Positions 1 to 64,000 of a stretch of 64,000 bases of DNA are shown here, one piece after another. The notes beneath the pieces are model-generated. The model worked only from the letters and a program-made list of their open reading frames with translations. It searched no databases and was not told the DNA's origin. A program made the translations under genes and the position numbers. The stretch is from Pseudoalteromonas piscicida (GTDB lineage: Bacteria > Pseudomonadota > Gammaproteobacteria > Enterobacterales > Alteromonadaceae), in contig NZ_CP011924.1 of the NCBI RefSeq assembly GCF_000238315.3, positions 1,652,501 to 1,716,500 of the forward strand. The letters run 5' to 3'. Within the stretch, counting starts at the first letter, position 1, and each line of letters begins with the position of its first letter.

Positions 1-53
1 GCATTGAGCGCTTCGCTATTTACTTGGGTTTCTGCGTTGAGTAATACAGTCAT
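1..53 (-). CDS. 5' end of an unidentified gene (partial)
   Basis: Only the first 17 codons are in the window; the gene runs off the left edge. The ATG is at 53-51 on the minus strand, preceded by a good AAGGAA Shine-Dalgarno six bases upstream, and the peptide begins MTVLLNAETQVNSEALN. The fragment is too short to assign a family. It has the same orientation as the MocR-type regulator upstream, about 40 bases away, so the two may be co-transcribed. Confidence 0.6.
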   Translation of the reverse strand, partial: MTVLLNAETQVNSEALN

Positions 54-93
54 TTTTTAATTCCTTGTTGTATTATATGAACCGAGCTTAACG

Positions 94-1488
94 CTATAAT
101 TTGGCGCAATTATGAAGTACCCAATCACATAGCTTATCTAACCAAGGTTTTGCCACACCAAGCGGCCAACCGCAATTGATCCGCAGATGATCTTGATACA
201 ACTCACGACTTGTAAATAAGCTGCCTTGGCGAATTTCAACACCAAGTTCAGCGAGCCGTAAAGCGAGTGCATCACAGTCAATATTAGGCAGTTTCAGCCA
301 TAATGCCATTCCGCCCTGAGGGGAAGATATTTTACAGCCTTTTGGTAAACGCGATTTCAAATAGCTTTGGTAAGCGAAGCAATGTGCCGCTAAGGTGCGA
401 TTAAGCGTACGTAAATGGCGCTGGTAATGTCCTGTCTCAATAAAGCGTGATACCGCCATTTGTAAACATTGATTTGGCATGCCGTGAAATGCCTGCATGA
501 GCGCGGCCACTTGGCTTTGATAACGCCCAGCTTCACACCATCCAACTTGCAAGCCCGGCGCTAACGTCTTAGACACTGAGCTACACCAAATTACATATCC
601 GGCTTTATCCCACGCCTTTATCGGTAAAGGCATTGTGTGATTATGGCTCAGCTCCCCAAAGACGTCGTCTTCAATAATCGCCACTTGATACTGCGCAGCA
701 AAATCCGCAAGCCACGCTTTTTGTTGCACAGATAGACTGTGCCCCGTTGGGTTTTGGTGGTTTGCCGTAAGCAAACACGCTGACACCCTTTGCGTTGTCA
801 CGACCTGTTCCAAGGCTTCCAGGTCAAGTCCTTCGGGCGTTGTTGGGATCTCAATCACCTTGAGCTGTAGCGTTGCAAGCAGTTGCAATAAACCTTGATA
901 ACAAGGTGATGGCACGACCACACAATCCCCCGCTTTTGTAACAGCCTGCAGTCCCGCCATCACGGCTTGAATACAACCGCCTGTCACCACGAGATTATCA
1001 GGATTCAGCGCCAACCCCTTTTGTTTAAAGTGCTTGGTTAAATTCTCTCTAAGCGACATCAGTCCCATCGCGCTTGGATAATGAAAATGGTGATACTGAG
1101 GAGAGTCGAACGCTTGCTTTATAAACTTAGTCAAGCGATTTATGGGCATCAACTCGGGCGCTACTTGCACCGTCGATAACATCGTATTGAGCCCTACGAC
1201 AGAGGGTCTTAACGCACTTTTAGGCGATTTCACTTCACTCGTAAACGTGGCAAAGTCAATGTCACTATTTTTCGCTATCGGTTTACAAATATAAAAACCA
1301 GATTTCTCTTGAGAAGCTAAAAAGCCATTATCCTGTAGTTCCTCGTAGGTTCTAATTGCAGTACTCATGCTCACGCCATGCTGCTTGGCAAAGATCCTAA
1401 GTGAAGTCATTTTTTCACCGACTTGACGTTCACCGGCGTTTATCTCTGTAATCACCTGCTCACTTAATGTAATAAACTTTCTCGCCAT
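94..1488 (-). CDS. MocR/PdxR-type transcriptional regulator (GntR HTH + aminotransferase fold)
   Basis: A 464-aa protein with an N-terminal winged helix of the GntR family (about residues 1-75: MARKFITLSEQV, then KMTSLRIFAKQHGVSMSTAIRTYEEL) and a fold type I aminotransferase domain covering the rest (GGCIQAV, NHQNPTG, EDDVFGEL, and SVSKTLAPGLQVGW with the PLP lysine). Proteins of this MocR class use PLP or an aldimine as the effector. I chose the ATG at 1488 because AAGGG lies five bases upstream and the protein then starts at the HTH; the frame stays open further upstream but adds a non-conserved stretch. It is divergent from a PLP-dependent decarboxylase 95 bases away, which it probably controls (inference). 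Confidence 0.9.
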   Translation of the reverse strand: MARKFITLSEQVITEINAGERQVGEKMTSLRIFAKQHGVSMSTAIRTYEELQDNGFLASQEKSGFYICKPIAKNSDIDFATFTSEVKSPKSALRPSVVGLNTMLSTVQVAPELMPINRLTKFIKQAFDSPQYHHFHYPSAMGLMSLRENLTKHFKQKGLALNPDNLVVTGGCIQAVMAGLQAVTKAGDCVVVPSPCYQGLLQLLATLQLKVIEIPTTPEGLDLEALEQVVTTQRVSACLLTANHQNPTGHSLSVQQKAWLADFAAQYQVAIIEDDVFGELSHNHTMPLPIKAWDKAGYVIWCSSVSKTLAPGLQVGWCEAGRYQSQVAALMQAFHGMPNQCLQMAVSRFIETGHYQRHLRTLNRTLAAHCFAYQSYLKSRLPKGCKISSPQGGMALWLKLPNIDCDALALRLAELGVEIRQGSLFTSRELYQDHLRINCGWPLGVAKPWLDKLCDWVLHNCAKL

Positions 1489-1583
1489 CTGTACCCTTAA
1501 CAACCAAGAATTCTGTATCTGTACTGCATTTTTATCGAAGTTACACTGTAATTCCAGTATTCGTTCACAAATAGGATTGGCAC
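1489..1583. promoter_or_regulatory. Divergent promoter region between MocR regulator and decarboxylase
   Basis: These 95 bases separate two divergent start codons and must carry both promoters. MocR regulators usually bind such intergenic regions. I cannot define a clear operator by eye. Confidence 0.4.
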
Positions 1584-2966
1584 ATGACGATGACACACAA
1601 CCAATGGCAAGCATTACCCCAATTGCTCACTGAATTTTCTAAACTTACCGAGGCATTTATACAGTCTAGTAATAGCCGCCCAGTCGCAGGTCGAGATATT
1701 GCTCCGCCCGACCTCACACTCACAGAATCAGGAATTGAATTTGAGTCTCTGATAGAGATTTTTAGTAAACAAGTAGTGCCAAACTTAAGCACCAGTATTG
1801 GGCCTAGGTATTGGGGATTTGTCACCGGCGGCGCAACGCCTGTTGCCACCTTTGCCGATTGGCTGGTGTCAACCTATGACCAAAATGTCTCAAAGGGTGA
1901 TGGCTCCATTGCAACCAGTATAGAGCGGCAGGCCATTCGCTGGCTAACCGAATTATTCGACCTACCAGCAAGCTTTGATGGCCTTTTTACTACAGGGGCG
2001 ACAGCGGCAAATTACTTAGGTGCAGTCATAGCACGCCAGTTTGCAGGGCATCAACAAGGGATCAATGTGGCAGAAGATGGAGCCTTCGGTTTGGAAGTTG
2101 AGGTTTTTTGTGCGACGCCCCATGCGAGTATGATTAAAGCGCTTGGTCTTGCAGGCCTAGGCCGCAACCAAATCACGAGAGTCGCAACGCAAGTAGGCAA
2201 TGAAGCTACGGATATTGCAGCGCTTGAGTCAGCGCTTGCAAAAAGTAACGCCAAAGGAAAAATTGTCATCGCCAGTGCCGCCACGGTTACCGGTACTAAT
2301 TTTGATGATTTAATGCAGATCCGCCGTCTATGCGATAAACACCAAGCTTGGCTGCATGTTGATGCTGCATTTGGCATTTTCGACCGTCTGGTTTCTGGCT
2401 CAGAAGGTCGCACTAAGGGGCTTGAGTTAGCCGATAGTATTACCTTGGATGCACACAAGTGGCTCAATGTGCCATACGACTGTGGGATCTTTCTCACTCG
2501 TCATTTGCACTACTTGGTTGAAAGCTGCGACGTTCCAGCTCCTTACTTAGTCACATCAAAAGCCGACCCCGACTTTTTTTCGATGGGTGTAGAGAACTCT
2601 CGTCGATTTAGGGCATTACCCGTTTGGATGTCATTACTTGCCTATGGTAAAGACGGGATCCGTCAATGGGTAAGCAAAAATATTGCGCAAACTAAACAAC
2701 TTGCAGACTGGTTTTCTGATTCTCCAGACTATGAATTAGTCTACTACGGAGAGCTCAACGTGGTGCTTTTCAAGCCAAGCGGCAAAGATGACGCAGCAAC
2801 AACTGCCCTCCTTCATGCCATTAATGCGGACGGCCGTATATTTGTCAGCCCAGGAAGTTGGCAAGGACAGAAGGTGATCCGTGCTGCGCTCAGTAATTGG
2901 CAAACGGAGCAAATTGATTTAGACATAGCAAAAAGCGCATTAACCGAGTTAGCTAAGGCGCTTTAA
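1584..2966 (+). CDS. Group II pyridoxal-dependent amino acid decarboxylase family protein
   Basis: A 460-aa PLP enzyme of the aromatic amino acid/glutamate decarboxylase superfamily. Visible landmarks are the early GPRYWGFVTGGATPVA segment, TTGATAANYLGAVIARQ, HVDAAFG (the aspartate that contacts the PLP ring) and DAHKWLNVPYDCG, whose Lys292 should form the internal aldimine. Length fits the family (about 450-500 aa). The substrate cannot be told from sequence; many relatives are annotated simply as pyridoxal-dependent decarboxylase. The ATG at 1584 has AGGA about 8 bases upstream. Its divergent MocR-type neighbour suggests regulation by an amino acid or PLP-amino acid adduct (inference). Confidence 0.85.
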   Translation: MTMTHNQWQALPQLLTEFSKLTEAFIQSSNSRPVAGRDIAPPDLTLTESGIEFESLIEIFSKQVVPNLSTSIGPRYWGFVTGGATPVATFADWLVSTYDQNVSKGDGSIATSIERQAIRWLTELFDLPASFDGLFTTGATAANYLGAVIARQFAGHQQGINVAEDGAFGLEVEVFCATPHASMIKALGLAGLGRNQITRVATQVGNEATDIAALESALAKSNAKGKIVIASAATVTGTNFDDLMQIRRLCDKHQAWLHVDAAFGIFDRLVSGSEGRTKGLELADSITLDAHKWLNVPYDCGIFLTRHLHYLVESCDVPAPYLVTSKADPDFFSMGVENSRRFRALPVWMSLLAYGKDGIRQWVSKNIAQTKQLADWFSDSPDYELVYYGELNVVLFKPSGKDDAATTALLHAINADGRIFVSPGSWQGQKVIRAALSNWQTEQIDLDIAKSALTELAKAL

Positions 2967-2983
2967 GATTATACTATTTGAAG

Positions 2984-3826
2984 TTAGCTAACGCTGTGAT
3001 TAGGAGTAATACTTTGCGCCAATTTGCGACTGTATTCCTCAAAATCAATATTGCTTTGCTCACCAAGTCCTGCCACCGCATGAGAAATAAACTGCGGTGG
3101 TACAAATAGATAAGTACGTTTTTTAAATTTCCAATGACGCACGATGTGCTTGGGCTGATGCTTGTCTTCATCTAACCCAGCCAACGAAAATAAATCTTGC
3201 CAGTCACTTTCGGTATCGCCTGTCGACTGGGCAATACTTTGTGGTTCGATACTAAGCAAAATTGCCGACGTTTGTGGCACCCCCATCAACAGCTCACCAA
3301 TAAAAAAGATGCTACCACTGCGGCAAAGCTGCTGCTGCGCTTCCGTCATCTCAGATTGCTCTGCCATCTTCGCCCTTTGGTATTGCATACCATTAAACAT
3401 GGACTTGGCAAAAGGCAGCTGCTTTTCAGAAAACTCTCGATTTAAGACATGCTGAAACAGCGCTTTGCCGAGCGCATTACCTACGCCATCGTGACTAAAA
3501 GTGCCTTCTTCCACATTGGTTTCAATGAAAAGCCCTGACTCTACCAAAATATTTTTCACAGCTTGGTAGTTAAATATTGAAAACGGCTTCCCCGTCACCG
3601 GATTTGTTGTCGATGTCACCGCTTTTGTCATTGCAGCAAAAAACACACTAATATCAACGAATGCACTTTTTAAGTCAGTGTCAAAGCTCTTAATGCTATC
3701 CGCCGTAGCACACAACATGATATTACCCGTTTCATTAAACACATAATGTTTAGTAATTGGGGTGTATATTGGCTGTGATTGCGGTTTTGACGGTTTATCT
3801 TGCTTGCTAAACCAAGTTGAGAACAT
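2984..3826 (-). CDS. Uncharacterised protein, paralog A of a local family
   Basis: A 280-aa protein I do not recognise. No signal peptide or clear membrane segment. It shares an ordered set of motifs with the next gene (3842-4663): HYVFNETGNIM near residue 28, a SVFFAAMTKAV block, a GLF block, a hydrophobic GSIFFIGELLMG block near the middle, and a late KRTYLFVPPQFISHA block. The two are diverged paralogs, separated by only 15 bases and probably co-transcribed. The start is supported by GGGAGT upstream of the ATG at 3826. Convergent with the decarboxylase; 17 bases separate the two stops. Confidence 0.7.
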   Translation of the reverse strand: MFSTWFSKQDKPSKPQSQPIYTPITKHYVFNETGNIMLCATADSIKSFDTDLKSAFVDISVFFAAMTKAVTSTTNPVTGKPFSIFNYQAVKNILVESGLFIETNVEEGTFSHDGVGNALGKALFQHVLNREFSEKQLPFAKSMFNGMQYQRAKMAEQSEMTEAQQQLCRSGSIFFIGELLMGVPQTSAILLSIEPQSIAQSTGDTESDWQDLFSLAGLDEDKHQPKHIVRHWKFKKRTYLFVPPQFISHAVAGLGEQSNIDFEEYSRKLAQSITPNHSVS

Positions 3827-3841
3827 TGTTTACTCCCAACA

Positions 3842-4663
3842 TTAACTGTCCTTTTTAGTCGTTTTACTGGCTGCCGTGGTTTGCGGCGGAGCGGCTATGA
3901 CACTTCGCATTGATTCAATCAGATTATTAAATTCAGGGTCTGACATCGCCTCGTTGAGCGATGCCGCTTGCTTGACAAATGCTGGTGGCACAAATAAGTA
4001 GACTGATTTGCACAGACTTAACTGCACGTCTGTATGCCCACCTTGTAAGCAAGGGCCCACTTGCCAAATGGCTTTTACATCATTGGCATCCGCTGAAATG
4101 ACAATGGGCGCAATAGAAATTGCACCAAGCAGATATTCACAGACAAAAATGATGGTGCCGACCTTTTTGTCTTGGCTGTCGGAACTCGCACTGATACTTA
4201 CCGAGGCTTGCCCCATACCAGCGATCATATCCATCAATGATTTACCTATGGAGGCTAAATTACCACTGAGCCCTAGTAAAGTCTGGATCAATTGGCTTGA
4301 TAAAGTGACGCCACTTTGCTTACTTTCAAATTGAATATTGCTATCTGTCACTTTGACAAACAATCCTGAGCTTGACACTAATTTATTGAGTGCATCGTAG
4401 TCGTACAGACTTGTCCCAGCTTCTGCCATCGCTTTTGTGAGTGCGGCAAAAAATACGCTGACTTCACCAAACGCATTTTCAGCTTCTTGCGGCAATACAC
4501 TTCCACCTGCGGTGCTGTTTAGCGTACTTGCGATAAATAAGTTGCCGGTGGCATTCACTACAAATTGTTTAGTCGCTGGCACTTCACTGCTGTTTGTCGT
4601 CGTTAAATTAGCGGCCCTAGTTTGTGCATTGCTCACTACAGTGCCTGGTTGAGGTGTTGGCAT
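3842..4663 (-). CDS. Uncharacterised protein, paralog B (intact copy)
   Basis: A 273-aa protein of unknown function, intact member of the family described for 2984-3826. Conserved blocks are QFVVNATGNLFI, SVFFAALTKAM, SSSGLFVKVTD, GTIIFVCEYLLGAISIAPIV and SVYLFVPPAFVKQA. The middle is rich in Ser, Gly and Ala with a mildly hydrophobic stretch (SLMDMIAGMGQASVSISAS). Its start has AAGGAA seven bases upstream. The part from 4099 to the start codon is included in the 1,154-bp tandem duplication, so a truncated second copy lies at 5188-5817. Being a duplicated single-strain paralog suggests dosage or accessory function, but the role is unknown. Confidence 0.7.
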   Translation of the reverse strand: MPTPQPGTVVSNAQTRAANLTTTNSSEVPATKQFVVNATGNLFIASTLNSTAGGSVLPQEAENAFGEVSVFFAALTKAMAEAGTSLYDYDALNKLVSSSGLFVKVTDSNIQFESKQSGVTLSSQLIQTLLGLSGNLASIGKSLMDMIAGMGQASVSISASSDSQDKKVGTIIFVCEYLLGAISIAPIVISADANDVKAIWQVGPCLQGGHTDVQLSLCKSVYLFVPPAFVKQAASLNEAMSDPEFNNLIESMRSVIAAPPQTTAASKTTKKDS

Positions 4664-4792
4664 ACTCGTTCCTTAGATCTTGATCTAGCAGATATTCTTC
4701 TTATGTCGATTTAGTGTAGTCGCATTTTAAATTACTTAAAATTTACTTTTGTGATTTTTTACAACCCAACCCATGTCGTAAAATATCCTTGC

Positions 4793-5188
4793 TTAAGTTC
4801 GATCTAACCTCATTGGAATAAATCTAATACCGTTTTTCTGTGCTTCTTGCCCTGTCGCCTGAAAACCTAGCGCGAGATAAAAAGATGCTGCATTTAGCGA
4901 TGAGCACAATGAGACTTGAGCTGCGGATGCACTCGCTAGCACAGTATCTAATAGTTGCCGACCAACCCCTTTACCTTGGGCTGACTTGGCAACAAATAAA
5001 TGGGTGAGATAGTTACCATCTCTTAATAAAGCAAATCCAATCAGCTCACCGTTTAATAACGCCTTGGCACCGACAAAATTGGCGTTGCACATCACCTGAG
5101 TCACTCCAGGTAATATTTCGTTTAAATAAGTATCTCTTCCAAGCTGCGAAAAATGGGGGAAGACGTCAGCCTCTGAAACTTCACGCAT
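4793..5188 (-). CDS. GNAT family N-acetyltransferase (copy 1)
   Basis: A 131-aa GNAT-fold acyl-CoA transferase: TYLNE region near the N-terminus, then the acetyl-CoA binding motif A LFVAKSAQGKGVGRQLLD (Q/RxxGxG/A type) and the late FYLALGF motif. Substrate unknown. Starts at an ATG whose last base is shared with the TAA stop of the truncated paralog upstream (TAATG overlap). Identical to the copy at 5947-6342; its upstream sequence was replaced by the duplication junction, so it is now probably transcribed from the paralog B fragment's promoter. Confidence 0.8.
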   Translation of the reverse strand: MREVSEADVFPHFSQLGRDTYLNEILPGVTQVMCNANFVGAKALLNGELIGFALLRDGNYLTHLFVAKSAQGKGVGRQLLDTVLASASAAQVSLCSSLNAASFYLALGFQATGQEAQKNGIRFIPMRLDRT

Positions 5189-5817
5189 TAGGGCCTGTTG
5201 ACCTTTGCTGTTTGATTTTTGTTCTTCTGAGTGTGTTTTGGTCGCGACGCTCTGACAATGGGCGCAATAGAAATTGCACCAAGCAGATATTCACAGACAA
5301 AAATGATGGTGCCGACCTTTTTGTCTTGGCTGTCGGAACTCGCACTGATACTTACCGAGGCTTGCCCCATACCAGCGATCATATCCATCAATGATTTACC
5401 TATGGAGGCTAAATTACCACTGAGCCCTAGTAAAGTCTGGATCAATTGGCTTGATAAAGTGACGCCACTTTGCTTACTTTCAAATTGAATATTGCTATCT
5501 GTCACTTTGACAAACAATCCTGAGCTTGACACTAATTTATTGAGTGCATCGTAGTCGTACAGACTTGTCCCAGCTTCTGCCATCGCTTTTGTGAGTGCGG
5601 CAAAAAATACGCTGACTTCACCAAACGCATTTTCAGCTTCTTGCGGCAATACACTTCCACCTGCGGTGCTGTTTAGCGTACTTGCGATAAATAAGTTGCC
5701 GGTGGCATTCACTACAAATTGTTTAGTCGCTGGCACTTCACTGCTGTTTGTCGTCGTTAAATTAGCGGCCCTAGTTTGTGCATTGCTCACTACAGTGCCT
5801 GGTTGAGGTGTTGGCAT
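5188..5817 (-). pseudogene. 3'-truncated copy of paralog B
   Basis: A 209-aa reading frame identical to the first ~188 residues of the protein at 3842-4663, up to ISIAPIV. It then crosses the duplication junction at 5252/5253 and ends in 21 unrelated residues (RASRPKHTQKN...) read from the insertion-element remnant in antisense. It lacks the conserved YLFVPP block. It keeps the original promoter and AAGGAA Shine-Dalgarno, so a truncated protein may still be made. Confidence 0.85.
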
Positions 5818-5946
5818 ACTCGTTCCTTAGATCTTGATCTAGCAGATATTCTTCTTATGTCGATTTAGTGTAGTCGCATTTTAAATTACTTAAAATTTAC
5901 TTTTGTGATTTTTTACAACCCAACCCATGTCGTAAAATATCCTTGC

Positions 5947-6342
5947 TTAAGTTCGATCTAACCTCATTGGAATAAATCTAATACCGTTTTTCTGTGCTTC
6001 TTGCCCTGTCGCCTGAAAACCTAGCGCGAGATAAAAAGATGCTGCATTTAGCGATGAGCACAATGAGACTTGAGCTGCGGATGCACTCGCTAGCACAGTA
6101 TCTAATAGTTGCCGACCAACCCCTTTACCTTGGGCTGACTTGGCAACAAATAAATGGGTGAGATAGTTACCATCTCTTAATAAAGCAAATCCAATCAGCT
6201 CACCGTTTAATAACGCCTTGGCACCGACAAAATTGGCGTTGCACATCACCTGAGTCACTCCAGGTAATATTTCGTTTAAATAAGTATCTCTTCCAAGCTG
6301 CGAAAAATGGGGGAAGACGTCAGCCTCTGAAACTTCACGCAT
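5947..6342 (-). CDS. GNAT family N-acetyltransferase (copy 2)
   Basis: Second, identical copy of the 131-aa acetyltransferase, with motif A QGKGVGRQLL. This copy keeps the ancestral upstream flank, which is the degenerate insertion element at 6342-6660; the start codon ATG lies exactly on the element's edge. The frame stays open into the element for another 58 codons (to 6516), so an N-terminally extended form is possible, but typical GNATs begin with a few residues before REV..AD, as here. The native first one or two codons may have been replaced by the insertion. Confidence 0.78.
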   Translation of the reverse strand: MREVSEADVFPHFSQLGRDTYLNEILPGVTQVMCNANFVGAKALLNGELIGFALLRDGNYLTHLFVAKSAQGKGVGRQLLDTVLASASAAQVSLCSSLNAASFYLALGFQATGQEAQKNGIRFIPMRLDRT

Positions 6343-6660
6343 TAGGGCCTGTTGACCTTTGCTGTTTGATTTTTGTTCTTCTGAGTGTGTTTTGGTCGCG
6401 ACGCTCGACTTGCCGCCTAGTAATCTAGGCAAAAGTTGAGCAACAATGAACAAAGCGCACTCAGATGAACCCAAAGGGCAGCGCTTGATTAGCATTTTTT
6501 CTGTGTTGCCCCACAAGGATGTGGGGTAAGGTGACTTTGCAGGAGCACAAAGTCTTTATCGCCAGACTTACATAGAATGACTATGCTACGCAGGCTCTGC
6601 CTTGTATCAATACCAATCAAACTGCTGTAAAAACAAACTTGAAAGATCAACAGGCCCTAA
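6342..6660. mobile_element. Degenerate IS or MITE-like remnant with terminal inverted repeats
   Basis: A 319-bp segment bounded by 19-bp inverted repeats that differ at one base: TTAGGGCCTGTTGACCTTT at 6342-6360 and its complement (with T for C) ending at 6660. Similarity continues imperfectly for about 35 bp. Inside are small hairpins (GCCTA...TAGGC near 6415-6430; CCCCAC...GTGGGG near 6510-6530). An antisense frame ending at the left repeat (...SEEQKSNSKGQQAL) resembles a transposase C-terminal tail, so this may be an internally deleted IS. No target-site duplication is visible. A 65-base piece of its left end is also present at 5188-5252 because of the tandem duplication. Confidence 0.6.
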
Positions 6661-6729
6661 CCTTTCAATGGCATTTGCATCCTCGCCCTGAATCGCATTG
6701 ATGGTAATCTTCACTTATGACCTTTTGAT

Positions 6730-7017
6730 TTATTGCGTGCTTACATTTCTGGCAAACGTTACCCCAAAAAAGAAATGCATTGCAGCTAGGCTAAATATTA
6801 ACTTACTTAAACTGGCATCGAAAAACCAAATACCAATAGCAAATACGCCGTGCATAGCAACCATTATCCACCAGCACACTCGGCCAATTTTGTAGAGTGG
6901 GTAGCCATGTTTGTTTTGGAAATTTAATAATCCAAACGCCCAAGGCAACAAAGTCCAGACGAGTGACATACAAAGCAATAGCGTTACAACAACCTTGATT
7001 AATACTTCTCCGAGCAT
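6730..7017 (-). CDS. Small membrane protein
   Basis: A 95-aa hydrophobic protein with about three membrane helices (LIKVVVTLLLCMSLVWTLL, CWWIMVAMHGVFAIGIWF, LIFSLAAMHFFFGVTF). No family recognised. Its ATG directly follows the stop codon of the HIT gene, so the two form one transcription unit. Confidence 0.65.
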   Translation of the reverse strand: MLGEVLIKVVVTLLLCMSLVWTLLPWAFGLLNFQNKHGYPLYKIGRVCWWIMVAMHGVFAIGIWFFDASLSKLIFSLAAMHFFFGVTFARNVSTQ

Positions 7018-7407
7018 CTATAACCCCTCAAGTGAAGTACGCAGAACCTCTTGAGGTTTAATATTGAGCCCATCGCGTCCAAACGCAAAACTATCTCGCT
7101 TATAGCGGGGGAAAATATGCAAGTGATAGTGGCTTAATTCGTTAAAGTGTCCGTTGTTTTGCACCAGCGTAATCCCATCAGGGGAAAATTTACGCTCAAT
7201 TCGCTCATAAAGGTCACGCGCAACGCTGTGGATTTCTGCCAATATGGATTCAGGGACTTGAAGAAGTGTTCCATAAGGGGATTTGGGGCAAATTAAGATA
7301 TGGCCAAAGTTTATGGGGTCATGATCGGCAAATGCAATCACCTGCTCAGATTCATATATAATAACCGCTTCAATATCTCTAGCAACTATCTGTTCAACAA
7401 TGGTCAT
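7018..7407 (-). CDS. HIT family (histidine triad) protein
   Basis: A 129-aa histidine-triad hydrolase/transferase of nucleotide phosphoramidates or dinucleotides. The active-site triad is HYHLHIF (His93, His95, His97), preceded by NFGHILICPK and LVQNNG, all in the expected order. GGAGAGG lies upstream of the ATG at 7407. Substrate not deducible. First gene of a pair with the small membrane protein at 6730-7017. Confidence 0.88.
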   Translation of the reverse strand: MTIVEQIVARDIEAVIIYESEQVIAFADHDPINFGHILICPKSPYGTLLQVPESILAEIHSVARDLYERIERKFSPDGITLVQNNGHFNELSHYHLHIFPRYKRDSFAFGRDGLNIKPQEVLRTSLEGL

Positions 7408-7582
7408 CAGCTACCTCTCCTTTACCTGATTACATAGAGTAATGTACCTGAGCAACTCTCTTCCTGCCAGTGATATATTCTATTTTCCCCTTCTTAAGTG
7501 AATAATTTTCAAGCCTAAATTCACTCACAACCCATTTAAACCAGTTACATTATTCAATGAATCACCCTACAAGGAATACAAC

Positions 7583-8656
7583 ATGTTAAAAACGTTAGTT
7601 ACGGTAGCTTTATTAGCTTCTGGAAGTGTCGCCGGTGCCGCAAATCACGCAGCGACCCATCATGCGATTCATTATGAAGGACGCGTCAGTAAAAACTATG
7701 CCGATGGCAGTGTGAGTTTTAATTGGCCCGGCAGCCAGCTGCATACTAAGCTCACCGGTCGCGCCTTTCGTATCGAGTTGATGGGCTATGGCGATCAATT
7801 CGATGTATTAATTGATGGCAAATTTACAAAAAAGCTAAAGACCAACGCCAATGGAGTCGCTGAGACCTTCACGCTATTTGAAAGTACAAAGGCAGAAACC
7901 GTCACAATTGAACTCGTTAAACGCTGGGAGCACTACGAACACAATACCCAGCTCCTAAGTGTTGATGTAGACGGAAAATTAGACTCAATCCAGCAGCCAC
8001 AGCCCCATATCTTATTTATTGGCGATTCAATTAGCGCAGGCTTTGGCAGTGAGTCCACCCAAAGACAGTGTGAATGGAGTGAAATTCTTGATTTAAGTAA
8101 CGCGCGTAAAGCATTTCCGTATATGAGCGCACAACAGTTGGGTGCCAGTTTTACCCAAGTTTCATACTCAGGTTTAGGCTTAATTCGAAATTGGGGTGGC
8201 AATCAGCCACATCATACGCTGCGTAGTTACTATAACAAAATGTCAGCAGTATTTACCGACAACACTGACTTTGAAGACAAGTTTCCACAGCTTATCGTCA
8301 TTGAAGTAGGCACCAATGACTTTAGTACCGCTCCAACCCCTGCAGAGCCTTGGCAAACTATTGACGAAGTCAAAACGCAGTGGGTAGAAACAATGGTCGT
8401 TTTCACCAAACAGCTGCGTACAAGATACCCTGCGGTTCCCATTATTTATATGCCTCGTCCAGCATATCCGTATAACTTTATTATTCCTGCAACTCAAGAT
8501 GCAATTGCAAGGCTTAACCAGCAAGATGTTGGAAAACTATATAGCCATACATTTGACTCACCATTAGAGGGCTGTGTGTGGCACCCCACCGCTTCAGAAC
8601 ATAAAGACATTGCTGAGAAACTCGTTACCTTTATCAAGCAGCAAGCACTTTTCTGA
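7583..8656 (+). CDS. Secreted SGNH esterase, carbohydrate esterase family 2-like
   Basis: A 357-aa exported protein. Residues 1-20 are a signal peptide (MLKTLVTVALLASGSVAGAA). Residues ~25-135 form the beta-sandwich domain typical of CE2 enzymes and residues ~140-357 the SGNH hydrolase domain: nucleophile Ser149 in FIGDSISAG, Gly/Asn blocks (SYSGLGLIRNWGG, VEVGTNDFS) and catalytic His334 in GCVWHPTASEH. CE2 enzymes deacetylate plant or algal polysaccharide fragments; the exact substrate is an inference. Monocistronic; good AAGGAA upstream of the ATG. Confidence 0.85.
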   Translation: MLKTLVTVALLASGSVAGAANHAATHHAIHYEGRVSKNYADGSVSFNWPGSQLHTKLTGRAFRIELMGYGDQFDVLIDGKFTKKLKTNANGVAETFTLFESTKAETVTIELVKRWEHYEHNTQLLSVDVDGKLDSIQQPQPHILFIGDSISAGFGSESTQRQCEWSEILDLSNARKAFPYMSAQQLGASFTQVSYSGLGLIRNWGGNQPHHTLRSYYNKMSAVFTDNTDFEDKFPQLIVIEVGTNDFSTAPTPAEPWQTIDEVKTQWVETMVVFTKQLRTRYPAVPIIYMPRPAYPYNFIIPATQDAIARLNQQDVGKLYSHTFDSPLEGCVWHPTASEHKDIAEKLVTFIKQQALF

Positions 8657-8788
8657 GCATATGTTCAGCGTTATTCAGTGAGATTAAGCTCGATGTACTG
8701 AATAACACGCAAACCATTTACAAACTTTCACATTGTTTTTTATACAAAAATTCACAACAAAAAATCAACTCACCCGCTTTAAAAACAA

Positions 8789-8809
8789 ATTAATGAGAAC
8801 GATTTTTAT
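8789..8809. promoter_or_regulatory. Possible Fur-like box
   Basis: The stretch around aatgagaacgattttta matches about 12 of 19 positions of the Fur consensus GATAATGATAATCATTATC. It lies about 250 bases upstream of the TonB-dependent receptor start, far for a classical promoter operator, so it is weaker support for metal control than the Zur-like site nearer the gene. Confidence 0.35.
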
Positions 8810-8970
8810 TTGTAAAAATAATACTTGTTGAGATTTATACTTTTTCATCACGTAAAGCTGTTACTTTGAACGATCCATATTTGTTTTGTTTTTCACAACA
8901 AAAAGATGCAGGGATAACCTTTTGGCAATAACTTCCCTCTTTTCAAGCACACAAAAACATGATTAAGATC

Positions 8971-8983
8971 GTTACGTTATAAC
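8971..8983. promoter_or_regulatory. Zur-like operator upstream of the TonB receptor operon
   Basis: The 13-mer gttacgttataac matches 10 of 13 positions of the gammaproteobacterial Zur core GTTATAATATAAC, with the dyad arms GTTA and TAAC at correct spacing, and continues into ATTTTT as in many Zur sites. It lies about 75 bases before the receptor's ATG, where the promoter should be. If real, the operon would be repressed by zinc. The match was made by eye and not scored against background. Confidence 0.45.
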
Positions 8984-9058
8984 ATTTTTAAAAATAATCA
9001 TTTGTATCGAATAAATGATGGTTCTTTTCACATTCGTTTTTGCAGTTGGAATAACAAA

Positions 9059-11163
9059 ATGACAAGGTCACTCCTGACAGTTAGCGTGCTTAGTAGCTTA
9101 TATTCTTCACTTAGTGTTGCCGAACAACCCATTGAAACAATTGATGTGCATGGCACTCGCGCGCCTCTTTACAGCACGAGAGACGTGAACGCTTCGGCAT
9201 TGGGGATGAAAGATCCGCAGCTTCTTCCTATTTCCATTCAATCATTTTCTGAAGAACTGATCAGCAATCAAAGAGTAAAAACGCTAGGCGAAGTCCTTGC
9301 CAACGATGCTTCTGTTCAAAATACCTCAATTGGTACGGTTTTCGACTTTGTGAGTCTGCGTGGCTTTCAACTAGATTGGACCAACGGTTTAAGACGCGAC
9401 GGTTTAGCGCTTGCCCCCTACCAAGATGTACCGCTAGAGAATATTCAGCGCATTGATATCGTCAAAGGCCCGTCAAGTCTCGTATCAGGCTTTAACAACC
9501 CCGGCGGTACCATCAACTATGTGACAAAGCGCCCAACCATGGACGCCTTTTTGGATGTCACAACAGAAGTACGTAGCCGTGGAGGAAAGTATTTACACAT
9601 CGATCTCGGTGGGCCAATTTCTGACGAGCAAACGTTCGGCTATCGTATTAATGCAGCAGCAGAGAAAAACGGTGACTTTACTGGTGGTGATGACTTAGAG
9701 CGCTATTTCTTTAGTGCAGCACTGGATTGGCAAGTCTCAGATCGCCTATTTATCCGATTAGACGGCGATTTCCAAGACAAAAGCACTGTATCACAGCCTT
9801 TGATAGGCCTTTCCAGCGACCCCAATGACCCTGACCGTAAAATATTACCGCCCTATGTCGACACCAGTGATGTATTGCTCGGACAACCTTGGGCAAAGTA
9901 TGAAACCGAGTCTTATAACCTAGCCGCACGTGCTGATTTTTGGTTGAACGACACGTGGCAATGGGTAAACCAAGCTGCGCTTTCTGGTAATGATAGGTTT
10001 ACCGTTTTTCCTGATATCTACTCGGTTGATACACAAGGTAATGTGCTGTCTGCCGCTATCCACGTTACCCCAGACGAAACGTATGACACGCTCTCCGCAC
10101 ATAGTTTTATCAGCGGTCAGCTTACCACCGCAGCAATTGAACATGAACTAGTCGTCGGCGTTAGTATTCGTGATTATGAGTCTAAGGATGGTCGTTGGTT
10201 TGAATTAACCAACCCCGTTGGCAATATTTTCAATCCAATTCATAGCAGTAAACCGCAGTTCCCTGATTATCCAGAACCAACCAAAACTGAAGCCTCTGAA
10301 AGCGCGTTGTTTATCACAGATACCTTGCACTTTAACGATGTATTTTATGCCACCTTAGGGCTGCGTCATATTCAATACAAAAAAGAGCAAACTCTACCAG
10401 GCCAAACTAAAACCACATTAGACGACCGAACTTTTAATACCCCATCATAGGCCTTAACTACAACCCAAGCGATCAGCTCGCGTTTTACGCCAGTTACTCA
10501 GAAGGCGCGGGGGAAGGCGGCGTTGCAGTCATCGGCAGCGGTGCAATAAATGAAGGAGAATCACTCGGCCCCCAAGAAAGCGAGCAAATTGAAGCCGGTA
10601 TAAAATACCAAACGGACACCATGAACTACTCGATAGCCGTTTTCGAAATAGAAAAAATGTTGGAGTACCACAATCACATTACTAACTATTTCGTGCAAGA
10701 CGGTGTCCAGTCACATAAAGGTATTGAGCTCAATGCCAGTGGCTCATTCGCTCACGGCCTTGCAACCGTAGCATCCATCACCTTGATGGACCCCAGCTTA
10801 GATAAGCTTGACGGCGAGCCCGCGCTTAATGGCAACACCCCAGCCAATGTGCCAGAATTTCAAGCGAATCTCTATGTCGACTACCAGTTGCCATTTTGGG
10901 AGGCATTAAGCATCAATGCGGGTATTTTCCATGTTGGTGAACGCGAACAAAACGTCAATAACACCCTACAGTTACCAGCCTACACGCGCTTCGACTTGGG
11001 CGCGAAGTACCACTTTACTGACATTAACACCACGCTTCGACTCAAAGCCGAAAACCTGTTCGACAAAGAATATTGGCTATCTGGCGGTGCCAAAGGCATA
11101 GATTGGGGAGTCGCTCCCGGTCGTGGCCGCACTTTTATCGCCTCATTAAGCGTGAGCTTTTAA
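9059..11163 (+). pseudogene. TonB-dependent (siderophore-type) receptor, frameshifted
   Basis: An outer membrane receptor of FhuA/siderophore type, about 701 aa if the frame is repaired. It has a signal peptide (MTRSLLTVSVLSSLYSSLSVA), TonB-box-like start (IETIDVHG), plug domain (VSLRGF, ERIDIVKGP-like QRIDIVKGPSSL, GGTINYVTKRP) and a C-terminal barrel ending in FIASLSVSF with the canonical terminal Phe. Translation breaks at the run CCCC (10440-10443): the first frame stops at 10448, while the other frame continues PIIGLNYNPSDQLAFYASYSEG, exactly where the family consensus follows. Adding one C restores it. This is either a real one-base loss or a sequencing error. I prefer the ATG at 9059 (GGA upstream, proper signal peptide) to the TTG at 9002. 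Confidence 0.88.
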
Positions 11164-11172
11164 GGATAATTC

Positions 11173-11892
11173 ATGACTACACCTGTTATTCAAATCAATA
11201 ACCTGCAAAAGCGCTTTGGTGAATACCAAGCGCTACAGGGACTATGCTTGAGCGTACATCAAGGTGAAATTCTAGCGCTGCTAGGCCCAAATGGGGCAGG
11301 TAAAACCACCACGATTAATTGCTTACTGGGCTTTTTACAACCGGATGCTGGGGAAATCACCATCGCTGGAATTAATCCACAGCATGACGTAGTAACGGCA
11401 AGGCAGCAACTGGCTTATATTCCTGAACAAGTCGCGCTTTATCCGCGACTTAGCGGACTTGAGAATCTCGCGTATTTCAGCAAAATGGCCAGCATAGAAA
11501 AGACCGACGAGGCCTTTCGCACACTGCTCGGTGAAGTAAAACTGCCAAGTCACGCTGTAGACAAACCCGTTGCAACCTATTCAAAAGGGATGCGACAAAA
11601 AGTGGGCATAGCCATTGCCCTTGCAAAGCAAGCCAAGGCATTGATTTTAGATGAGCCTACATCAGGTCTTGATCCTTCAGCCAGCCATGAATTTAGCCAG
11701 CTCATTCAGTCATTAGCAAAGCAAGGCGTCGCGATTTTAATGGCGACCCACGACTTATACCGTGCTCAAGAAGATGCCCATCGCGTGGCAATTATCAATC
11801 AAGGGCAATTAGTCGATACTTTAGTCTATGAGCAACTGCAAGAAGTCCAACTTGAATCCGTTTACCTCAAACATATCAAGGTGGGTGTCTGA
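11173..11892 (+). CDS. ABC transporter ATP-binding protein (ABC-2 type)
   Basis: A 239-aa ABC ATPase with Walker A GPNGAGKTT (residues 38-46), signature YSKGMRQKVGIA, Walker B ALILDEPTSGLDP and the switch histidine in MATHD. It belongs to the CcmA/NosF-like group that pairs with ABC-2 permeases. The next two genes are such permeases, with overlapping stop and start codons, so the three make one exporter-type complex. Start has AGGATA upstream, ten bases after the receptor stop. Likely role in this operon: export of the locus product or of its precursor (inference). Confidence 0.9.
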   Translation: MTTPVIQINNLQKRFGEYQALQGLCLSVHQGEILALLGPNGAGKTTTINCLLGFLQPDAGEITIAGINPQHDVVTARQQLAYIPEQVALYPRLSGLENLAYFSKMASIEKTDEAFRTLLGEVKLPSHAVDKPVATYSKGMRQKVGIAIALAKQAKALILDEPTSGLDPSASHEFSQLIQSLAKQGVAILMATHDLYRAQEDAHRVAIINQGQLVDTLVYEQLQEVQLESVYLKHIKVGV

Positions 11893-13292
11893 TGTTTCAA
11901 ACGACATTTAAAAAGGAATGGCTCGATACCAAGCGGCAGGGACAAGGGCTTTGGCTTGGAGGCATTGCAGTATTACTGCTCTTGCTTGCCTGCTTGACTG
12001 GTTTTAAAAGCCACCAAAGCTATCAGCAAGCCGTTACTGAAGTGTCCCAGTCAGAGCAATTACGCTGGCTAAATCAAGGTGAAAAAGGCCCCCATTCCGC
12101 CGCCCATTACGGTATTTATGTGGTCAAACCCACCACCCCACTGGCGGCACTCGATGCGGGATTACAAGCATACCAAGGGAATGTGTTGAGGCTTGAAGCT
12201 CATATTCGTAACGATAGTATGTTTAGAAGTGCGCAAGATAATTTGCCGATGTCACGTTTTGGCAGCTTATCACCGGCCTTTGTGCTACAAGTATTACTGC
12301 CGCTATTAATTATATTAATTGGCTACCCTCTACTTGCCCGAGAACGTGAGCAAGGCACCTTAAAACAACTACTCGCATCGGGCGCAAGCCCTGCAAAGTT
12401 GTTTATCGCCAAATGTGCGCTGCTTTTTGCTATTTCTTGCTTATTTTTATTGCCTGTTGCGCTTTTTTTACTTTATAGCCAAGTAACAAGCACGGAGCCT
12501 CATACACTCAGAAGTGGGTTATTTTTACTGTTTTATTTAGTTTACTTATTACTTTGGTCGTTACTCACCACCACGCTTTCAAGTTTACTGCCAACGGCAA
12601 GGCGCGCATTGATAACGCTATTGACCATTTGGGCATTTACAACGCTTTTACTACCAAAACTGGCGATGAATATCGCGACCACCATTCATCCGCAAGGTTC
12701 AGGTCAAGCATTTCAAGCAAGGCTTGAAAGTGAGGTTTATACCGAAGCACGAGTTGAAGCAATCGCAAAGTTCAAACAGCAAACATTGACTCAATATGGT
12801 GTCAGCAATGTGGAAGACTTACCCTTTGATTATGCCGGAGCACAACTCCAATTTGGTGAACAATACGCTGATAAAATCTTTGACCGCTTATTTTCAGCGC
12901 GTTTAGCTCAACTAGAAGCGCAATCACAAAGCTATCAACTTGCAGGGATGTTAACGCCGTTTATCGCAATACAAACGCTGTCGATGGCCACCGCCGCCAG
13001 CGACTTTACCCACCAGCAAGCATTTGAGAATGCGGCAGAGCAGCACCGCCGTATGATGCAAGAGGTGCTTAACTTTAATCAAAGAGATCATGGTCACAAA
13101 GCGGACGGACATTACACCGCGGGCGAGGAATTATGGCAGCAGATCCCAAAGTTCGCATTCCAATACCCCAATGTTATTCGTTACCTGCCTCACTACGTTA
13201 TCAGCCTGTTTAGCCTGAGCTTTTGGCTAATCGCTCTGGTGTTATTGAGTTTCTTCGCGATTAAAAAGCTGCGTTTGGAGGAGCAAAGATGA
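11892..13292 (+). CDS. ABC-2 type permease, first subunit (DUF3526-like)
   Basis: A 466-aa inner membrane protein. One N-terminal helix (GLWLGGIAVLLLLLACLTGF) is followed by a ~110-residue periplasmic loop, then a helix cluster (LLPLLIILIGYPLLA, LLFAISCLFLLPVALFLLY, LFLLFYLVYLLLWSLLTTTL, ITLLTIWAFTTLLLP), a second loop and a last helix near the C-terminus. The REREQGTLKQLLASG segment is typical of ABC-2 permeases. Its start overlaps the ATPase stop by one base, and its end overlaps the next gene by four. Confidence 0.85.
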   Translation: MFQTTFKKEWLDTKRQGQGLWLGGIAVLLLLLACLTGFKSHQSYQQAVTEVSQSEQLRWLNQGEKGPHSAAHYGIYVVKPTTPLAALDAGLQAYQGNVLRLEAHIRNDSMFRSAQDNLPMSRFGSLSPAFVLQVLLPLLIILIGYPLLAREREQGTLKQLLASGASPAKLFIAKCALLFAISCLFLLPVALFLLYSQVTSTEPHTLRSGLFLLFYLVYLLLWSLLTTTLSSLLPTARRALITLLTIWAFTTLLLPKLAMNIATTIHPQGSGQAFQARLESEVYTEARVEAIAKFKQQTLTQYGVSNVEDLPFDYAGAQLQFGEQYADKIFDRLFSARLAQLEAQSQSYQLAGMLTPFIAIQTLSMATAASDFTHQQAFENAAEQHRRMMQEVLNFNQRDHGHKADGHYTAGEELWQQIPKFAFQYPNVIRYLPHYVISLFSLSFWLIALVLLSFFAIKKLRLEEQR

Positions 13293-14758
13293 AACGCTTA
13301 ATGTTAGCTACTGAGTTTAAAAACCTCTGGCGAGAAAAGCTCGTACTCGCGCTGTTATTAACCACCAGCATGCTCGCGCTAGTGGCATTTCTTAACGCCC
13401 ATTACTTTGCTAAAAAACAGCATGACGTAGTACTTGCCGCACAGCAAATGCAGCAACAGGCCATCCAAGATGCCAAAGCTGGATTACCCGAAAGACTCGC
13501 CAGCACAGCAGACTATAAGTGGTGGGAAGACCCGTACGACCTGCGCGGGCAGGCTTTTTACTTGATGCAAAATTACGCCACCAAAGCCCCGCTTGCAACG
13601 TCGCCAATCGCAACAGGGCAAGCCGACGTATTACCTTACTATTTTAAGATGCTAATCAAAGAGAAACAGCACATCGTTCATCAATATGACTATGTTCACC
13701 CACTATCTCTATTGTTAGGCCAGTTCGATTTAAGTTTTGTGATTGTCTACTTACTGCCATTGCTCATTATTGGCATTTGCTTTAATGCCTTGGCAAGTGA
13801 ACGCCAAGATGGGCAGCTAAGACTACTGATGCTGCAAGGAGGCAGTGCGACCCGCCTTCTGACTTATCAATTATTGCTGCGAAGTGCGTTAATTGTGCTG
13901 CCATTTTTAAGTATTAGTAGCCTGCTTTTAATAACAATACGAGAGCAGCTAGGGGTGATTGAACTGCTGAGTTATAACCTTATCGCACTATGTTATTGTG
14001 GCTTTTGGATTGCCTTAACCGCTTGGGTAAATAGCAGAGCTAAAAGTGCGGCAAATAACGCAGCTACCTTAGTCACCTGTTGGCTTGCCTTGGTGATTGT
14101 GGTTCCAGCTTTGGTCAATACCAGCATCGCATTACTCGACCCAACCCCTTCACGAATTCACTATATAGATAGCCTCCGTGCCGCCAGCGACGATGCCCAA
14201 AAAGCGAGTGAAAAGACCTTAGCTCAGTATTTTCAAGATCATCCAGAGCTTGCAAAAAATGGCAGTGGTGCCAGCGATTACGCCACCAAAAAAATTGCTA
14301 CTATTAATTCTGTCGAACGCGCAATGGCAGCCCAAGATGTACGATTTTTTACGGCGCAACAAGCACAGCAACATAATGCGCAAAAGCTACAATATCTCTC
14401 CCCCGCACTCATCGCACAAACACTGTTGGTTGATTTAGCGGGCAATGGATTAGCACGTCATCACGCCTTTATGGAAGAAGTTGAAGCTCATCATCAAGCA
14501 CTACAAGGTTTCTTTGCCAACGAAATTGCCAAAGCCAATCAAAGAGGCGATTTTGCACCTTGTGAGGGTTGTAGCGCAAAGCCAACGCTCATGGATCTTG
14601 CGAATATTCCTCAATTTAGCAATGACTTTGCCACACCTGTGAACAACTACACGCCACTAATTTGGTTGCTGCTACTAGCCGTTGGCTTACTCTTTATAGC
14701 AAAACGCCACGTCAACAAGTTAGACAGTGCAAACAACAAAGAGGTGTTAGTCGTATGA
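13289..14758 (+). CDS. ABC-2 type permease, second subunit (DUF3526-like)
   Basis: A 489-aa permease with the same topology as its upstream neighbour: N-terminal helix, long periplasmic loop, FVIVYLLPLLIIGICFNALASERQDGQLRLLMLQG, several more helices and a final helix (LIWLLLLAVGLLFIAKRHV). GGAGGAG precedes the ATG. The end overlaps the decarboxylase start as ATGA, showing tight translational coupling between exporter and biosynthetic genes. Confidence 0.85.
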   Translation: MKRLMLATEFKNLWREKLVLALLLTTSMLALVAFLNAHYFAKKQHDVVLAAQQMQQQAIQDAKAGLPERLASTADYKWWEDPYDLRGQAFYLMQNYATKAPLATSPIATGQADVLPYYFKMLIKEKQHIVHQYDYVHPLSLLLGQFDLSFVIVYLLPLLIIGICFNALASERQDGQLRLLMLQGGSATRLLTYQLLLRSALIVLPFLSISSLLLITIREQLGVIELLSYNLIALCYCGFWIALTAWVNSRAKSAANNAATLVTCWLALVIVVPALVNTSIALLDPTPSRIHYIDSLRAASDDAQKASEKTLAQYFQDHPELAKNGSGASDYATKKIATINSVERAMAAQDVRFFTAQQAQQHNAQKLQYLSPALIAQTLLVDLAGNGLARHHAFMEEVEAHHQALQGFFANEIAKANQRGDFAPCEGCSAKPTLMDLANIPQFSNDFATPVNNYTPLIWLLLLAVGLLFIAKRHVNKLDSANNKEVLVV

Positions 14759-16089
14759 GTGACGCCTTCACTGCAAAATTGCATCCACAAACGCGAAGCC
14801 TGCTCGCGGAGCATCAAGCCAAGTTATTTGAATGGGCAGCGGCATTGGGAGCACCGCTACATTTAGTGTTTCCTCAGCGTTTTGCGGAAAATATCGAAAC
14901 CCTGCAAGCCAACTTTATAACGCTTAGGCTTGAGCATGAGATTTATTTTGCAAAAAAAGCTAACAAAGCCCAATGTTTTACTCAAGTCGCGTCTAATCAC
15001 GATATAGGAATAGACGTGGCTAGTGTGCAAGAGTTTGAACTTGCCCTAAGCGGTGGTATTCAAGGTGAAAAAATTGGTGTATCTGGTCCGCATAAATCAG
15101 ATGCACTACTTAGCTTAGCGCTTGTACATCAAGCGCTTATCGCTATTGACTCAAGTGCTGAGTTAAACTCCGTCATTACACTGGCCCGCCAGCGAAAGCG
15201 CCCTGCACGGGTGCTACTGCGTTTACAAACACAACCAACTAAAGCCTCACGCTTTGGCAGTTCACTGTGCCAGCTTACGCCATTATTGGCCCAGTGCCGA
15301 GAATACAAGGAGTGGGTAAGCTTGGAAGGATTTAGCTGCCACTTAAGCGGATACTGCCCACAAGCACGTGGCCAGAGCATTCATACTTTAATCGGTGCGA
15401 TAGACGAGGCTAGGCAAATAGGACTGTCGCCATCAAAAGTGAATATTGGCGGTGGCTTGCCCGTCTCCTATCTACAAAATGAGCAGTGGCAACAAGCCTT
15501 GGACTTTGAATGCTTTTTTGCAGGTAAAACCTTTGCAGGGTTTTATCCCTACCATAATGAGCAAAGCCCTGCGGATACCTTACACGCTATTTTGGCAGTG
15601 AAGAACACACATGGACAAACCGCATTAGCAGCATTACGCCAAAGGAGCCTTACATTAATGCTCGAGCCTGGCCGAGCACTGCTCGATGAAGCTGGTATTA
15701 GCTTGTTTAAAGTGCAAGGGACAAAGCCGCACCTAGGCACATCTGACTGTCATATCGCTACACTTTCGGGCTCAAGCTTATCGCTGTCAGAACAGTGGTT
15801 TGAAAGTGAATACTTGCCGAGTCCGCTGTTACTCACGGCACATTCAAACCGCAAACAAGGAGCGTATCGCGTGGCTTTTGGCGGTGCAACCTGTCTAGAT
15901 AGCGACATGCTAAGCTGGCGGTTTATCCCCTTGTCGCAACTACCACAGCGCGATGACTTAATGGTTTACCTCAACACCGCAGGATACCAAATGGATTCAA
16001 ATGAATCCGAATTTCACTCAATGCCATTGCCACGAAAAATCGCCGTAACGTGGGAGAACAACAGACTTTCTTGGCAACTACTTAGCTAA
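14755..16089 (+). CDS. SbnH-like PLP-dependent decarboxylase (fold type III)
   Basis: A 444-aa member of the Orn/Lys/diaminopimelate decarboxylase family, alanine-racemase fold. The PLP lysine is in YFAKKANK (Lys68); later come IGVSGPHKSD, GFSCHLSGYC, NIGGGLPVSY (phosphate-binding glycines), MLEPGRALLDEAG and ATCLDSDML near the C-terminus, where the second active-site Cys/Asp lie. In staphyloferrin B synthesis SbnH decarboxylates a citryl-Dap intermediate; the neighbouring SbnA/SbnB-like genes make that comparison natural, but no citrate-condensing synthetase is present, so the substrate here is unknown. The ATG overlaps the permease stop. Confidence 0.8.
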   Translation: MSDAFTAKLHPQTRSLLAEHQAKLFEWAAALGAPLHLVFPQRFAENIETLQANFITLRLEHEIYFAKKANKAQCFTQVASNHDIGIDVASVQEFELALSGGIQGEKIGVSGPHKSDALLSLALVHQALIAIDSSAELNSVITLARQRKRPARVLLRLQTQPTKASRFGSSLCQLTPLLAQCREYKEWVSLEGFSCHLSGYCPQARGQSIHTLIGAIDEARQIGLSPSKVNIGGGLPVSYLQNEQWQQALDFECFFAGKTFAGFYPYHNEQSPADTLHAILAVKNTHGQTALAALRQRSLTLMLEPGRALLDEAGISLFKVQGTKPHLGTSDCHIATLSGSSLSLSEQWFESEYLPSPLLLTAHSNRKQGAYRVAFGGATCLDSDMLSWRFIPLSQLPQRDDLMVYLNTAGYQMDSNESEFHSMPLPRKIAVTWENNRLSWQLLS

Positions 16090-16125
16090 AAAACACCCAA
16101 TAACACAACGTAAAGGAGCCTATTT

Positions 16126-17184
16126 ATGAACATAAATGCGCAGCATTCGCTCGCCTCAACATTGCACCTAACCCCTTATTTAAGGGTATCGCAAAGCATT
16201 GGTAATACCCCGCTAATGCAGTTTTTAAGCCTACCAAACGGTAGCAAACTGTATCTTAAGCTTGAGCAGTTCAACCCCACCGGTAGCGCTAAGATCCGAA
16301 TGGCGAAGTCTATGTTAGATGAAGCAGAAGCCAGTGGCCAACTGAAGCCGGGGGGCTGGGTCGTTGAGTCAACCTCCGGCAATACCGGCGTTGGTCTTGC
16401 ACTGCTTGCAGCGGAGCGTGGCTATCGTTTTACCGCTCTTGTGGATAACCATGCGGCAAAAGAGAAAATCAGTAATATGAAAGCTTTTGGCGCGGAAGTG
16501 ATCTGTGTTAGCGAAGCCGGAGACGACAGCTTATCGACTGATATTCGAGATGCAATGGCCGCAAAGCTGGCAAAAGAGCAAGGCGCATTTTGGACCGCCC
16601 AACACAATAATTTTGCCAATAGCCGCGGCTATACAGGACTGGCGCAAGAGGTCTTTTATGAACTTGGTGAACACATTACTCACCTTGTCGGTGCGGTTGG
16701 CACAGGTGGGTCGCTATGCGGCACAACAAGGGCTTTGCGCGACTTAGGTTGTCATCAACTCACAACGATTGGGGTTGAGCCTGTGGGTTCTGTGATTTTT
16801 GGTGGACCAGGACTGAATTATCATCAATCAGGAACGGGGACGCCGGAAGGCGCTGAGATAGGTCCAGTTATTGAGTATGAACTCATCGACAAAGGCGTGA
16901 AGGTATCTGACAAACAAGCGTTTAATACCGCCAGATACCTTGCCAAGCATTACGCCCTAATGGTCGGTGGTTCGGCTGGAGGGGTGATATACGAAGCACT
17001 ACAGGCGTTAAAAACCGCCCCCGCCGATAGCTTATTTGTAGTACTCGTTTGTGACGGTGGCGAGAAATATCTCGATACCGTATTCAATGATGATTGGATG
17101 GCAAAGCACGACCTTATCGATATTAACATCGAGCAGGAACTCTATGAGCTATTAATGCAATATAAACCAACCGCGAGCGCCTAA
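16126..17184 (+). CDS. sbnA: SbnA-like 2,3-diaminopropionate biosynthesis enzyme (cysteine synthase family)
   Basis: A 352-aa fold type II PLP enzyme. PLP lysine Lys56 in NPTGSAKIRMA, substrate loop STSGNTG (82-88), phosphate cup GAVGTGGSLCG and SAGG near the C-terminus. SbnA joins O-phospho-L-serine and L-glutamate to give N-(1-amino-1-carboxy-2-ethyl)-glutamate (ACEGA). The assignment over an ordinary cysteine synthase rests on the next gene being an SbnB-like dehydrogenase two bases downstream and on the DUF1015 protein nearby. AAGGAG is seven bases before the ATG. Confidence 0.82.
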   Translation: MNINAQHSLASTLHLTPYLRVSQSIGNTPLMQFLSLPNGSKLYLKLEQFNPTGSAKIRMAKSMLDEAEASGQLKPGGWVVESTSGNTGVGLALLAAERGYRFTALVDNHAAKEKISNMKAFGAEVICVSEAGDDSLSTDIRDAMAAKLAKEQGAFWTAQHNNFANSRGYTGLAQEVFYELGEHITHLVGAVGTGGSLCGTTRALRDLGCHQLTTIGVEPVGSVIFGGPGLNYHQSGTGTPEGAEIGPVIEYELIDKGVKVSDKQAFNTARYLAKHYALMVGGSAGGVIYEALQALKTAPADSLFVVLVCDGGEKYLDTVFNDDWMAKHDLIDINIEQELYELLMQYKPTASA

Positions 17185-17186
17185 CT

Positions 17187-18170
17187 ATGACTCAACAAAC
17201 TGTTCTGCCGATACTAAACGAAGCCCGACTGGCGCAACTTGATTTCCCTTATAGTAAAGTCATTGAGGTGGTGGAAAATGCCTTTCGCTCACTGCATCAC
17301 CCCGACTCTGCCAACCCACTTAAAGTGATTATGACGCCACAAGATGGCCGCTCCATCGCCTATAGTATGGCTGGCCGAGATGCAGCTAGTAATACCGTTG
17401 GCTTTAAAGTGGTCTACGAATACGACCCTGACAGAAGCCGTAACCAATATCAGTTTTACTCTTTTATCTTCCTTTGCGATGATGCCACAGGCCACCCTGT
17501 GGCCCTAATGGATGTAAAAGAGCTGGGCCCTATGCGCACATCAGCCACCTCCGCCTTGTTTGCAAAGTATGCCATTCATTCAGATGCCAAAAATGCGTTG
17601 GTTGTAGGCACAGGAGTTCAAGGGCAAATCGCTTTACCTATGCTCGTCACGGCATTACCAAAACTCACACACCTAACCGTCCACGGTAGCTATCAAGCAG
17701 GCTTGGAAGCGGTTCAGCAAAAACTAAAGGAGCATCACCCACAGCGACAAGTTGCGGTATCACAAGACTTAGAAGCTTCGGTAAGGCAAGCCGATGTGAT
17801 CCTTGCCGTTACTGGGTTGTCCGCCAAAGAAAACATTAAATATGAATGGTTGAAACCCGGCGCAGTGGTGATTTTGGTTGGCTATGGAATCGAAAAATCA
17901 GTGCTACACCGAGCTGATAGGTTGCTCACAACGGATGCAGAACAAATGAAGGTCACCGGAGACGATTTATTAGACGAGGACGGCAAGCTACCCACCGTTG
18001 ATGCGACATTGACTGAAATACTAAATGGTGAAAAACCGGCACGAACTCACCCTGATGAAATTATCTTTGTCTATAACAGCGGCATGATCATTACTGACGT
18101 GGCGCTCGGACGAGCCGTTGCGGACTTTGCCATCACACAAGAAAACGTGGAGGAAGTAACCCTATGGTAG
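17187..18170 (+). CDS. sbnB: SbnB-like 2,3-diaminopropionate biosynthesis dehydrogenase (ornithine cyclodeaminase family)
   Basis: A 327-aa member of the ornithine cyclodeaminase/mu-crystallin family with the NAD motif VVGTGVQGQIA (139-149) and the substrate-side GPMRTSATSALFAKY. SbnB oxidatively cleaves ACEGA into L-2,3-diaminopropionate and 2-oxoglutarate. The SbnA-SbnB pair is diagnostic of Dap supply for metallophores and antibiotics. Overlaps the MATE gene by seven bases. Confidence 0.82.
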   Translation: MTQQTVLPILNEARLAQLDFPYSKVIEVVENAFRSLHHPDSANPLKVIMTPQDGRSIAYSMAGRDAASNTVGFKVVYEYDPDRSRNQYQFYSFIFLCDDATGHPVALMDVKELGPMRTSATSALFAKYAIHSDAKNALVVGTGVQGQIALPMLVTALPKLTHLTVHGSYQAGLEAVQQKLKEHHPQRQVAVSQDLEASVRQADVILAVTGLSAKENIKYEWLKPGAVVILVGYGIEKSVLHRADRLLTTDAEQMKVTGDDLLDEDGKLPTVDATLTEILNGEKPARTHPDEIIFVYNSGMIITDVALGRAVADFAITQENVEEVTLW

Positions 18171-19540
18171 CTTCAGCGCGCACCGATATTTTTAAAGTAA
18201 GCCAGCTTGCAGGGCCGCTTATTCTGACCAATCTGCTCTACGTGGCAATTGCAACGATAGATCTTATCATGCTCGGTATGTTGAGCCCATTAGAGCTGGC
18301 TGCTGGCGGCCTCGCCATTGGTATTTTTAATCAATTTAGAACCATGGGAACGGGCGTAGTCACGGCAACGGGTAATTTGGTGTCTGATGCAATCGGCAAG
18401 GCAAAACTAGATCAGATCACTCCTCTTTTTAACGCCAGCATGCTTATCGGAACATTTTTGGGTCTACTGTTTGCCGCCGCGATGTTTGCCATAGAGCCAT
18501 TTTTAAGGTTTATCGGTACATCCGAGGCAATTGCCAATTTGACGACCCAATATTTAACCGTTGTCGCTTTGGGCTTATTACCCTGTTTTTGGTTTCAAAG
18601 CGTGCGGCATTTTAGTGTTGGATTAAAAAGACCAGGGCCATTGATGTTAATAACGGGTGTATCTGTTGTACTCACTATCGTGCTCAATTACGGTCTAATT
18701 TTTGGTCAGTTTGGCCTACCACAACTCGGCTTTGTGGGGGTTGCAGCCGCCACGTGTATCGTGCTGTATTTATCGTTTTTACTGTTTGTACTATTTGCCA
18801 AGCGCGATGACGTACTCAGCCCCTACCTCACTATAAAGTTTTGGCAAACCGACCGTGAAGCACTTAGTAAAACATGGAAAATGGGCGTGCCAATTGGCGC
18901 AACTTACGGCCTTGAAGCTGGTTTTTTCACCGTGCTGGCGCTATTTGTGGCAACACTCGGCGTTAATGCCTTAGCCGCCCACAACGTGGTTAGCCAAATG
19001 GTGTACATCGTATTTATGGTATCTGCCGGCATTTCATCTGCTTGTTCTATTTACATCAGTGAAGCCAATGCTGCGGGAGACTTTCATCATGCTAAACGCA
19101 TCGGCAATTTGGGCATTATTTGCGGTGCAGCGGTCATGTCTGTTTTCGCCTTAATCTATTTGTTCGTACCCGAATTTGTACTGCTGCCATTTTTAAGTGC
19201 AGAAGAATTACAAAACTCCGACGTCGTTGTTATCGCCATAGAACTACTCGTTATTGCCGCCTTTTTGCAGTTTTTTGACGCGTGGCAAAATATTGGGCTC
19301 GGTATCTTGCGTGGACTTGGCGATGTGAAAAGCACGCTAATGCTGTCTTTAATTGGCTATTGGTGTATTGGTCTTCCCGGTGCGTGGTTATTTCAAGAGT
19401 TTTTCTCTTTGGGAATTTTGGGCGTTTGGTACGCTTTAATGTTAGGGCTTGCGGTCACAGCGCTATCTGAGATTTGGCTTTTTAATCATAGGGCTAACCG
19501 TTTGCTTGAGCCCACATCACTCAAGGAGCAAAACGCATGA
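18164..19540 (+). CDS. MATE family efflux transporter
   Basis: A 458-aa, 12-helix multidrug/toxic compound extrusion protein: two similar halves, starting QLAGPLILTNLLYVAIATIDLIMLG and, mid-protein, WKMGVPIGATYGLEAGFFTVLALFV. MATE proteins export small molecules using Na+ or H+ gradients. Lying between the Dap genes and the aminotransferase, it probably exports the locus product or protects from an intermediate (inference), alongside the ABC-2 system. Confidence 0.88.
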   Translation: MVASARTDIFKVSQLAGPLILTNLLYVAIATIDLIMLGMLSPLELAAGGLAIGIFNQFRTMGTGVVTATGNLVSDAIGKAKLDQITPLFNASMLIGTFLGLLFAAAMFAIEPFLRFIGTSEAIANLTTQYLTVVALGLLPCFWFQSVRHFSVGLKRPGPLMLITGVSVVLTIVLNYGLIFGQFGLPQLGFVGVAAATCIVLYLSFLLFVLFAKRDDVLSPYLTIKFWQTDREALSKTWKMGVPIGATYGLEAGFFTVLALFVATLGVNALAAHNVVSQMVYIVFMVSAGISSACSIYISEANAAGDFHHAKRIGNLGIICGAAVMSVFALIYLFVPEFVLLPFLSAEELQNSDVVVIAIELLVIAAFLQFFDAWQNIGLGILRGLGDVKSTLMLSLIGYWCIGLPGAWLFQEFFSLGILGVWYALMLGLAVTALSEIWLFNHRANRLLEPTSLKEQNA

Positions 19541-20649
19541 CAACGACAATGCCAAACCCAGCCCGCAAAGAAGTCATTGCACTGCCGCCCTATGGTGCAG
19601 GACAAACCATTGAGCAAGCAACGGCGCGTAATCTCCACCCCAATATGATAAACCTCTCGGTGAATGAAAACCCTTTAGGGCCAAGTCCTGCAGCGCTTAA
19701 TGCTTTTAAAACACAGCTGCATACCGCTAGCTGCTATCCAGACAGTCAATGCACAGAGCTGAGCGAGCGCCTGTCCACTAAGCTTAACGTTACCAGAGAA
19801 CAAATTGTACTCGGCAATGGCTCCGAGGATGTACTCTCAATGCTCTGCAAAGCCTTTCTCAGTCAAGGCGATAAAGTGTTAGTGGCCAAGCCTACCTTTG
19901 CGCTTCATGGGATTTACGCCAATATGATGGGGGCAAAGGTACTGGAGGTGCCGATGCAAAGCGATTTGTCCTATCGAATTGATGATTGGCTCGATGCTAT
20001 CGCATGCTATCCAGACTTAAAAATGCTTATGCTTGCCAACCCGTCCAATCCTGTAGGTTGTACGTTTGATGCCAATAATTTGCAGCGCCTCATTGATGCC
20101 TGTCCGCTCAATACGGTTATCGTCATTGATGAAGCATACTGCGAATATGCACAAGGCCATAAACAGTTTACTGACGGCTTAGCGCTACTTCAAACACAGC
20201 CCCGCCCCTACGCGGTATTACGGACTTTCTCCAAAGCTTATGGCCTTGCAGGACTTAGGGTGGGTTACGGCGTAATGGCAAATGCCCAACTGGCGGATTA
20301 TCTGCACCGCGTACGTACACCGTACAATGTAAATCGACTAGCACAACTTGCTGCGATCGCGGTATTGCAAGATCCCTCCTATTTGGCAGACACGGTCACG
20401 CAAACGAATAGCGAGAGGGAAAAACTCAGCGCCGCCCTCACTGAGCTGGGTTATTTTGTCGCGCCAAGTCTAGCTAACTTTTTATTTATTGATGTCAAGC
20501 AGCCGTCTGCGCATGTCGCATCTTTGCTGCTGCAACAAGGAATAATGATAAAACCTTGGCTAGAATTAGGTTTTGATCATTTTGTGAGAGTAAGTATTGG
20601 ACTTCCTGAGCAAAACCTTAGGGTGCTTGAAGCCTTTAAACAGTTGTAA
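19537..20649 (+). CDS. HisC-like class I/II aminotransferase
   Basis: A 370-aa fold type I enzyme resembling histidinol-phosphate aminotransferase: NENPLGPSP (41-52), GNGSEDVL, ANPSNPVG, DEAYCEYA and PLP lysine Lys233 in RTFSKAYGLAGLRVGYG. Being last in an operon with Dap enzymes and not among his genes, it is more likely a biosynthetic aminotransferase or CobD-like decarboxylase of this pathway than HisC itself (inference). Overlaps the MATE gene by four bases; an intrinsic terminator follows. Confidence 0.82.
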   Translation: MTTTMPNPARKEVIALPPYGAGQTIEQATARNLHPNMINLSVNENPLGPSPAALNAFKTQLHTASCYPDSQCTELSERLSTKLNVTREQIVLGNGSEDVLSMLCKAFLSQGDKVLVAKPTFALHGIYANMMGAKVLEVPMQSDLSYRIDDWLDAIACYPDLKMLMLANPSNPVGCTFDANNLQRLIDACPLNTVIVIDEAYCEYAQGHKQFTDGLALLQTQPRPYAVLRTFSKAYGLAGLRVGYGVMANAQLADYLHRVRTPYNVNRLAQLAAIAVLQDPSYLADTVTQTNSEREKLSAALTELGYFVAPSLANFLFIDVKQPSAHVASLLLQQGIMIKPWLELGFDHFVRVSIGLPEQNLRVLEAFKQL

Positions 20650-20654
20650 GTATC

Positions 20655-20673
20655 GCCCTCTTCGAGGGCTTTT
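20655..20673 (+). terminator. Rho-independent terminator of the Dap operon
   Basis: GCCCTC-TTC-GAGGGC followed by TTTT, six bases after the aminotransferase stop. It marks the end of the 9.06-20.65 kb transcription unit and overlaps the stop codon of the convergent gene. Confidence 0.8.
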
Positions 20674-21562
20674 AAGCACAAGCTGCCTGCTGATTTAAAT
20701 GGTAAAGTACTTGGCTGTCGGCCTTATGCGTAAATAAGGTCGACTTTTCTGGAAAGTACTTGCCTGCTTTAGCAGCAGCAAAGATGTCTTCAATTTGGGG
20801 AGCGCGACAGAGGGCAGTTACAACATGAGCGTCATCACTCAGCTCAACTTTATTTTTAGACCACAGCTCCTCAAACGCTGGCAGTGACTGCAGTGCTCTA
20901 CGCAACTGGGTCTGAATAAGATAAAAATCGCTTGTCGCGCGTCGTAGGACAAAATATAGAGCAGCTTTCCCCAACCAAATAGTATAATCGGCCTCAGTCT
21001 CCGAGGATTCACAGATATCAAAATTGCTAAGGTGCTGTTTGAATTTGGTAACATCTACAGCTTGTGTGTAAGATGCCTGCACCGCGAAACTCGTTATCAC
21101 CGCATCTTGCTGTGGAACTAACCATGCCATCATCCGAGATTGAGGCGCATGACGTTGGCTTGCTGCAAACATCCTGTGATGCCCATCTGCAATTAGCCAT
21201 TGCTGGTGCATTGAGATCTGCTGCCTGAATTCTTGTAGCACGTAAGGGCTTTCAACAGCATAGAGGCGATGAGTACACTCACCGCAATCACTGTGCCACT
21301 GCGCAGTTTCAACACATTCCGCTTGCCATCGCACCTTGTCCAAATTAAGTTTTCCGACCAAAAGACACGGGGGTAACAGCAACTTCTCGAGCTGAACACG
21401 CTTTTTCAGCGCCATAGCATGGGTAACCGAAACCGACTCGTGAGGCAGAATCGCTTGCTCAGGTAACACTGAAACGTCAAGCTCGGCCAAAATGCCTGTA
21501 ACCAAAATACCACCTTGCTCCACTTGGTAAAGATGAAGTGGCCCATCCGTTATTGTGATCAT
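20672..21562 (-). CDS. DUF1015 family protein, SbnI/SerK-type putative free-serine kinase
   Basis: A 296-aa protein with the DUF1015 signature IADGHHR (124-130) and the C-terminal FPEKSTLFTHK segment. Family members SbnI and archaeal SerK phosphorylate free L-serine to O-phospho-L-serine, the substrate of SbnA. Finding it convergent to and directly after an SbnA/SbnB operon supports that role here. SbnI also acts as a regulator in Staphylococcus, so a dual role is possible. I start at the ATG 21562 (AAGG eight bases upstream); the frame continues upstream but with non-conserved sequence. Confidence 0.75.
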   Translation of the reverse strand: MITITDGPLHLYQVEQGGILVTGILAELDVSVLPEQAILPHESVSVTHAMALKKRVQLEKLLLPPCLLVGKLNLDKVRWQAECVETAQWHSDCGECTHRLYAVESPYVLQEFRQQISMHQQWLIADGHHRMFAASQRHAPQSRMMAWLVPQQDAVITSFAVQASYTQAVDVTKFKQHLSNFDICESSETEADYTIWLGKAALYFVLRRATSDFYLIQTQLRRALQSLPAFEELWSKNKVELSDDAHVVTALCRAPQIEDIFAAAKAGKYFPEKSTLFTHKADSQVLYHLNQQAACA

Positions 21563-21726
21563 AAAATAAACCTTGCACCATTTTAGATACAATATAACAT
21601 ACCATAAATTGAGTAACATCAAGTTTACATGACAATTTATACCGACTTGTTTAGTGTGGTTATTTCTTTGCCTCAATAATCAGAAAAAATTCAATAAGTT
21701 TGCTTTAACTTACTGAGCTTTTTGCA

Positions 21727-22314
21727 TCACAGATGTGGTGACAACGAGAGCTGATAATCATCAAAGTGTACTTCAGCCTGTTTTTGATGTTGAACCGTAA
21801 CACTAGGGGAAGCGACAAGTACTTGACCCTCGGTAGATAAACTGTAAATCTCGGTCACTATTTTCACTTGGTTTTCTTGTTCAACGGTTGAAGTAAGACG
21901 AATTTTTAGCTTATCTGAAAAAACAAACTCGCTGAATGCGCCTTCTTCATTCAAAACCTGAACATCAGCCAGCGTTTGTCCTTGAGAGGTTAGCATAAGG
22001 TCAACCATCACGGGTTTAGCTGAAGCCGTTAAGGTAAAAATACTGGCTGCCATCACTGCAGTGCCTGCAAGAAATGCGGCAGCTTTGCGTTTTAATTTGG
22101 TGCCTTTTGACTCAGGCTTAAGTTGAATTTCCATCACGTTAACTTCATAAGCCGCAGCAAGTGCTTTTATCGACTCGAGCGATGCTGCTCCTGACTTTTC
22201 GATGCGTTGTATCGTTCGCAGGCTTAACCCAGAAACCTGTGCCAATTCAGATTGACTCCATGCCCGTTCTACTCTTTTCAATTTTATTAGTTGTTTGTTT
22301 ATTTGCATTTCCAT
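21727..22314 (-). CDS. Membrane-anchored Xre-type HTH protein
   Basis: A 195-aa protein with a Cro/CI helix-turn-helix at residues ~5-58 (RAWSQSELAQVSGLSLRTIQRIEKSG), then a basic stretch and a single membrane helix (about 78-99), and a ~95-residue C-terminal domain on the other side of the membrane. No target operator recognised. The layout suggests a sensor-regulator, like RodZ-type or toxin-regulating membrane HTH proteins. Confidence 0.75.
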   Translation of the reverse strand: MEMQINKQLIKLKRVERAWSQSELAQVSGLSLRTIQRIEKSGAASLESIKALAAAYEVNVMEIQLKPESKGTKLKRKAAAFLAGTAVMAASIFTLTASAKPVMVDLMLTSQGQTLADVQVLNEEGAFSEFVFSDKLKIRLTSTVEQENQVKIVTEIYSLSTEGQVLVASPSVTVQHQKQAEVHFDDYQLSLSPHL

Positions 22315-22443
22315 AATTGATCTCCTCTATATTGTTGATAAAACTATAACTGGAGATCTTCCTTATTATTGCGTCATCTAGGCGTCATTGATATGCCAAC
22401 ACTATGACATACATAGATAAATTTATTGGGTAGAACAAACTTA

Positions 22444-22914
22444 CTAATATTTTGAGTGCTGGCTACAAACATCCACCGCCAGTGCTACTTTCTCAATGCC
22501 ATGTCCGGGCAACCAGCGTTTGTATTCAACAAAACCGTATTTTTGGTAGAGTGTAATAGCGGGCGCGTTTGCCGTTGCAGTTTCTACAATCACCTTTTCG
22601 ACATCAAACTCCGACATCGCAAAACTTAGGAGTTCACCCGCAATTCCTTTGCGAAAATAACTGGGATCAACGGTCAGGCTATCTATTTCTAGCGTTTTCT
22701 CAAAAATGACAATTTCAATGACTGCGGCAAGATTTTGATTTTCAAAATATCCATAAAAGTGACTCGTCGCACCGCATATATCTTCTATCGTTCGAGATAA
22801 AGGCGGAAAATAACTCGCCCCAATAAACTCAGCTTCTACTTTGTATGAGCGTTGAAATACATTGAAAATTTCTCTCGCCATCGACACATCGCGATTGTTT
22901 AATTTTTGGATCAT
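22444..22914 (-). CDS. GNAT family N-acetyltransferase
   Basis: A 156-aa GNAT with IDSLTVDPSYFRKGIAGELLSFA (motif A) and ANAPAITLYQKYGFVEYKRW. Relatives are annotated as putative acetyltransferases with unknown substrate. The ATG at 22914 gives a normal N-terminus (MIQKLNNRDVSMAREIF); upstream extension of the frame is spurious because it runs into the divergent gene region. Confidence 0.82.
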   Translation of the reverse strand: MIQKLNNRDVSMAREIFNVFQRSYKVEAEFIGASYFPPLSRTIEDICGATSHFYGYFENQNLAAVIEIVIFEKTLEIDSLTVDPSYFRKGIAGELLSFAMSEFDVEKVIVETATANAPAITLYQKYGFVEYKRWLPGHGIEKVALAVDVCSQHSKY

Positions 22915-23083
22915 ATATTCCGCTTCCCAAACATTCCCATAATTGTACCAACTGGTAATCAAAAAAAGTACCAATCTATTAGTCAAAACACAACGCAACC
23001 AGTTGAAAGATTTCCAAGTTTCATGGAAATGCGATATAAATGGACCAGGATCATTGCTTTTATTAATACCAAGGAGGTGCCCT

Positions 23084-23785
23084 ATGTCGTTGGCTAAACA
23101 CACACTCGATTTATCACTCACGGATAAAGTGTGGTTCAAATATGTGACTCTAAAAAACAAAAATGAATTGAACGATAAGTCGCGGGTGTCACTCAAATCT
23201 ATCGCTGCGCTGGGCATGCTTTCTGGTGGCGCTGAGTTTTTATTTGCATTACTCGTCTTCGCCTTGGCTATCACTGCATCCTTTATTGATGGTGATTACC
23301 CTCGCTCTATTGCTTTTCCTGCTTGTTTAATCGCATTTTTAATTATCTTTTTCACTAAAAGAGTCATGCTGTACAAAAAATTTGGCTTTGGCTCTCAATG
23401 GGTGATGGACGTGTCGAAAAACCAATTAACCATTTCGCCCAAAGCAATAAAAACAAAGGTAACTGGTACGCAAAAAATTGCTAGAGAAGACATTACTGAA
23501 ATCACCTTTCATTACTTACTATTAAAAGACCGCAAAGGCGGAAGAATAAAAACCACAGCCAATTTATGCTTTGCTGAAATCTTATTAAAAGGTGGTACAA
23601 AAGTAGAACTCAATGGTGCCCGGATCGGCTTTTTTGACTTACTCTACTTGCTTATATTTTTTGACTATCCCTTAGTTTATCGAAATACGTCTGCAGGCGG
23701 CAGCTCTGATATTGCTATCATTTTACTGAGGCTACTCTCTCTTTCTGCCATTGCCGCAGGTCTCGCTAAGCTTGCGCTGAATTAA
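23084..23785 (+). CDS. Uncharacterised membrane protein
   Basis: A 233-aa protein. The start is fixed by a very strong AAGGAGGT six bases before the ATG at 23084. Two adjacent membrane helices (about residues 46-90: FLFALLVFALAITASFI and AFPACLIAFLIIFF), a cytoplasmic-looking ~100-residue domain rich in beta propensity (QKIAREDITEITFHYLL), and a last hydrophobic segment at the C-terminus. It could carry a PH-like domain, but I cannot show it. Confidence 0.7.
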   Translation: MSLAKHTLDLSLTDKVWFKYVTLKNKNELNDKSRVSLKSIAALGMLSGGAEFLFALLVFALAITASFIDGDYPRSIAFPACLIAFLIIFFTKRVMLYKKFGFGSQWVMDVSKNQLTISPKAIKTKVTGTQKIAREDITEITFHYLLLKDRKGGRIKTTANLCFAEILLKGGTKVELNGARIGFFDLLYLLIFFDYPLVYRNTSAGGSSDIAIILLRLLSLSAIAAGLAKLALN

Positions 23786-23797
23786 AAAAGTTCGCGC

Positions 23798-25144
23798 TTA
23801 TTCTCGTTTAAATTGTGTAATAAGCGCTTCTCCTTTGTCGTCATTAATTTTCTCAATAGCCTCAAGCATTTCAATGATCCGTTGACGGTCAAACGGGTTA
23901 GTGATGGTATTACGCACATCGTCGATGATGGCCTCTAAGTAATTAAATAAACTTTCCGTCGCCTGTTGATCCGCACTCGAGCGAAACAGTATATTTTTAA
24001 ACGCTTCCAACACATTGACCATGACATAGCCATCGGTCTTGGCATAGTTTCTTATCGGAGTAAAATTATCATGCAGTAATTCATCAAAAGACGCTTCGTG
24101 GATATATAAAAGCGGCTCATTTTTAGCGTGTTTAAAGGAGTAGTTCACATCGCAAATATCCAAACGTTGGATAAGTAAAATACTCAGCATATCAATCGCC
24201 TTTACCGCAGTACCGGGATCATTAATCCCTGGGCTCATGGCTTTGACTGCAATCTCCGAGATTTGTGTTAAACCATAGCGATAATGGTCGCTGATGTACT
24301 CTTCAACATAAAAAATAAAACAGCTAAGTAACGCATCATGTAGCGCCTCATCTTCACTGAGATCCTTATTACACTTAAGAAATGGGTAGCCTTTAACGGT
24401 AAAAAACCCTTGTTTAACAGCAATATATATTTTAAAGTCATGTTGCTCGCACAACGCGCACAGTTTGTCACTGTGTACTCCCTTAAAATACCCCTCTTCT
24501 GTGCTGGGTAAATTATGCCAACTCGAGAAGTCAGGAAAGTTATCAAAAGGCTGCTCTTGCTGTTTGGTGATAATATTCTTCATCTCATTTTTGGTGTTGT
24601 TAAACAGATCATTTAGCACATTATCAACCTGTATGGCACGGGAGATTGAATGGATAAAAAACACAAAAAAACCTAATGAGAACAATCCAAACACTAGCGA
24701 AAATAAAACCCCTAACGCCGGGATCCCAGTTTCACCATCGCCCACGCCACGAATGTTTATCAGCATAATGATGGCGTAAATGATACTGCCGAGATAAAAC
24801 CCCAATACCAGCTGGTGCGACTTTCTGGTGATAAGACCCGGCAGTACTCTAGGTGATAACCCTGCACTGGCATTATTCAGTACAATCATCACCATTGAAA
24901 AACTAAATACCGTCAATGAGATGATACTACCCACAAGCGTGCTTAAAATGGTTCGTGCGTTCTCTTCACTGTCGACCAGTACAATCGCTATAAGCTCTTT
25001 AAAGTTGCTGATAGGAGCTGCATATTCAAGTGCCGTGGTTATGAGCGCAAAAATAAAAAATGCAACTGCAAGTAAAGAGGGATAGAAACCGATACTGCTT
25101 ATCAGTTCGCGATAATTTTCGGCCAACTTGCGAGGTGTGAACAT
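23798..25144 (-). CDS. DUF2254 family membrane protein
   Basis: A 448-aa protein with four N-terminal helices (PSLLAVAFFIFALITTAL; TLVGSIISLTVFSFSMVMIVL; LVLGFYLGSIIYAIIMLI; FSLVFGLFSLGFFVFFIHSI) and a large soluble C-terminal domain. The segment LNNASAGLSPRVLPGLI and the later KAMSPGINDPGTAVKAIDML are characteristic of DUF2254. Function not established. Convergent with the previous gene, 12 bases apart. Confidence 0.85.
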   Translation of the reverse strand: MFTPRKLAENYRELISSIGFYPSLLAVAFFIFALITTALEYAAPISNFKELIAIVLVDSEENARTILSTLVGSIISLTVFSFSMVMIVLNNASAGLSPRVLPGLITRKSHQLVLGFYLGSIIYAIIMLINIRGVGDGETGIPALGVLFSLVFGLFSLGFFVFFIHSISRAIQVDNVLNDLFNNTKNEMKNIITKQQEQPFDNFPDFSSWHNLPSTEEGYFKGVHSDKLCALCEQHDFKIYIAVKQGFFTVKGYPFLKCNKDLSEDEALHDALLSCFIFYVEEYISDHYRYGLTQISEIAVKAMSPGINDPGTAVKAIDMLSILLIQRLDICDVNYSFKHAKNEPLLYIHEASFDELLHDNFTPIRNYAKTDGYVMVNVLEAFKNILFRSSADQQATESLFNYLEAIIDDVRNTITNPFDRQRIIEMLEAIEKINDDKGEALITQFKRE

Positions 25145-25291
25145 AGCTATCCTTACACTTTTAGGATCTGGTTATATAGCCTAGCAAGACTTGAGCAATA
25201 GAGTAAGTAAAACTACAAGAGTTTTGAGAGGTTAGCTTTGAAGGGTTAGCTTTGAAGGGTTAGCAGAACTAACCCTAAAACTTGCCCGCGG

Positions 25292-26674
25292 CTATGCAAT
25301 AATCAAGAAGCCAACAAAGGCAATTGCAGCCGCAATCAACGCGTAAGGTAGCTGAGTGATGGCGTGACTGACTAAGTTACAATCTGAGCCTTGGGCTGCC
25401 AATACCGTAGAATCCGAGTAGAAACACGCCTGACTACCAAATGATGATGCCGACAACAACGCGCCTATGACCAGAGGAATATTAGCATCAACAGCAATGG
25501 CCAAAGGCATCACGATAGGAATAGTCACGGCGAAGATCCCCCAACTAGAGCCAGTTGCAAAGGCCAAAATAGCCATAGATAAAAACACCATCGCAGGCAA
25601 TAAACCAGCTGTCATATAAGGACTCAGTGCATTTATTACATATTGTGGCAATAGCAGTTGATCGCACACATCCTTAAAGATAAATGCGGCGATTACCGTT
25701 CCTATCGCAGGTAGCATGCATTTAAAACCATTGATCATTTGCTCAAGCATGTCTGCAAGCGGCATCAACCTTTGCACCATATAAAATGGGATAGTCACTG
25801 CCAAAGTCGCTAACAAACCTTTCCATACATCAATATCAAAGTACACCGTAAACGCCACCAGCAAACCAATAGGCACCAAAAAGTTAACCAGTTTGCCTTG
25901 AGTGTCGGCTTGTTCGAACTCTTGCTCAATGGCTTTTGCAGCATAGTGATCCGGTGTATGTACTTCTTCCAAATCTATCTGCTCAAGCGCGGGTTGTCCT
26001 TGTTTAGCTGCAAGCTCTGCTTTTTTCATTGGGCCAAACAGAGGCACAATACCAAATATCACCAGTGGTACCATAATTACGGCCACCCAAGCATACAGCA
26101 TGTAAGGAATGGCCTGAATATACGTACTGATCCCCTGTCCTTCTCCCGCGACACCGTTATCGACCAACAAGCCACCAAAGAACACCGCCCAAGTCGAAAG
26201 CGGTACTAAAACACAGATAGGTGCAGCGGTTGAATCCACTACATAAGCAAGCATTTCCCTAGAAATCTTAAACTTATCGGTAACGCGACGCATCGTCTCA
26301 CCAACCGTCAGCGCATTGAGGTAGTCATCAATAAAAATGATCACACCCAAAAAATAAGTCATAAGCAAAGACGACTTTGGCCCTTTTGCCATTTTCAGTG
26401 CATTGCGGCCAAATGCTAAGGCACCGCCGGTGTGCACTAACAGCGCTATCAAGGCACCAAACGTACCACATACCAGAATAAGCCAGCCGATGGTTTCATC
26501 GCCCATCACTTTTAGCGAAGCATCAGCAAAATTTGCCAATACGGTGGCTGGGTCTAACAATGCGAGTCCTACAAGCGCCCCCAAAACAAGGGACAAGATA
26601 GGACGACGTAAGATAATTGCAAGCGTCAATACGACGACTGGGGGAATGATGCTAATTGCATTTGGCTCAGCCAT
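25292..26674 (-). CDS. NhaC family Na+/H+ antiporter-like transporter
   Basis: A 460-aa polytopic inner membrane protein of the NhaC (ion transporter) superfamily: IDDYLNALTVGETMRRVTDKFKISREMLAYVVDSTAAPICVLVPLSTWAVFFGGLL and late ATGSSWGIFAVTIPIVMPLA, SFGSQACFYSDSTVLAAQG are hallmark segments. Substrate may be Na+/H+ or organic acids/amino acids, since the family is broad. The ATG at 26674 has GGGAAA seven bases upstream and removes a non-conserved 42-residue extension. Confidence 0.85.
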   Translation of the reverse strand: MAEPNAISIIPPVVVLTLAIILRRPILSLVLGALVGLALLDPATVLANFADASLKVMGDETIGWLILVCGTFGALIALLVHTGGALAFGRNALKMAKGPKSSLLMTYFLGVIIFIDDYLNALTVGETMRRVTDKFKISREMLAYVVDSTAAPICVLVPLSTWAVFFGGLLVDNGVAGEGQGISTYIQAIPYMLYAWVAVIMVPLVIFGIVPLFGPMKKAELAAKQGQPALEQIDLEEVHTPDHYAAKAIEQEFEQADTQGKLVNFLVPIGLLVAFTVYFDIDVWKGLLATLAVTIPFYMVQRLMPLADMLEQMINGFKCMLPAIGTVIAAFIFKDVCDQLLLPQYVINALSPYMTAGLLPAMVFLSMAILAFATGSSWGIFAVTIPIVMPLAIAVDANIPLVIGALLSASSFGSQACFYSDSTVLAAQGSDCNLVSHAITQLPYALIAAAIAFVGFLIIA

Positions 26675-26904
26675 GCGAATTTCCCAAATCAAAGGAATTT
26701 GAGCAGCGGAAAAAAGGGACGCAAAATCGGCTATAAACAGCGGTTGATGCAGTCTTATCCGTTTCCCAAATTCAGAACAAAAGGTTAAAATCACAGGCAC
26801 TTAATGCATGTGAGGATCTGCCTAATATTGGGTTGACGAGTTGACTGTATGGCCCTCATTGAAACATCGCGGAGAAAGTATACAGAATTTGACTTTGCGT
26901 CAAT

Positions 26905-27324
26905 TTATTTTTTGTCTAATGCTAGTTTTGCCATGTGCTTATTTACTTGCTCTATCTCTTCAGCGGTCAATTCGGCGTAGCGTCTAGGATAAGACCACCC
27001 GTACCCCCAACGAAATGGCGTAGGTAAATAAGGAAGCCCACCAAGTCGTACACCCGCTAACATCAAGGTTGCCACTTCTTCTTGACCTACCGCAGCAACA
27101 CATTTTTGCAAGGCAATGTCGGCATTTTCGCGCTCTATAGCGGTACCACCTTTCCAGTAGGCAAGGTCGTGTGCCGTGCAACAGCTCAACCACAGTTCAT
27201 TTTGCGCCAAAGTACCATCAGGAAATGCACTACAACCATCGCTTGTGAATGGCTTTAATTCATCAGCACTGCCGTGACTAGATGCAAACAGCAGTGAGAA
27301 TATAATTACTCTTTTTTTAATCAT
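26905..27324 (-). CDS. Small secreted protein with phospholipase A2-like CC..HD..Y motif
   Basis: A 139-aa protein with signal peptide (MIKKRVIIFSLLFASSHGSA). Around residues 48-56 it has C-C-x-x-H-D-x-x-Y, the active-site motif of secreted PLA2 (His52-Asp53 pair, Tyr56), preceded by DGCSAFPDG. Many marine gammaproteobacteria carry a similar short protein annotated as hypothetical. Enzyme activity is an inference from the motif. Confidence 0.7.
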   Translation of the reverse strand: MIKKRVIIFSLLFASSHGSADELKPFTSDGCSAFPDGTLAQNELWLSCCTAHDLAYWKGGTAIERENADIALQKCVAAVGQEEVATLMLAGVRLGGLPYLPTPFRWGYGWSYPRRYAELTAEEIEQVNKHMAKLALDKK

Positions 27325-27376
27325 CGTAAATTACCGTATGGCTACTTTCATGACTTCCAAGCTTAGCTGGCGCACC

Positions 27377-27853
27377 TTACACTTTCATTTCCATCAGCTG
27401 CGCATCTTCACCATAACTTTTGCATACCTTAATTGGCTTTGAGACAAAGCCTAGTTTCAACCAAAACCCCACGCTATTTTGCACAGCCACGAGCCGAATG
27501 CGACAGTACCCCATTTGGGTCGCCAACTCAACTAAGCGTTTAATCATCAAGGCACCTATTCCCTGCCCAGATACGGCTTGTGAAACAACTAGGTCGTGTA
27601 GAAACAACGACGAACTAGGCGGTTGTTCAGGAAGTAATGTAAACAAACTCGGCGGCTTTTCATCGTACCAAGGGTGCGCCAGTAAATAGGCATTCACGGC
27701 TCGATGTTGTTTAAAAACAAAACAACTCTTTGGCGAGCGCATCCATTTACTTTTTAGAATATCCACAGTTTCCGGCGCAACATCATGATACGCCTGATTT
27801 TGTAGCGTTAAGATCTCAGACCACGACGCATCTTCGATAGCGTAAAAAGTCAT
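27377..27853 (-). CDS. GNAT family N-acetyltransferase
   Basis: A 158-aa GNAT: LFLHDLVVSQAVSGQGIGALMIKRLVELA (motif A, with Q-G-I-G) and SVGFWLKLGFVSKP. Substrate unknown. Single gene between the PLA2-like gene and a GFA gene, all on the minus strand but with 25-50-base gaps. Confidence 0.82.
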   Translation of the reverse strand: MTFYAIEDASWSEILTLQNQAYHDVAPETVDILKSKWMRSPKSCFVFKQHRAVNAYLLAHPWYDEKPPSLFTLLPEQPPSSSLFLHDLVVSQAVSGQGIGALMIKRLVELATQMGYCRIRLVAVQNSVGFWLKLGFVSKPIKVCKSYGEDAQLMEMKV

Positions 27854-27878
27854 AATTTACTCACATACAGCACAGAGG

Positions 27879-28259
27879 TTAATTGCATCCTACACACCAC
27901 CATTTTGGCCTTCTTGAAATATAAGAGTGAGATTTGGGTTCAAGGGTTTTACGACTATTGCCATCAAAAACGCCGAGCACTAATGCAATGACAGGCGCGT
28001 CATCTATTGCACCTAATGTGCTACCACAATCAGGGCAAAAAGCGCGCGATGAATAATCCGATGAACGCCACACCTTAGGAGCACCGCCAGGTCCATCCCA
28101 ACTGACCTCTTCACTTGCGAACTCTACCCATGCAACGGTTAGTGCACCGCTATGCCTTTGGCACATGTTACATGAGCAGGTATGAGGGTTACGAGGGACG
28201 CCAATCGCGGTAAAACGGATCTGCCCACATAAACATCCTCCAACAAAATTGACAGCCAT
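27879..28259 (-). CDS. GFA family protein (CENP-V/GFA zinc fold)
   Basis: A 126-aa protein with the zinc-binding cysteines of the glutathione-dependent formaldehyde-activating enzyme fold: GGCLCGQIRF, TCSCNMCQRHSG and FCPDCGS. Members are often misnamed as formaldehyde-activating enzymes; real function is usually unknown. Confidence 0.88.
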   Translation of the reverse strand: MAVNFVGGCLCGQIRFTAIGVPRNPHTCSCNMCQRHSGALTVAWVEFASEEVSWDGPGGAPKVWRSSDYSSRAFCPDCGSTLGAIDDAPVIALVLGVFDGNSRKTLEPKSHSYISRRPKWWCVGCN

Positions 28260-28398
28260 CCTTGTGTCTCCTTAAGATTTCGCCATTATCCTAGATTAAG
28301 TACGATAGTAAATTACCGTGCCTATTAAAGTTCCAAGTGAAACATAAAACTGAACACTAAACCACTGCATTTATAAAGAATTAGATAATTCCACTTAG

Positions 28399-28866
28399 TT
28401 ACGCAGTTTTACCATCAAAGTTATCGTGGGGCTCGCCGGCAAGTTCATACTTCAATACTCCAAGCTCCTGATAATAATGCAGGATATCAATAAAAGATTC
28501 ATATTCTCTTTGCGGTGAAACCGTCAACGCAAAGCACCCATCATCAAATTGCTCGCTCTCCACGCCAGATAGAGTAAGCTCTTGAAGTAGCTCTATGTTT
28601 TTGGCATTTTCCAACTCGTTTGTAAAGCAGACCCGCAAAGAGTGGTACTCACTTCGAGCCACTATATCGATTGCGTCTAAAGAACCTTCGGTATCTGGTG
28701 CAACCAAAACGTGGTCATCATAGTTAACACCAAAAGCAAAAAGCGGGGCACCTTTTATCTGATAAATATTATCGCCTACTGCCGTCGCAACAATAAATTC
28801 TTCAGCACATCCTAGGGGATGGTTTTTAAAAGTAAACCGTACTTTGTCAGTAACTACATCATTCAT
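28399..28866 (-). CDS. DUF4265 family protein
   Basis: A 155-aa soluble protein whose features (FTFKNHPLGCAEEFIVATAVGDNIYQIKGAPLFAFGVNYDDHVLV near the start; LTLSGVESEQFDDGCFALTV; a final FIDILHYYQELGVLKYELA) match the DUF4265 family as I remember it. Family members are frequent in polymorphic-toxin immunity contexts; function unproven. I start at the ATG 28866, since the upstream 27 residues do not look conserved; its Shine-Dalgarno is weak. Confidence 0.65.
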   Translation of the reverse strand: MNDVVTDKVRFTFKNHPLGCAEEFIVATAVGDNIYQIKGAPLFAFGVNYDDHVLVAPDTEGSLDAIDIVARSEYHSLRVCFTNELENAKNIELLQELTLSGVESEQFDDGCFALTVSPQREYESFIDILHYYQELGVLKYELAGEPHDNFDGKTA

Positions 28867-29081
28867 ATGGATACAAACCGCCTTTACATGGACTGATCTC
28901 GCTTTATCTAACCGACCGTAAGTCCAACAAATAAAAGTTACCCACAATTACAAGGTGTTACTTGTATATGGGCTTAGATTGCCAACATGATGCAGTAGCA
29001 AAACTGAAGAGAAAATTAAGCAATGATCTTAAAGAAGAGTGATGGCTGTTCAAGTTCAGAGCGAAGCTAGCGCAATAACCC

Positions 29082-31340
29082 CTAGCGTTTGCCCCAAAGC
29101 ACATCAATTTCTTTACCGTCTTTAACAAACTCTAGCTTCACCGTCACTTTGGTACCATTTTGTGACTGAGGAAAAATGCGTGTACATTGCAATACATAGT
29201 GGGCGAAAAAGCGGTTATAGAATCCATGTTCGCCCATATCATCAAAAAGATTAAATGCTTTTTCAAGCACAGAATAATTCCCTTCTTGGTGATAAGCGAG
29301 ATTAAGTTGCGCAAAGCCATCGCATAGGTTTTTAATGTCCTGCAAAATCCGCGGATGCAACTCGACTATTCCTGCTAGGGTTTGGAATTTGCTCGCACCT
29401 AGCCTGCGCCAATCCCGCTCTTTACATGCAAGTTTTCGACATCCCTTTGCTTTGAGATATTGATATGTCGCCAGAGCCACTTCGTTATGAGAGTTAAGTT
29501 GCGAATTTAACAATGCCTCAAAAATCGCATCATATAATTTCACTCGATTTTCTATAGTTGCCCGCTCAGGAAGTATTTTATGATTTATGGGTAATGCAGC
29601 GGCAAGCGAGGTGGCCAGTCTTCGACTATCAAACCGACCTAATAAAGGCAGTAACTGAACAAACGCGTCATGGTCAAGATGTAAGGACTTAACGATTCGC
29701 ACATTATCGGCATCTTTGAGTATCTCGCTCAATCGGTGTTTTGTATCCTCATATTCAAACTCTGGGATCATACCCCATACCGATAAATCATCGACCAAGT
29801 GGTCCAGCTCGTTATTGGTCACACTCGCCTCTTGCTGTTCATGTACGAGCGTCAGACCCAACGTAAACTCGCGTAGCTTAGGCGGCGTTGATGTTGAAAA
29901 GGCCACCATCTGAGCATCAAAGCTGAGATAGTAATGACGTTTATCGCCATTAATATCATCTTGATAACCACGCATTCCAAGCGTAGCAAGTTGCACTCTA
30001 TTTAGCTTGTCTCTCGTTTCAATGGTTTTAAATGAATAGCTGTTACGGCTCATGGCCGACCAAGCACCAAAACCTAAATTGAACCCATAGGCTTGCTTGA
30101 TTTCAGTACTGGTTTGAAAGAAGAAGCGCTCTATCTCGATTTCATCTTGATAACTAGGCTGAGTGATAGTACCAACCCGCCCAAATAGCGCATCAAGATG
30201 CACCTGCTCTAGGCCTTTGGTGGTTAACCTCGCCTCAAGCAGCGATTGATGACTGGATAAACGCGTGTATTCAAACTTAACACTTAACTCGGCTTTTAGC
30301 TTTGCAGCTGTTTCAATATTTGCTAACACCGTTTTTTTAATGGTCAGCAGCTCGCTTTGAAGTCGTTCTAAACTGTCCGTTAGTGGATCAAGCTGTAAGC
30401 GATCTTTTAATCTTAAGATCAGGTCGCTTTGCGCTTCATCGGGTGATTCTGTTGCGACGAGTGAAAGGACTTCTTCAACCTTATCCAGAGGTGCATTGAA
30501 TATCCCTGTCAAAATACTCGAATAAGCTTGCTTAAATCCGGCTTGATCGGCAAATTTGGCACTCACTCCCCCAGTGATTGTTAAAGCGGTATTCGACAAT
30601 GTTGATTTTTTAATTGCGAGGAAAGTATGCTGTGGTTTATCCAAGCGTTTAGAAAAGACAACACGAAAGCCACCACGGATCTCGATATCAAGGTCCGCAC
30701 TCAAAGCCGAATCAAGGTTAATATCAAGTAATTCTCCTTGATCCAACCAGCGGCTAAACATATCGAGATTTTGCGCGATTATATCTGACCACCTAAAATT
30801 GGCGCTCACCGTTAACGCCCCCGCCGTTTCCATCATTAATGCATTGTTAGGTGCCAGAGACTTAACATCCTCCACATCGAAAATAACCGGCATAGTTGCA
30901 AGGTCGCGGCCTAAGGCAAGACCCACAGCTTCATGTGGTTGATGGCAAAGGTAGGCTGCTAGTTTACATTGTGCCTGCCCATCTGTATTGATCCCAAGCA
31001 GCTCCGCTTTGGAGGCACCGGTGAGATCAAAGTCAATGTGTGTGCTGTATTTTATCCAACATGCCTCGTCACTATAGGCAAGTGTTGTGGTAGGTTCGAG
31101 ATCTGCATTAATCTCTTTTTGCTCACCAATAATACCGTCTTCATCTATGGCAGTGCTCGCGTTGATAAGCTCTACCTTAGTGTCACCAGTAACACTTGCG
31201 GTTATACCCTCCAATGCAAAGCTATGGCTTTCTGCTATTTCCCCGCGCCAAGGTAACAAATCACCATGATAGTCTTTAAGTGGTGTGAGGGTAGTCTCGA
31301 CAAGCGTATGTAAGCCCGCCATATTCAGTTCAATCGTCAT
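29082..31340 (-). CDS. Large uncharacterised protein (752 aa)
   Basis: A 752-aa acidic soluble protein that I do not recognise. No signal peptide and no membrane segment. A predicted coiled-coil-prone region lies about residues 300-360 (LRLKDRLQLDPLTDSL, LQSELLTIKKTVLANIETAAKLKAEL). The C-terminal third is helical and basic in places (NHKILPERATIENRVKLYDAI, CRKLACKERDWRR). Repeated phrases of the type TLAYSDEACWIKYS and YYLSFDAQMVAF suggest beta-rich N-terminal parts. AAGGAAAT precedes the ATG. It is enclosed with the DUF4265 gene by a pair of inverted repeats. Confidence 0.65.
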   Translation of the reverse strand: MTIELNMAGLHTLVETTLTPLKDYHGDLLPWRGEIAESHSFALEGITASVTGDTKVELINASTAIDEDGIIGEQKEINADLEPTTTLAYSDEACWIKYSTHIDFDLTGASKAELLGINTDGQAQCKLAAYLCHQPHEAVGLALGRDLATMPVIFDVEDVKSLAPNNALMMETAGALTVSANFRWSDIIAQNLDMFSRWLDQGELLDINLDSALSADLDIEIRGGFRVVFSKRLDKPQHTFLAIKKSTLSNTALTITGGVSAKFADQAGFKQAYSSILTGIFNAPLDKVEEVLSLVATESPDEAQSDLILRLKDRLQLDPLTDSLERLQSELLTIKKTVLANIETAAKLKAELSVKFEYTRLSSHQSLLEARLTTKGLEQVHLDALFGRVGTITQPSYQDEIEIERFFFQTSTEIKQAYGFNLGFGAWSAMSRNSYSFKTIETRDKLNRVQLATLGMRGYQDDINGDKRHYYLSFDAQMVAFSTSTPPKLREFTLGLTLVHEQQEASVTNNELDHLVDDLSVWGMIPEFEYEDTKHRLSEILKDADNVRIVKSLHLDHDAFVQLLPLLGRFDSRRLATSLAAALPINHKILPERATIENRVKLYDAIFEALLNSQLNSHNEVALATYQYLKAKGCRKLACKERDWRRLGASKFQTLAGIVELHPRILQDIKNLCDGFAQLNLAYHQEGNYSVLEKAFNLFDDMGEHGFYNRFFAHYVLQCTRIFPQSQNGTKVTVKLEFVKDGKEIDVLWGKR

Positions 31341-31404
31341 CGAATTTCCTTTTCATCTAAAGTGGAATTATCTAACCTAAACTCCGGTTAACTATAGCTG
31401 TAAT

Positions 31405-31725
31405 TTAACCCTGAGAGGATAATTTTAGACCAATAATCCCAATCACTATCAACAGTAAACTGAGTAGCTTAAGTGATGACAACGGCTCTTTAAAATAGAC
31501 AAAGCCAACAATAATCGACCCTATCATACCAATGCCAACCCAGACGGAATAAGCAACGCTAAGCGGTAAAGTTCGTAGTGCAACACTGAGAAAGTAGAAA
31601 CTTGCGGCCATCGCCACTAAAGTAATAATTGAGGGAACAGGCTTCGTAAAACCGTTGGTAAATTTCAAACCAATAGCCCAAACGACTTCCAATAAACCTG
31701 CAAAAGCAAGTAGCAACCAGCTCAT
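31405..31725 (-). CDS. sugE: SMR family guanidinium exporter SugE/Gdx
   Basis: A 106-aa, four-helix small multidrug resistance protein. The sequence [26 protein letters not shown] with the essential membrane glutamate (Glu13) and [27 protein letters not shown] matches the SugE/Gdx branch, not EmrE. Gdx proteins export guanidinium in exchange for protons. The riboswitch directly upstream confirms the guanidine-related role. Confidence 0.9.
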
Positions 31726-31730
31726 GACAA

Positions 31731-31788
31731 CTCCAAAATGGGGTCGTCCCCGCCAGTAAAAGAAAGTTCTGGAGGTCGTCCACCAGAG
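31731..31788 (-). promoter_or_regulatory. Guanidine-II riboswitch (mini-ykkC) controlling sugE
   Basis: Read on the minus strand, two hairpins with identical ACGA tetraloops stand in tandem. The first, CUGGUGG-ACGA-CCUCCAG (31769-31786), has one internal U-U mismatch; the second is GGGG-ACGA-CCCC (31740-31751). ACGR loops flanked by G-C pairs in two adjacent stems are the definition of the guanidine-II class. The second hairpin lies just before the GGAG Shine-Dalgarno (31731-31734) of sugE, so ligand-induced loop-loop pairing should expose the ribosome-binding site, giving guanidine-induced translation. Confidence 0.92.
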
Positions 31789-31841
31789 CGAGAGAAAATT
31801 AGCACGCCGGTGAAGCTAATTCAAGCTTCACGGCAGACAAA

Positions 31842-32021
31842 TTAAGACTCAATTAAGATTGTAAAAGAACTAATATAACCTAAAAAATCGCAGTTAGCCG
31901 TGACAGACACCACCTTCCAACCATCTTGCTCTATCTGCTCAATCTCTTGGTTGAGTGAGTTAACGTCTGGTCGTGGCCAAAAAAAATGCTTTTTCTTATT
32001 AAATATTACAACTCTTCTCAT
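31842..32021 (-). CDS. Small protein, DUF4177-like
   Basis: A 59-aa protein: MRRVVIFNKKKHFFWPRPDV followed by LNQEIEQIEQDGWKVVSVTAN. The last segment resembles the DUF4177 pattern of a helix followed by GW.VV..T. The ATG at 32021 has GGAGAGG six bases upstream, which decides the start. Function unknown. Confidence 0.6.
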   Translation of the reverse strand: MRRVVIFNKKKHFFWPRPDVNSLNQEIEQIEQDGWKVVSVTANCDFLGYISSFTILIES

Positions 32022-32240
32022 GCACCTCTCCATGCGCAATTATCAAACTGGCTAAGTATACAGCACAACAAAAAAAGGTACAAAGGTAAATAATGGCTGC
32101 GATTATATGATGATTTATTACTGTTTTAGTGTGGGTAAGACTGCTACAAGTTTTATTATTCATCATGTCCAGCTAAAAAGACGTAACACCAAAGGCTGCA
32201 AATCAAATCAATACATTACTCACATGTACCCTTTATGGTA

Positions 32241-32756
32241 TTACTTCACATGTTGGCGTACAAAGCTATCAAGCGCCGCAACCGACTTAATCACATAGAG
32301 TGCTTTGGTTTGCGCGCTTTGCTCTAACTGCGATAAAAATGCTTCATTCCAAAATTGCGGGCAGCGCCTTAACGTTTTAATACTGGCAATCGTCCCTTTA
32401 AACACTGAGCTACCATCTGGCCAGCCTTCAGGCTTGGTAACTATGCTTTTTAAAAGACGTTTTATCACAAACCAATAACTCACTCGATATGGTAAGTCGA
32501 TGTAGACTAAGGTATCTGCTGCATCTAAGCGCTGTTTAAATGCATCTAACGGACCAAAGCCGTCAATGATCCACGCATCAGTATTCAATATGTTTTGATG
32601 TGCTTTATCAAAAGCGGCTCTGTCAACAAACTCGCCATTTGCTTGGTAAAGCATCGAGTCTAATTGATATAACGGGATGTGTATTGCCGCGGCCAGTCTT
32701 TTACTCACCGTAGACTTGCCGCTTCCCGGTTTACCAAAAACTGCTACTTTCTTCAT
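32241..32756 (-). CDS. P-loop kinase-like protein (adenylate kinase/topology modulation FlaR-like)
   Basis: A 171-aa P-loop NTPase with Walker A GKPGSGKST (residues 8-16), YQLDSMLYQANGEFVDRAAFDKAHQNIL and WIIDGFGPLDAFKQRLDAADTLVYIDLP (Walker B-like with the family's D.LIYLD-type strand). Such proteins are annotated as topology modulation proteins or adenylate kinase-like. The start is fixed by AAGGAGG five bases upstream of the ATG. Confidence 0.8.
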   Translation of the reverse strand: MKKVAVFGKPGSGKSTVSKRLAAAIHIPLYQLDSMLYQANGEFVDRAAFDKAHQNILNTDAWIIDGFGPLDAFKQRLDAADTLVYIDLPYRVSYWFVIKRLLKSIVTKPEGWPDGSSVFKGTIASIKTLRRCPQFWNEAFLSQLEQSAQTKALYVIKSVAALDSFVRQHVK

Positions 32757-32792
32757 GTAACCTCCTTGCTGTGGCCCCACAAGGCAGATACA

Positions 32793-32820
32793 AAAAACCC
32801 ACCTTATTTTGGTGGGTTCA
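32793..32820 (-). terminator. Intrinsic terminator or attenuator upstream of the P-loop gene
   Basis: On the minus strand AACCCACC-AAAATAA-GGTGGGTT is followed by six U residues. It lies ~40 bases before the P-loop gene and ~190 bases after the LysE gene; it may simply end the LysE transcript, or act as an attenuator in the leader of the P-loop gene. Confidence 0.7.
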
Positions 32821-33009
32821 TTAAAAAAGCACACAAAACCACCACTCCTAAGGAATGGTAATAATTCGTGTACTTGTGAGAAATAGTTCTATATTCATAA
32901 CGATACTTTCACGTAATGCTCGGTTATTGTCAAGCACGCGCAAGGCCAGATGAGTGAATTGAGAAGTAGCATCACTTTGTGGGCTGGCGAGTCACTAACT
33001 TTGGCATCG

Positions 33010-33624
33010 CTACTGTCTACTCAACAGTAAGTTGCCGCCAGATAGCGCCAAAAATGAAGCACATGCACGATTAAAACGTTTAACCAGTTTAGGTTTACTA
33101 AACCACTGCCTTAGATACAGCCCAATAACAGCGAACATAGCGATAGCCACTATTTCCAAAACGAGAAAAGTAGCCCCCAATAGTGAAAATTGCTCTGTCA
33201 CATTTTTTGCAACATCGACAAACTGAGGGAGAAAAGCGGTAAATATCAAAATTGCTTTTGGATTACCCGCAGCAAGGGCGAACTCTTGTTTCATCAGTCC
33301 GATAATGCTCAGATTGCGGACATCATCTGAAACTGGACTAACGTCTGAGCGCCATAAATTATAAGCAATCCATAATAAATAGAGCGCGCCACAAGTTTTA
33401 ATGGCTAGAAACAATATTTCCGACGTATACAGCACAACTGCAAGGCCTGACGCGGCAAGCGCTATCATCACACAAAATGCGGCGAGCCTTCCAAGTCCTG
33501 CAAGTAGAGCTATACGAAAACCATAACGACGAGCATTATTTAGCGCTAAAAGATTATTTGGACCTGGTGCCATATTCAAGGCAAAGCACGCTGGGATAAA
33601 TAAAAGTAGTGTCCAGATGTCCAT
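33010..33624 (-). CDS. LysE/RhtB family amino acid exporter
   Basis: A 204-aa, six-helix exporter. The N-terminal FALNMAPGPNNLLALNNARRYGFRIALLAGLGRLAAF is the LysE/RhtB signature; GNPKAILIFTAFLPQFV is the second conserved motif. Substrate (lysine, homoserine, threonine or a xenobiotic) cannot be told. Confidence 0.9.
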   Translation of the reverse strand: MDIWTLLLFIPACFALNMAPGPNNLLALNNARRYGFRIALLAGLGRLAAFCVMIALAASGLAVVLYTSEILFLAIKTCGALYLLWIAYNLWRSDVSPVSDDVRNLSIIGLMKQEFALAAGNPKAILIFTAFLPQFVDVAKNVTEQFSLLGATFLVLEIVAIAMFAVIGLYLRQWFSKPKLVKRFNRACASFLALSGGNLLLSRQ

Positions 33625-33649
33625 AGCCTTTCCTTTAAAAAATATTGGC

Positions 33650-34204
33650 TCAGCGATTAAATTCTGACTTTAATAACCCAAAGCACGTTAGGTCGTGAAA
33701 TTGTTCTTTCCAATATCCACTTTGTCGTCTAACCCCCTCAGCTTTAAAACCTAACTTTTCTAGCACAGCCTCTGATGCATGATTCCCCGGCACCGTATCT
33801 CCTTGAATTCGATTCAGTGCGCCACATCCCAGTAAACCACCAAACGCGGCGGAGATAATCTGATGTAATGCTTCAGTGGTATAACCCTTTCCCCAAAATT
33901 TCGGCATCAAATCATAACCGATAACTGCATTTTTCATCGCCGGGTTCCATGAGTTAAAGCCACACGTACCTATAAGCTGCTCGGTGCCTTTTAATCGGAT
34001 AGCCCAACGGATCCCAACACCGCTATCAAATCGAGAATGAAAGAAATCTATGAGTTTTTCAGCTTGTAATCGCTCACTAAACGCCTCTAAATCGTAGTAT
34101 TTCACTACCTCTGGGTTTGAAAATAGTTCAAAAATAGCATTACTGTCGCATTCGGATAGCGCCGTAAGCTTCAAGCGTGGTGTTTCAAATTCTGGAAATT
34201 GCAT
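33650..34204 (-). CDS. RimJ/RimL-type GNAT acetyltransferase
   Basis: A 184-aa GNAT: FETPRLKLTALSECDSNAIFELFSNPEVVKYYD at the start and YDLMPKFWGKGYTTEALHQII (motif A), then NRIQGDTVPGNHASEAVLEKLGFKAEGVRR, the classic RimJ/RimL ending. Start chosen at 34204 because AAGGAG lies six bases upstream. Confidence 0.87.
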   Translation of the reverse strand: MQFPEFETPRLKLTALSECDSNAIFELFSNPEVVKYYDLEAFSERLQAEKLIDFFHSRFDSGVGIRWAIRLKGTEQLIGTCGFNSWNPAMKNAVIGYDLMPKFWGKGYTTEALHQIISAAFGGLLGCGALNRIQGDTVPGNHASEAVLEKLGFKAEGVRRQSGYWKEQFHDLTCFGLLKSEFNR

Positions 34205-34278
34205 ATTGATCTCCTTAACATTCAAAGCGCAACACTGAGATAACTTCAAACCGCGATAAATAGCACGGTGAAAGTTAT

Positions 34279-34905
34279 TTATACTGCGCGAAATAGCACT
34301 TTGACTGCATCTAAAAAATGGCTGGATTGCGGCTGTTTAGTATTAAAACTTCTACCACCATCGTCTTCGACCACAATACTGTAATTACCTGACTCAAGTT
34401 CAGCGGTATACCACTGCATAAACTCAGAGAACGACTTAGCAATCACAAACTTTTCGTCTTCATCACGACCAAAGTTTATCACTTGTCCAACTGTGCCATT
34501 TTCGGCCGGATCAAAATCTAAACCAAGGTAGTTGCCTGCCCAATCATGGGCAAACGGTACCCACTTTTTATTGGCATAAGCTTCTTTGATAAACCCAAGA
34601 ACGTGAGAGGTTGAAAACATACTCAGCTCTTTCATTCCCTCTTCACCTTGTGAATCGATGATTTCAGCCCACGAACGCCATTCTTCATAAACTCTGTCCA
34701 AAGGTAAAAAATTGAGTCCGTAAAATAAACCAGTATTGATTTCATCTTTCTGGCCGTTATGTTCGAGATACATCACTTTCAATCGCTCAGGCAGTTCAAC
34801 ACCGAGCTTATTCTCTAGACTTGCTATTTCACTCGCTGTCGCCGGCTGATTAAGATCACACATAAGCTCAGGCAATGTTGCCTGTACCCATTCCATCAAG
34901 TTCAT
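34279..34905 (-). CDS. SMI1/KNR4 (SUKH) family protein
   Basis: A 208-aa protein of the SUKH superfamily: PATASEIASLENKLGVELPERLKVMYLEHNGQ followed by GLNFLPLDRVYEEW and FAHDWAGNYLGLDFDPAENGTVGQVINFGRDEDEKFVIAKSFSEFM, all standard for the fold. In bacteria these are mostly immunity proteins for polymorphic toxins; no toxin gene is seen nearby, so this may be an orphan immunity gene (inference). Confidence 0.87.
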   Translation of the reverse strand: MNLMEWVQATLPELMCDLNQPATASEIASLENKLGVELPERLKVMYLEHNGQKDEINTGLFYGLNFLPLDRVYEEWRSWAEIIDSQGEEGMKELSMFSTSHVLGFIKEAYANKKWVPFAHDWAGNYLGLDFDPAENGTVGQVINFGRDEDEKFVIAKSFSEFMQWYTAELESGNYSIVVEDDGGRSFNTKQPQSSHFLDAVKVLFRAV

Positions 34906-34983
34906 TTTAATTACTTCCTTATCACTTAAATCTAAGAGTTAATTCCATTGATATCTAAAATACGCGTGTTTGCTCATCCGCCT

Positions 34984-35508
34984 TCAACCAAACCGAGCAT
35001 GCCAATCATTGAATCGGTTCAGCAACTCTGCGCTATTTAGCATACGATTTGCTGCGCTTTCAAGTTCCAACATATGCTCGCTTGGATCTGTACTTAGCAC
35101 TGACAGAAAAACATTTTTGGCAAAGACGCCTTCTTGCCTCAACTCTAAAAGCGCCAATACAAAAGCGTTGAAAGTGGGGTTGATAATTTCTTCAAGATAA
35201 TTTTCATAGAGCTTTGCATCTTCCAGTTCAAGGCGAGCTGCGAGTAAAGTAGCAACACCTTTAAAATGCACATCCCTATCGCTTAAACCCCACTCAACGG
35301 GAGAGAACTCAACCTCAGTATTATCATCTTGTGTAAGCCATTGCTGTGTCATAGCAACGTGATAGAGCGTCATTACACTGTCATCAGTACATAAGGCATA
35401 ACCGAGCAACTCATCCGCCTGGTGTATGCGTTGGAGGTTTGTAAAAGTAGTTTTTACGGCATCTTTGACGAGACTTTTCAACTTATCAAAGTCAATCAAA
35501 TCTGACAT
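34984..35508 (-). CDS. DUF4303 family protein
   Basis: A 174-aa protein with the DUF4303 pattern (FDKLKSLVKDAVKTTFTNL near the N-terminus; ADELLGYALCTDDSVMTLYHVAMTQ; VEFSPVEWGL). Like SMI1, DUF4303 proteins occur as putative immunity proteins. Start at 35508 because GGAGGTTG lies just before this ATG. Lies upstream of the SMI1 gene in the same orientation, ~80 bases apart. Confidence 0.8.
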   Translation of the reverse strand: MSDLIDFDKLKSLVKDAVKTTFTNLQRIHQADELLGYALCTDDSVMTLYHVAMTQQWLTQDDNTEVEFSPVEWGLSDRDVHFKGVATLLAARLELEDAKLYENYLEEIINPTFNAFVLALLELRQEGVFAKNVFLSVLSTDPSEHMLELESAANRMLNSAELLNRFNDWHARFG

Positions 35509-35562
35509 GGCACAACCTCCATACACTACACTCTGGATAACACACCAAACAGATCCGCAGGC

Positions 35563-36231
35563 TTATTTATCTGCTAATGACATCGACCCAACTATTTTGC
35601 CATTTTCGATTAAAAAGAGCCTATTTGCGATAGGTGCGTTGCCGTAACTATCATCGTTCCAAGCTTCGCTATGTAAATAAATAAACTTATCCAATAAATC
35701 GTGCGATGCGTCTCTGGATACCACCATTAATCCGGTACGTCTCGCTATTGAGACAAGTAGCTGTTCGGCATCTAGCATTTCGTGCGCTTTCAGCATTTGC
35801 GTTTGAGATAAAATCGCTTCACTACTAAAAGACTCTCCGCTGGCAGTTAATACTTGGTTGTTTAGCACTGCGGACGGGACAAAGGTTACATCTAAAGCAT
35901 CAATATTTTGAAAAGCCTGTGGAACTACCACATTTAAATCGATCTCTTGACCATCTTGGTGTGTTAAAAAAACGAAGTTATCTGGCGTATCATAACCAAA
36001 ACCAATCACGACTTCTGGGTCATCTTCTGGGCCAATTAATACTGAATAAACCGCACCGTATTGAATACCAGGCCAATCTCCAGCCTTAATAATGGGGTAA
36101 ATTGTTCTATCCTTTAAGTCCATTGCTATTTCCTTAGCTAAGTTGTTTGGTAAAGTAGTTTCTATTGGCATGTCTGCAACAACATTTCCCGAAAACGCAG
36201 CTACCAATAACAGTATTAAAAAGACCTTCAT
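35563..36231 (-). CDS. Exported protein of unknown function
   Basis: A 222-aa protein with a signal peptide (MKVFLILLLVAAFSGNVVA, cleavage before DMPIE). The rest looks like a soluble alpha/beta protein, with a helix-rich middle (AILSQTQMLKAHEMLDAEQLLVSIARRTGLMVVS). No family recognised. Confidence 0.6.
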   Translation of the reverse strand: MKVFLILLLVAAFSGNVVADMPIETTLPNNLAKEIAMDLKDRTIYPIIKAGDWPGIQYGAVYSVLIGPEDDPEVVIGFGYDTPDNFVFLTHQDGQEIDLNVVVPQAFQNIDALDVTFVPSAVLNNQVLTASGESFSSEAILSQTQMLKAHEMLDAEQLLVSIARRTGLMVVSRDASHDLLDKFIYLHSEAWNDDSYGNAPIANRLFLIENGKIVGSMSLADK

Positions 36232-36492
36232 AAAAATTTAAGCCTCAGTCAAGTAAGACGTACTGCGCAATTGTCGGTTCGAATGTGTTCGTGCTTATGC
36301 TGACAGTTGTAAGGGAGATAAATAGACGCACTAGATTTTTGAATTTATTTTACGATATCCATATCACGCAATCTAAATACCATACTATTCTCAGCAATCC
36401 CTGCCAGTATCCATGCTTTTTTATTAAATCACCTTTGTTCCTTTTTTCAAGGTAATTTTATTAGACCATTAATAATAAATTCAGTGATGTAG
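36232..36492. other. Non-coding stretch 5' of the exported protein
   Basis: About 260 AT-rich bases between the exported protein's start and the terminator at 36493. It presumably carries the promoter of the 35563-36231 gene. I see no other gene or repeat in it. Confidence 0.4.
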
Positions 36493-36513
36493 AAAAAGGC
36501 ATGCTTGCATGCC
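36493..36513 (-). terminator. Intrinsic terminator of the propeller gene
   Basis: On the minus strand GGCATGC-AA-GCATGCC followed by TTTTT; it lies about 50 bases after the stop of the gene at 36561-37388. Confidence 0.75.
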
Positions 36514-36560
36514 GTTTAGTCTAGGTTTTTAGTGGTAGTATAACCAAGAATAATTGAGTG

Positions 36561-37388
36561 CTAGCGTGTTGGTCTCAGCGTTTCAATCACCTTCGCATCC
36601 ATCCAGTATGGATTACCTTCCCAGTAACTGGTGCCGTCTTTTCTGACCTTTTTGTCACCTCGCCAAAAGAATAAATATTTTCCGTCTGGTGATACTTTAG
36701 GTCGTTGCTCGTACGCAGCCGTATTAATCGAATCTCCCATATTTATTGCGTTCGTCCACGTGCCATCTTGGTTACGAAAACTAATGTAGATATCAGGCGT
36801 GTTTTCACCTTCCTTTTCAGCATCCCACATAATATAAGACTCATCTGGCGCGATGTAGGGGTGAGCAATGTACTTTCCTTGGTTAATTGCCTTACTCATT
36901 TTGTGCGGTGTTTCATATTTGCCATCAACAAGCCGTGAATAACTCAAATGCCCACTGCCATCTTTCAAATCTAAGACATAAAAATAATGTGTCCCTTTTG
37001 CTGAAGTTGTATAACCTCTGATTGGAATATCTTTAAAAGGCTCGATGTTTTGTATGCGTGAAACCGGTGGGCTAAATTGCTCCTGATATGCTTTTATGTC
37101 TGCTTCAGATATTGATTTTTCAATCCATTGATTGTTTTTATATTGCATCACAATCCATGTTGGTTTTTGATATTCTCCACCAGTTCGAGTAAAAGAAAGC
37201 TCTGACATATCAGGCAAAAACAACACTTCAGTCTCGCGGTGCTCATCCGTAGAAACGACACCTGGAGCAAATAATTCGGGTGTTAATCCAGGTGGCTTTT
37301 GTCCTAAACCGTAATTGTTTTGGGCATAACTTTTATCGCAAATTATTAAGCCGCAAAATAAAACAATTGGAATGCTCATCTGCTTCAT
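36561..37388 (-). CDS. Secreted PD40 (TolB-like) beta-propeller protein
   Basis: A 275-aa exported protein: signal peptide MKQMSIPIVLFCGLIICDKSYA, then propeller blades with WD40-like PD40 motifs (PYIAPDESYIMWDAEKEG; RPKVSPDGKYLFFWRGDK). PD40 repeats mediate protein interaction; such small exported forms have no known activity. Followed by an intrinsic terminator. Confidence 0.75.
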   Translation of the reverse strand: MKQMSIPIVLFCGLIICDKSYAQNNYGLGQKPPGLTPELFAPGVVSTDEHRETEVLFLPDMSELSFTRTGGEYQKPTWIVMQYKNNQWIEKSISEADIKAYQEQFSPPVSRIQNIEPFKDIPIRGYTTSAKGTHYFYVLDLKDGSGHLSYSRLVDGKYETPHKMSKAINQGKYIAHPYIAPDESYIMWDAEKEGENTPDIYISFRNQDGTWTNAINMGDSINTAAYEQRPKVSPDGKYLFFWRGDKKVRKDGTSYWEGNPYWMDAKVIETLRPTR

Positions 37389-37538
37389 AAACTGTCCTTT
37401 TATTTATTAGAGCCGGTGTAGTTTTCAATTAAATATAATTGCACTAAGTAACAGCATAATCCAAGCACCTTTACAAAGCCTGACAATGACACCAGTTTGT
37501 CTTAATACTTGCTCAATTTGAAGGAGTAAATCTGACGC

Positions 37539-37591
37539 TAACTGCGTTAAAGATTTCTTATTTAGAATAACTAAATAGCAAAATCTTTGTC
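37539..37591. repeat. REP-like hairpin with conserved head GCTAACTGCGTT
   Basis: The head GCTAACTGCGTT (37538-37549) is followed by a long hairpin AAAGATTT-TTATTTAG ... CTAAATA-AAAATCTTT (about 37549-37588). The same head with a different hairpin sequence occurs at 41041. A fixed head with a variable but complementary stem suggests a structured repeat family. Confidence 0.55.
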
Positions 37592-37649
37592 TTATTATCG
37601 ACAAGATTTTCTCGCCTCAAAGTAGAGCACTTAATTAAGCAAATTGATG

Positions 37650-37889
37650 TTACACCGCAAAGCCGCGCCATTGTGGTATCAAAAGGCCTGCAATAAACCA
37701 AGGAACTTGCAGTACGAGAATACACAGTGCATACAAACGCAACTGCTCAGCAGTCCATAGCGCAGCAAACCATCCTATGATAAAGAACGACTTCCACCCT
37801 TCTATTTTTTCAGCCCCACCAAAATTTAAAATCCAAAGCCAAAATGCCGCAAGTGTGACATGAGAAAGTATCCATGCAAGTAAACTCAT
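37650..37889 (-). CDS. Small membrane protein
   Basis: A 79-aa protein with about three hydrophobic segments (LLAWILSHVTLAAFWLWIL; SFFIIGWFAALW; LYALCILVLQVPWFIAGLLI). No family recognised; Trp-rich. Its ribosome-binding site is not strong (AAGATATGAG), so it is a moderate call. Confidence 0.5.
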   Translation of the reverse strand: MSLLAWILSHVTLAAFWLWILNFGGAEKIEGWKSFFIIGWFAALWTAEQLRLYALCILVLQVPWFIAGLLIPQWRGFAV

Positions 37890-37972
37890 ATCTTATCCAA
37901 CTACTAACCCTGAGTCCAAAATCAGTAACTTAGCGCACAACCCACTGCGAAAGCTACCAATAGTAATTTTGG

Positions 37973-38278
37973 TTATTTGTTTTCTTTCTCACTCGGGATG
38001 AAAAACTCAACTTTACCACAAGCTTTACAGGCAAACATATCAAGTGCTTGTCTACTAACAAGTAATTCACCCAAGTTACCTAAAGCCCCCCATAGTGAGC
38101 CTTCATGAAACTCTTTGGAGCCCAATTTCACCATAGACGAGTCACAACGAAGGCATTGTAATGACGGACTTTTTAATTCTGGTAAGCTCTCTTTTCCTTT
38201 CTCACAACCACAGTTCCAACAAACTTCAAAACTTGTTTCTTCAATCTCAGTACTACAATTTTTGCATTTCCAACTCAT
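37973..38278 (-). CDS. Zinc-ribbon protein
   Basis: A 101-aa protein with three CxxC pairs forming zinc ribbons: WKCKNCSTEIEE..VCWNCGCEKG at the N-terminus, LQCLRCDSSMVKLG in the middle and FACKACGKVEFF at the end. The start is decided by AGGAGG six bases before this ATG. Function unknown; may bind nucleic acid or act as a metal-binding adaptor. Confidence 0.78.
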   Translation of the reverse strand: MSWKCKNCSTEIEETSFEVCWNCGCEKGKESLPELKSPSLQCLRCDSSMVKLGSKEFHEGSLWGALGNLGELLVSRQALDMFACKACGKVEFFIPSEKENK

Positions 38279-38366
38279 GATACCTCCTAGTATATGCTTA
38301 AATCTGCAAAGGCGACGCTCAAGATATTCAATAGGGTCTGCCATACTTTGAAACTACATTCGCTTG

Positions 38367-39485
38367 TCATTTTGACTGTCCAACTTGCTCATACTTTTCA
38401 ACAATCGCATTGGCAATATCATTTAATTTCCCTTGCGTGTTGTTCGCTGAAACATTCGTGACAATAAATATTCCTAACTTCTGCTTTGGATAAAGCGCAA
38501 GCCAAGTGGAAGTCCCCATAGAGCCTCCGCTGTGATAGAGCATAGGATTAGCTGAGTGATACTCGTATGTATTCCAAAAAAATGCGTGGCCATGTTCACT
38601 GCTGGTTTCTGTTAATAAGGTGCGCGACAACAGCACTTCTTCTGCTTGGGTGCTGAGTAAATACTGCATATAATCGGCAATCGAAGCTGCAGTGGATGTT
38701 AGTCCGCCTTCAGCGAACGAGTGTGGACTGAGTAACGGTGCAATTTTGCCGTTTCTATCTACCCCTCTCGTTATTTTACTTATCTCACTGGGCTCTAAAC
38801 GAAACCTTGTGTGTTCTTCACCCGATTGTTCCGTGATCAATTGCGCAACAAGTGTAGATAATGGTTGGTTATACACGTTTTCCAAAATATACCCGGTCAG
38901 GTTTGCGCCAACATTGGAGTATTGAAATGTCTCACCAGGCATTGAGGTAAGTTGGTACTGAGCTAAATCTTCAAAAAACTTCGCTTTTGAATAGTTAGAG
39001 AACAGCTCAAAAGCCTTGCCAGACTTTATATCTGCGCTTGTATATGCAAAATCTTGCGGTAACCCACTTCTGTGAGTCGCGAGGTGACGCAAAGTGATAG
39101 GTTTGCCTAGATGCTGCAGGTTTTGATAATCACCATCCTGCAAGTACACCCTAATATCTTCATCTAGTTGTACTTTTTTATCTACTACCGCCTTGGCAAG
39201 CAACAACCCGGTATAAGTTTTAGTGATGGATGCAATTTCATACACGGTGTCATGGTGTGGCTTTGTACCATCAGGAAACTCGCCAAACTGTTTTTGATAG
39301 TTAAGCTTGTCATTCACAATGGCGATGGAGGCAACTTGTGCATTTTCCTCAATCAGAAAATCTGTTAGTTTTTTCTCAACAAATGCGTCAAAGTCTAGTT
39401 TGCTATCGTTGTTGCAGGCGGTTAAAACCATCAAAAAGAGCATCAAACAAATTAGGGTTAATGATTTCACTGAACGTAGCTGCAT
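38367..39485 (-). CDS. Serine hydrolase lipoprotein, beta-lactamase class C family
   Basis: A 372-aa protein: lipoprotein signal with lipobox LTAC (Cys24), SxxK motif SITK (Ser86, Lys89), YSN motif in FQYSNVGANLTG and HSGGSMG near the C-terminus in place of KTG. These are the PF00144 landmarks shared by class C beta-lactamases, DD-peptidases and esterases; low similarity to true AmpC suggests an esterase or peptidase. The reading frame is open 120 codons further upstream, but that part is a different protein fragment, and the lipoprotein signal fixes the start. Confidence 0.82.
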   Translation of the reverse strand: MQLRSVKSLTLICLMLFLMVLTACNNDSKLDFDAFVEKKLTDFLIEENAQVASIAIVNDKLNYQKQFGEFPDGTKPHHDTVYEIASITKTYTGLLLAKAVVDKKVQLDEDIRVYLQDGDYQNLQHLGKPITLRHLATHRSGLPQDFAYTSADIKSGKAFELFSNYSKAKFFEDLAQYQLTSMPGETFQYSNVGANLTGYILENVYNQPLSTLVAQLITEQSGEEHTRFRLEPSEISKITRGVDRNGKIAPLLSPHSFAEGGLTSTAASIADYMQYLLSTQAEEVLLSRTLLTETSSEHGHAFFWNTYEYHSANPMLYHSGGSMGTSTWLALYPKQKLGIFIVTNVSANNTQGKLNDIANAIVEKYEQVGQSK

Positions 39486-39845
39486 ATTTACTCTGTCGCC
39501 TTGATTAATGTATGCCAATAGAAGGCTTTTATTTACTTTATTATCAACTAGCCGCACGGCTATTTTGACGTTTTGCAGCGCTTGCAAGTTATCCTCATTC
39601 GCCTCAAACGCCTTTGCTAAAGACTCATAGGCTTGCCAAGACTTAGGTTGATATTCGGTGTAACGTTCTGCGACTTCTATCGCTTCTATGACTCGTCCTT
39701 GTCTAATCAAATACGTACTAATGAAGCCGAGCCTATTAACACTATTCCAACGCGTTGATCTTGGCAATATAGTAAAACCATAATGCTCACTTAATTGGTC
39801 GTAGTAGTTATCAATATTTTGTAGAGCATTACCAGGTTTAGTCAC
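39486..39845 (-). pseudogene. C-terminal fragment of a TPR-containing esterase-type protein
   Basis: In frame with and directly before the beta-lactamase-family gene are about 115 codons reading DNYYDQLSEHYGF...SVNRLGF...EAIEVAERYTEYQPKSWQAYESLAKAFEA, a tetratricopeptide-type tail like that found at the end of some alpha/beta-hydrolase esterases. No start with a good ribosome site and no catalytic domain precedes it, so it is a remnant, or it is translated from GTG at 39845 as a chimera. Confidence 0.55.
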
Positions 39846-39928
39846 AATATCGCGATACTTCTTTTCCTTTTTAGGTCGTCTCCAACAACAGCAAAATAAA
39901 TAACCTAAGCTGCGGTCAGCGCACAGAC

Positions 39929-40879
39929 CTACTGGCGCTCACTTTTTTTCTTTAACTTTTGTAGCATCTCTTGGTCAAGACCCAACACAACAGTCGCTTG
40001 CGAGCTGTTTTGAAGTATTTTTTTGATAGACGTGCCATCCACATTTACAGAAAAGACATCATAAAAGCCATATACATTCTCTGAAGCGAAATACACCTTT
40101 GTGCCGTCTGGAGACCAAGATGGATCCCACTCTTGAATGTTATTACGAGTCAGTCGCTTGTTATTGGTTCCATCAATACCCATAACATATACTTCCTGAT
40201 TCCCATCTCTATTAGATAGATAGGCTATTTTTGTGCCATCTGGGGAAATTTGAGGAGACATGTTATCAGTGTCGTCTTGAGTGAGTTGAATAACCTCGCT
40301 GCCATCCAAATTGGCAATGCTAATTTGGCTTGGGCTGGCTTTAGATTGGTATAGTAATCGACCATCTGGCATAAATTCTGGAGCACGACCGTCGAGATTT
40401 TTAATTTGGCGCTGTTCGCTACCATCTGCATTCATTAACCAAATTTCTTCTTGCCAAACGCCTTCCTTATTTTCATATTCTCTAGCAAACGCTATCGTCA
40501 TTCCATCCAAAGACCAAGCAGGTGCACTATCCCAAACGTATTTTTTACTTGTTAATCTTTTCAGATTGCGGCCAGTAATATCAACGGTATGAATTGACCA
40601 TGTTTTAAAGTTATCGTATTTGCCGTAAAAGGTTACTTTGTCTCCTGATGGTGAGACAGCTGGATAGCCATCACTTGATGTGGCTTTCACGATTTTTACT
40701 GGCGATTTACCATCTTGGTCACTTAAGTAAATCGCTTTGCTATTACCGTCTTTAAAGCCATATATAATACCATATGACTCTGTTGATGGTTCGCTATATG
40801 ATTGAACTTCATGAATAAAAAACAACATAATGGTGGAAAAACAAGCCAGTTTTGAGATACCAATTTTTTTAACAAGCAT
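39929..40879 (-). CDS. TolB-like PD40 beta-propeller protein
   Basis: A 316-aa exported protein with six PD40 blades of the pattern SPDGxxIAYxSxRDG (SPSGDKVTFYGKYD, SLDGMTIAFAREYE, SPDGTKIAYLSNRDG, SPDGTKVYFASENV), as in the C-terminal domain of TolB. The N-terminal hydrophobic segment (LACFSTIMLFFIHEVQSY) is a signal. It lacks the TolB N-terminal domain. Substrate or partner unknown. Confidence 0.8.
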   Translation of the reverse strand: MLVKKIGISKLACFSTIMLFFIHEVQSYSEPSTESYGIIYGFKDGNSKAIYLSDQDGKSPVKIVKATSSDGYPAVSPSGDKVTFYGKYDNFKTWSIHTVDITGRNLKRLTSKKYVWDSAPAWSLDGMTIAFAREYENKEGVWQEEIWLMNADGSEQRQIKNLDGRAPEFMPDGRLLYQSKASPSQISIANLDGSEVIQLTQDDTDNMSPQISPDGTKIAYLSNRDGNQEVYVMGIDGTNNKRLTRNNIQEWDPSWSPDGTKVYFASENVYGFYDVFSVNVDGTSIKKILQNSSQATVVLGLDQEMLQKLKKKSERQ

Positions 40880-41489
40880 TACTCAATCTCCCTTTTGTAG
40901 TTGTGTATCTAATTGGAAGACTACAGAAGTCTATCTACCAAAAACATGATGTTTTATTGATTTTTCGCTGAATTACACTTTTTCGTACTATTTAACCTGA
41001 GCTTCAGATAATTAATGCCTTTCTAGCAGCCAATTTTAGCGCTAACTGCGTTGAATTCACTTCCAATAGCCAGCTATTGGTGCGTAAATTCGCCTTGCCT
41101 ACAGGAGGTAGGTACCTTAGCGAGAGCAGGACGCGGAAGCGGTGTTATCTCCAAAACTGTCTGGCTAGATAAGGGTATAATTTAATGTGGGCTTAAAAAC
41201 AATGAGTTAGCTCATTCCTTATCCAAACCTCAGGTTATTTAGCTGTCACAAAACGCTGATATTGCTATAAACCCTTGCATTTATTGCGTAAAATAAATCA
41301 ATAATCTCAGAACGCATACTCCCCTAACTCATTGATATTTAGACTCAATGAACAGAAAATGAATAAATTTACCAAAAACCACGTTATTTTCTTGATATTT
41401 TTCACTTTTGCCTGTATTTTAGCTTTGATAATCTCCATTTTTTAGCTAATTTAACCCTATTTAGCAACAACATTGAAACAAGGTAATTC
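40880..41489. other. Long intergenic region
   Basis: About 610 bases without a gene between the divergent TolB-like and porin genes. It contains the second REP-like hairpin (41041-41091) and must carry both promoters. The rest is AT-rich with no coding potential that I see. Confidence 0.5.
41041..41091. repeat. REP-like hairpin with conserved head GCTAACTGCGTT
   Basis: Head GCTAACTGCGTT at 41041-41052, then the imperfect hairpin GAATT-CTTCCAATAGC ... GCTATTGG-AAATTC ending near 41091. Same head as the repeat at 37539, different stem. This kind of element is common in Pseudoalteromonas-like genomes as I recall them. Confidence 0.55.
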
Positions 41490-42698
41490 ATGAAAAGAAC
41501 ACTTGCTGCCACTCTTATCGCTAGCGTGACTACTATTCCATCAGTAAACGCTATCGAGATATTCAAAGATGAAAAGAATAGTGTCACGATTGGCGGCTTT
41601 ATCGATGCTCGAGTTATTAACACTCAAGGCGAGACTGAGTTGGCAAACGGCGCATCGCGTATTAACTTTGACTTTAAACGCCAATTGAAAAACAACTGGC
41701 AGGCTTTCGCACTACTTGAATGGGGTGTAAACCCTGTTGGTAGTAGTGATATTGTTTACAGCAACCGCTTCGAATCAATACAAGATGAGTTTTTATATAA
41801 CCGATTAGGTTATGTTGGGATTAAGCACGATGAATACGGCCAAGTTACCCTAGGAAAACAATGGGGCGCTTGGTACGACGTGGTATACAGCACCAATTAC
41901 AGCCTAGTTTGGGATGGTAATGCCGCAGGTGTTTATACCTATAACAAAGATGATGGTGCGATTAATGGCACCGGTCGTGGTGATAAAGTACTGCAATACC
42001 GTAATCAATTTGGTAAATTGAGCTTTGCTGTACAAGCTCAGCTAAAATCTGATGATTTTTATACTTGTGATGTCGTTGATATTTCCAGCAGCTCATGTGA
42101 AACCCTATTTAATCAAGGGGATAGCGCAGCACAAATGGTAGAGTTTAATTCAACCTACGGCGCGTCACTTACCTATGCAGCAACAGAAAACTTAACCCTC
42201 ACAGCCGGTGTTAACCGCGGCGAGTTTGATATTGTGTATGCTGCTGGTCGAAATCAATCGGTTAAAGATTTAATTTATGGTGTCGGCATTACCTATGGCG
42301 ATTTCTATAAACCAGGTTGGTATGCAGCTGCAAACATCAATAAAAACGAAAACCACGATACAGATAACTTAGGGCGCTTAATCAAGGATGCCGTTGGATT
42401 AGAGTCGCTTGTTAGCTACCGTTTTGATAATGACGTGCGTACATTTATCGCTTATAACGTATTTGATGCGGGCGATGACTATGTGATCCAACCAAACTTT
42501 AATGCTGATCCTAATGATGTTTTTAAGCGTCAGTTTGCCGTGATAGGCGCACACTACTTTATGTCTGAAGACACAATTTTGTACATTGAAGCGCGTAAGG
42601 ACTTTAGTGACTTCTCAAGCGCCGATGCAGCGCAAGAAGCACAAATGTCACAAACCGAAGACGACGGTATCGCCATCGGTTTCCATTACACGCTGTAA
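41490..42698 (+). CDS. Outer membrane porin (Gram-negative porin family)
   Basis: A 402-aa porin: signal peptide MKRTLAATLIASVTTIPSVNA, then beta-strand alternation (NSVTIGGFIDARV, RINFDFKRQLKNNWQAFALLEWGV, NRLGYVGIKHDEYGQVTLGKQWGAWYDVV) and a strand-like end with GIAIGFHYTL. The loop region GNAAGVYTYNKDDGAINGTGRGDKVLQYRNQFGKLSFAVQAQ resembles the constriction loop of OmpC-type porins. AAGGTAATTC precedes the ATG. Its neighbour is a glucanase, so it may admit oligosaccharides (inference). Confidence 0.87.
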   Translation: MKRTLAATLIASVTTIPSVNAIEIFKDEKNSVTIGGFIDARVINTQGETELANGASRINFDFKRQLKNNWQAFALLEWGVNPVGSSDIVYSNRFESIQDEFLYNRLGYVGIKHDEYGQVTLGKQWGAWYDVVYSTNYSLVWDGNAAGVYTYNKDDGAINGTGRGDKVLQYRNQFGKLSFAVQAQLKSDDFYTCDVVDISSSSCETLFNQGDSAAQMVEFNSTYGASLTYAATENLTLTAGVNRGEFDIVYAAGRNQSVKDLIYGVGITYGDFYKPGWYAAANINKNENHDTDNLGRLIKDAVGLESLVSYRFDNDVRTFIAYNVFDAGDDYVIQPNFNADPNDVFKRQFAVIGAHYFMSEDTILYIEARKDFSDFSSADAAQEAQMSQTEDDGIAIGFHYTL

Positions 42699-42725
42699 GA
42701 CTAAGCACTGTAATAACAACTTCAA

Positions 42726-42764
42726 GTGCATCAAAGCTCATAACTTTCGTGATCTTTGATGCAC
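42726..42764. terminator. Bidirectional hairpin between convergent porin and glucanase genes
   Basis: Perfect 11-bp inverted repeat GTGCATCAAAG (42726-42736) / CTTTGATGCAC (42754-42764), without a strong U-run. Placed between two convergent stops, it most likely terminates both transcripts. Confidence 0.6.
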
Positions 42765-42768
42765 AAAC

Positions 42769-45700
42769 TTACAATGAGTTTAAAAATGCCAACACGGCTG
42801 ATTTATCATTTGCTGACAAACTTTCGTAAGCCACCCTCGCTGCTTGCGCTTCACCATCATGCCATAAAATAGCTTCTTCAATCGTTCGCGCACGACCATC
42901 GTGCAGATAGCTTGGCTCAGCGGTACAAAACTCATTGCCTTGCCCACCTAACACATTATCAACACCACCTGTCACACAAGCAGACAATCCAATCCCCCAT
43001 AATGGCGCTGTTCGCCACTCAGCACCGCTCGCGATGCCTTCACCTAAGTTATCCGCAAGGCCTGGGCCCATATCATGTAGTAATAAATCGGTATACGGAT
43101 GGATCGTTTGCGCACGTAACTCCGCAAATGGATGATACTCACTGGTTTCAAATGTTGCTGTATGGCAACCTTCACAGCCAATTGAGGTAAAGCGTGCCTT
43201 TCCTAATTGCACCTCAGGGTCGTCAAGCCCACGCTGCGCTCTCACACCCAATAAAGCGATATATTTGCTTAACGCAGTGAGATGTTGATCAGACACTTCT
43301 ACACCGCCACCTCCGCAGCTTGATTGTGATGCCCCACAGTCAGGATTTGGAAATACCGAGTTGGTTACCCCCATATCCGTATTAAATGCACTAGCGACTT
43401 GGTGTTTAATTGATACCGCCGCCGCTTTGTAGCCAAAGCGTCCTAACCGTGTTTGACCAGTAATCGGGTCGTTCACACGCTGCGCTTTGCCCGAAATACC
43501 GTCGCCATTACTGTCGTGTTCATCGGCCAAGGCTAACACCGCACTCTCTGGTATCGCTTCAAGTAAGCCCAAGCCCACCAGCTGAGGCGCGATACGGGCA
43601 GAATAACGTGCTGGAGCGGTTTTGCTAAATTGGTAATTGGGCGAACGTAAGCCATTATTTTCAGTCCACGAGGCAATCTTTACGTCTCCCTCGCCTTGCG
43701 TCTCGGTATCTATGCCTGTGTTTTTAGGCTGTAACACATTCCCCAATAAGGGATGGGCGTTGCCATTGATATCGGCCACTTTAAACACCCATTTTGCCAA
43801 TGAGCCGCCAATAGCTGGTGGAGCCGCACGACCATTGCGAACATGGCAAGCTGCACAACTGTCATTGATATAATGCGGGCCTGACTTTCCAACCACCGCG
43901 CTAAACACGCCATTTTCTCCGTTGCGTTCATCGTGCTCACCATTAACAAAACTACTGTGGTGAACACGTCGCCCCTGAACAAATGCCTGTCCATTTTGGC
44001 TCGATAAATTGGTCGCCATTTGCATAAAGTGATTATCAGGCTCATTGGTGTAATTGTATGGCAATGTGGTTTTGCCTCCTAACCACCCCGCTTCTGCAAT
44101 CGGGTAAGAATCTTCGCGTTGTGATGATGGATCAGCAAAGTCGCCAACGGTTTTCCATGGGACAAGCCCTTCACCTACCATGTATAAATACGTTGTACCA
44201 TAATAATTTTCTCGTCCTTCTGGTGGCGCATCAAGAAATTGGCTAACTTCAAACTCCATGCGCTGACCAACTTCAAGAGGCAAAAAGCCTGCCGCAGGGT
44301 CCCAATTTAGCGGTCTGTAGTCATCAATGATCACTCTGTAACGATATTGATCACCTGAATCACTTATCTTATTAAAGTTCGTATCATAACTGCCATTATC
44401 AAGCTCAACGACCGCACCGCCACCAAAGTAATTACCGTGGTACTCAGCAACTGTGCCTAATCCACGATACCAAGCACGAAATTCGCGCGCACCGAGTTTC
44501 CATTCTGTAATAAAGGTCACTTCAATACGTGAGCCGCCTTTTGCAACAAAATCAGCGATTTCAAATTGCGCGGTACGATGCGTCCAGTAATGCGATAAAT
44601 AATGGTCATAGATTTGAAACTGGTCTTCTTTTGCATGGCGGTCTCGACCGCGATCAGCAAAACGCGTAATTAGCGCATCTCCACGGTCATAACTCACTGC
44701 TTGCTCTAAAGGTGTTGTTGAATCATAAAGTGGCACAATAGTGCCAAAGCTGATCTCACAACCTTGGCTATCGACTTGGCGCCCCGTTGGTGTATTGGGA
44801 CATTGGTCTAGATTATCTGGCACACCATCGTTATCGCTATCATTATTAGATGAACCAGCGATATTGAACTCAAGCCAGTTTAGATTTAACTCGCCACCCG
44901 CCATTTCAACACGAACGGTATGTACGCCCTCATTTAACGTAATCGACGCAATATTTTGACTAATAAAGGTTTGCCAGCCACCCGTAGCAGGCACAACGGT
45001 ACTGGCAACTAGATTACCATTCACAAGAACGTTATACGCTCCGTTACCAACTTGGGAGGCAACGCGCGCGGTCAAGTTATAGCTTCCCGCGCCTAAATTA
45101 GCCTGATATTCAAGCCACTCTCCCGCCGACGTCCAACCCACGTTGTAACCACCGCCGTTGTCGCTGGTCAGCTCAATATCAACATCATCATTGCGATATT
45201 CGCCACCTGTATTTCCTGCATCGTTATCAAAATAGTTGCTGTAGTCTTCCGCTTCGATACGAAGTTGTTCAGTGATTAAAATGCTACATCCATCGGTGTT
45301 TACCACATCCCCCACAGGCGTATCTGGACACTGATCGATACCATCATTCACGCCATCACCATCGCTATCATTACCAGCTGAGGATTCTGAAAGTATATAG
45401 GCCTGCTCTGCGGTATCTACGACAGTTCCGTCCTCCTGTAGGTAAGTGAACCAAAAACTAACCACATCCCCCACTTCTAGCCCAGATATTGTGAGCTCAT
45501 TGCGACCATTAATCACTTGCATGCGGACATTTTGCTGCACACCGCCGTTGACTCGATAATGAACATCCGCCCAGCCGGTAGTGTTAACATAGAAAGTTAA
45601 GGTATCCAGAGAGACCTGCTCCAATCCATCGGGTAAATTACTCAGTGGGCAGCCATTCGCATCAACTTCTTCATTTGGCTGAGTATTTGGACACTGGTCG

Positions 45701-47211
45701 ACGCTATCCTCAACACCATCTTGATCGCTATCAACAGGCGCGCTACCGCCCCCTGTCCAGGTAATATCGTCAATTGCCATTTGAAAAGAATAGTTAGGTT
45801 CTTGCCCAGCGACAGAGACAATATTGAAGTGATTTTTGATTGATTGTAATGCCACTAAGCTACCCGCTAACTCAGTGATTGGAATACGGACTTCACCCCA
45901 TTGACCATCACGAACAAGGCCATACTGATTGGTGTTCGCGGGGAATGTGATCCAATTCTCATTAGTATAAGTGTCAGCGATGCCAATTCTGAAACTCACA
46001 CCCGCAGGAATTTTAATCTTAAAATTTAAATAACCATCCCTAAAGTTGCTCATGTCTCGCGCTTGACGGCTTTGAATACCGGCTCCAAACCACTGCGCTG
46101 GCGAATACTGCCATGCAATCACCTCGTTGCCTTCATAGGCAGGGGTATTACCCTGAGTGAGTGAGTTTTGGTTCCACACATAAATATCCGCGTTGCTTCC
46201 CGGCACTAACTGATTATCGCTTGGCCCCTCACTAAAAACACCAAAGGTGCCAACTTCGGGCTTAGTGACATTGCCGCTGAACACTTCACCTTGACCATCT
46301 AGCTCATAAATACGCACATAATCCACCACCATTTTCCCAGGAAGTGGCGCGTTCACCTGTTCATTGCTAAGCGCGTCCGTAAATAACCCGCCGACAGCTA
46401 AATTCATCAATAGATAAAATGGCGCGTTGAATTCGTTTGACTCTTCACTAATGGCAAACGGGCTATCGAACATATCATATTCGACCCCATTATCCTCAAC
46501 TGTGAAACGGATCGTTTCTTCAGTCCAATAAGTACGATAGATAACAAAGCGGTTGGTTAAGGGGGTTGAGGACAAATGTGCATTATCGGTTTTGTATGCC
46601 ACACTTGCTGCACAGGTTGGATTACCTTCATTACAGGCGGCATCTGCATAAAAAATTAAGTTTGAGCCTGTATAGTTATTGCTTGGCGCACCGGGAAAGC
46701 CTGCATCATTGCGAGCGGCTTGAGATTGGCCCATCTCCATGATGTCGATTTCGCCTTTTGCCGGCCAGCTAGCTGTACTCGTTCCTAGCATCCAAAGTGC
46801 AGGCCAAAGCCCCGTGTCGACATCAGATACCTTCATTCTGATCTCTATCATGCCATATTGCACAGCAAGCTTATTCTTACTCTGGATCTTACCTGAGGTA
46901 AATGCCTTGCCCCCTATCACCTGATTTTTTGCTTCAAGAACAAGGCCTTTGTTTCCCGCCTCGCCTACAATGTCGCTAATATAGACATTATTTTCACTGT
47001 ACCATTGTAATTCTTGATTACCCCAACCACATATCCCTTGGTCACAACCGTCACCGACATCTATGTTCCATGTGTTGGTATCTAAATTATTAAAATTATC
47101 TTCCCAAAGTAAATTCCCCACAGCCGCGTTACTTTGCGAAGATGCACAAACAATCAGACTAATAACGCTAATGTTTGCGAGCTTTGCGATTAACTTGCTA
47201 CTCGTTTTCAC
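42769..47211 (-). CDS. Secreted GH16 glucanase fused to CBM6 and a C-terminal di-heme oxidoreductase
   Basis: A 1,480-aa exported protein. Domains in order: signal peptide 1-29; GH16 beta-glucanase ~30-305 with catalytic motif E154-I-D156-I-M-E159; beta-sandwich carbohydrate-binding-like domain ~315-487; thrombospondin type-3 calcium repeats at ~494-521, ~615-642 and ~791-818; a small beta domain ~524-610; CBM6 ~650-783; then ~822-1480 a di-heme oxidoreductase (DHOR, cytochrome c peroxidase/MauG-like relatives) with heme motifs C1119-AAC-H1123 and C1346-EGC-H1350 and the typical ending SYLHDGRARTIEEAILWHDGEA. GH16 enzymes with this motif cut beta-1,3 (laminarin) or mixed-linkage glucans. A redox heme module on a polysaccharide hydrolase is unusual. 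Two LacI-type operators precede it. The fusion sits in one unbroken frame. Confidence 0.9.
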   Translation of the reverse strand: MKTSSKLIAKLANISVISLIVCASSQSNAAVGNLLWEDNFNNLDTNTWNIDVGDGCDQGICGWGNQELQWYSENNVYISDIVGEAGNKGLVLEAKNQVIGGKAFTSGKIQSKNKLAVQYGMIEIRMKVSDVDTGLWPALWMLGTSTASWPAKGEIDIMEMGQSQAARNDAGFPGAPSNNYTGSNLIFYADAACNEGNPTCAASVAYKTDNAHLSSTPLTNRFVIYRTYWTEETIRFTVEDNGVEYDMFDSPFAISEESNEFNAPFYLLMNLAVGGLFTDALSNEQVNAPLPGKMVVDYVRIYELDGQGEVFSGNVTKPEVGTFGVFSEGPSDNQLVPGSNADIYVWNQNSLTQGNTPAYEGNEVIAWQYSPAQWFGAGIQSRQARDMSNFRDGYLNFKIKIPAGVSFRIGIADTYTNENWITFPANTNQYGLVRDGQWGEVRIPITELAGSLVALQSIKNHFNIVSVAGQEPNYSFQMAIDDITWTGGGSAPVDSDQDGVEDSVDQCPNTQPNEEVDANGCPLSNLPDGLEQVSLDTLTFYVNTTGWADVHYRVNGGVQQNVRMQVINGRNELTISGLEVGDVVSFWFTYLQEDGTVVDTAEQAYILSESSAGNDSDGDGVNDGIDQCPDTPVGDVVNTDGCSILITEQLRIEAEDYSNYFDNDAGNTGGEYRNDDVDIELTSDNGGGYNVGWTSAGEWLEYQANLGAGSYNLTARVASQVGNGAYNVLVNGNLVASTVVPATGGWQTFISQNIASITLNEGVHTVRVEMAGGELNLNWLEFNIAGSSNNDSDNDGVPDNLDQCPNTPTGRQVDSQGCEISFGTIVPLYDSTTPLEQAVSYDRGDALITRFADRGRDRHAKEDQFQIYDHYLSHYWTHRTAQFEIADFVAKGGSRIEVTFITEWKLGAREFRAWYRGLGTVAEYHGNYFGGGAVVELDNGSYDTNFNKISDSGDQYRYRVIIDDYRPLNWDPAAGFLPLEVGQRMEFEVSQFLDAPPEGRENYYGTTYLYMVGEGLVPWKTVGDFADPSSQREDSYPIAEAGWLGGKTTLPYNYTNEPDNHFMQMATNLSSQNGQAFVQGRRVHHSSFVNGEHDERNGENGVFSAVVGKSGPHYINDSCAACHVRNGRAAPPAIGGSLAKWVFKVADINGNAHPLLGNVLQPKNTGIDTETQGEGDVKIASWTENNGLRSPNYQFSKTAPARYSARIAPQLVGLGLLEAIPESAVLALADEHDSNGDGISGKAQRVNDPITGQTRLGRFGYKAAAVSIKHQVASAFNTDMGVTNSVFPNPDCGASQSSCGGGGVEVSDQHLTALSKYIALLGVRAQRGLDDPEVQLGKARFTSIGCEGCHTATFETSEYHPFAELRAQTIHPYTDLLLHDMGPGLADNLGEGIASGAEWRTAPLWGIGLSACVTGGVDNVLGGQGNEFCTAEPSYLHDGRARTIEEAILWHDGEAQAARVAYESLSANDKSAVLAFLNSL

Positions 47212-47300
47212 TTTATGTCTCCAAATGTAATGTATAAAACTGCTTTAGCGATCAACCACTAAAACACCGATCCTTTTAATCACTTCATAAACCGCAGAAA

Positions 47301-47314
47301 TGAAAGCGCTTACA
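47301..47314. promoter_or_regulatory. LacI-family operator, proximal
   Basis: TGAAAGCGCTTACA, about 90 bases upstream of the GH16 start. It matches the LacI/GalR-family pattern TGtAAnCGnTTnCA with central CG. Probably repression relieved by a sugar from glucan breakdown; no LacI gene is in the window. Confidence 0.6.
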
Positions 47315-47428
47315 TTTCAATCCATAACAACCCCGAACAATTGAAAAATATAGCGCTTTTCAAACACACGAGCTTTACTACACACCTTTCAGCGCGGTGT
47401 AATCGTATGTTGAATGTCAAACCTAACA

Positions 47429-47442
47429 TGTAAGCGTTTACA
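47429..47442. promoter_or_regulatory. LacI-family operator, distal
   Basis: TGTAAGCGTTTACA, a near-perfect palindrome of the same type as 47301-47314, about 128 bases (12 helical turns) away centre to centre. The pair could allow looping between two repressor dimers. The rest of the 47.2-47.56 kb gap shows nothing else. Confidence 0.65.
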
Positions 47443-47560
47443 TTAACAAGAAAATAACAACAATTGTTATATTTTTTACTTTTATCAATCGATGAACTAA
47501 CGACAAGCCGAGCGCTATGACCAAAGCACACTCAGGGAAATAAAAGACATACCGCAGAGG

Positions 47561-48073
47561 TTAACAGACGCGATGGATCTCATATTCAAAGAAAAGTGGA
47601 CTGTTTTCATCATGCAATTGCTGGGAAAACCCCAGCTTTTTGAGCAACTGAATGGACGCATGGTTGGATTGCTCCACTCCCGCAATTAGGGTACTCCAAG
47701 ACTCTACACTGATAACTGCCTGGATAAACCCTTGCAGCAATTCACTGGCGTAACCTTTGCCCCAGTGTTTTTCAGCCAATAAGTAACCGATATGCGCATC
47801 ACTTTCGTTGTCAACGTAAACAAACAAAAAGCCTATTGTCTCATGCTGCCCAAGCTTAACTTGCAGTAAGCGGCTCTCTGAACACATACGCTGAAACCAG
47901 TTTTCGGCCTGTTTTTCTGAATCAATACCATGAAAATAAGGGGGAAGGTTTTCAACCACATTAGAACTCAGGATATGGGGAATTTGCTCTATCAGCCTTT
48001 CACGCTCGAGTGCCGGAAAATCGTCGTTAGCCTCAATAATATGCAACCTTAAGGTCTGAAATGATAGTGCCAT
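47561..48073 (-). CDS. RimJ/RimL-type GNAT acetyltransferase
   Basis: A 170-aa GNAT: LRLHIIEANDDFPALERERLIEQIP near the start, IGYLLAEKHWGKGYASELLQGFIQAV (motif A) and NHASIQLLKKLGFSQQL. Substrate unknown. Confidence 0.83.
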   Translation of the reverse strand: MALSFQTLRLHIIEANDDFPALERERLIEQIPHILSSNVVENLPPYFHGIDSEKQAENWFQRMCSESRLLQVKLGQHETIGFLFVYVDNESDAHIGYLLAEKHWGKGYASELLQGFIQAVISVESWSTLIAGVEQSNHASIQLLKKLGFSQQLHDENSPLFFEYEIHRVC

Positions 48074-48432
48074 TAGCTCCCCTACTTTTTATCAACTCGA
48101 TTGTTATCCTAACTAGGATACTAGCATTGCTTCTTTTAATGTGTAAGGCGTATACAGCTATTTGCTGCAACAATTGATTGAATATAGGTTGCACAATCAA
48201 CAAGATTGACATGCACAAAAGTCTAGCGCTGTCATTTTTATTTACTTGATAAAAATTCAATATAATAAACAACTTAAAAAACAAACAACTAAAAGATCTA
48301 CTGAAGTTATTTGCCATCCCTGCTTGAAATGTGTTGAAAAATTAAACACATTATTTAACAGATAAGTACTTAGAAATAGGTATTTATCTACATTACCGAA
48401 TAATCAAAGATAACAAAATAACTGGATACAAC
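48074..48432. other. AT-rich intergenic region, promoter of the leader-peptide gene
   Basis: About 360 AT-rich bases between a minus-strand GNAT and the plus-strand precursor peptide. The peptide's promoter must lie here. I see no other gene; the antisense frame here is probably not real. Confidence 0.4.
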
Positions 48433-48591
48433 ATGAAACTGAAAAAAGTAAAATTAAAAAACCTTAACGCAAACAAAGCGCTAGATGCTAAACAAACGAA
48501 AGAAATAGCAGGCGGAACCGGCGCTTACAGTAAAGACTACGGCGCATGCTATACCACCCCTGAATTTTGCCCAACAGTTTACATCTGCTAA
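48433..48591 (+). CDS. Double-glycine leader peptide, putative RiPP or bacteriocin precursor
   Basis: A 52-aa peptide. The Lys/Leu/Asn-rich N-terminus (MKLKKVKLKNLNANKALDAK) and QTKEIAGG (Gly27-Gly28) form a double-glycine leader, the cleavage site of peptidase-domain ABC exporters. The 24-residue core after it is rich in Tyr, Thr and Gly, has only one Lys and carries three Cys (39, 46, 52), the last being the final residue. GGAT stands eight bases before the ATG and a strong terminator follows, so it is a single-gene unit. No modification enzyme or exporter is adjacent; the machinery would be elsewhere. Could also be a natural-product precursor for a radical-SAM or lanthipeptide-type enzyme. 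Being so small, it is easily missed in annotation. Confidence 0.65.
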   Translation: MKLKKVKLKNLNANKALDAKQTKEIAGGTGAYSKDYGACYTTPEFCPTVYIC

Positions 48592-48598
48592 GTATGCC

Positions 48599-48628
48599 AA
48601 GCCCAGCAACTAGCTGGGCTTAGTTTTA
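48599..48628 (+). terminator. Rho-independent terminator after the leader-peptide gene
   Basis: AAGCCCAGC-AACTA-GCTGGGCTT followed by AGTTTT, seven bases after the stop codon. A perfect nine-base stem. Confidence 0.85.
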
Positions 48629-48895
48629 AGTAAAAAGTAATTGAGAAATAGCGATAACTGAGAGTTATGGATCGAAATTTTAGCTATTGTTATTCGCATA
48701 TTTCCTGCTTCGAATAACTATAAAGGCCTTTAATGCCCAAGGAGCACTGATAGCGAACACAGTCATCAAAGCTGAACTCGTGAGAATAACCAGAATAATA
48801 GTTATGTTTAACTTGGATTTTTAATTTTCTGAACTAATGGGGAGCTAGTAAATATTCTAAGTTCATTCATCCGTCCCAAGCTCTTCATTTTCAGG
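48629..48895. other. Intergenic region, no gene supported
   Basis: About 270 AT-rich bases. A minus-strand hydrophobic frame (TIILVILTSSALMTVFAISAPWALKAFIVI) lies near 48680-48810 but lacks a convincing start and ribosome site, so I do not call it. Confidence 0.35.
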
Positions 48896-49441
48896 CTACT
48901 TAGTGGTCGCTGCCTTTTTATAATACACACCAACTTCTTCGGTGAGTAAGGATAGGCTTTGTAGATTACTCTTTTCTTGATCTGTGAGAGAAGACCAAAT
49001 AGGTCGGTTTGCCGGCAAGTATGGGGTCACTATCCTATTTATTGAATTCGATATTATCTTAAGGTGGTCAAACACTCTGACTTGGAATTTCTCCAGTCCA
49101 TCAGTTCCTGATCTCGAATCAATCTCTAACATCACATTTTGCAGAGAAGGAAAATATAATTGATTACCGGGATGAACTGCGTTGTACTGCATCTTGAGTA
49201 ATATTCCACTTAAATGACTAATGTTAATATTTTCACCTTGTTCAGCACCAAATTTAATATCTTGAAGAAGTAGATTTAGTTCAAGATTTGCTTTTCGCAG
49301 GGTCTGCTTTTGAACTTTTTCTTCAGCGGAACTTTTCTGAATCTCAGCATATTGCCAAGATACAAAACCGATCACTACAGAGGACAAAAACCAAAGTACA
49401 AAAGGCTGGTTTAATATTTCTAAAACTCTTCCTCGGCTCAT
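48896..49441 (-). CDS. Uncharacterised protein with one N-terminal membrane helix
   Basis: A 181-aa protein: a membrane helix at ~13-29 (FVLWFLSSVVIGFVSWQ), then a helical, Gln/Glu/Lys-rich segment likely to form a coiled coil (AEIQKSSAEEKVQKQTLRKANLELNLLLQDI) and a mostly alpha-helical C-terminus. No family recognised. The topology resembles small accessory or sensor proteins. Confidence 0.6.
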   Translation of the reverse strand: MSRGRVLEILNQPFVLWFLSSVVIGFVSWQYAEIQKSSAEEKVQKQTLRKANLELNLLLQDIKFGAEQGENINISHLSGILLKMQYNAVHPGNQLYFPSLQNVMLEIDSRSGTDGLEKFQVRVFDHLKIISNSINRIVTPYLPANRPIWSSLTDQEKSNLQSLSLLTEEVGVYYKKAATTK

Positions 49442-49615
49442 TCCTAAACCTCACAATTAACACCGTGTAATGTTAATTTATCTTAGCAGAGTAATGGCAG
49501 AGCACATAAACGAAACAAATCGCTGTTTTCAGTGTAGCGCGTTATCAAATTTGAGAGAGTGCTTATTTTAACGTTAATTGCCATATAGAAGCCCGTGGTA
49601 ATCCCGTACAACACT

Positions 49616-50503
49616 TCACCATGGCGTGCTGGCAAAATAGTGAGACAAATAGTCGATCAACGCCCGCACGGTTGGAGACATATACTTTCTCGAAGAATAG
49701 AGCACGTATATATTCATATCGTTTGGCTTCCAATCAGGTAGTACCTGCTTAAGCTCACCAGATTTGATGTAGCGGTTAACCAAATAAGTGGGTTGAATTG
49801 CCAGACCGGCGCCATTTAATGCTGCGTGCAATAAGGCGGTCGCTTCGTTCGCAGTTAAACGGCAGTTTACCGCTACTGACTGTTGTGAGTTACCTTTGCG
49901 CAAATGCCAAATATGTTGCTGAAAATTCTTATACCCAAGGCACAAGTGCTCAGCTAGGTCATCAGGTTTTGTGATTTCATTTGTACTCGTAAGGTACTGC
50001 GGCGACGCCACGATAACTGAGTCACATACTGCAATTGATTTCCCAATCAAAGATGGATCCGGTGCTGAGGCAATACGAATAGCAAGATCTATCTGACTCT
50101 CAGTGAGATCGGCCACAGAATCTTGCAAATCAATGTCAATATTTACGTCAGGATGTGCTGACATAAACTGTTGAATAGCGGGCACAAGTTGAGAAAAGCC
50201 AAAAGACATACTGGTTGCTAGTCGAACCGTACCAGACAGTTTGCCGCTGGTATTCGCCAAGCCGGTTATGGTGTCGGCTTGCCTCAGCCACTGTCTTACT
50301 TCTTCCAAGCAGGACTCCCCTGCTGTCGTTAAAGAGACTCTTCTCGTGGTGCGATGTAATAAACGAATGTTTAGCCAGCTCTCCATTGCTTCAATGTACC
50401 GAGTTACCATAGGGCGAGACATATCTAGCCTGTCAGCCGTCGCGGTAAAGCTACCCGTGATTGCAACGTCGGCAAAGACCTTAGCAGCGATGAGTCTATC
50501 CAT
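49616..50503 (-). CDS. LysR family transcriptional regulator
   Basis: A 295-aa LysR protein: HTH at residues ~1-60 (MDRLIAAKVFADVAITGSFTATADRLDMSRPMVTRYIEAMESWLNIRLLHRTTRRVSLT) and a periplasmic-binding-like effector domain. The form with RPMVTRYIEALE is typical of the AphB/CrgA-type group. Divergent from the MBL-fold/DsbA-like pair, which it probably regulates. Confidence 0.9.
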   Translation of the reverse strand: MDRLIAAKVFADVAITGSFTATADRLDMSRPMVTRYIEAMESWLNIRLLHRTTRRVSLTTAGESCLEEVRQWLRQADTITGLANTSGKLSGTVRLATSMSFGFSQLVPAIQQFMSAHPDVNIDIDLQDSVADLTESQIDLAIRIASAPDPSLIGKSIAVCDSVIVASPQYLTSTNEITKPDDLAEHLCLGYKNFQQHIWHLRKGNSQQSVAVNCRLTANEATALLHAALNGAGLAIQPTYLVNRYIKSGELKQVLPDWKPNDMNIYVLYSSRKYMSPTVRALIDYLSHYFASTPW

Positions 50504-50608
50504 TTATTTGCTCGATTTATGAAACAATGATGTTTAGTTTGGCATGTTTTTCTGAGCCTATCAATTTCATATCATCTGCTCCGTACTAAACCTATTGAGG
50601 CAAAAGAT

Positions 50609-51475
50609 ATGAAACACCTAACATTGATAGCAGCATCGATTTTATTAGCAAGCAATGCGATGGCAGCAAACACCGCTCCACTTACACTGGATGTTTATAA
50701 CGCTGACAAAAACAGCTTCCACGTTAATTCAACGCTGGTGATTGGTGAGAGTGAAGTGATGGTCGTAGATACAGGTTTTACCAAAGCGGATGCTCTACGC
50801 ATAGCAGCCAAAGTACTCGACAGCGGCAAAACCTTAAAGACGATTTTTATCAGTCAAGCTGATCCGGATTATTATTTTGGCGCGGAAGCACTACACGCTT
50901 TGTTCCCAGAAGCTAAGATCCTAACCACTGCGGCCGTAAAAGCAGTGATTGAAGAAAAGCTCGCCGGTAAATTAGCATTTTGGACACCAAAAATGGGGGC
51001 GAATGCTCCTGTAAAACCGTACATTCCAACAGTTGTAGAGGGAAATACACTCTTTGTAGATGGGCACAAAATAGAGATCCACGGCACGCAATCAGAGCTA
51101 GCACACTACCCCTACTTATGGATCCCGTCAAGTAAAGCGGTTCTGGGCAATGTTGCAGTCTACGGTAATGTGCATTTATGGATGGCCGATGCACAATCCC
51201 AACGCAGTCAACAAGCGTGGAGTCGCCAATTAAAAGAGTTAAAAGCACTGAAGCCAGAGGTTGTAATACCTGGTCACATGAAAGCAGGCACCAAACTTGA
51301 TGCAAGTACCATAAGCTACTCGCAGCAGTATTTAAGCGACTTTAGTCAGGCAAAAAGCAGCAGTAAAAATAGCGCTGAGCTGATTGATAGCATGTCTGCA
51401 CGCTACCCTGATGCAGGATTACCTATGGCGTTGGGTATTGGTGCTAAGGTACATATGGGAGAGATGAAATGGTAA
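50609..51475 (+). CDS. Exported metallo-beta-lactamase-fold protein with altered metal site
   Basis: A 288-aa protein with signal peptide (MKHLTLIAASILLASNAMA). The MBL fold is clear from the VIGESEVMVVDTGFTKADAL and VVIPGHMKAGTK segments, but the usual HxHxDH zinc motif is SQADPDYYFG here (residues 82-91), so at least three ligands are missing while both Asp remain. Either metal binding is lost or the active site is remodelled. Its start follows the LysR gene in divergent orientation; the next gene overlaps by seven bases. Confidence 0.8.
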   Translation: MKHLTLIAASILLASNAMAANTAPLTLDVYNADKNSFHVNSTLVIGESEVMVVDTGFTKADALRIAAKVLDSGKTLKTIFISQADPDYYFGAEALHALFPEAKILTTAAVKAVIEEKLAGKLAFWTPKMGANAPVKPYIPTVVEGNTLFVDGHKIEIHGTQSELAHYPYLWIPSSKAVLGNVAVYGNVHLWMADAQSQRSQQAWSRQLKELKALKPEVVIPGHMKAGTKLDASTISYSQQYLSDFSQAKSSSKNSAELIDSMSARYPDAGLPMALGIGAKVHMGEMKW

Positions 51476-52092
51476 AAGTGCACTACTTCTTCGACCCCAT
51501 GTGTGGCTGGTGTTACGGTGCGACTGCACTGTTGGATGCAATTGCAGCCAACAGTGACCTCAAGCTTGAACTGCATCCTGGAGGTATGATTGCTAATCAA
51601 TCTATAGAGAAAGCGTTCCGCAACCACATTCTCACAAGCGATGCGCGTATAGCCAGCATAACAGGCGCGCAGTTTGGCAAAGGTTACATCCAAAGGGTGG
51701 AGAGTAACGATCCGATGATCCTTGACTCATACATCACCGCTCGTGCCATCATAACCGCTGAGCAATTGGGCATAGCGCCACTTAACATGCTTAAAACTAT
51801 TCAGCACGCACACTATGTAGAGGGCAAACAGGTTAACCGAGCTGAGGCTATAGAGGAGCTAGCCGTTGAGCTTGGGCTAGATAAAAACCACTGGCAACGA
51901 GCTATGCTGGCAAATCAAGGTACTGAGCAAACCAAAATCGCGCAAAGCCGTCTATTAATGCAAAAGCTTCAGGTTACTGGCTACCCAACCCTTATCCTTG
52001 AAAAGCATGAGAAACAGGTAAAGCTTCCGCATACTGCCTATTACGGTAAGCTCGATGCTTGGCGCCAGCTAATTGATGACTATACACAGTAG
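51469..52092 (+). CDS. DsbA-family oxidoreductase (FrnE-like)
   Basis: A 207-aa thioredoxin-fold protein with CxxC Cys12-Gly-Trp-Cys15 (FDPMCGWCYG), helical insert and cis-proline loop VTGYPTLIL. DsbA/FrnE-like proteins without signal peptides act in the cytoplasm as thiol oxidoreductases. The gene overlaps the MBL-fold gene by seven bases, so both are translated from one mRNA and may work together. Confidence 0.82.
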   Translation: MVKVHYFFDPMCGWCYGATALLDAIAANSDLKLELHPGGMIANQSIEKAFRNHILTSDARIASITGAQFGKGYIQRVESNDPMILDSYITARAIITAEQLGIAPLNMLKTIQHAHYVEGKQVNRAEAIEELAVELGLDKNHWQRAMLANQGTEQTKIAQSRLLMQKLQVTGYPTLILEKHEKQVKLPHTAYYGKLDAWRQLIDDYTQ

Positions 52093-52195
52093 CAATTTTT
52101 GATGGTGAAAACTGCAACCATGTATGTTTCCACTTGAGGGAAATGAGCGCCTAGTTGATGTTTCATCAATAACCAACCAAGCTTTTCCTATGGTG

Positions 52196-52778
52196 CTATT
52201 TACCTGGTTTACTAACATCCAACACAAAAATATCGATAAATGACTTTAAGTTCTCGGATAGCGACTTGGTAAGCTCATCTTTTAGCTCTTGACTTGAATT
52301 AATGTTATGACGTTTTAAACCCGCAACTTTTTCATTTGATCCAAACCATATCACAACATATATTCCCTGCTCACAGGCGTCTGGGTGAATTGTGTAGCGT
52401 TCCACTAATTGAGTGTTGATTGCAGTGTATATTTCTTTGTGCCATTGGCCTTTAGCCTCAATCACCAATAACTTTCGCTGGCCGTTTATTATTTTTGAAG
52501 CGGATAAATCAATTCTATTTTGATCTTTAGTCTGGTCCTCAGTTTCAAGGTTGACACTGTGTTTTTCAAGTCTTGGTTTCAAGTACTCTGCAATAATCTC
52601 TATACAATGTACCTCATCATGATGCACAACTGTATCGCTTGAGATTGTTTTGTAAAACCGGTTTGCGGTATTGTACTCACCGCCATTAATATCTTTTTGG
52701 TAGCATTCAAGCTCGTGTAATACCAGCTTTCTTAGCCCCTCAACGGTGACCACATCACATTTATTTAAGACGTTCACA
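52196..52778 (-). pseudogene. C-terminal fragment of an NTPase-nuclease (PD-(D/E)xK-type) defence gene
   Basis: About 193 codons, open from the IS3 boundary (GTG at 52777, no ribosome site). It contains QNRIDLSASKIINGQRKLLVIEAKGQW, the D-x(n)-E-x-K pattern of PD-(D/E)xK nucleases, and NTQLVERYTIHPDACEQGIYVVIWFG. I recall such a tail at the end of very large ATP-binding proteins of defence islands. Direct continuation from the fragment at 54044-54780 would give only ~440 aa, much less than the usual STAND protein, so a piece was probably lost with the insertion. Confidence 0.65.
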
Positions 52779-52786
52779 TGTAGTGG

Positions 52787-53967
<1,181 letters not shown>

Positions 53968-54043
53968 TTTTTCACCCAAATTTGTATGCAAATAGCATAA
54001 CATTTCTTTCTTAATGGGTGGCCAAATTAACTATGCCACTACA

Positions 54044-54780
54044 GAACCTGAAAGTAAAATGCCAGCAAAGATTTCACTCGTAATACTAATTTTTTTGGAA
54101 AGAGATAAGCTTGATACCAAATGGTTATTTATTGATGGCCTAGACTCTTTAGCAAGACGTTCAACGGCTTTTTCAAAAATCGACTTTTTGTTTGCAAACT
54201 TTCGATTACTTTCGATGTACGCATTGGCAAACATGCCAAGAAACTGAGGGTTCGGTAACAGTACATCTAGATTAAAGCGTTGGACCTCATCATAAAACGC
54301 TTCAAAACTCTCGTTTGGCAAGTGTGAGTAGAAGAGTAGCTGTTGTTCTGCCTCATTAAACTCACTTAGCCTCACTACCAACGGCTGAGATTCAAAATAC
54401 TCTTCAAATGCGTGTTGATGTCCATCACCCCACTCACTAGAACGACTGGAGATTACCAATTTTTTAGGCTTGAGTTCGTCGATTCTATCTAAAAGCTGGT
54501 AGATACCGCTGTGATTAGTTTGTGCAAGTTCATCAAACGCATCAATGACAAGAACCTCTTCACCGTGAACTTGCTGTGAATTCACCAGTCTATTTGCTGA
54601 AACACGTTTTACTTTTAATTGGTTGGCCAAGCTTTTTAATAGCTCAGTTTTACCCGCACCAGGCTCTGCTAATACGACGATGTAATCAGCTGCTTTAACT
54701 AACTCATCCTCAGTGTACGTATTTGAGTCACTGGTAAGCGTACGTTTAATATATAGATCTGAGGTGCCATTATTCACCAA
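54044..54780 (-). pseudogene. N-terminal fragment of a STAND/NACHT-type NTPase defence gene
   Basis: About 245 codons of a P-loop NTPase cut by the IS. Walker A is AEPGAGKT (residues 38-45), Walker B VLVIDAFDEL (77-86, NACHT-like D-[AG]-x-DE), and VISSRSSEW fits the sensor 1 position. STAND NTPases with these motifs include AVS-type antiviral proteins. The missing middle would be a helical repeat domain. The ATG at 54780 follows the Xre gene by 26 bases, so both were in one operon. Confidence 0.7.
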
Positions 54781-54806
54781 TAAATAACTCTCATTGTTGT
54801 AGTTTT

Positions 54807-55136
54807 TTATTTGTCCGTCTCAGACTTTGACTCTAGTACAGTACGCTTAAAAATATCAAGCAACTTAACACGCTCAGCTTGTTCAACATTATTCCATGCA
54901 CAAATTAATTCCGCCAAATCGTCTTCTTCACAATAAAAATAAGCCACAGGCACGCCCAACTCATCTGCAATACGCTTCATCGTAGTAAAATCTGGTGCGT
55001 GCTTACCTTTTTCGTACTGGTTCATTCTTGCACTGGCCGTGTTGGGCTCCATACCTAAAGCAATGCCTAGCTGCTGTTGCGTGTACCCAGCTGCTTTGCG
55101 GGCTTCTTTTAGGCGTAAGGGCGTTGGTGATTCCAT
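54807..55136 (-). CDS. Xre family regulator of the defence operon
   Basis: A 109-aa Cro/CI HTH protein (LKEARKAAGYTQQQLGIALGMEPNTASARMNQYEKGKHAPD) with a short C-terminal tail (AYFYCEEDDLAELICAW). The ATG at 55136 is preferred to the TTG at 55160. It lies directly upstream of the broken NTPase and probably represses the operon; the palindromes at 55143-55213 are likely binding sites. Also close to the retron, which it might influence. Confidence 0.82.
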   Translation of the reverse strand: MESPTPLRLKEARKAAGYTQQQLGIALGMEPNTASARMNQYEKGKHAPDFTTMKRIADELGVPVAYFYCEEDDLAELICAWNNVEQAERVKLLDIFKRTVLESKSETDK

Positions 55137-55142
55137 GAGTAC

Positions 55143-55213
55143 CTTAGCTACTAACTTCAATAGCTAAGATTCTCTTAGTATAGCGCCCTCATTGGTACTA
55201 AGGAATACTTAGT
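55143..55213. promoter_or_regulatory. Palindromic operators upstream of the Xre gene
   Basis: Two inverted repeats sit in the leader: CTTAGCTA (55143-55150) with TAGCTAAG (55161-55168), ten-base spacer, and ACTAAG (55197-55202) with CTTAGT (55208-55213), five-base spacer. All share the half-site CTTAG. Location seven bases upstream of the start codon and beyond fits autorepression. Confidence 0.6.
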
Positions 55214-55299
55214 TAAGATCTAACGTGCCACATTTTCTTTTCTGCTTTCTAATATTGATTCAGAGCTGAATATGCATGCATCGAATGAGAAGAGCACCA

Positions 55300-56013
55300 C
55301 TAAATATAATGCCTGTCTGGTAGTACTGGCATATCCACATAATGACAAAACTCAGAGTTAACTCTGCCAACTAGTTTAAAAACGTCACCTTCCAACTCAT
55401 AAAAGTCTCTTCTTGGAAGAAACTCAATTTCTATGCCTACAGTAGCAAGTAGCTCTTTCACTTTCTGTTGATGTGGCTTGTATTTAAAAGACCCTTGGCT
55501 CAGGTCTACAACCTTGCTGTTGCTGTCCTTTACCACTGCATCAAGTTGGTTCAGAAAGTTTATGTAGCTTTCAGATGGAGTTAACACTCCCTCTCTAGAT
55601 TCTGGAAAGATCAAATTGTAAAATTTGAATGAGTTAATCGCTTTTGGTGATAATCGAAGAGTATTCGATGCTTCTGTAGAAAGAAATCCTTTAAATAATT
55701 GATAGTGAGCTAAATGATTTGAGAATTTTGCTGTCTCTTGATGGCTTATATAGCTATGTAACGCAATATAAATACCATATACAGTAGCAACACCAAGGCT
55801 AACCGAAAACCCTATCTCCAAAGCTTTAATTGATGATGCGAAAATAGAAGCAAAATTCTGGGTGCAGGTATTGCTCAAACAAAAATCCATGTTACCTACA
55901 TTGTTACTACGAAAAGTTGCTATGTAAAATACGATAGAAACAATCAAGCTAAGTAAAAAAGGGAACATACTAAAACACCAAAACTTAGTTTTTAGCTCAT
56001 TAACTTTTATCAT
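55300..56013 (-). CDS. Two-TM retron effector (Ec48-like)
   Basis: A 237-aa protein with two membrane helices (about 14-32, SMFPFLLSLIVSIVFYIA, and about 70-88, FSVSLGVATVYGIYIALH), a Cys pair between them, and a soluble C-terminal domain (HLAHYQLFKGFL...). It overlaps the RT gene by 14 bases. Membrane effectors of this layout belong to Ec48-type retrons, in which the effector depolarises the membrane on phage infection. My identification is by architecture and memory of the family. Confidence 0.7.
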   Translation of the reverse strand: MIKVNELKTKFWCFSMFPFLLSLIVSIVFYIATFRSNNVGNMDFCLSNTCTQNFASIFASSIKALEIGFSVSLGVATVYGIYIALHSYISHQETAKFSNHLAHYQLFKGFLSTEASNTLRLSPKAINSFKFYNLIFPESREGVLTPSESYINFLNQLDAVVKDSNSKVVDLSQGSFKYKPHQQKVKELLATVGIEIEFLPRRDFYELEGDVFKLVGRVNSEFCHYVDMPVLPDRHYI

Positions 56014-57268
56014 AATTAGGAAACACTTTTTTTAGTCTAGGACGTAATTTATTGACATAGTTAGGATAAGATTTAGCAATAAGGTTTAATCGCTCTTGAG
56101 CTCTATAAAACCTTTTATAAAACCAGTAGTTATCACCTTTCTTCTCATAATCTCGCTCTAACGTTGAAATCATGACCTTGATTCGTTTTAAATCTTTCTT
56201 TGACGGCTTTGGGTGCACTTTTAATAACCGTTCAGTTAACTTTTTATGTTGATTATGTCCCACTCGCTTTAGCTTATTGACTCTTCCCATACAGCGATTG
56301 TAGTCTTGTCGATACGCATGAGTCGTTCTAAATTTCGGTTCAGACGCAAGACGTTCAACATTTTTAACTGAAGCTCGAATTCTAGAAATTTCATCCGCAG
56401 GCAAGCGAGGTTCTTGAAACGAAATTCTGAGCCCATGAACCAATAATGGACCTTCAGAAACCCTAAAAACGTTAGTTTTTTCAACATTCACTGGCAAATC
56501 TTTTTCATGAAGCATATCTATGACGAGGCTTTTTACATAAGAAAAATCGTAGTCTCTATCCATCGAAGAAATTGTAATATCGTCAACCAACCTGGTATAT
56601 ACCAAGCCTTTGCGCTTTACTCTCCTCACAACATCAGGTTCTACGTCAAACAGACATAACGAAGCAATATAACTAGAAGTTAGGGCTCCTTGAACAACAA
56701 AGTCTTTGTAACAGCAAAGTTCCGCTAAGCAGTTTGATACATCATCAGGATACTTAAAAAAACTGGTAAATATTTCAACAACATGATCAATGTGAATATT
56801 ATTGAAAAAGTCCTGCACATCGACTTTCAGGATACTACTACGTAGACAATGATTTTTTACGCAAGCTACGTAGTCCTTATGTTCCAGCTCTCCATGCAAA
56901 AGATGCTGATTTGGGATCGAACCATAAATGAAACTCGGCCAGCGTATTATCGCACCACTTTTTGGATTAAAAATACGGTTGTTTATACGCCGCTGAACTT
57001 TTCTTAGTGTTCGATGGGGGTTATAGACAATCCTTACACCACCAGAAGACTTCGGCACTTCTGACTTTACATACCTATCATCACCAAGTTGGCTAATCTC
57101 ATCCAATTCGGACTCATTTATATCCAGCGCCAAGCATAAGTTTTTGATAGAGCTTATAGAGTTCCCTGAATCTTTATCATAGTAGTCAATTAATTCCATG
57201 TTTTCGCTTCTTACTAGTAGGCTAGGCCTGCCCATACTGTAGGATGAATCGAGGAATACCTTATCCAT
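56000..57268 (-). CDS. Retron-type reverse transcriptase
   Basis: A 422-aa reverse transcriptase, with catalytic residues D150 (SILKVDVQDFFNNIH) and D229-D230 in RLVDDITIS, plus QGALTSSYIASL (domain 4). A basic helical C-terminal region follows (KLTERLLKVHPKPSKKDLKRIKV), as in retron RTs. The reported start MDKVFLDSSY has no Shine-Dalgarno and sits inside an inverted repeat; ATG at 57199 (MELIDYYDKDS), 23 codons in, is an alternative. It overlaps the effector gene, in the retron cassette order RNA-RT-effector. Confidence 0.85.
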   Translation of the reverse strand: MDKVFLDSSYSMGRPSLLVRSENMELIDYYDKDSGNSISSIKNLCLALDINESELDEISQLGDDRYVKSEVPKSSGGVRIVYNPHRTLRKVQRRINNRIFNPKSGAIIRWPSFIYGSIPNQHLLHGELEHKDYVACVKNHCLRSSILKVDVQDFFNNIHIDHVVEIFTSFFKYPDDVSNCLAELCCYKDFVVQGALTSSYIASLCLFDVEPDVVRRVKRKGLVYTRLVDDITISSMDRDYDFSYVKSLVIDMLHEKDLPVNVEKTNVFRVSEGPLLVHGLRISFQEPRLPADEISRIRASVKNVERLASEPKFRTTHAYRQDYNRCMGRVNKLKRVGHNQHKKLTERLLKVHPKPSKKDLKRIKVMISTLERDYEKKGDNYWFYKRFYRAQERLNLIAKSYPNYVNKLRPRLKKVFPNYDKS

Positions 57269-57461
57269 CGAATTGACTTTGAGTACGCCATTCCTCGAAA
57301 CGGCCTAGCCTAGACGTCAACCTCTACTCTGGGTTTGAGTGGGAAAGTGTCGGGCTCCCTCGGACGAGTTCGTTTTTTAACGAACGCCTGCAATTCACAG
57401 GCTATATCCTCAAAATCTTCTATCTATTTCAATGGGTAAAGGACAAGCGATACGCTTGCGT
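57200..57461 (-). ncRNA. Putative retron msr-msd RNA
   Basis: Starting from the promoter, the RNA contains: a 5' hairpin GATACG-CAA-GCGTATC; a1-like segment GATTTTGAGGA (57407-57417); AGC (57401-57403), a candidate branching guanosine site; msr hairpins GCCTG...CAGGC (57386-57402) and GTTCGTT...AACGAAC (57368-57385); then a long msd-like region. TACTCAAAGTC (57275-57285) can pair with a1 over 10 of 11 bases (one wobble). Two further inverted repeats (57302-57312 with 57218-57228; 57290-57298 with 57249-57257) give a second possible stem overlapping the RT start. Exact 3' end is unclear. Confidence 0.55.
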
Positions 57462-57467
57462 ATCTAA

Positions 57468-57496
57468 AAATTAGACCGTGAAAACACTGTCGTCAA
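57468..57496 (-). promoter_or_regulatory. Retron promoter
   Basis: -35 TTGACG (57491-57496), 17-base spacer, -10 TAATTT (57468-57473), predicting transcription start near 57461, right before the putative ncRNA. Confidence 0.65.
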
Positions 57497-57549
57497 CAAA
57501 AAGATTAAATATAATTTCACTTCTTCAACAACTGCACAAACGGCACTTT

Positions 57550-57940
57550 TTTACAAAAATGAACCTCAATGAACGAGCCTTTATCATGAGGCCCATTGGA
57601 TTTAAACTATGAATAAGGTACTACTTAAAACAAAACGAACTCTCGCTTTCAAACGCCAGTAATATTTTTACCACACAAACAACATACGATGGATCGAAGA
57701 GCTGCTAAAAACTGCTCGAAAAAGCAATAGATAGCTTTAATCTAACGATTTGAATAAACGATACGTATTGGCTAGAACAGAAGTTTTGAATCATTACTAT
57801 GGCGAGCCACTGCAATATGGAAACACTAACTAATTTAATGAAGAACATACTATTGTTTCAATGAGTAAAGAATGCGCTTTTTACTTGAAGAGATTAGGAA
57901 TCAGTATGTTTTAGTATAGTTTTAAGTGCTATTAATAAAA
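57550..57940. other. AT-rich stretch between retron and ffs
   Basis: About 390 bases with no gene, repeat or RNA that I can recognise. It may hold the edge of the inserted defence island. Confidence 0.4.
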
Positions 57941-57974
57941 CTTACACTTCAAACAACAACAAGTATGGAGGTTT

Positions 57975-58100
57975 GGGTGGCAGTCTTACCAGCCACATCC
58001 CGGCACACAAATCATACGCTGTGGCTGCTTCGTTCCCGACCTGACCAGATTCACGTACTATTGTTGCGAGAGGACCAATAAGACTACCATTGAGGGCCTT
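57975..58100 (-). ncRNA. ffs: 4.5S RNA (SRP RNA)
   Basis: The minus strand contains the conserved SRP RNA core CUGGUCAGGUCGGGAACGAAGCAGC and GUGUGCCGGGAUGUGGCUGG in order, forming the tetraloop hairpin bound by Ffh. The closing stem pairs GGTAGTCTTA (near 58088) with TAAGACTGCC (near 57985). Ends are set within about 15 bases. Confidence 0.92.
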
Positions 58101-58116
58101 GTTTGGCGCGGGATGA

Positions 58117-58145
58117 ATTATCTCGAAGATTGCAGGGGGATGCAA
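58117..58145 (-). promoter_or_regulatory. ffs promoter
   Basis: TTGCAT (58140-58145), 17-base spacer, GATAAT (58117-58122); start of transcription near 58109. Confidence 0.7.
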
Positions 58146-58226
58146 GGGAAAAGTCAAAAAGCTTGGCTAACTGGGTGATGTTTAAACAGTTTGCCAAGCT
58201 TTTGTGGATTTTATGAGGCTGTGTGC

Positions 58227-59105
58227 TTATTTGTTCAACGCAATTTTGATTTCTTCTAGGCGCTTTTTCACTTTCTTCATGTTTTCAGGGCCCATTCTTA
58301 AAAACTGTTTTTGCGCCGGAGAAAGTTGCTCCCATTCTGCATAAGCATATTTATAGGTAACTGAGTCTTTTACCAAAGGCAGTGCAGTGTCTGGAATGGG
58401 TGTTGCCAACAACTCGTCGATTGCATCCGTTAACGTGCCGTTGAATGCATCTCCTTCGTAGCCTATTTCTTCGTATGCTTCTTCAAATAATGGTTTGTAT
58501 TGGTCATATAGTCTAACCACTTGCGCGGTACTCATGGTGTCGAACATGGCGACATAAGGTGTGTAACGCTCGTAGCTGTTAGGATCGGTAATAATAATGT
58601 CGTCATCAATTACGCTAAAGCCATCTTGCGGCTTCACCACTGGTGCGTGGTTTTCTGCCACTTTACCCTTTGCTAGGTTATCTACATAAACTACCGTGCG
58701 GCGGATCACGTCATCGTCTGCCAGCAATTTTACCGCTTGATTAGAAAGATAATTCGATACCGCTTCTTTAATTTCGGTATCACTTTGTGAAAGCGGTGGT
58801 AGTGTTACTTCAGGTTCTACCGGTTCTACTTGCTCTGGCTCGATTTGCTCTCGTTGCGGTGGCAAGGTTACTTCAGGTTCAACCACTTGCTCAGGTGGTG
58901 TTTCTCTTGCGGTATTGACCAGTGGCGTTTCTGTTTGTTCAGGCACAACAATATCTTGTTTTACCTTTTGGTTTTCCGTCGATGGAGTGTCTTTTTGTGC
59001 TAGCACAAACACAGCCACAATAATCAACGCTAGTACAACTACTGCGGCAAATAACAACTGGCTGTTAGAAGGCCTTTTATTACCTTCTTGATGGTTCTCT
59101 GACAT
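58227..59105 (-). CDS. DUF3014 family membrane-anchored protein
   Basis: A 292-aa protein with one N-terminal membrane helix (LLFAAVVVLALIIVAVFVLA), a proline/glutamate/valine-rich linker (~40-105, several EVTLPP and EQVEPVE phrases) and a conserved C-terminal domain (LSNQAVKLLADDDVIRRTVVYVDNLAKGKV through YAEWEQLSPAQKQFLRMGPENMKKVKKRL) of DUF3014 type. Function unknown. Confidence 0.82.
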   Translation of the reverse strand: MSENHQEGNKRPSNSQLLFAAVVVLALIIVAVFVLAQKDTPSTENQKVKQDIVVPEQTETPLVNTARETPPEQVVEPEVTLPPQREQIEPEQVEPVEPEVTLPPLSQSDTEIKEAVSNYLSNQAVKLLADDDVIRRTVVYVDNLAKGKVAENHAPVVKPQDGFSVIDDDIIITDPNSYERYTPYVAMFDTMSTAQVVRLYDQYKPLFEEAYEEIGYEGDAFNGTLTDAIDELLATPIPDTALPLVKDSVTYKYAYAEWEQLSPAQKQFLRMGPENMKKVKKRLEEIKIALNK

Positions 59106-59659
59106 GGGGACTCCCTCTTCGTCATTGTTGATACGCGTTAATGTAAAACTATCACCAAATACTTGACTAATAACTTAATGCGCGCTGAAACCCTAAAAAA
59201 ATGCGTTGTGGTGCAAACTCTGGCTACACCTTGTTCAAACATTTGATCTGAATAAAAATACTTGAGCACAGAACTTAAGTTCAGTACATTGAAGTTAAGC
59301 TAAATTGCCACTTTATTAAATACAAAATCGCGCCAATTAGCGACTAAATTAAACCACTAGTTTGTTAAAATTTGTTTGTGCCACCATAGCGCTTTAGTGC
59401 TTAAATTTCAAAATAATAGCCTAATATGTTGCGTGGGTATGTGCACTCAGACAACTTGGGTTTTAGCTAGGTTCAACTAGAATAAATAATACAACCGATA
59501 AGCGGCTTAAGGGCAAAATGGCACTTTACTACTAAAAATAACGCATTTACTGGAGTTATCAACTCTTTGCACCTAAAGCATTACAACATCAATAAAGATA
59601 AATAACGCATAAAAAGACCAAATTTAAATTAATAAAATTTAACAGCAGGATGGCCTCTT
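59106..59659. other. Intergenic region
   Basis: About 550 AT-rich bases between the divergent DUF3014 and patatin genes; promoters of both lie here. No gene, RNA or repeat recognised. Confidence 0.4.
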
Positions 59660-60799
59660 TTGAGAAAGCACAGAACGAGTGATAAAAAAATTGCCTTACT
59701 ACTGACTGGAGGTGGTGCAAGGGCCGCTTATCAAGTTGGGGTATTAAAGGCGCTTGCGCAAAGTATGCCTCGTACTTCTCCCCTCCCTTTTGAGATCATT
59801 ACTGGTACCTCTGCCGGCGCAATTAACTCGGCGGGAATTGCCTGTTACGCATCTTGTTTTCACCTTGCGGTGAAAAAAGTGGAATATATTTGGAAGAACT
59901 TTAGCACCGACATGGTGTACAAAAGCTCGTTTACTGGTGCATACGGCCATTTATTTGCCAATATGATGCGCAGCTTTCAAGCGCAGTACCTGAATCAGCC
60001 ACCAGCCAGCTTGTTAAATAACTCGCCGCTTCGAAAGCTGCTGGCCAATGTGCTTGATTTAAATCGCATCGATCACAATCTGCACCGCCATTATCTTGAT
60101 GCCATCGCGATTACGGTTTCGAGCTATTCTACTGGTAAATCAGTGGCGTTTTATCAGGCGAACAATGCTGAACCTTGGCAGCACTCAAAGCGCGAAGGTG
60201 TTCCGGGCACGATTTCGCTCGACTTACTCATGGCAAGTTCGGCTATACCTATGGTGTTTCCAAGCGTGCGCGTTAAGCATCATTACTATGGTGATGGCTC
60301 TATCCACCAGCTCTCCCCGCTTAGCCCTGCCATTCATTTAGGTGCGGATAAAATCTTTGTGATCGGTGTTGAGCAGCCTAAACTACCACAGCCGCTCGGT
60401 TATGAGCCGCATTTTCCGGGAATGTCTGTGGTCGCCGGTCACCTGCTAGACAGTGTGTTTAGCGATACCTTGAATTCAGACATCGAACGGCTCGACCGCG
60501 TCAACCGTACGGTAAGCTTGCTACCGGCCAGAGAAAAGCACAAAGAACTTAGGCGAGTAGATCATATGCTCATCAAGCCAACGGTTAATTTTAATGAAGT
60601 CGCAGATCATTATTACGAAGATATGCCGTTGGCAATCAAGCTGTTACTCAGAACCATGGGGGTTAAAAAGCATTCTCCGTCGAGTTTAACGAGTTACTTG
60701 CTGTTTGAGCGTACTTATACACAAAAACTCATTGAGCTTGGATTTGAAGACGGCATGAACCGCTTGGACGAAATGAGAGAGTTTTTGGAACTCAAGTAA
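59660..60799 (+). CDS. Patatin-like phospholipase
   Basis: A 379-aa patatin-family lipid acyl hydrolase: GGGARAAYQVGVL (oxyanion hole, 17-29), nucleophile Ser51 in GTSAG and catalytic Asp212 in GDGS. No signal peptide, so a cytoplasmic enzyme. Starts at TTG (59660) with GCAGGA nine bases upstream; there is no in-frame ATG near the conserved N-terminus. Confidence 0.88.
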   Translation: MRKHRTSDKKIALLLTGGGARAAYQVGVLKALAQSMPRTSPLPFEIITGTSAGAINSAGIACYASCFHLAVKKVEYIWKNFSTDMVYKSSFTGAYGHLFANMMRSFQAQYLNQPPASLLNNSPLRKLLANVLDLNRIDHNLHRHYLDAIAITVSSYSTGKSVAFYQANNAEPWQHSKREGVPGTISLDLLMASSAIPMVFPSVRVKHHYYGDGSIHQLSPLSPAIHLGADKIFVIGVEQPKLPQPLGYEPHFPGMSVVAGHLLDSVFSDTLNSDIERLDRVNRTVSLLPAREKHKELRRVDHMLIKPTVNFNEVADHYYEDMPLAIKLLLRTMGVKKHSPSSLTSYLLFERTYTQKLIELGFEDGMNRLDEMREFLELK

Positions 60800-60832
60800 G
60801 ATTTACAAAAATAAAAATAGGTAGTGAAAAAG

Positions 60833-62011
60833 ATGTATAAACCTACTATAAGCGCACTTCTGCTTATCGCACTTGGGTCAATTTCATTTAGCGCACAAAG
60901 CCAAACGTTCGACGTTGTTCAAATCATCCAAAATAACACTGCTGGGTTTAGCGGCTTAGATAATCCAAGGCAGCTGCGTTTTAATCGCCAAGGTACGCAG
61001 GGCGTTGCAGTAAGTGGCGACGATAACGCAGTGGTTACATTTACGCTTGATGCACATAAGCAGCTAGTCCAAGATCAACTCTTTCAATCGAGCGACGCGC
61101 ATCCACTTTTACTGACTGGCGCATCCGATGCGGTATTCGTAAATAGCAATCTCATTCTTAACACTAGCTTTTACGATGGTGCATTAAATGTGTTTGCAAA
61201 AGATAAAACGGGTAAGTTTAACCTTGTGCAAACCTTTTCTGACGAAGTGTCTTACAAAGTGGTGTTTGATCCAACCAAAAATGCCTCAGCTCATGACACC
61301 CTTAGCTTGTTTGCACCTTGGAAAATTAGCTTAAGTGGCGACAAGCGCTATGCATTTGTCCCAAGTTATAAAAGCAATACGGTCACTGCTTTTAGGATCA
61401 CTCCTACAAACAGCGTGACTTGGCTCGGCCCTATTGATAGCGCTGAGCAAACTGACATGGGTGGGCCTGTGGATGTGCTAGTAAGTAAAGAGGCTAACGC
61501 GCTTATCGTCGCAGGTTATGAAGACGATGCCATTACGCTGTGCCAACAGACAAAAGATACTTATACTGTTAAGCAGCGCATCGTTAAAAACGACACTAAC
61601 CTGCTCGCGCTCAGTAAACCACAAGCCTTGGTTGCAAGCTCAGATTTCACTGTTTTTTATGTTGCAGCGGCGGGCAGTAACAGCATTTTAGCCTTTGAGC
61701 GTCAACAAAACGGCCAATATCATTTGCTCCAGACCATTGATGCAAACCAAGTTGGCAAGCCACTTAACGGTGTCTCCACCTTGTTACTTGCTGCTGATGG
61801 CAAAAGGTTGTTCGCAGCCTCTGAGAGTAGCTCTGGTATTGCAGAGTTTAGCGTTACCGCAACGGGCAAGCTCACACATATCGCAACTTTTGATGATTTG
61901 ACCAATCCCTTAGCCAATATATCAGCCTTGGCTTTTGTGACTGACGCAAATCATTTAGCCGTATCTCTTGCAAAACAAGATACCATCAAAATACTCAAAA
62001 TAAGGAAGTAG
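60833..62011 (+). CDS. Exported beta-propeller protein (lactonase/YncE-like)
   Basis: A 392-aa exported protein with signal peptide (MYKPTISALLLIALGSISFSAQS) and repeating beta-propeller strands of the pattern VSKEANALIVAGYEDDAITLCQQ, LALSKPQALVASSDFTVFYVAAAGSNSILAFERQ. Resembles 6-phosphogluconolactonase/YncE-type propellers without assignable activity. ATG at 60833 has AGG ten bases upstream; GTG at 60824 is an alternative. Confidence 0.75.
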   Translation: MYKPTISALLLIALGSISFSAQSQTFDVVQIIQNNTAGFSGLDNPRQLRFNRQGTQGVAVSGDDNAVVTFTLDAHKQLVQDQLFQSSDAHPLLLTGASDAVFVNSNLILNTSFYDGALNVFAKDKTGKFNLVQTFSDEVSYKVVFDPTKNASAHDTLSLFAPWKISLSGDKRYAFVPSYKSNTVTAFRITPTNSVTWLGPIDSAEQTDMGGPVDVLVSKEANALIVAGYEDDAITLCQQTKDTYTVKQRIVKNDTNLLALSKPQALVASSDFTVFYVAAAGSNSILAFERQQNGQYHLLQTIDANQVGKPLNGVSTLLLAADGKRLFAASESSSGIAEFSVTATGKLTHIATFDDLTNPLANISALAFVTDANHLAVSLAKQDTIKILKIRK

Positions 62012-62017
62012 TAACGC

Positions 62018-62599
62018 ATGTGGCCAACTGATAAACCACTGATAGGACACCATGTTACCCTTGAACCATTATCAACAACCCATATTAATGCCCTGCAACA
62101 GGCAGTAAAAGATGGTGAAGCATGGAAGCTTTGGTATGCCAATGTCCCCACCCCAGACGATATGGAGCGCTATGTTAACACTGCGATAAGCCAAGCATCT
62201 GAAGGCAACCTTGCGTATGCGGTAAGGCTAAATAGCAGTAACGAAATCGTGGGAACCACCCGCTATTACAATGCAGATATAGCCAATCGCCGTGCCATGC
62301 TAGGCTATACTTGGTACAGCGATAAAATGCGTCGAACAGCGGTTAACACGGAGTGTAAGTTTTTGCTGTTACAGCAACTTTTTGAAGATTTTGACGCCAT
62401 TGCCGTAGAGTTTAGAACCCACTTTTTTAATCATGCCTCTCGCAATGCCATTGAGCGGCTTGGTGCCAAACTCGATGGTATCTTGCGCAGCCACCAGTTC
62501 GGTAGAAACGGCGAGCTAAGAGACACCGTTGTGTATTCGATTATCGCCTCAGAATGGCCCACCGTTAAGCAGCATTTATTGAGCAAGCTCGACAGGTAG
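62018..62599 (+). CDS. RimJ/RimL-type GNAT acetyltransferase
   Basis: A 193-aa GNAT: LIGHHVTLEPLSTTHINALQQAV, NEIVGTTRYYNAD, MLGYTWYSDKMRRTAVNTECKFLLLQQLF and VEFRTHFFNHASRNAIERLGAKLDGILR are the standard order of this subfamily. Six bases after the previous stop, likely co-transcribed. Confidence 0.85.
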   Translation: MWPTDKPLIGHHVTLEPLSTTHINALQQAVKDGEAWKLWYANVPTPDDMERYVNTAISQASEGNLAYAVRLNSSNEIVGTTRYYNADIANRRAMLGYTWYSDKMRRTAVNTECKFLLLQQLFEDFDAIAVEFRTHFFNHASRNAIERLGAKLDGILRSHQFGRNGELRDTVVYSIIASEWPTVKQHLLSKLDR

Positions 62600-62612
62600 T
62601 AAAAGCATAAAA

Positions 62613-63815
62613 GATCGCAGGGTGAACCTGCTCCTACTCTGTGTTGTAGGAGATGCTTTACGCAGCGAGCAGTAACAACAAAAACAGCGCACAAGATCGC
62701 AGGGTGAACCTGCTCCTACTCTGTGTTGTAGGAGATGCTTTACGCAGCGAGCAGTAACAACAAAAACAGCGCACAAGATCGCAGGGTGAACCTGCTCCTA
62801 CTCTGTGTTGTAGGAGATGCTTTACGCAGCGAGCAGTAACAACAAAAACAGCGCACAAGATCGCAGGGTGAACCTGCTCCTACTCTGTGTTGTAGGAGAT
62901 GCTTTACGCAGCGAGCAGTAACAACAAAAACAGCGCACAAGATCGCAGGGTGAACCTGCTCCTACTCTGTGTTGTAGGAGATGCTTTACGCAGCGAGCAG
63001 TAACAACAAAAACAGCGCACAAGATCGCAGGGTGAACCTGCTCCTACTCTGTGTTGTAGGAGATGCTTTACGCAGCGAGCAGTAACAACAAAAACAGCGC
63101 ACAAGATCGCAGGGTGAACCTGCTCCTACTCTGTGTTGTAGGAGATGCTTTACGCAGCGAGCAGTAACAACAAAAACAGCGCACAAGATCGCAGGGTGAA
63201 CCTGCTCCTACTCTGTGTTGTAGGAGATGCTTTACGCAGCGAGCAGTAACAACAAAAACAGCGCACAAGATCGCAGGGTGAACCTGCTCCTACTCTGTGT
63301 TGTAGGAGATGCTTTACGCAGCGAGCAGTAACAACAAAAACAGCGCACAAGATCGCAGGGTGAACCTGCTCCTACTCTGTGTTGTAGGAGATGCTTTACG
63401 CAGCGAGCAGTAACAACAAAAACAGCGCACAAGATCGCAGGGTGAACCTGCTCCTACTCTGTGTTGTAGGAGATGCTTTACGCAGCGAGCAGTAACAACA
63501 AAAACAGCGCACAAGATCGCAGGGTGAACCTGCTCCTACTCTGTGTTGTAGGAGATGCTTTACGCAGCGAGCAGTAACAACAAAAACAGCGCACAAGATC
63601 GCAGGGTGAACCTGCTCCTACTCTGTGTTGTAGGAGATGCTTTACGCAGCGAGCAGTAACAACAAAAACAGCGCACAAGATCGCAGGGTGAACCTGCTCC
63701 TACTCTGTGTTGTAGGAGATGCTTTACGCAGCGAGCAGTAACAACAAAAACAGCGCACAAGATCGCAGGGTGAACAAGCTCCTACTTTGTGTTGTAGGAG
63801 ATGCTTTACGCGGCG
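62613..63815. repeat. 15-copy tandem array of an 82-bp REP-like unit
   Basis: Units start at 62613 and every 82 bases up to 63761 (15 units). Each begins GATCGCAGGGTGAAC and contains the hairpin CTCCTAC-TCTGTGTT-GTAGGAG, then ATGCTTTACGCAGCGAGCAG and an A-rich spacer. Units 1-14 look identical; the last differs (GAACAAGCTCC, ACTTTG) and ends GCGGCGATC, which can pair with its GATCGC start, showing the complete ancestral REP hairpin. Not a CRISPR: spacers are identical. The open frames found in it are artefacts of the repetition. Confidence 0.95.
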
Positions 63816-63826
63816 ATCTGTATAGC

Positions 63827-64000
63827 TTACTGCACGATTTTGCTTTTTGCTTGAGCTATCATGCTTTCGAAATAATCATATACTGACGGATCGTCGACTT
63901 GCTGTGCTTTCGCAAGTTGCAAGGCGTGATTAAAGCTTTTCAGCGCCTTGTTATACGCTTTGTTCTCTAAATATCCATGGCCTAGGCTGGCATGGGCATA
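63827..64000 (-). CDS. C-terminal part of a TPR-repeat protein (partial)
   Basis: The last 57 codons of a gene that enters from beyond 64000. The stretch SLGHGYLENKAYNKALKSFNHALQLAKAQ is a tetratricopeptide repeat. Stop TAA at 63827-63829, directly after the REP array. The rest of the gene is outside the window. Confidence 0.7.
   Translation of the reverse strand, partial: YAHASLGHGYLENKAYNKALKSFNHALQLAKAQQVDDPSVYDYFESMIAQAKSKIVQ

Follow-up and report, generated by a model that had tools for sequence, protein, structure and literature searches.

In the parts of the literature consulted here and below, [S,S]-EDDS of Amycolatopsis japonicum is described as a Zur-controlled zincophore made outside the NRPS and NIS routes (PMC4993170, PMC6103462, PMC9252823), and aspartate is named as one precursor (PMC9252823). 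A cluster for EDHA (ethylenediaminesuccinic acid hydroxyarginine) has been reported in Streptomyces scabiei, and an aes-like cluster has been predicted in Burkholderia anthina (PMC8914351, PMC10702961). Pseudopaline is a small zinc chelator under Zur control with a TonB receptor (PMC6103462), and the sbn operon of staphyloferrin B serves iron (PMC3179956). In this study, we report the analysis of a locus of Pseudoalteromonas piscicida, lying in a 64-kb stretch of DNA (the window), which probably directs the synthesis of an EDDS-like aminopolycarboxylate zincophore under zinc repression (Zur) and differs in type from the EDHA-type clusters. A preliminary description of the sequence had suggested a small zinc-controlled aminopolycarboxylate zincophore made without NIS or NRPS enzymes, and gene content and Zur boxes shared across loci make this the best explanation. 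Gene content, conservation, clade, boxes, the predicted fold of the DUF1015 protein and the clustering of type differences within SbnB were computed directly.

The ORF list and a profile scan of the ten locus proteins gave a nine-gene operon (9059-20649) and a convergent DUF1015 gene, with the following features:

8970..8984, Zur-like box of the operon (TGTTATAACGTAACG, minus-strand reading), 75-89 bp upstream of the likely receptor ATG at 9059
9059..11163, plus strand, TonB-dependent siderophore-type receptor with Plug and barrel domains
11173..11892, plus strand, ABC transporter ATPase (ORF and profile match)
11892..13292, plus strand, ABC-2 permease with DUF3526 (ORF and profile match)
13289..14758, plus strand, second ABC-2 permease with DUF3526 (ORF and profile match)
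14752..16089, plus strand, LysA/ODC-fold PLP decarboxylase in SbnH-like position (profile match), the proposed maker of the ethylenediamine bridge
16126..17184, plus strand, SbnA-like PLP beta-replacement enzyme (O-phosphoserine + amino acid; profile match)
17187..18170, plus strand, SbnB-like NAD(P)-dependent imine/amino acid dehydrogenase of the OCD family (profile match)
18164..19540, plus strand, MATE exporter (profile match)
19537..20649, plus strand, HisC-like aminotransferase (profile match and structure matches)
20672..21562, minus strand, DUF1015 protein with a predicted SbnI / free serine kinase fold (profile and fold comparison)
21585..21604, minus strand, Zur box of the DUF1015 gene (TGGTATGTTATATTGTATCT), 23 bp upstream of the DUF1015 ATG

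ORFs and profiles thus bore out every gene named beforehand, that is the receptor, exporters, Sbn-like enzymes, HisC-like protein and DUF1015 protein. The SbnA-, SbnB- and SbnH-like labels hold at the level of family only: the SbnA-like protein (a PALP enzyme) scored 235 bits with TIGR03945 and the SbnB-like protein 108 bits with TIGR03944, under the NCBIfam cut-offs of 350 and 327.

Comparison with the best 80 of 108 related loci revealed that the trio of LysA-like decarboxylase, SbnA-like and SbnB-like enzymes, together with MATE, forms a cassette kept across Proteobacteria and Actinobacteria. Among these 80 loci the decarboxylase was present in all and the SbnA-like gene in 79. The window has the gene set of aminopolycarboxylate clusters, namely the trio without NIS or NRPS genes. 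Two main types were found: a TauD-oxygenase type, with IdeR boxes in Streptomyces and relatives and with the S. scabiei locus (taken as EDHA) among its members, and a HisC-like aminotransferase type with Zur boxes, to which the window belongs. Judged from sequence, the type of the window is marked by the HisC-like aminotransferase, to which the Pseudoalteromonas and Thalassomonas loci add the SbnI-like DUF1015 protein. One locus, L027, lies inside the HisC clade and lacks HisC.

The trio and MATE are shared by the window, the S. scabiei locus (L073, equated with scab_5231-5311 on the basis of species and gene set) and the B. anthina locus (L060). The SbnB-like protein of the window is 44% identical to, and shares common descent with, that of the S. 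scabiei EDHA region. By homology the cassette is related to the EDHA cluster and, we infer, to that of EDDS. In contrast to the window with its HisC and Zur boxes, the S. scabiei locus carries a TauD-family oxygenase and an IdeR-like site (14/19) and gave no HisC match; no TauD match, and so no counterpart of the EDHA hydroxylase, was found among the window proteins scanned. As to the idea that the decarboxylase and aminotransferase are used in a new way, the decarboxylase, SbnA and SbnB together are no new use, since the trio is common to EDHA-type clusters; it is the HisC-like aminotransferase that distinguishes this type.

The solved structures closest to the HisC-like protein are named histidinol-phosphate aminotransferases. 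At a position that is Arg in four solved chains, from three proteins, and in the genome's other HisC-like protein, all 17 aligned HisC-like sequences of the clusters have Lys. That Arg presumably binds the substrate phosphate, and the gene of the other HisC-like protein adjoins a frame read by eye as HisB. Reading the substrate from the solved HisC structures was abandoned on account of the Lys, and the cluster enzyme is probably not one of the histidine pathway.

Differences fixed between types lie almost only in SbnB, with 13 type-specific positions. At position 78, Glu is found in the HisC type, Lys in the TauD type and Arg in a HisC-less Amycolatopsis form (nine loci of this form were included; four loci of neither type and L175 were set aside). 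When the HisC-less rows were added to the tree they nested inside the TauD type, which in that tree is not one clade. In Amycolatopsis the HisC-less form is the commoner one (19 of 80 genomes, 20 matches), and HisC was absent from all ten loci read in wider context. In four of these ten, the best match to the Zur string (12-13 of 15) stood 43-60 bp before SbnB; in L168 it stood 627 bp before SbnB, and in L172 and L174 it lay in front of an ABC gene, about 4.5-4.7 kb upstream of SbnB. L169, L170 and L175 gave no Zur-string match, L170 having an IdeR site (16/19) instead.

These loci bear on the alternative that the window makes [S,S]-EDDS itself, aspartate entering via SbnA and oxaloacetate via SbnB, with HisC as a regenerator of oxaloacetate or a helper. 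The core trio is the same as in EDHA-type loci, Zur control is as published for EDDS (PMC4993170, PMC9252823), and L027 does without HisC as if it were dispensable. The A. japonicum system, approached here through other Amycolatopsis genomes, resembles what is predicted for the window in its Zur control and in being outside NRPS and NIS. However, the SbnB sequences of the HisC type carry fixed differences from those of the TauD type and of the HisC-less form, and the commoner HisC-less form, which in four of the ten loci read has a Zur-like site no more than 60 bp from SbnB, fits EDDS better. With HisC absent from that commoner form, we dropped A. japonicum EDDS as a member of the HisC type, to which it probably does not belong. 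We consider synthesis of EDDS at the window unlikely.

As the preliminary description had held, no NIS, NRPS or ATP-grasp family was matched among the ten locus proteins. Its proposed genome check gave a divided answer: IucA/IucC (NIS synthetase) had no match in the whole genome, with a positive E. coli control, and NRPS condensation domains gave 41 matches, the nearest more than 300 kb from the locus. Staphyloferrin B is assembled by NIS synthetases; the window has in common with the sbn system the SbnA- and SbnB-like enzymes, a decarboxylase where sbn has SbnH, and a protein of the predicted SbnI fold, and differs in that its genome gave no IucA/IucC match and the window sequences fall under the SbnA and SbnB family cut-offs. 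Opine zincophores (staphylopine, pseudopaline) are formed by reductive amination by a dehydrogenase, a step proposed here too, and they resemble the candidate product as small zinc chelators, with Zur control and a TonB receptor for pseudopaline; neither nicotianamine-synthase-like nor opine-dehydrogenase matches were found among the ten scanned proteins. Rhizobactin B of a Pseudomonas was set aside as its paper, in the part consulted, points to other genes (PMC7676072).

SbnA/SbnB homologues occur in the clusters for the 2,3-diaminopropionate (Dap)-containing staphyloferrin B, zwittermicin and viomycin (PMC3179956), and condensation domains were found in all 22 carrier genomes searched, as if the cassette supplied free Dap, or its decarboxylation product, to an NRPS elsewhere in the genome. 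The cassette, however, has its own exporter, a receptor in most Gram-negative HisC-type loci and its own Zur box in many genera; besides the distance to the nearest condensation domain, the decarboxylase, kept in all of the best 80 loci, would be useless for Dap supply. Such a role is quite improbable. Free Dap, which had been suggested as the SbnA/SbnB product, is probably not an intermediate of the zincophore pathway; the Dap skeleton would more likely be assembled on an amino acid, and decarboxylation would afterwards turn it into an ethylenediamine bridge.

The Zur-like site reported earlier (gttacgttataac) was found at 8971-8983. The operon box agrees with the published E. coli Zur motif at 18 of 20 positions, two of them N (PMC6103462). 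Three sites in the window score as high, the DUF1015 box being one, and for a 15-bp pattern fitted to the operon box chance alone would give 0.41 occurrences per window; 29 of 100 shuffles contained one. The claim that the operon box is significant as a single site was accordingly given up as too weak; its significance comes only from comparison across genomes. The position of the box is matched in the loci of relatives. When each Gram-negative HisC-type locus, approximately 20 kb long, was searched for its best Zur match, this fell at the operon start in 17 of 19 cases, a result equalled by none of 100 shuffled motifs. The miss at L023 stems from an ORF start placed too far upstream (best site 6158); L010 is a miss with the working Zur consensus and L013 with the published one. 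L016 was grouped as having no receptor because this gene is on the other strand; its best match (16/22) tops the locus and lies between divergent receptor and ABC genes. In the per-locus, Fur-versus-Zur shuffle and Amycolatopsis scans, the Zur, Fur and IdeR strings were working consensus strings. Published strings were the E. coli (PMC6103462) and Streptomyces (PMC5472717) Zur motifs, as given in the parts consulted.

Fur and IdeR strings were run on the same promoters, given the alternative that the locus is an EDHA-like iron siderophore cluster whose Zur-like boxes are misread Fur boxes. In the Gram-negative HisC-type loci, Fur reached 5/19 (44 of 96 shuffles equally good) against 17/19 for Zur. 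HisC-type loci without a plus-strand receptor gave Fur 13/20 (6/96 shuffles equally good), a point for iron, as are the window sequence around 8794, which weakly resembles a Fur/Zur site, the IdeR boxes of the sister TauD-type Streptomyces loci and the fact that chelators of this kind also bind iron. The 15-bp core of the DUF1015 box is, on the other side, one base off host boxes at merC and at a zur-like gene of the Fur family, and the scanned window proteins gave no TauD match. Iron control was rejected, Fur doing no better than its shuffles in the Gram-negative HisC type, and a misread iron cluster is very unlikely.

Regulator strings overlap, and Fur, actinobacterial Zur and IdeR also score in HisC-type loci: in the Gram-negative ones, actinobacterial Zur gave 12/19 (1/61 shuffles equally good) and IdeR 6/19 (3/98). 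In the per-locus scan, L047, L062, L078 and L082 were the misses for IdeR. The E. coli Zur motif gave 8/20 in HisC-type loci without a plus-strand receptor (27/100 shuffles equal), a failure to be expected as 19 of those 20 loci are actinobacterial. Proteobacterial TauD-type loci with a receptor showed no clear Fur signal (7/14; 13/100 shuffles equal), and 3/14 matched the published Streptomyces Zur motif at 10/11 (1/100 shuffles equal), so the equation of TauD with iron is shown for actinobacteria only. In the host genome, the Zur pattern with up to two mismatches showed no excess over its reversed control (56 and 63, as against 108 and 106); neighbours were read by hand at seven places, and it was by the genes next to them that the named sites were chosen.

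The receptor, which likely starts at ATG 9059, is broken by a frame shift near 10450 in this genome (ORFs 9002-10450 and 10621-11163), its first piece being TIGR01783-like below cut-off. Uninterrupted versions of it occur in six Pseudoalteromonas loci (L009-L014), where one frame codes for 701-720 aa, and in Thalassomonas (L015), where it codes for 706 aa. That the break makes the locus a remnant without present function in this strain is highly doubtful, all other frames being open, five Pseudoalteromonas loci (L009-L013) colinear with the window and SbnB kept in ten further Pseudoalteromonas genomes.

The DUF1015 gene of the window most likely starts at ATG 21562; among the best 80 of 108 loci, seven gave a DUF1015 match. 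The gene occurs in Pseudoalteromonas, with a Zur box, and in Thalassomonas, where the upstream site (L015) is poor. Its protein has the predicted fold of SbnI and the free serine kinases (SerK), according to a second look at the Foldseek ranking rather than a full search. Compared with Pyrococcus 1vk1, DGHHR and a C-terminal K-[ST]-T align in order, a weak match (E 0.85) bettered by 5v4d (E 0.0087); the latter is an unrelated protein matched over 61 residues. Free serine kinases make O-phosphoserine, the substrate of SbnA, and we propose that the DUF1015 protein may supply it. Two papers were found to contain the term, neither apparently about its function; a ParB-fold survey, in the part consulted, lists 'DU1015' as one of the fusions of that fold (PMC12704722).

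We infer substrates, order of steps, product and metal from homology and context, and the detailed order is tentative, somewhat short of an even chance. At low zinc, Zur would leave the two boxes and the two convergent units would be expressed. The DUF1015 protein, as an SbnI-like serine kinase, would form O-phospho-L-serine, whose phosphate the SbnA-like enzyme would exchange for an amino acid (probably aspartate) bound through its amine, so that an N-(2-amino-2-carboxyethyl) amino acid results. The LysA-fold decarboxylase would then remove the carboxylate beside the free amine, leaving an aminoethyl (ethylenediamine) arm, and the HisC-like aminotransferase would provide an alpha-keto acid, which the SbnB-like dehydrogenase, working in the building direction, would couple to the arm by reductive amination. 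The product would be exported by MATE, perhaps with the ABC-2 unit, and its zinc complex recaptured by the TonB receptor.

The additional aminotransferase, together with the serine-kinase-like gene, points to a product that may not have been described before. It is doubtful, though conceivable, that the HisC-type product forms a new zincophore class, with an ethylenediamine bridge, a succinyl (aspartate) arm and an arm from a non-dicarboxylic keto acid made by HisC, in which SbnB gates the second arm and a Zur-controlled DUF1015 kinase feeds in O-phosphoserine. In such a class the keto acid could possibly be imidazolepyruvate, giving a histidine-bearing EDDS analogue with a staphylopine-like donor set reached by a different route.

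The analysis predicts a zincophore family extending from Pseudomonas, Acinetobacter and marine bacteria through Streptomyces, and a modular rule in which a constant trio would be joined either to an oxygenase and iron control or to an aminotransferase and zinc control. The DUF1015 protein gains a concrete, testable role in O-phosphoserine supply, and for Gram-negative bacteria the analysis adds what is likely a TonB route, regulated by Zur, for an EDTA-like chelator.

The host genome comprises 5.49 Mb in two contigs, with the window at C1:1652501-1716500. The gene set that the preliminary description had read from the sequence (TonB receptor, ABC-2 exporter, decarboxylase, SbnA-like and SbnB-like enzymes, MATE, HisC-like aminotransferase and DUF1015 protein) was confirmed by family matches. 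The operon genes, which overlap or almost touch, are on the + strand in the order TonB receptor, ABC ATPase, two ABC-2/DUF3526 permeases, LysA-fold decarboxylase, SbnA-like, SbnB-like, MATE and HisC-like, and the DUF1015 gene is convergent with them. The SbnA-like gene is the sole close one in the genome, the next best showing 32% identity. In a scan using one genome per species, the SbnB-like proteins of P. piscicida and P. flavipulchra were 97-98% identical to that of the window. A site resembling the one at about 8794 was also found in relatives, at differing distances. The frame at 42769-47211 is an unusual fusion, and the pair at 55300-57268 resembles a type IV retron defence system.

Features of the window

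about 8794: second Fur/Zur-like AT-rich site, ~265 bp before the receptor ATG, 12/15 to the actinobacterial Zur string
9002-11163, + strand: TonB receptor with a frame break near 10450; a single open frame in seven relatives (L009-L015)
31739-31787, - strand: Guanidine-II riboswitch
42769-47211, - strand: 1480-aa frame with GH16-like, CBM6/35/56 and C-terminal di-haem oxidoreductase (DHOR) domains
55300-57268, - strand: reverse transcriptase (PADLOC RT_IV, 550 bits), then 2TM_IV protein (231 bits)
57984-58080, - strand: bacterial small SRP RNA

The one-genome-per-species scan, using an alignment of 20 SbnB-like proteins as query, returned 108 loci, of which the best 80 were analysed. Frame clustering identified the decarboxylase in 80/80, the SbnA-like gene in 79/80 and MATE in 74/80. 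By neighbourhood, 39 of these 80 were of the HisC type, 37 carried family F13, which lies immediately before SbnB and of which both scanned members match TauD, and four had neither. Among the same loci, the HisC type occurred in Pseudoalteromonas, Thalassomonas, Cellvibrio, Pseudomonas, Microbulbifer, Acinetobacter, Pollutimonas and several actinobacterial genera, and the TauD type in Burkholderia and relatives, Oxalobacteraceae, Streptomyces and others. Within Pseudoalteromonas, an SbnB-like gene was present in 11 of 108 genomes, the host's own included. The SbnB tree divided into a HisC half and a TauD half (support 100/100). In a thinned, 46-row tree to which nine HisC-less Amycolatopsis had been added, the HisC type remained one clade (100/100) and the HisC-less rows nested among the TauD rows. 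Actinobacterial HisC rows nested within proteobacterial ones, which, with no more than a midpoint root, suggests transfer between phyla. The cassette of Xylophilus ampelinus (L027) fell in the HisC clade and had no HisC or receptor match.

Regulation was assessed by recording, for each locus (mostly 15-21 kb), whether the best match in the whole locus lay within -350 to +60 of the first gene; the main strings (Zur, actinobacterial Zur, IdeR, Fur) were consensus sequences, and published motifs were run separately. The Zur-like promoter site noted in the preliminary description proved to be shared by relatives: in the Gram-negative HisC type, Zur was placed at the operon start in 17 of 19 loci (misses L010 and L023; shuffled palindromes averaged 4.6 and 0/100 reached 17), as against 5/19 for Fur, which was not above shuffles. 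The AT-rich strings overlap, and this group also gave 12/19 for the actinobacterial Zur string (1/61 shuffles) and 6/19 for IdeR (3/98). In the HisC type without a + strand receptor, the actinobacterial Zur string scored 16/20 (misses L016, L028, L041 and L050; 0/67 shuffles as good) and Fur 13/20 (6/96); in the TauD type without a receptor, IdeR scored 19/23 (1/93). The Zur result was upheld by the motifs published in PMC6103462 (Gram-negative HisC type, 17/19, misses L013 and L023; 0/100 shuffles) and PMC5472717 (HisC type without + strand receptor, 13/20; 3/100). Counts are inflated by close relatives (six Pseudoalteromonas, nine Pseudomonas), the Gram-negative set still covering six genera.

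The pattern TGTTATANNATAACA, with up to two mismatches, was not enriched in the host genome (56 and 63 sites versus 108 and 106 for the reversed control), so that site counts there are uninformative and gene neighbours informative. Several of the genes at these sites are typical Zur targets. Another site lies at an HTH gene, for which we know of no zinc link.

Zur-like sites elsewhere in the host genome, at or before the genes named

Fur-family gene, then amidohydrolase gene: read as zur and a pyrC paralogue
merC-DUF1826
His-rich TonB receptor
GTP cyclohydrolase II gene
alkaline phosphatase gene
C2:415988-416024 (G000, the host), double box: ahead of a His-rich 450-aa protein without Pfam match (locus L116, 2549-3901), possibly a periplasmic zinc chaperone

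Related chelator clusters were then compared. PMC8914351 assigns scab_5231-5311 of S. scabiei 87-22 to the EDHA cluster. The sole locus of that strain in our set (L073) has a TauD oxygenase besides the trio and MATE; by strain and gene content it fits as the putative EDHA cluster, and the oxygenase agrees with a hydroxyarginine product. For clade II of Burkholderia anthina, PMC10702961 describes aes-like clusters of antiSMASH class 'aminopolycarboxylic-acid'. According to PMC4993170, PMC6103462 and PMC9252823, the EDDS of Amycolatopsis japonicum is Zur-regulated, made outside NRPS and NIS, and has aspartate as a precursor. An SbnB-like match was found in 23 of 80 Amycolatopsis genomes, of which four were 90-100% identical to the query and adjoined HisC, and 19 were 41-45% identical. 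Ten loci of the latter kind, examined in wider context, gave no HisC or TauD match; their best Zur-string match lay 43-60 bp before SbnB in four and farther upstream in three. This HisC-less form is likelier than the HisC type to be the EDDS type, since three enzymes would suffice for EDDS. One HisC-less cassette (L170, genome G173) has an IdeR-like site (16/19) and lacks a good Zur site; control may have switched here from zinc to iron. Among the matches listed, mostly from non-subscription literature, titles and abstract starts held no description of a HisC-type cluster; one paper mentions both 'aminopolycarboxylic' and 'Pseudoalteromonas' and concerns, judged by title, a Streptomyces.

IucA/IucC gave no match in the host genome (the E. 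coli positive control matched). For NRPS there were 41 condensation-domain matches, all of them outside the window and the closest >300 kb off. Among 22 other genomes with a HisC-clade cassette (21 with HisC, plus that of L027; assembly completeness not stated), IucA/IucC gave no match in 11 and condensation domains were found in all 22. NIS is thus unnecessary for the cassette; an NRPS customer for its product is unlikely, judged from context.

The product, step order and metal of the window's cluster are all computational predictions. A second HisC-like gene in the host adjoins a frame read by eye as HisB, so the cluster's enzyme is not alone as a candidate for histidine biosynthesis. All 16 aligned loci (of 39), and the window as well, have Lys at a position that is Arg in this second protein and in four solved chains, which represent three HisC proteins. 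Comparison of 41 HisC-type with 36-37 TauD-type sequences (fixed, 85% or more) gave 13 fixed-but-different positions in SbnB, two in SbnA and none in the decarboxylase, although mean identity is similar for SbnB (0.452) and the decarboxylase (0.468), with SbnA at 0.565. Six of the 13 (68, 76, 78, 88, 90, 92) surround invariant Lys74 and two (119, 121) adjoin invariant Arg117, residues that by family would be catalytic or substrate-related; position 78 is Glu in the HisC type, Lys in the TauD type and Arg in the HisC-less form. Read most simply, the SbnB step would be the point at which substrates diverge between the types, and HisC-type SbnB would no longer accept the dicarboxylic keto acid. 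A keto acid supplied by the HisC-like aminotransferase, at a guess from histidine, would fit.
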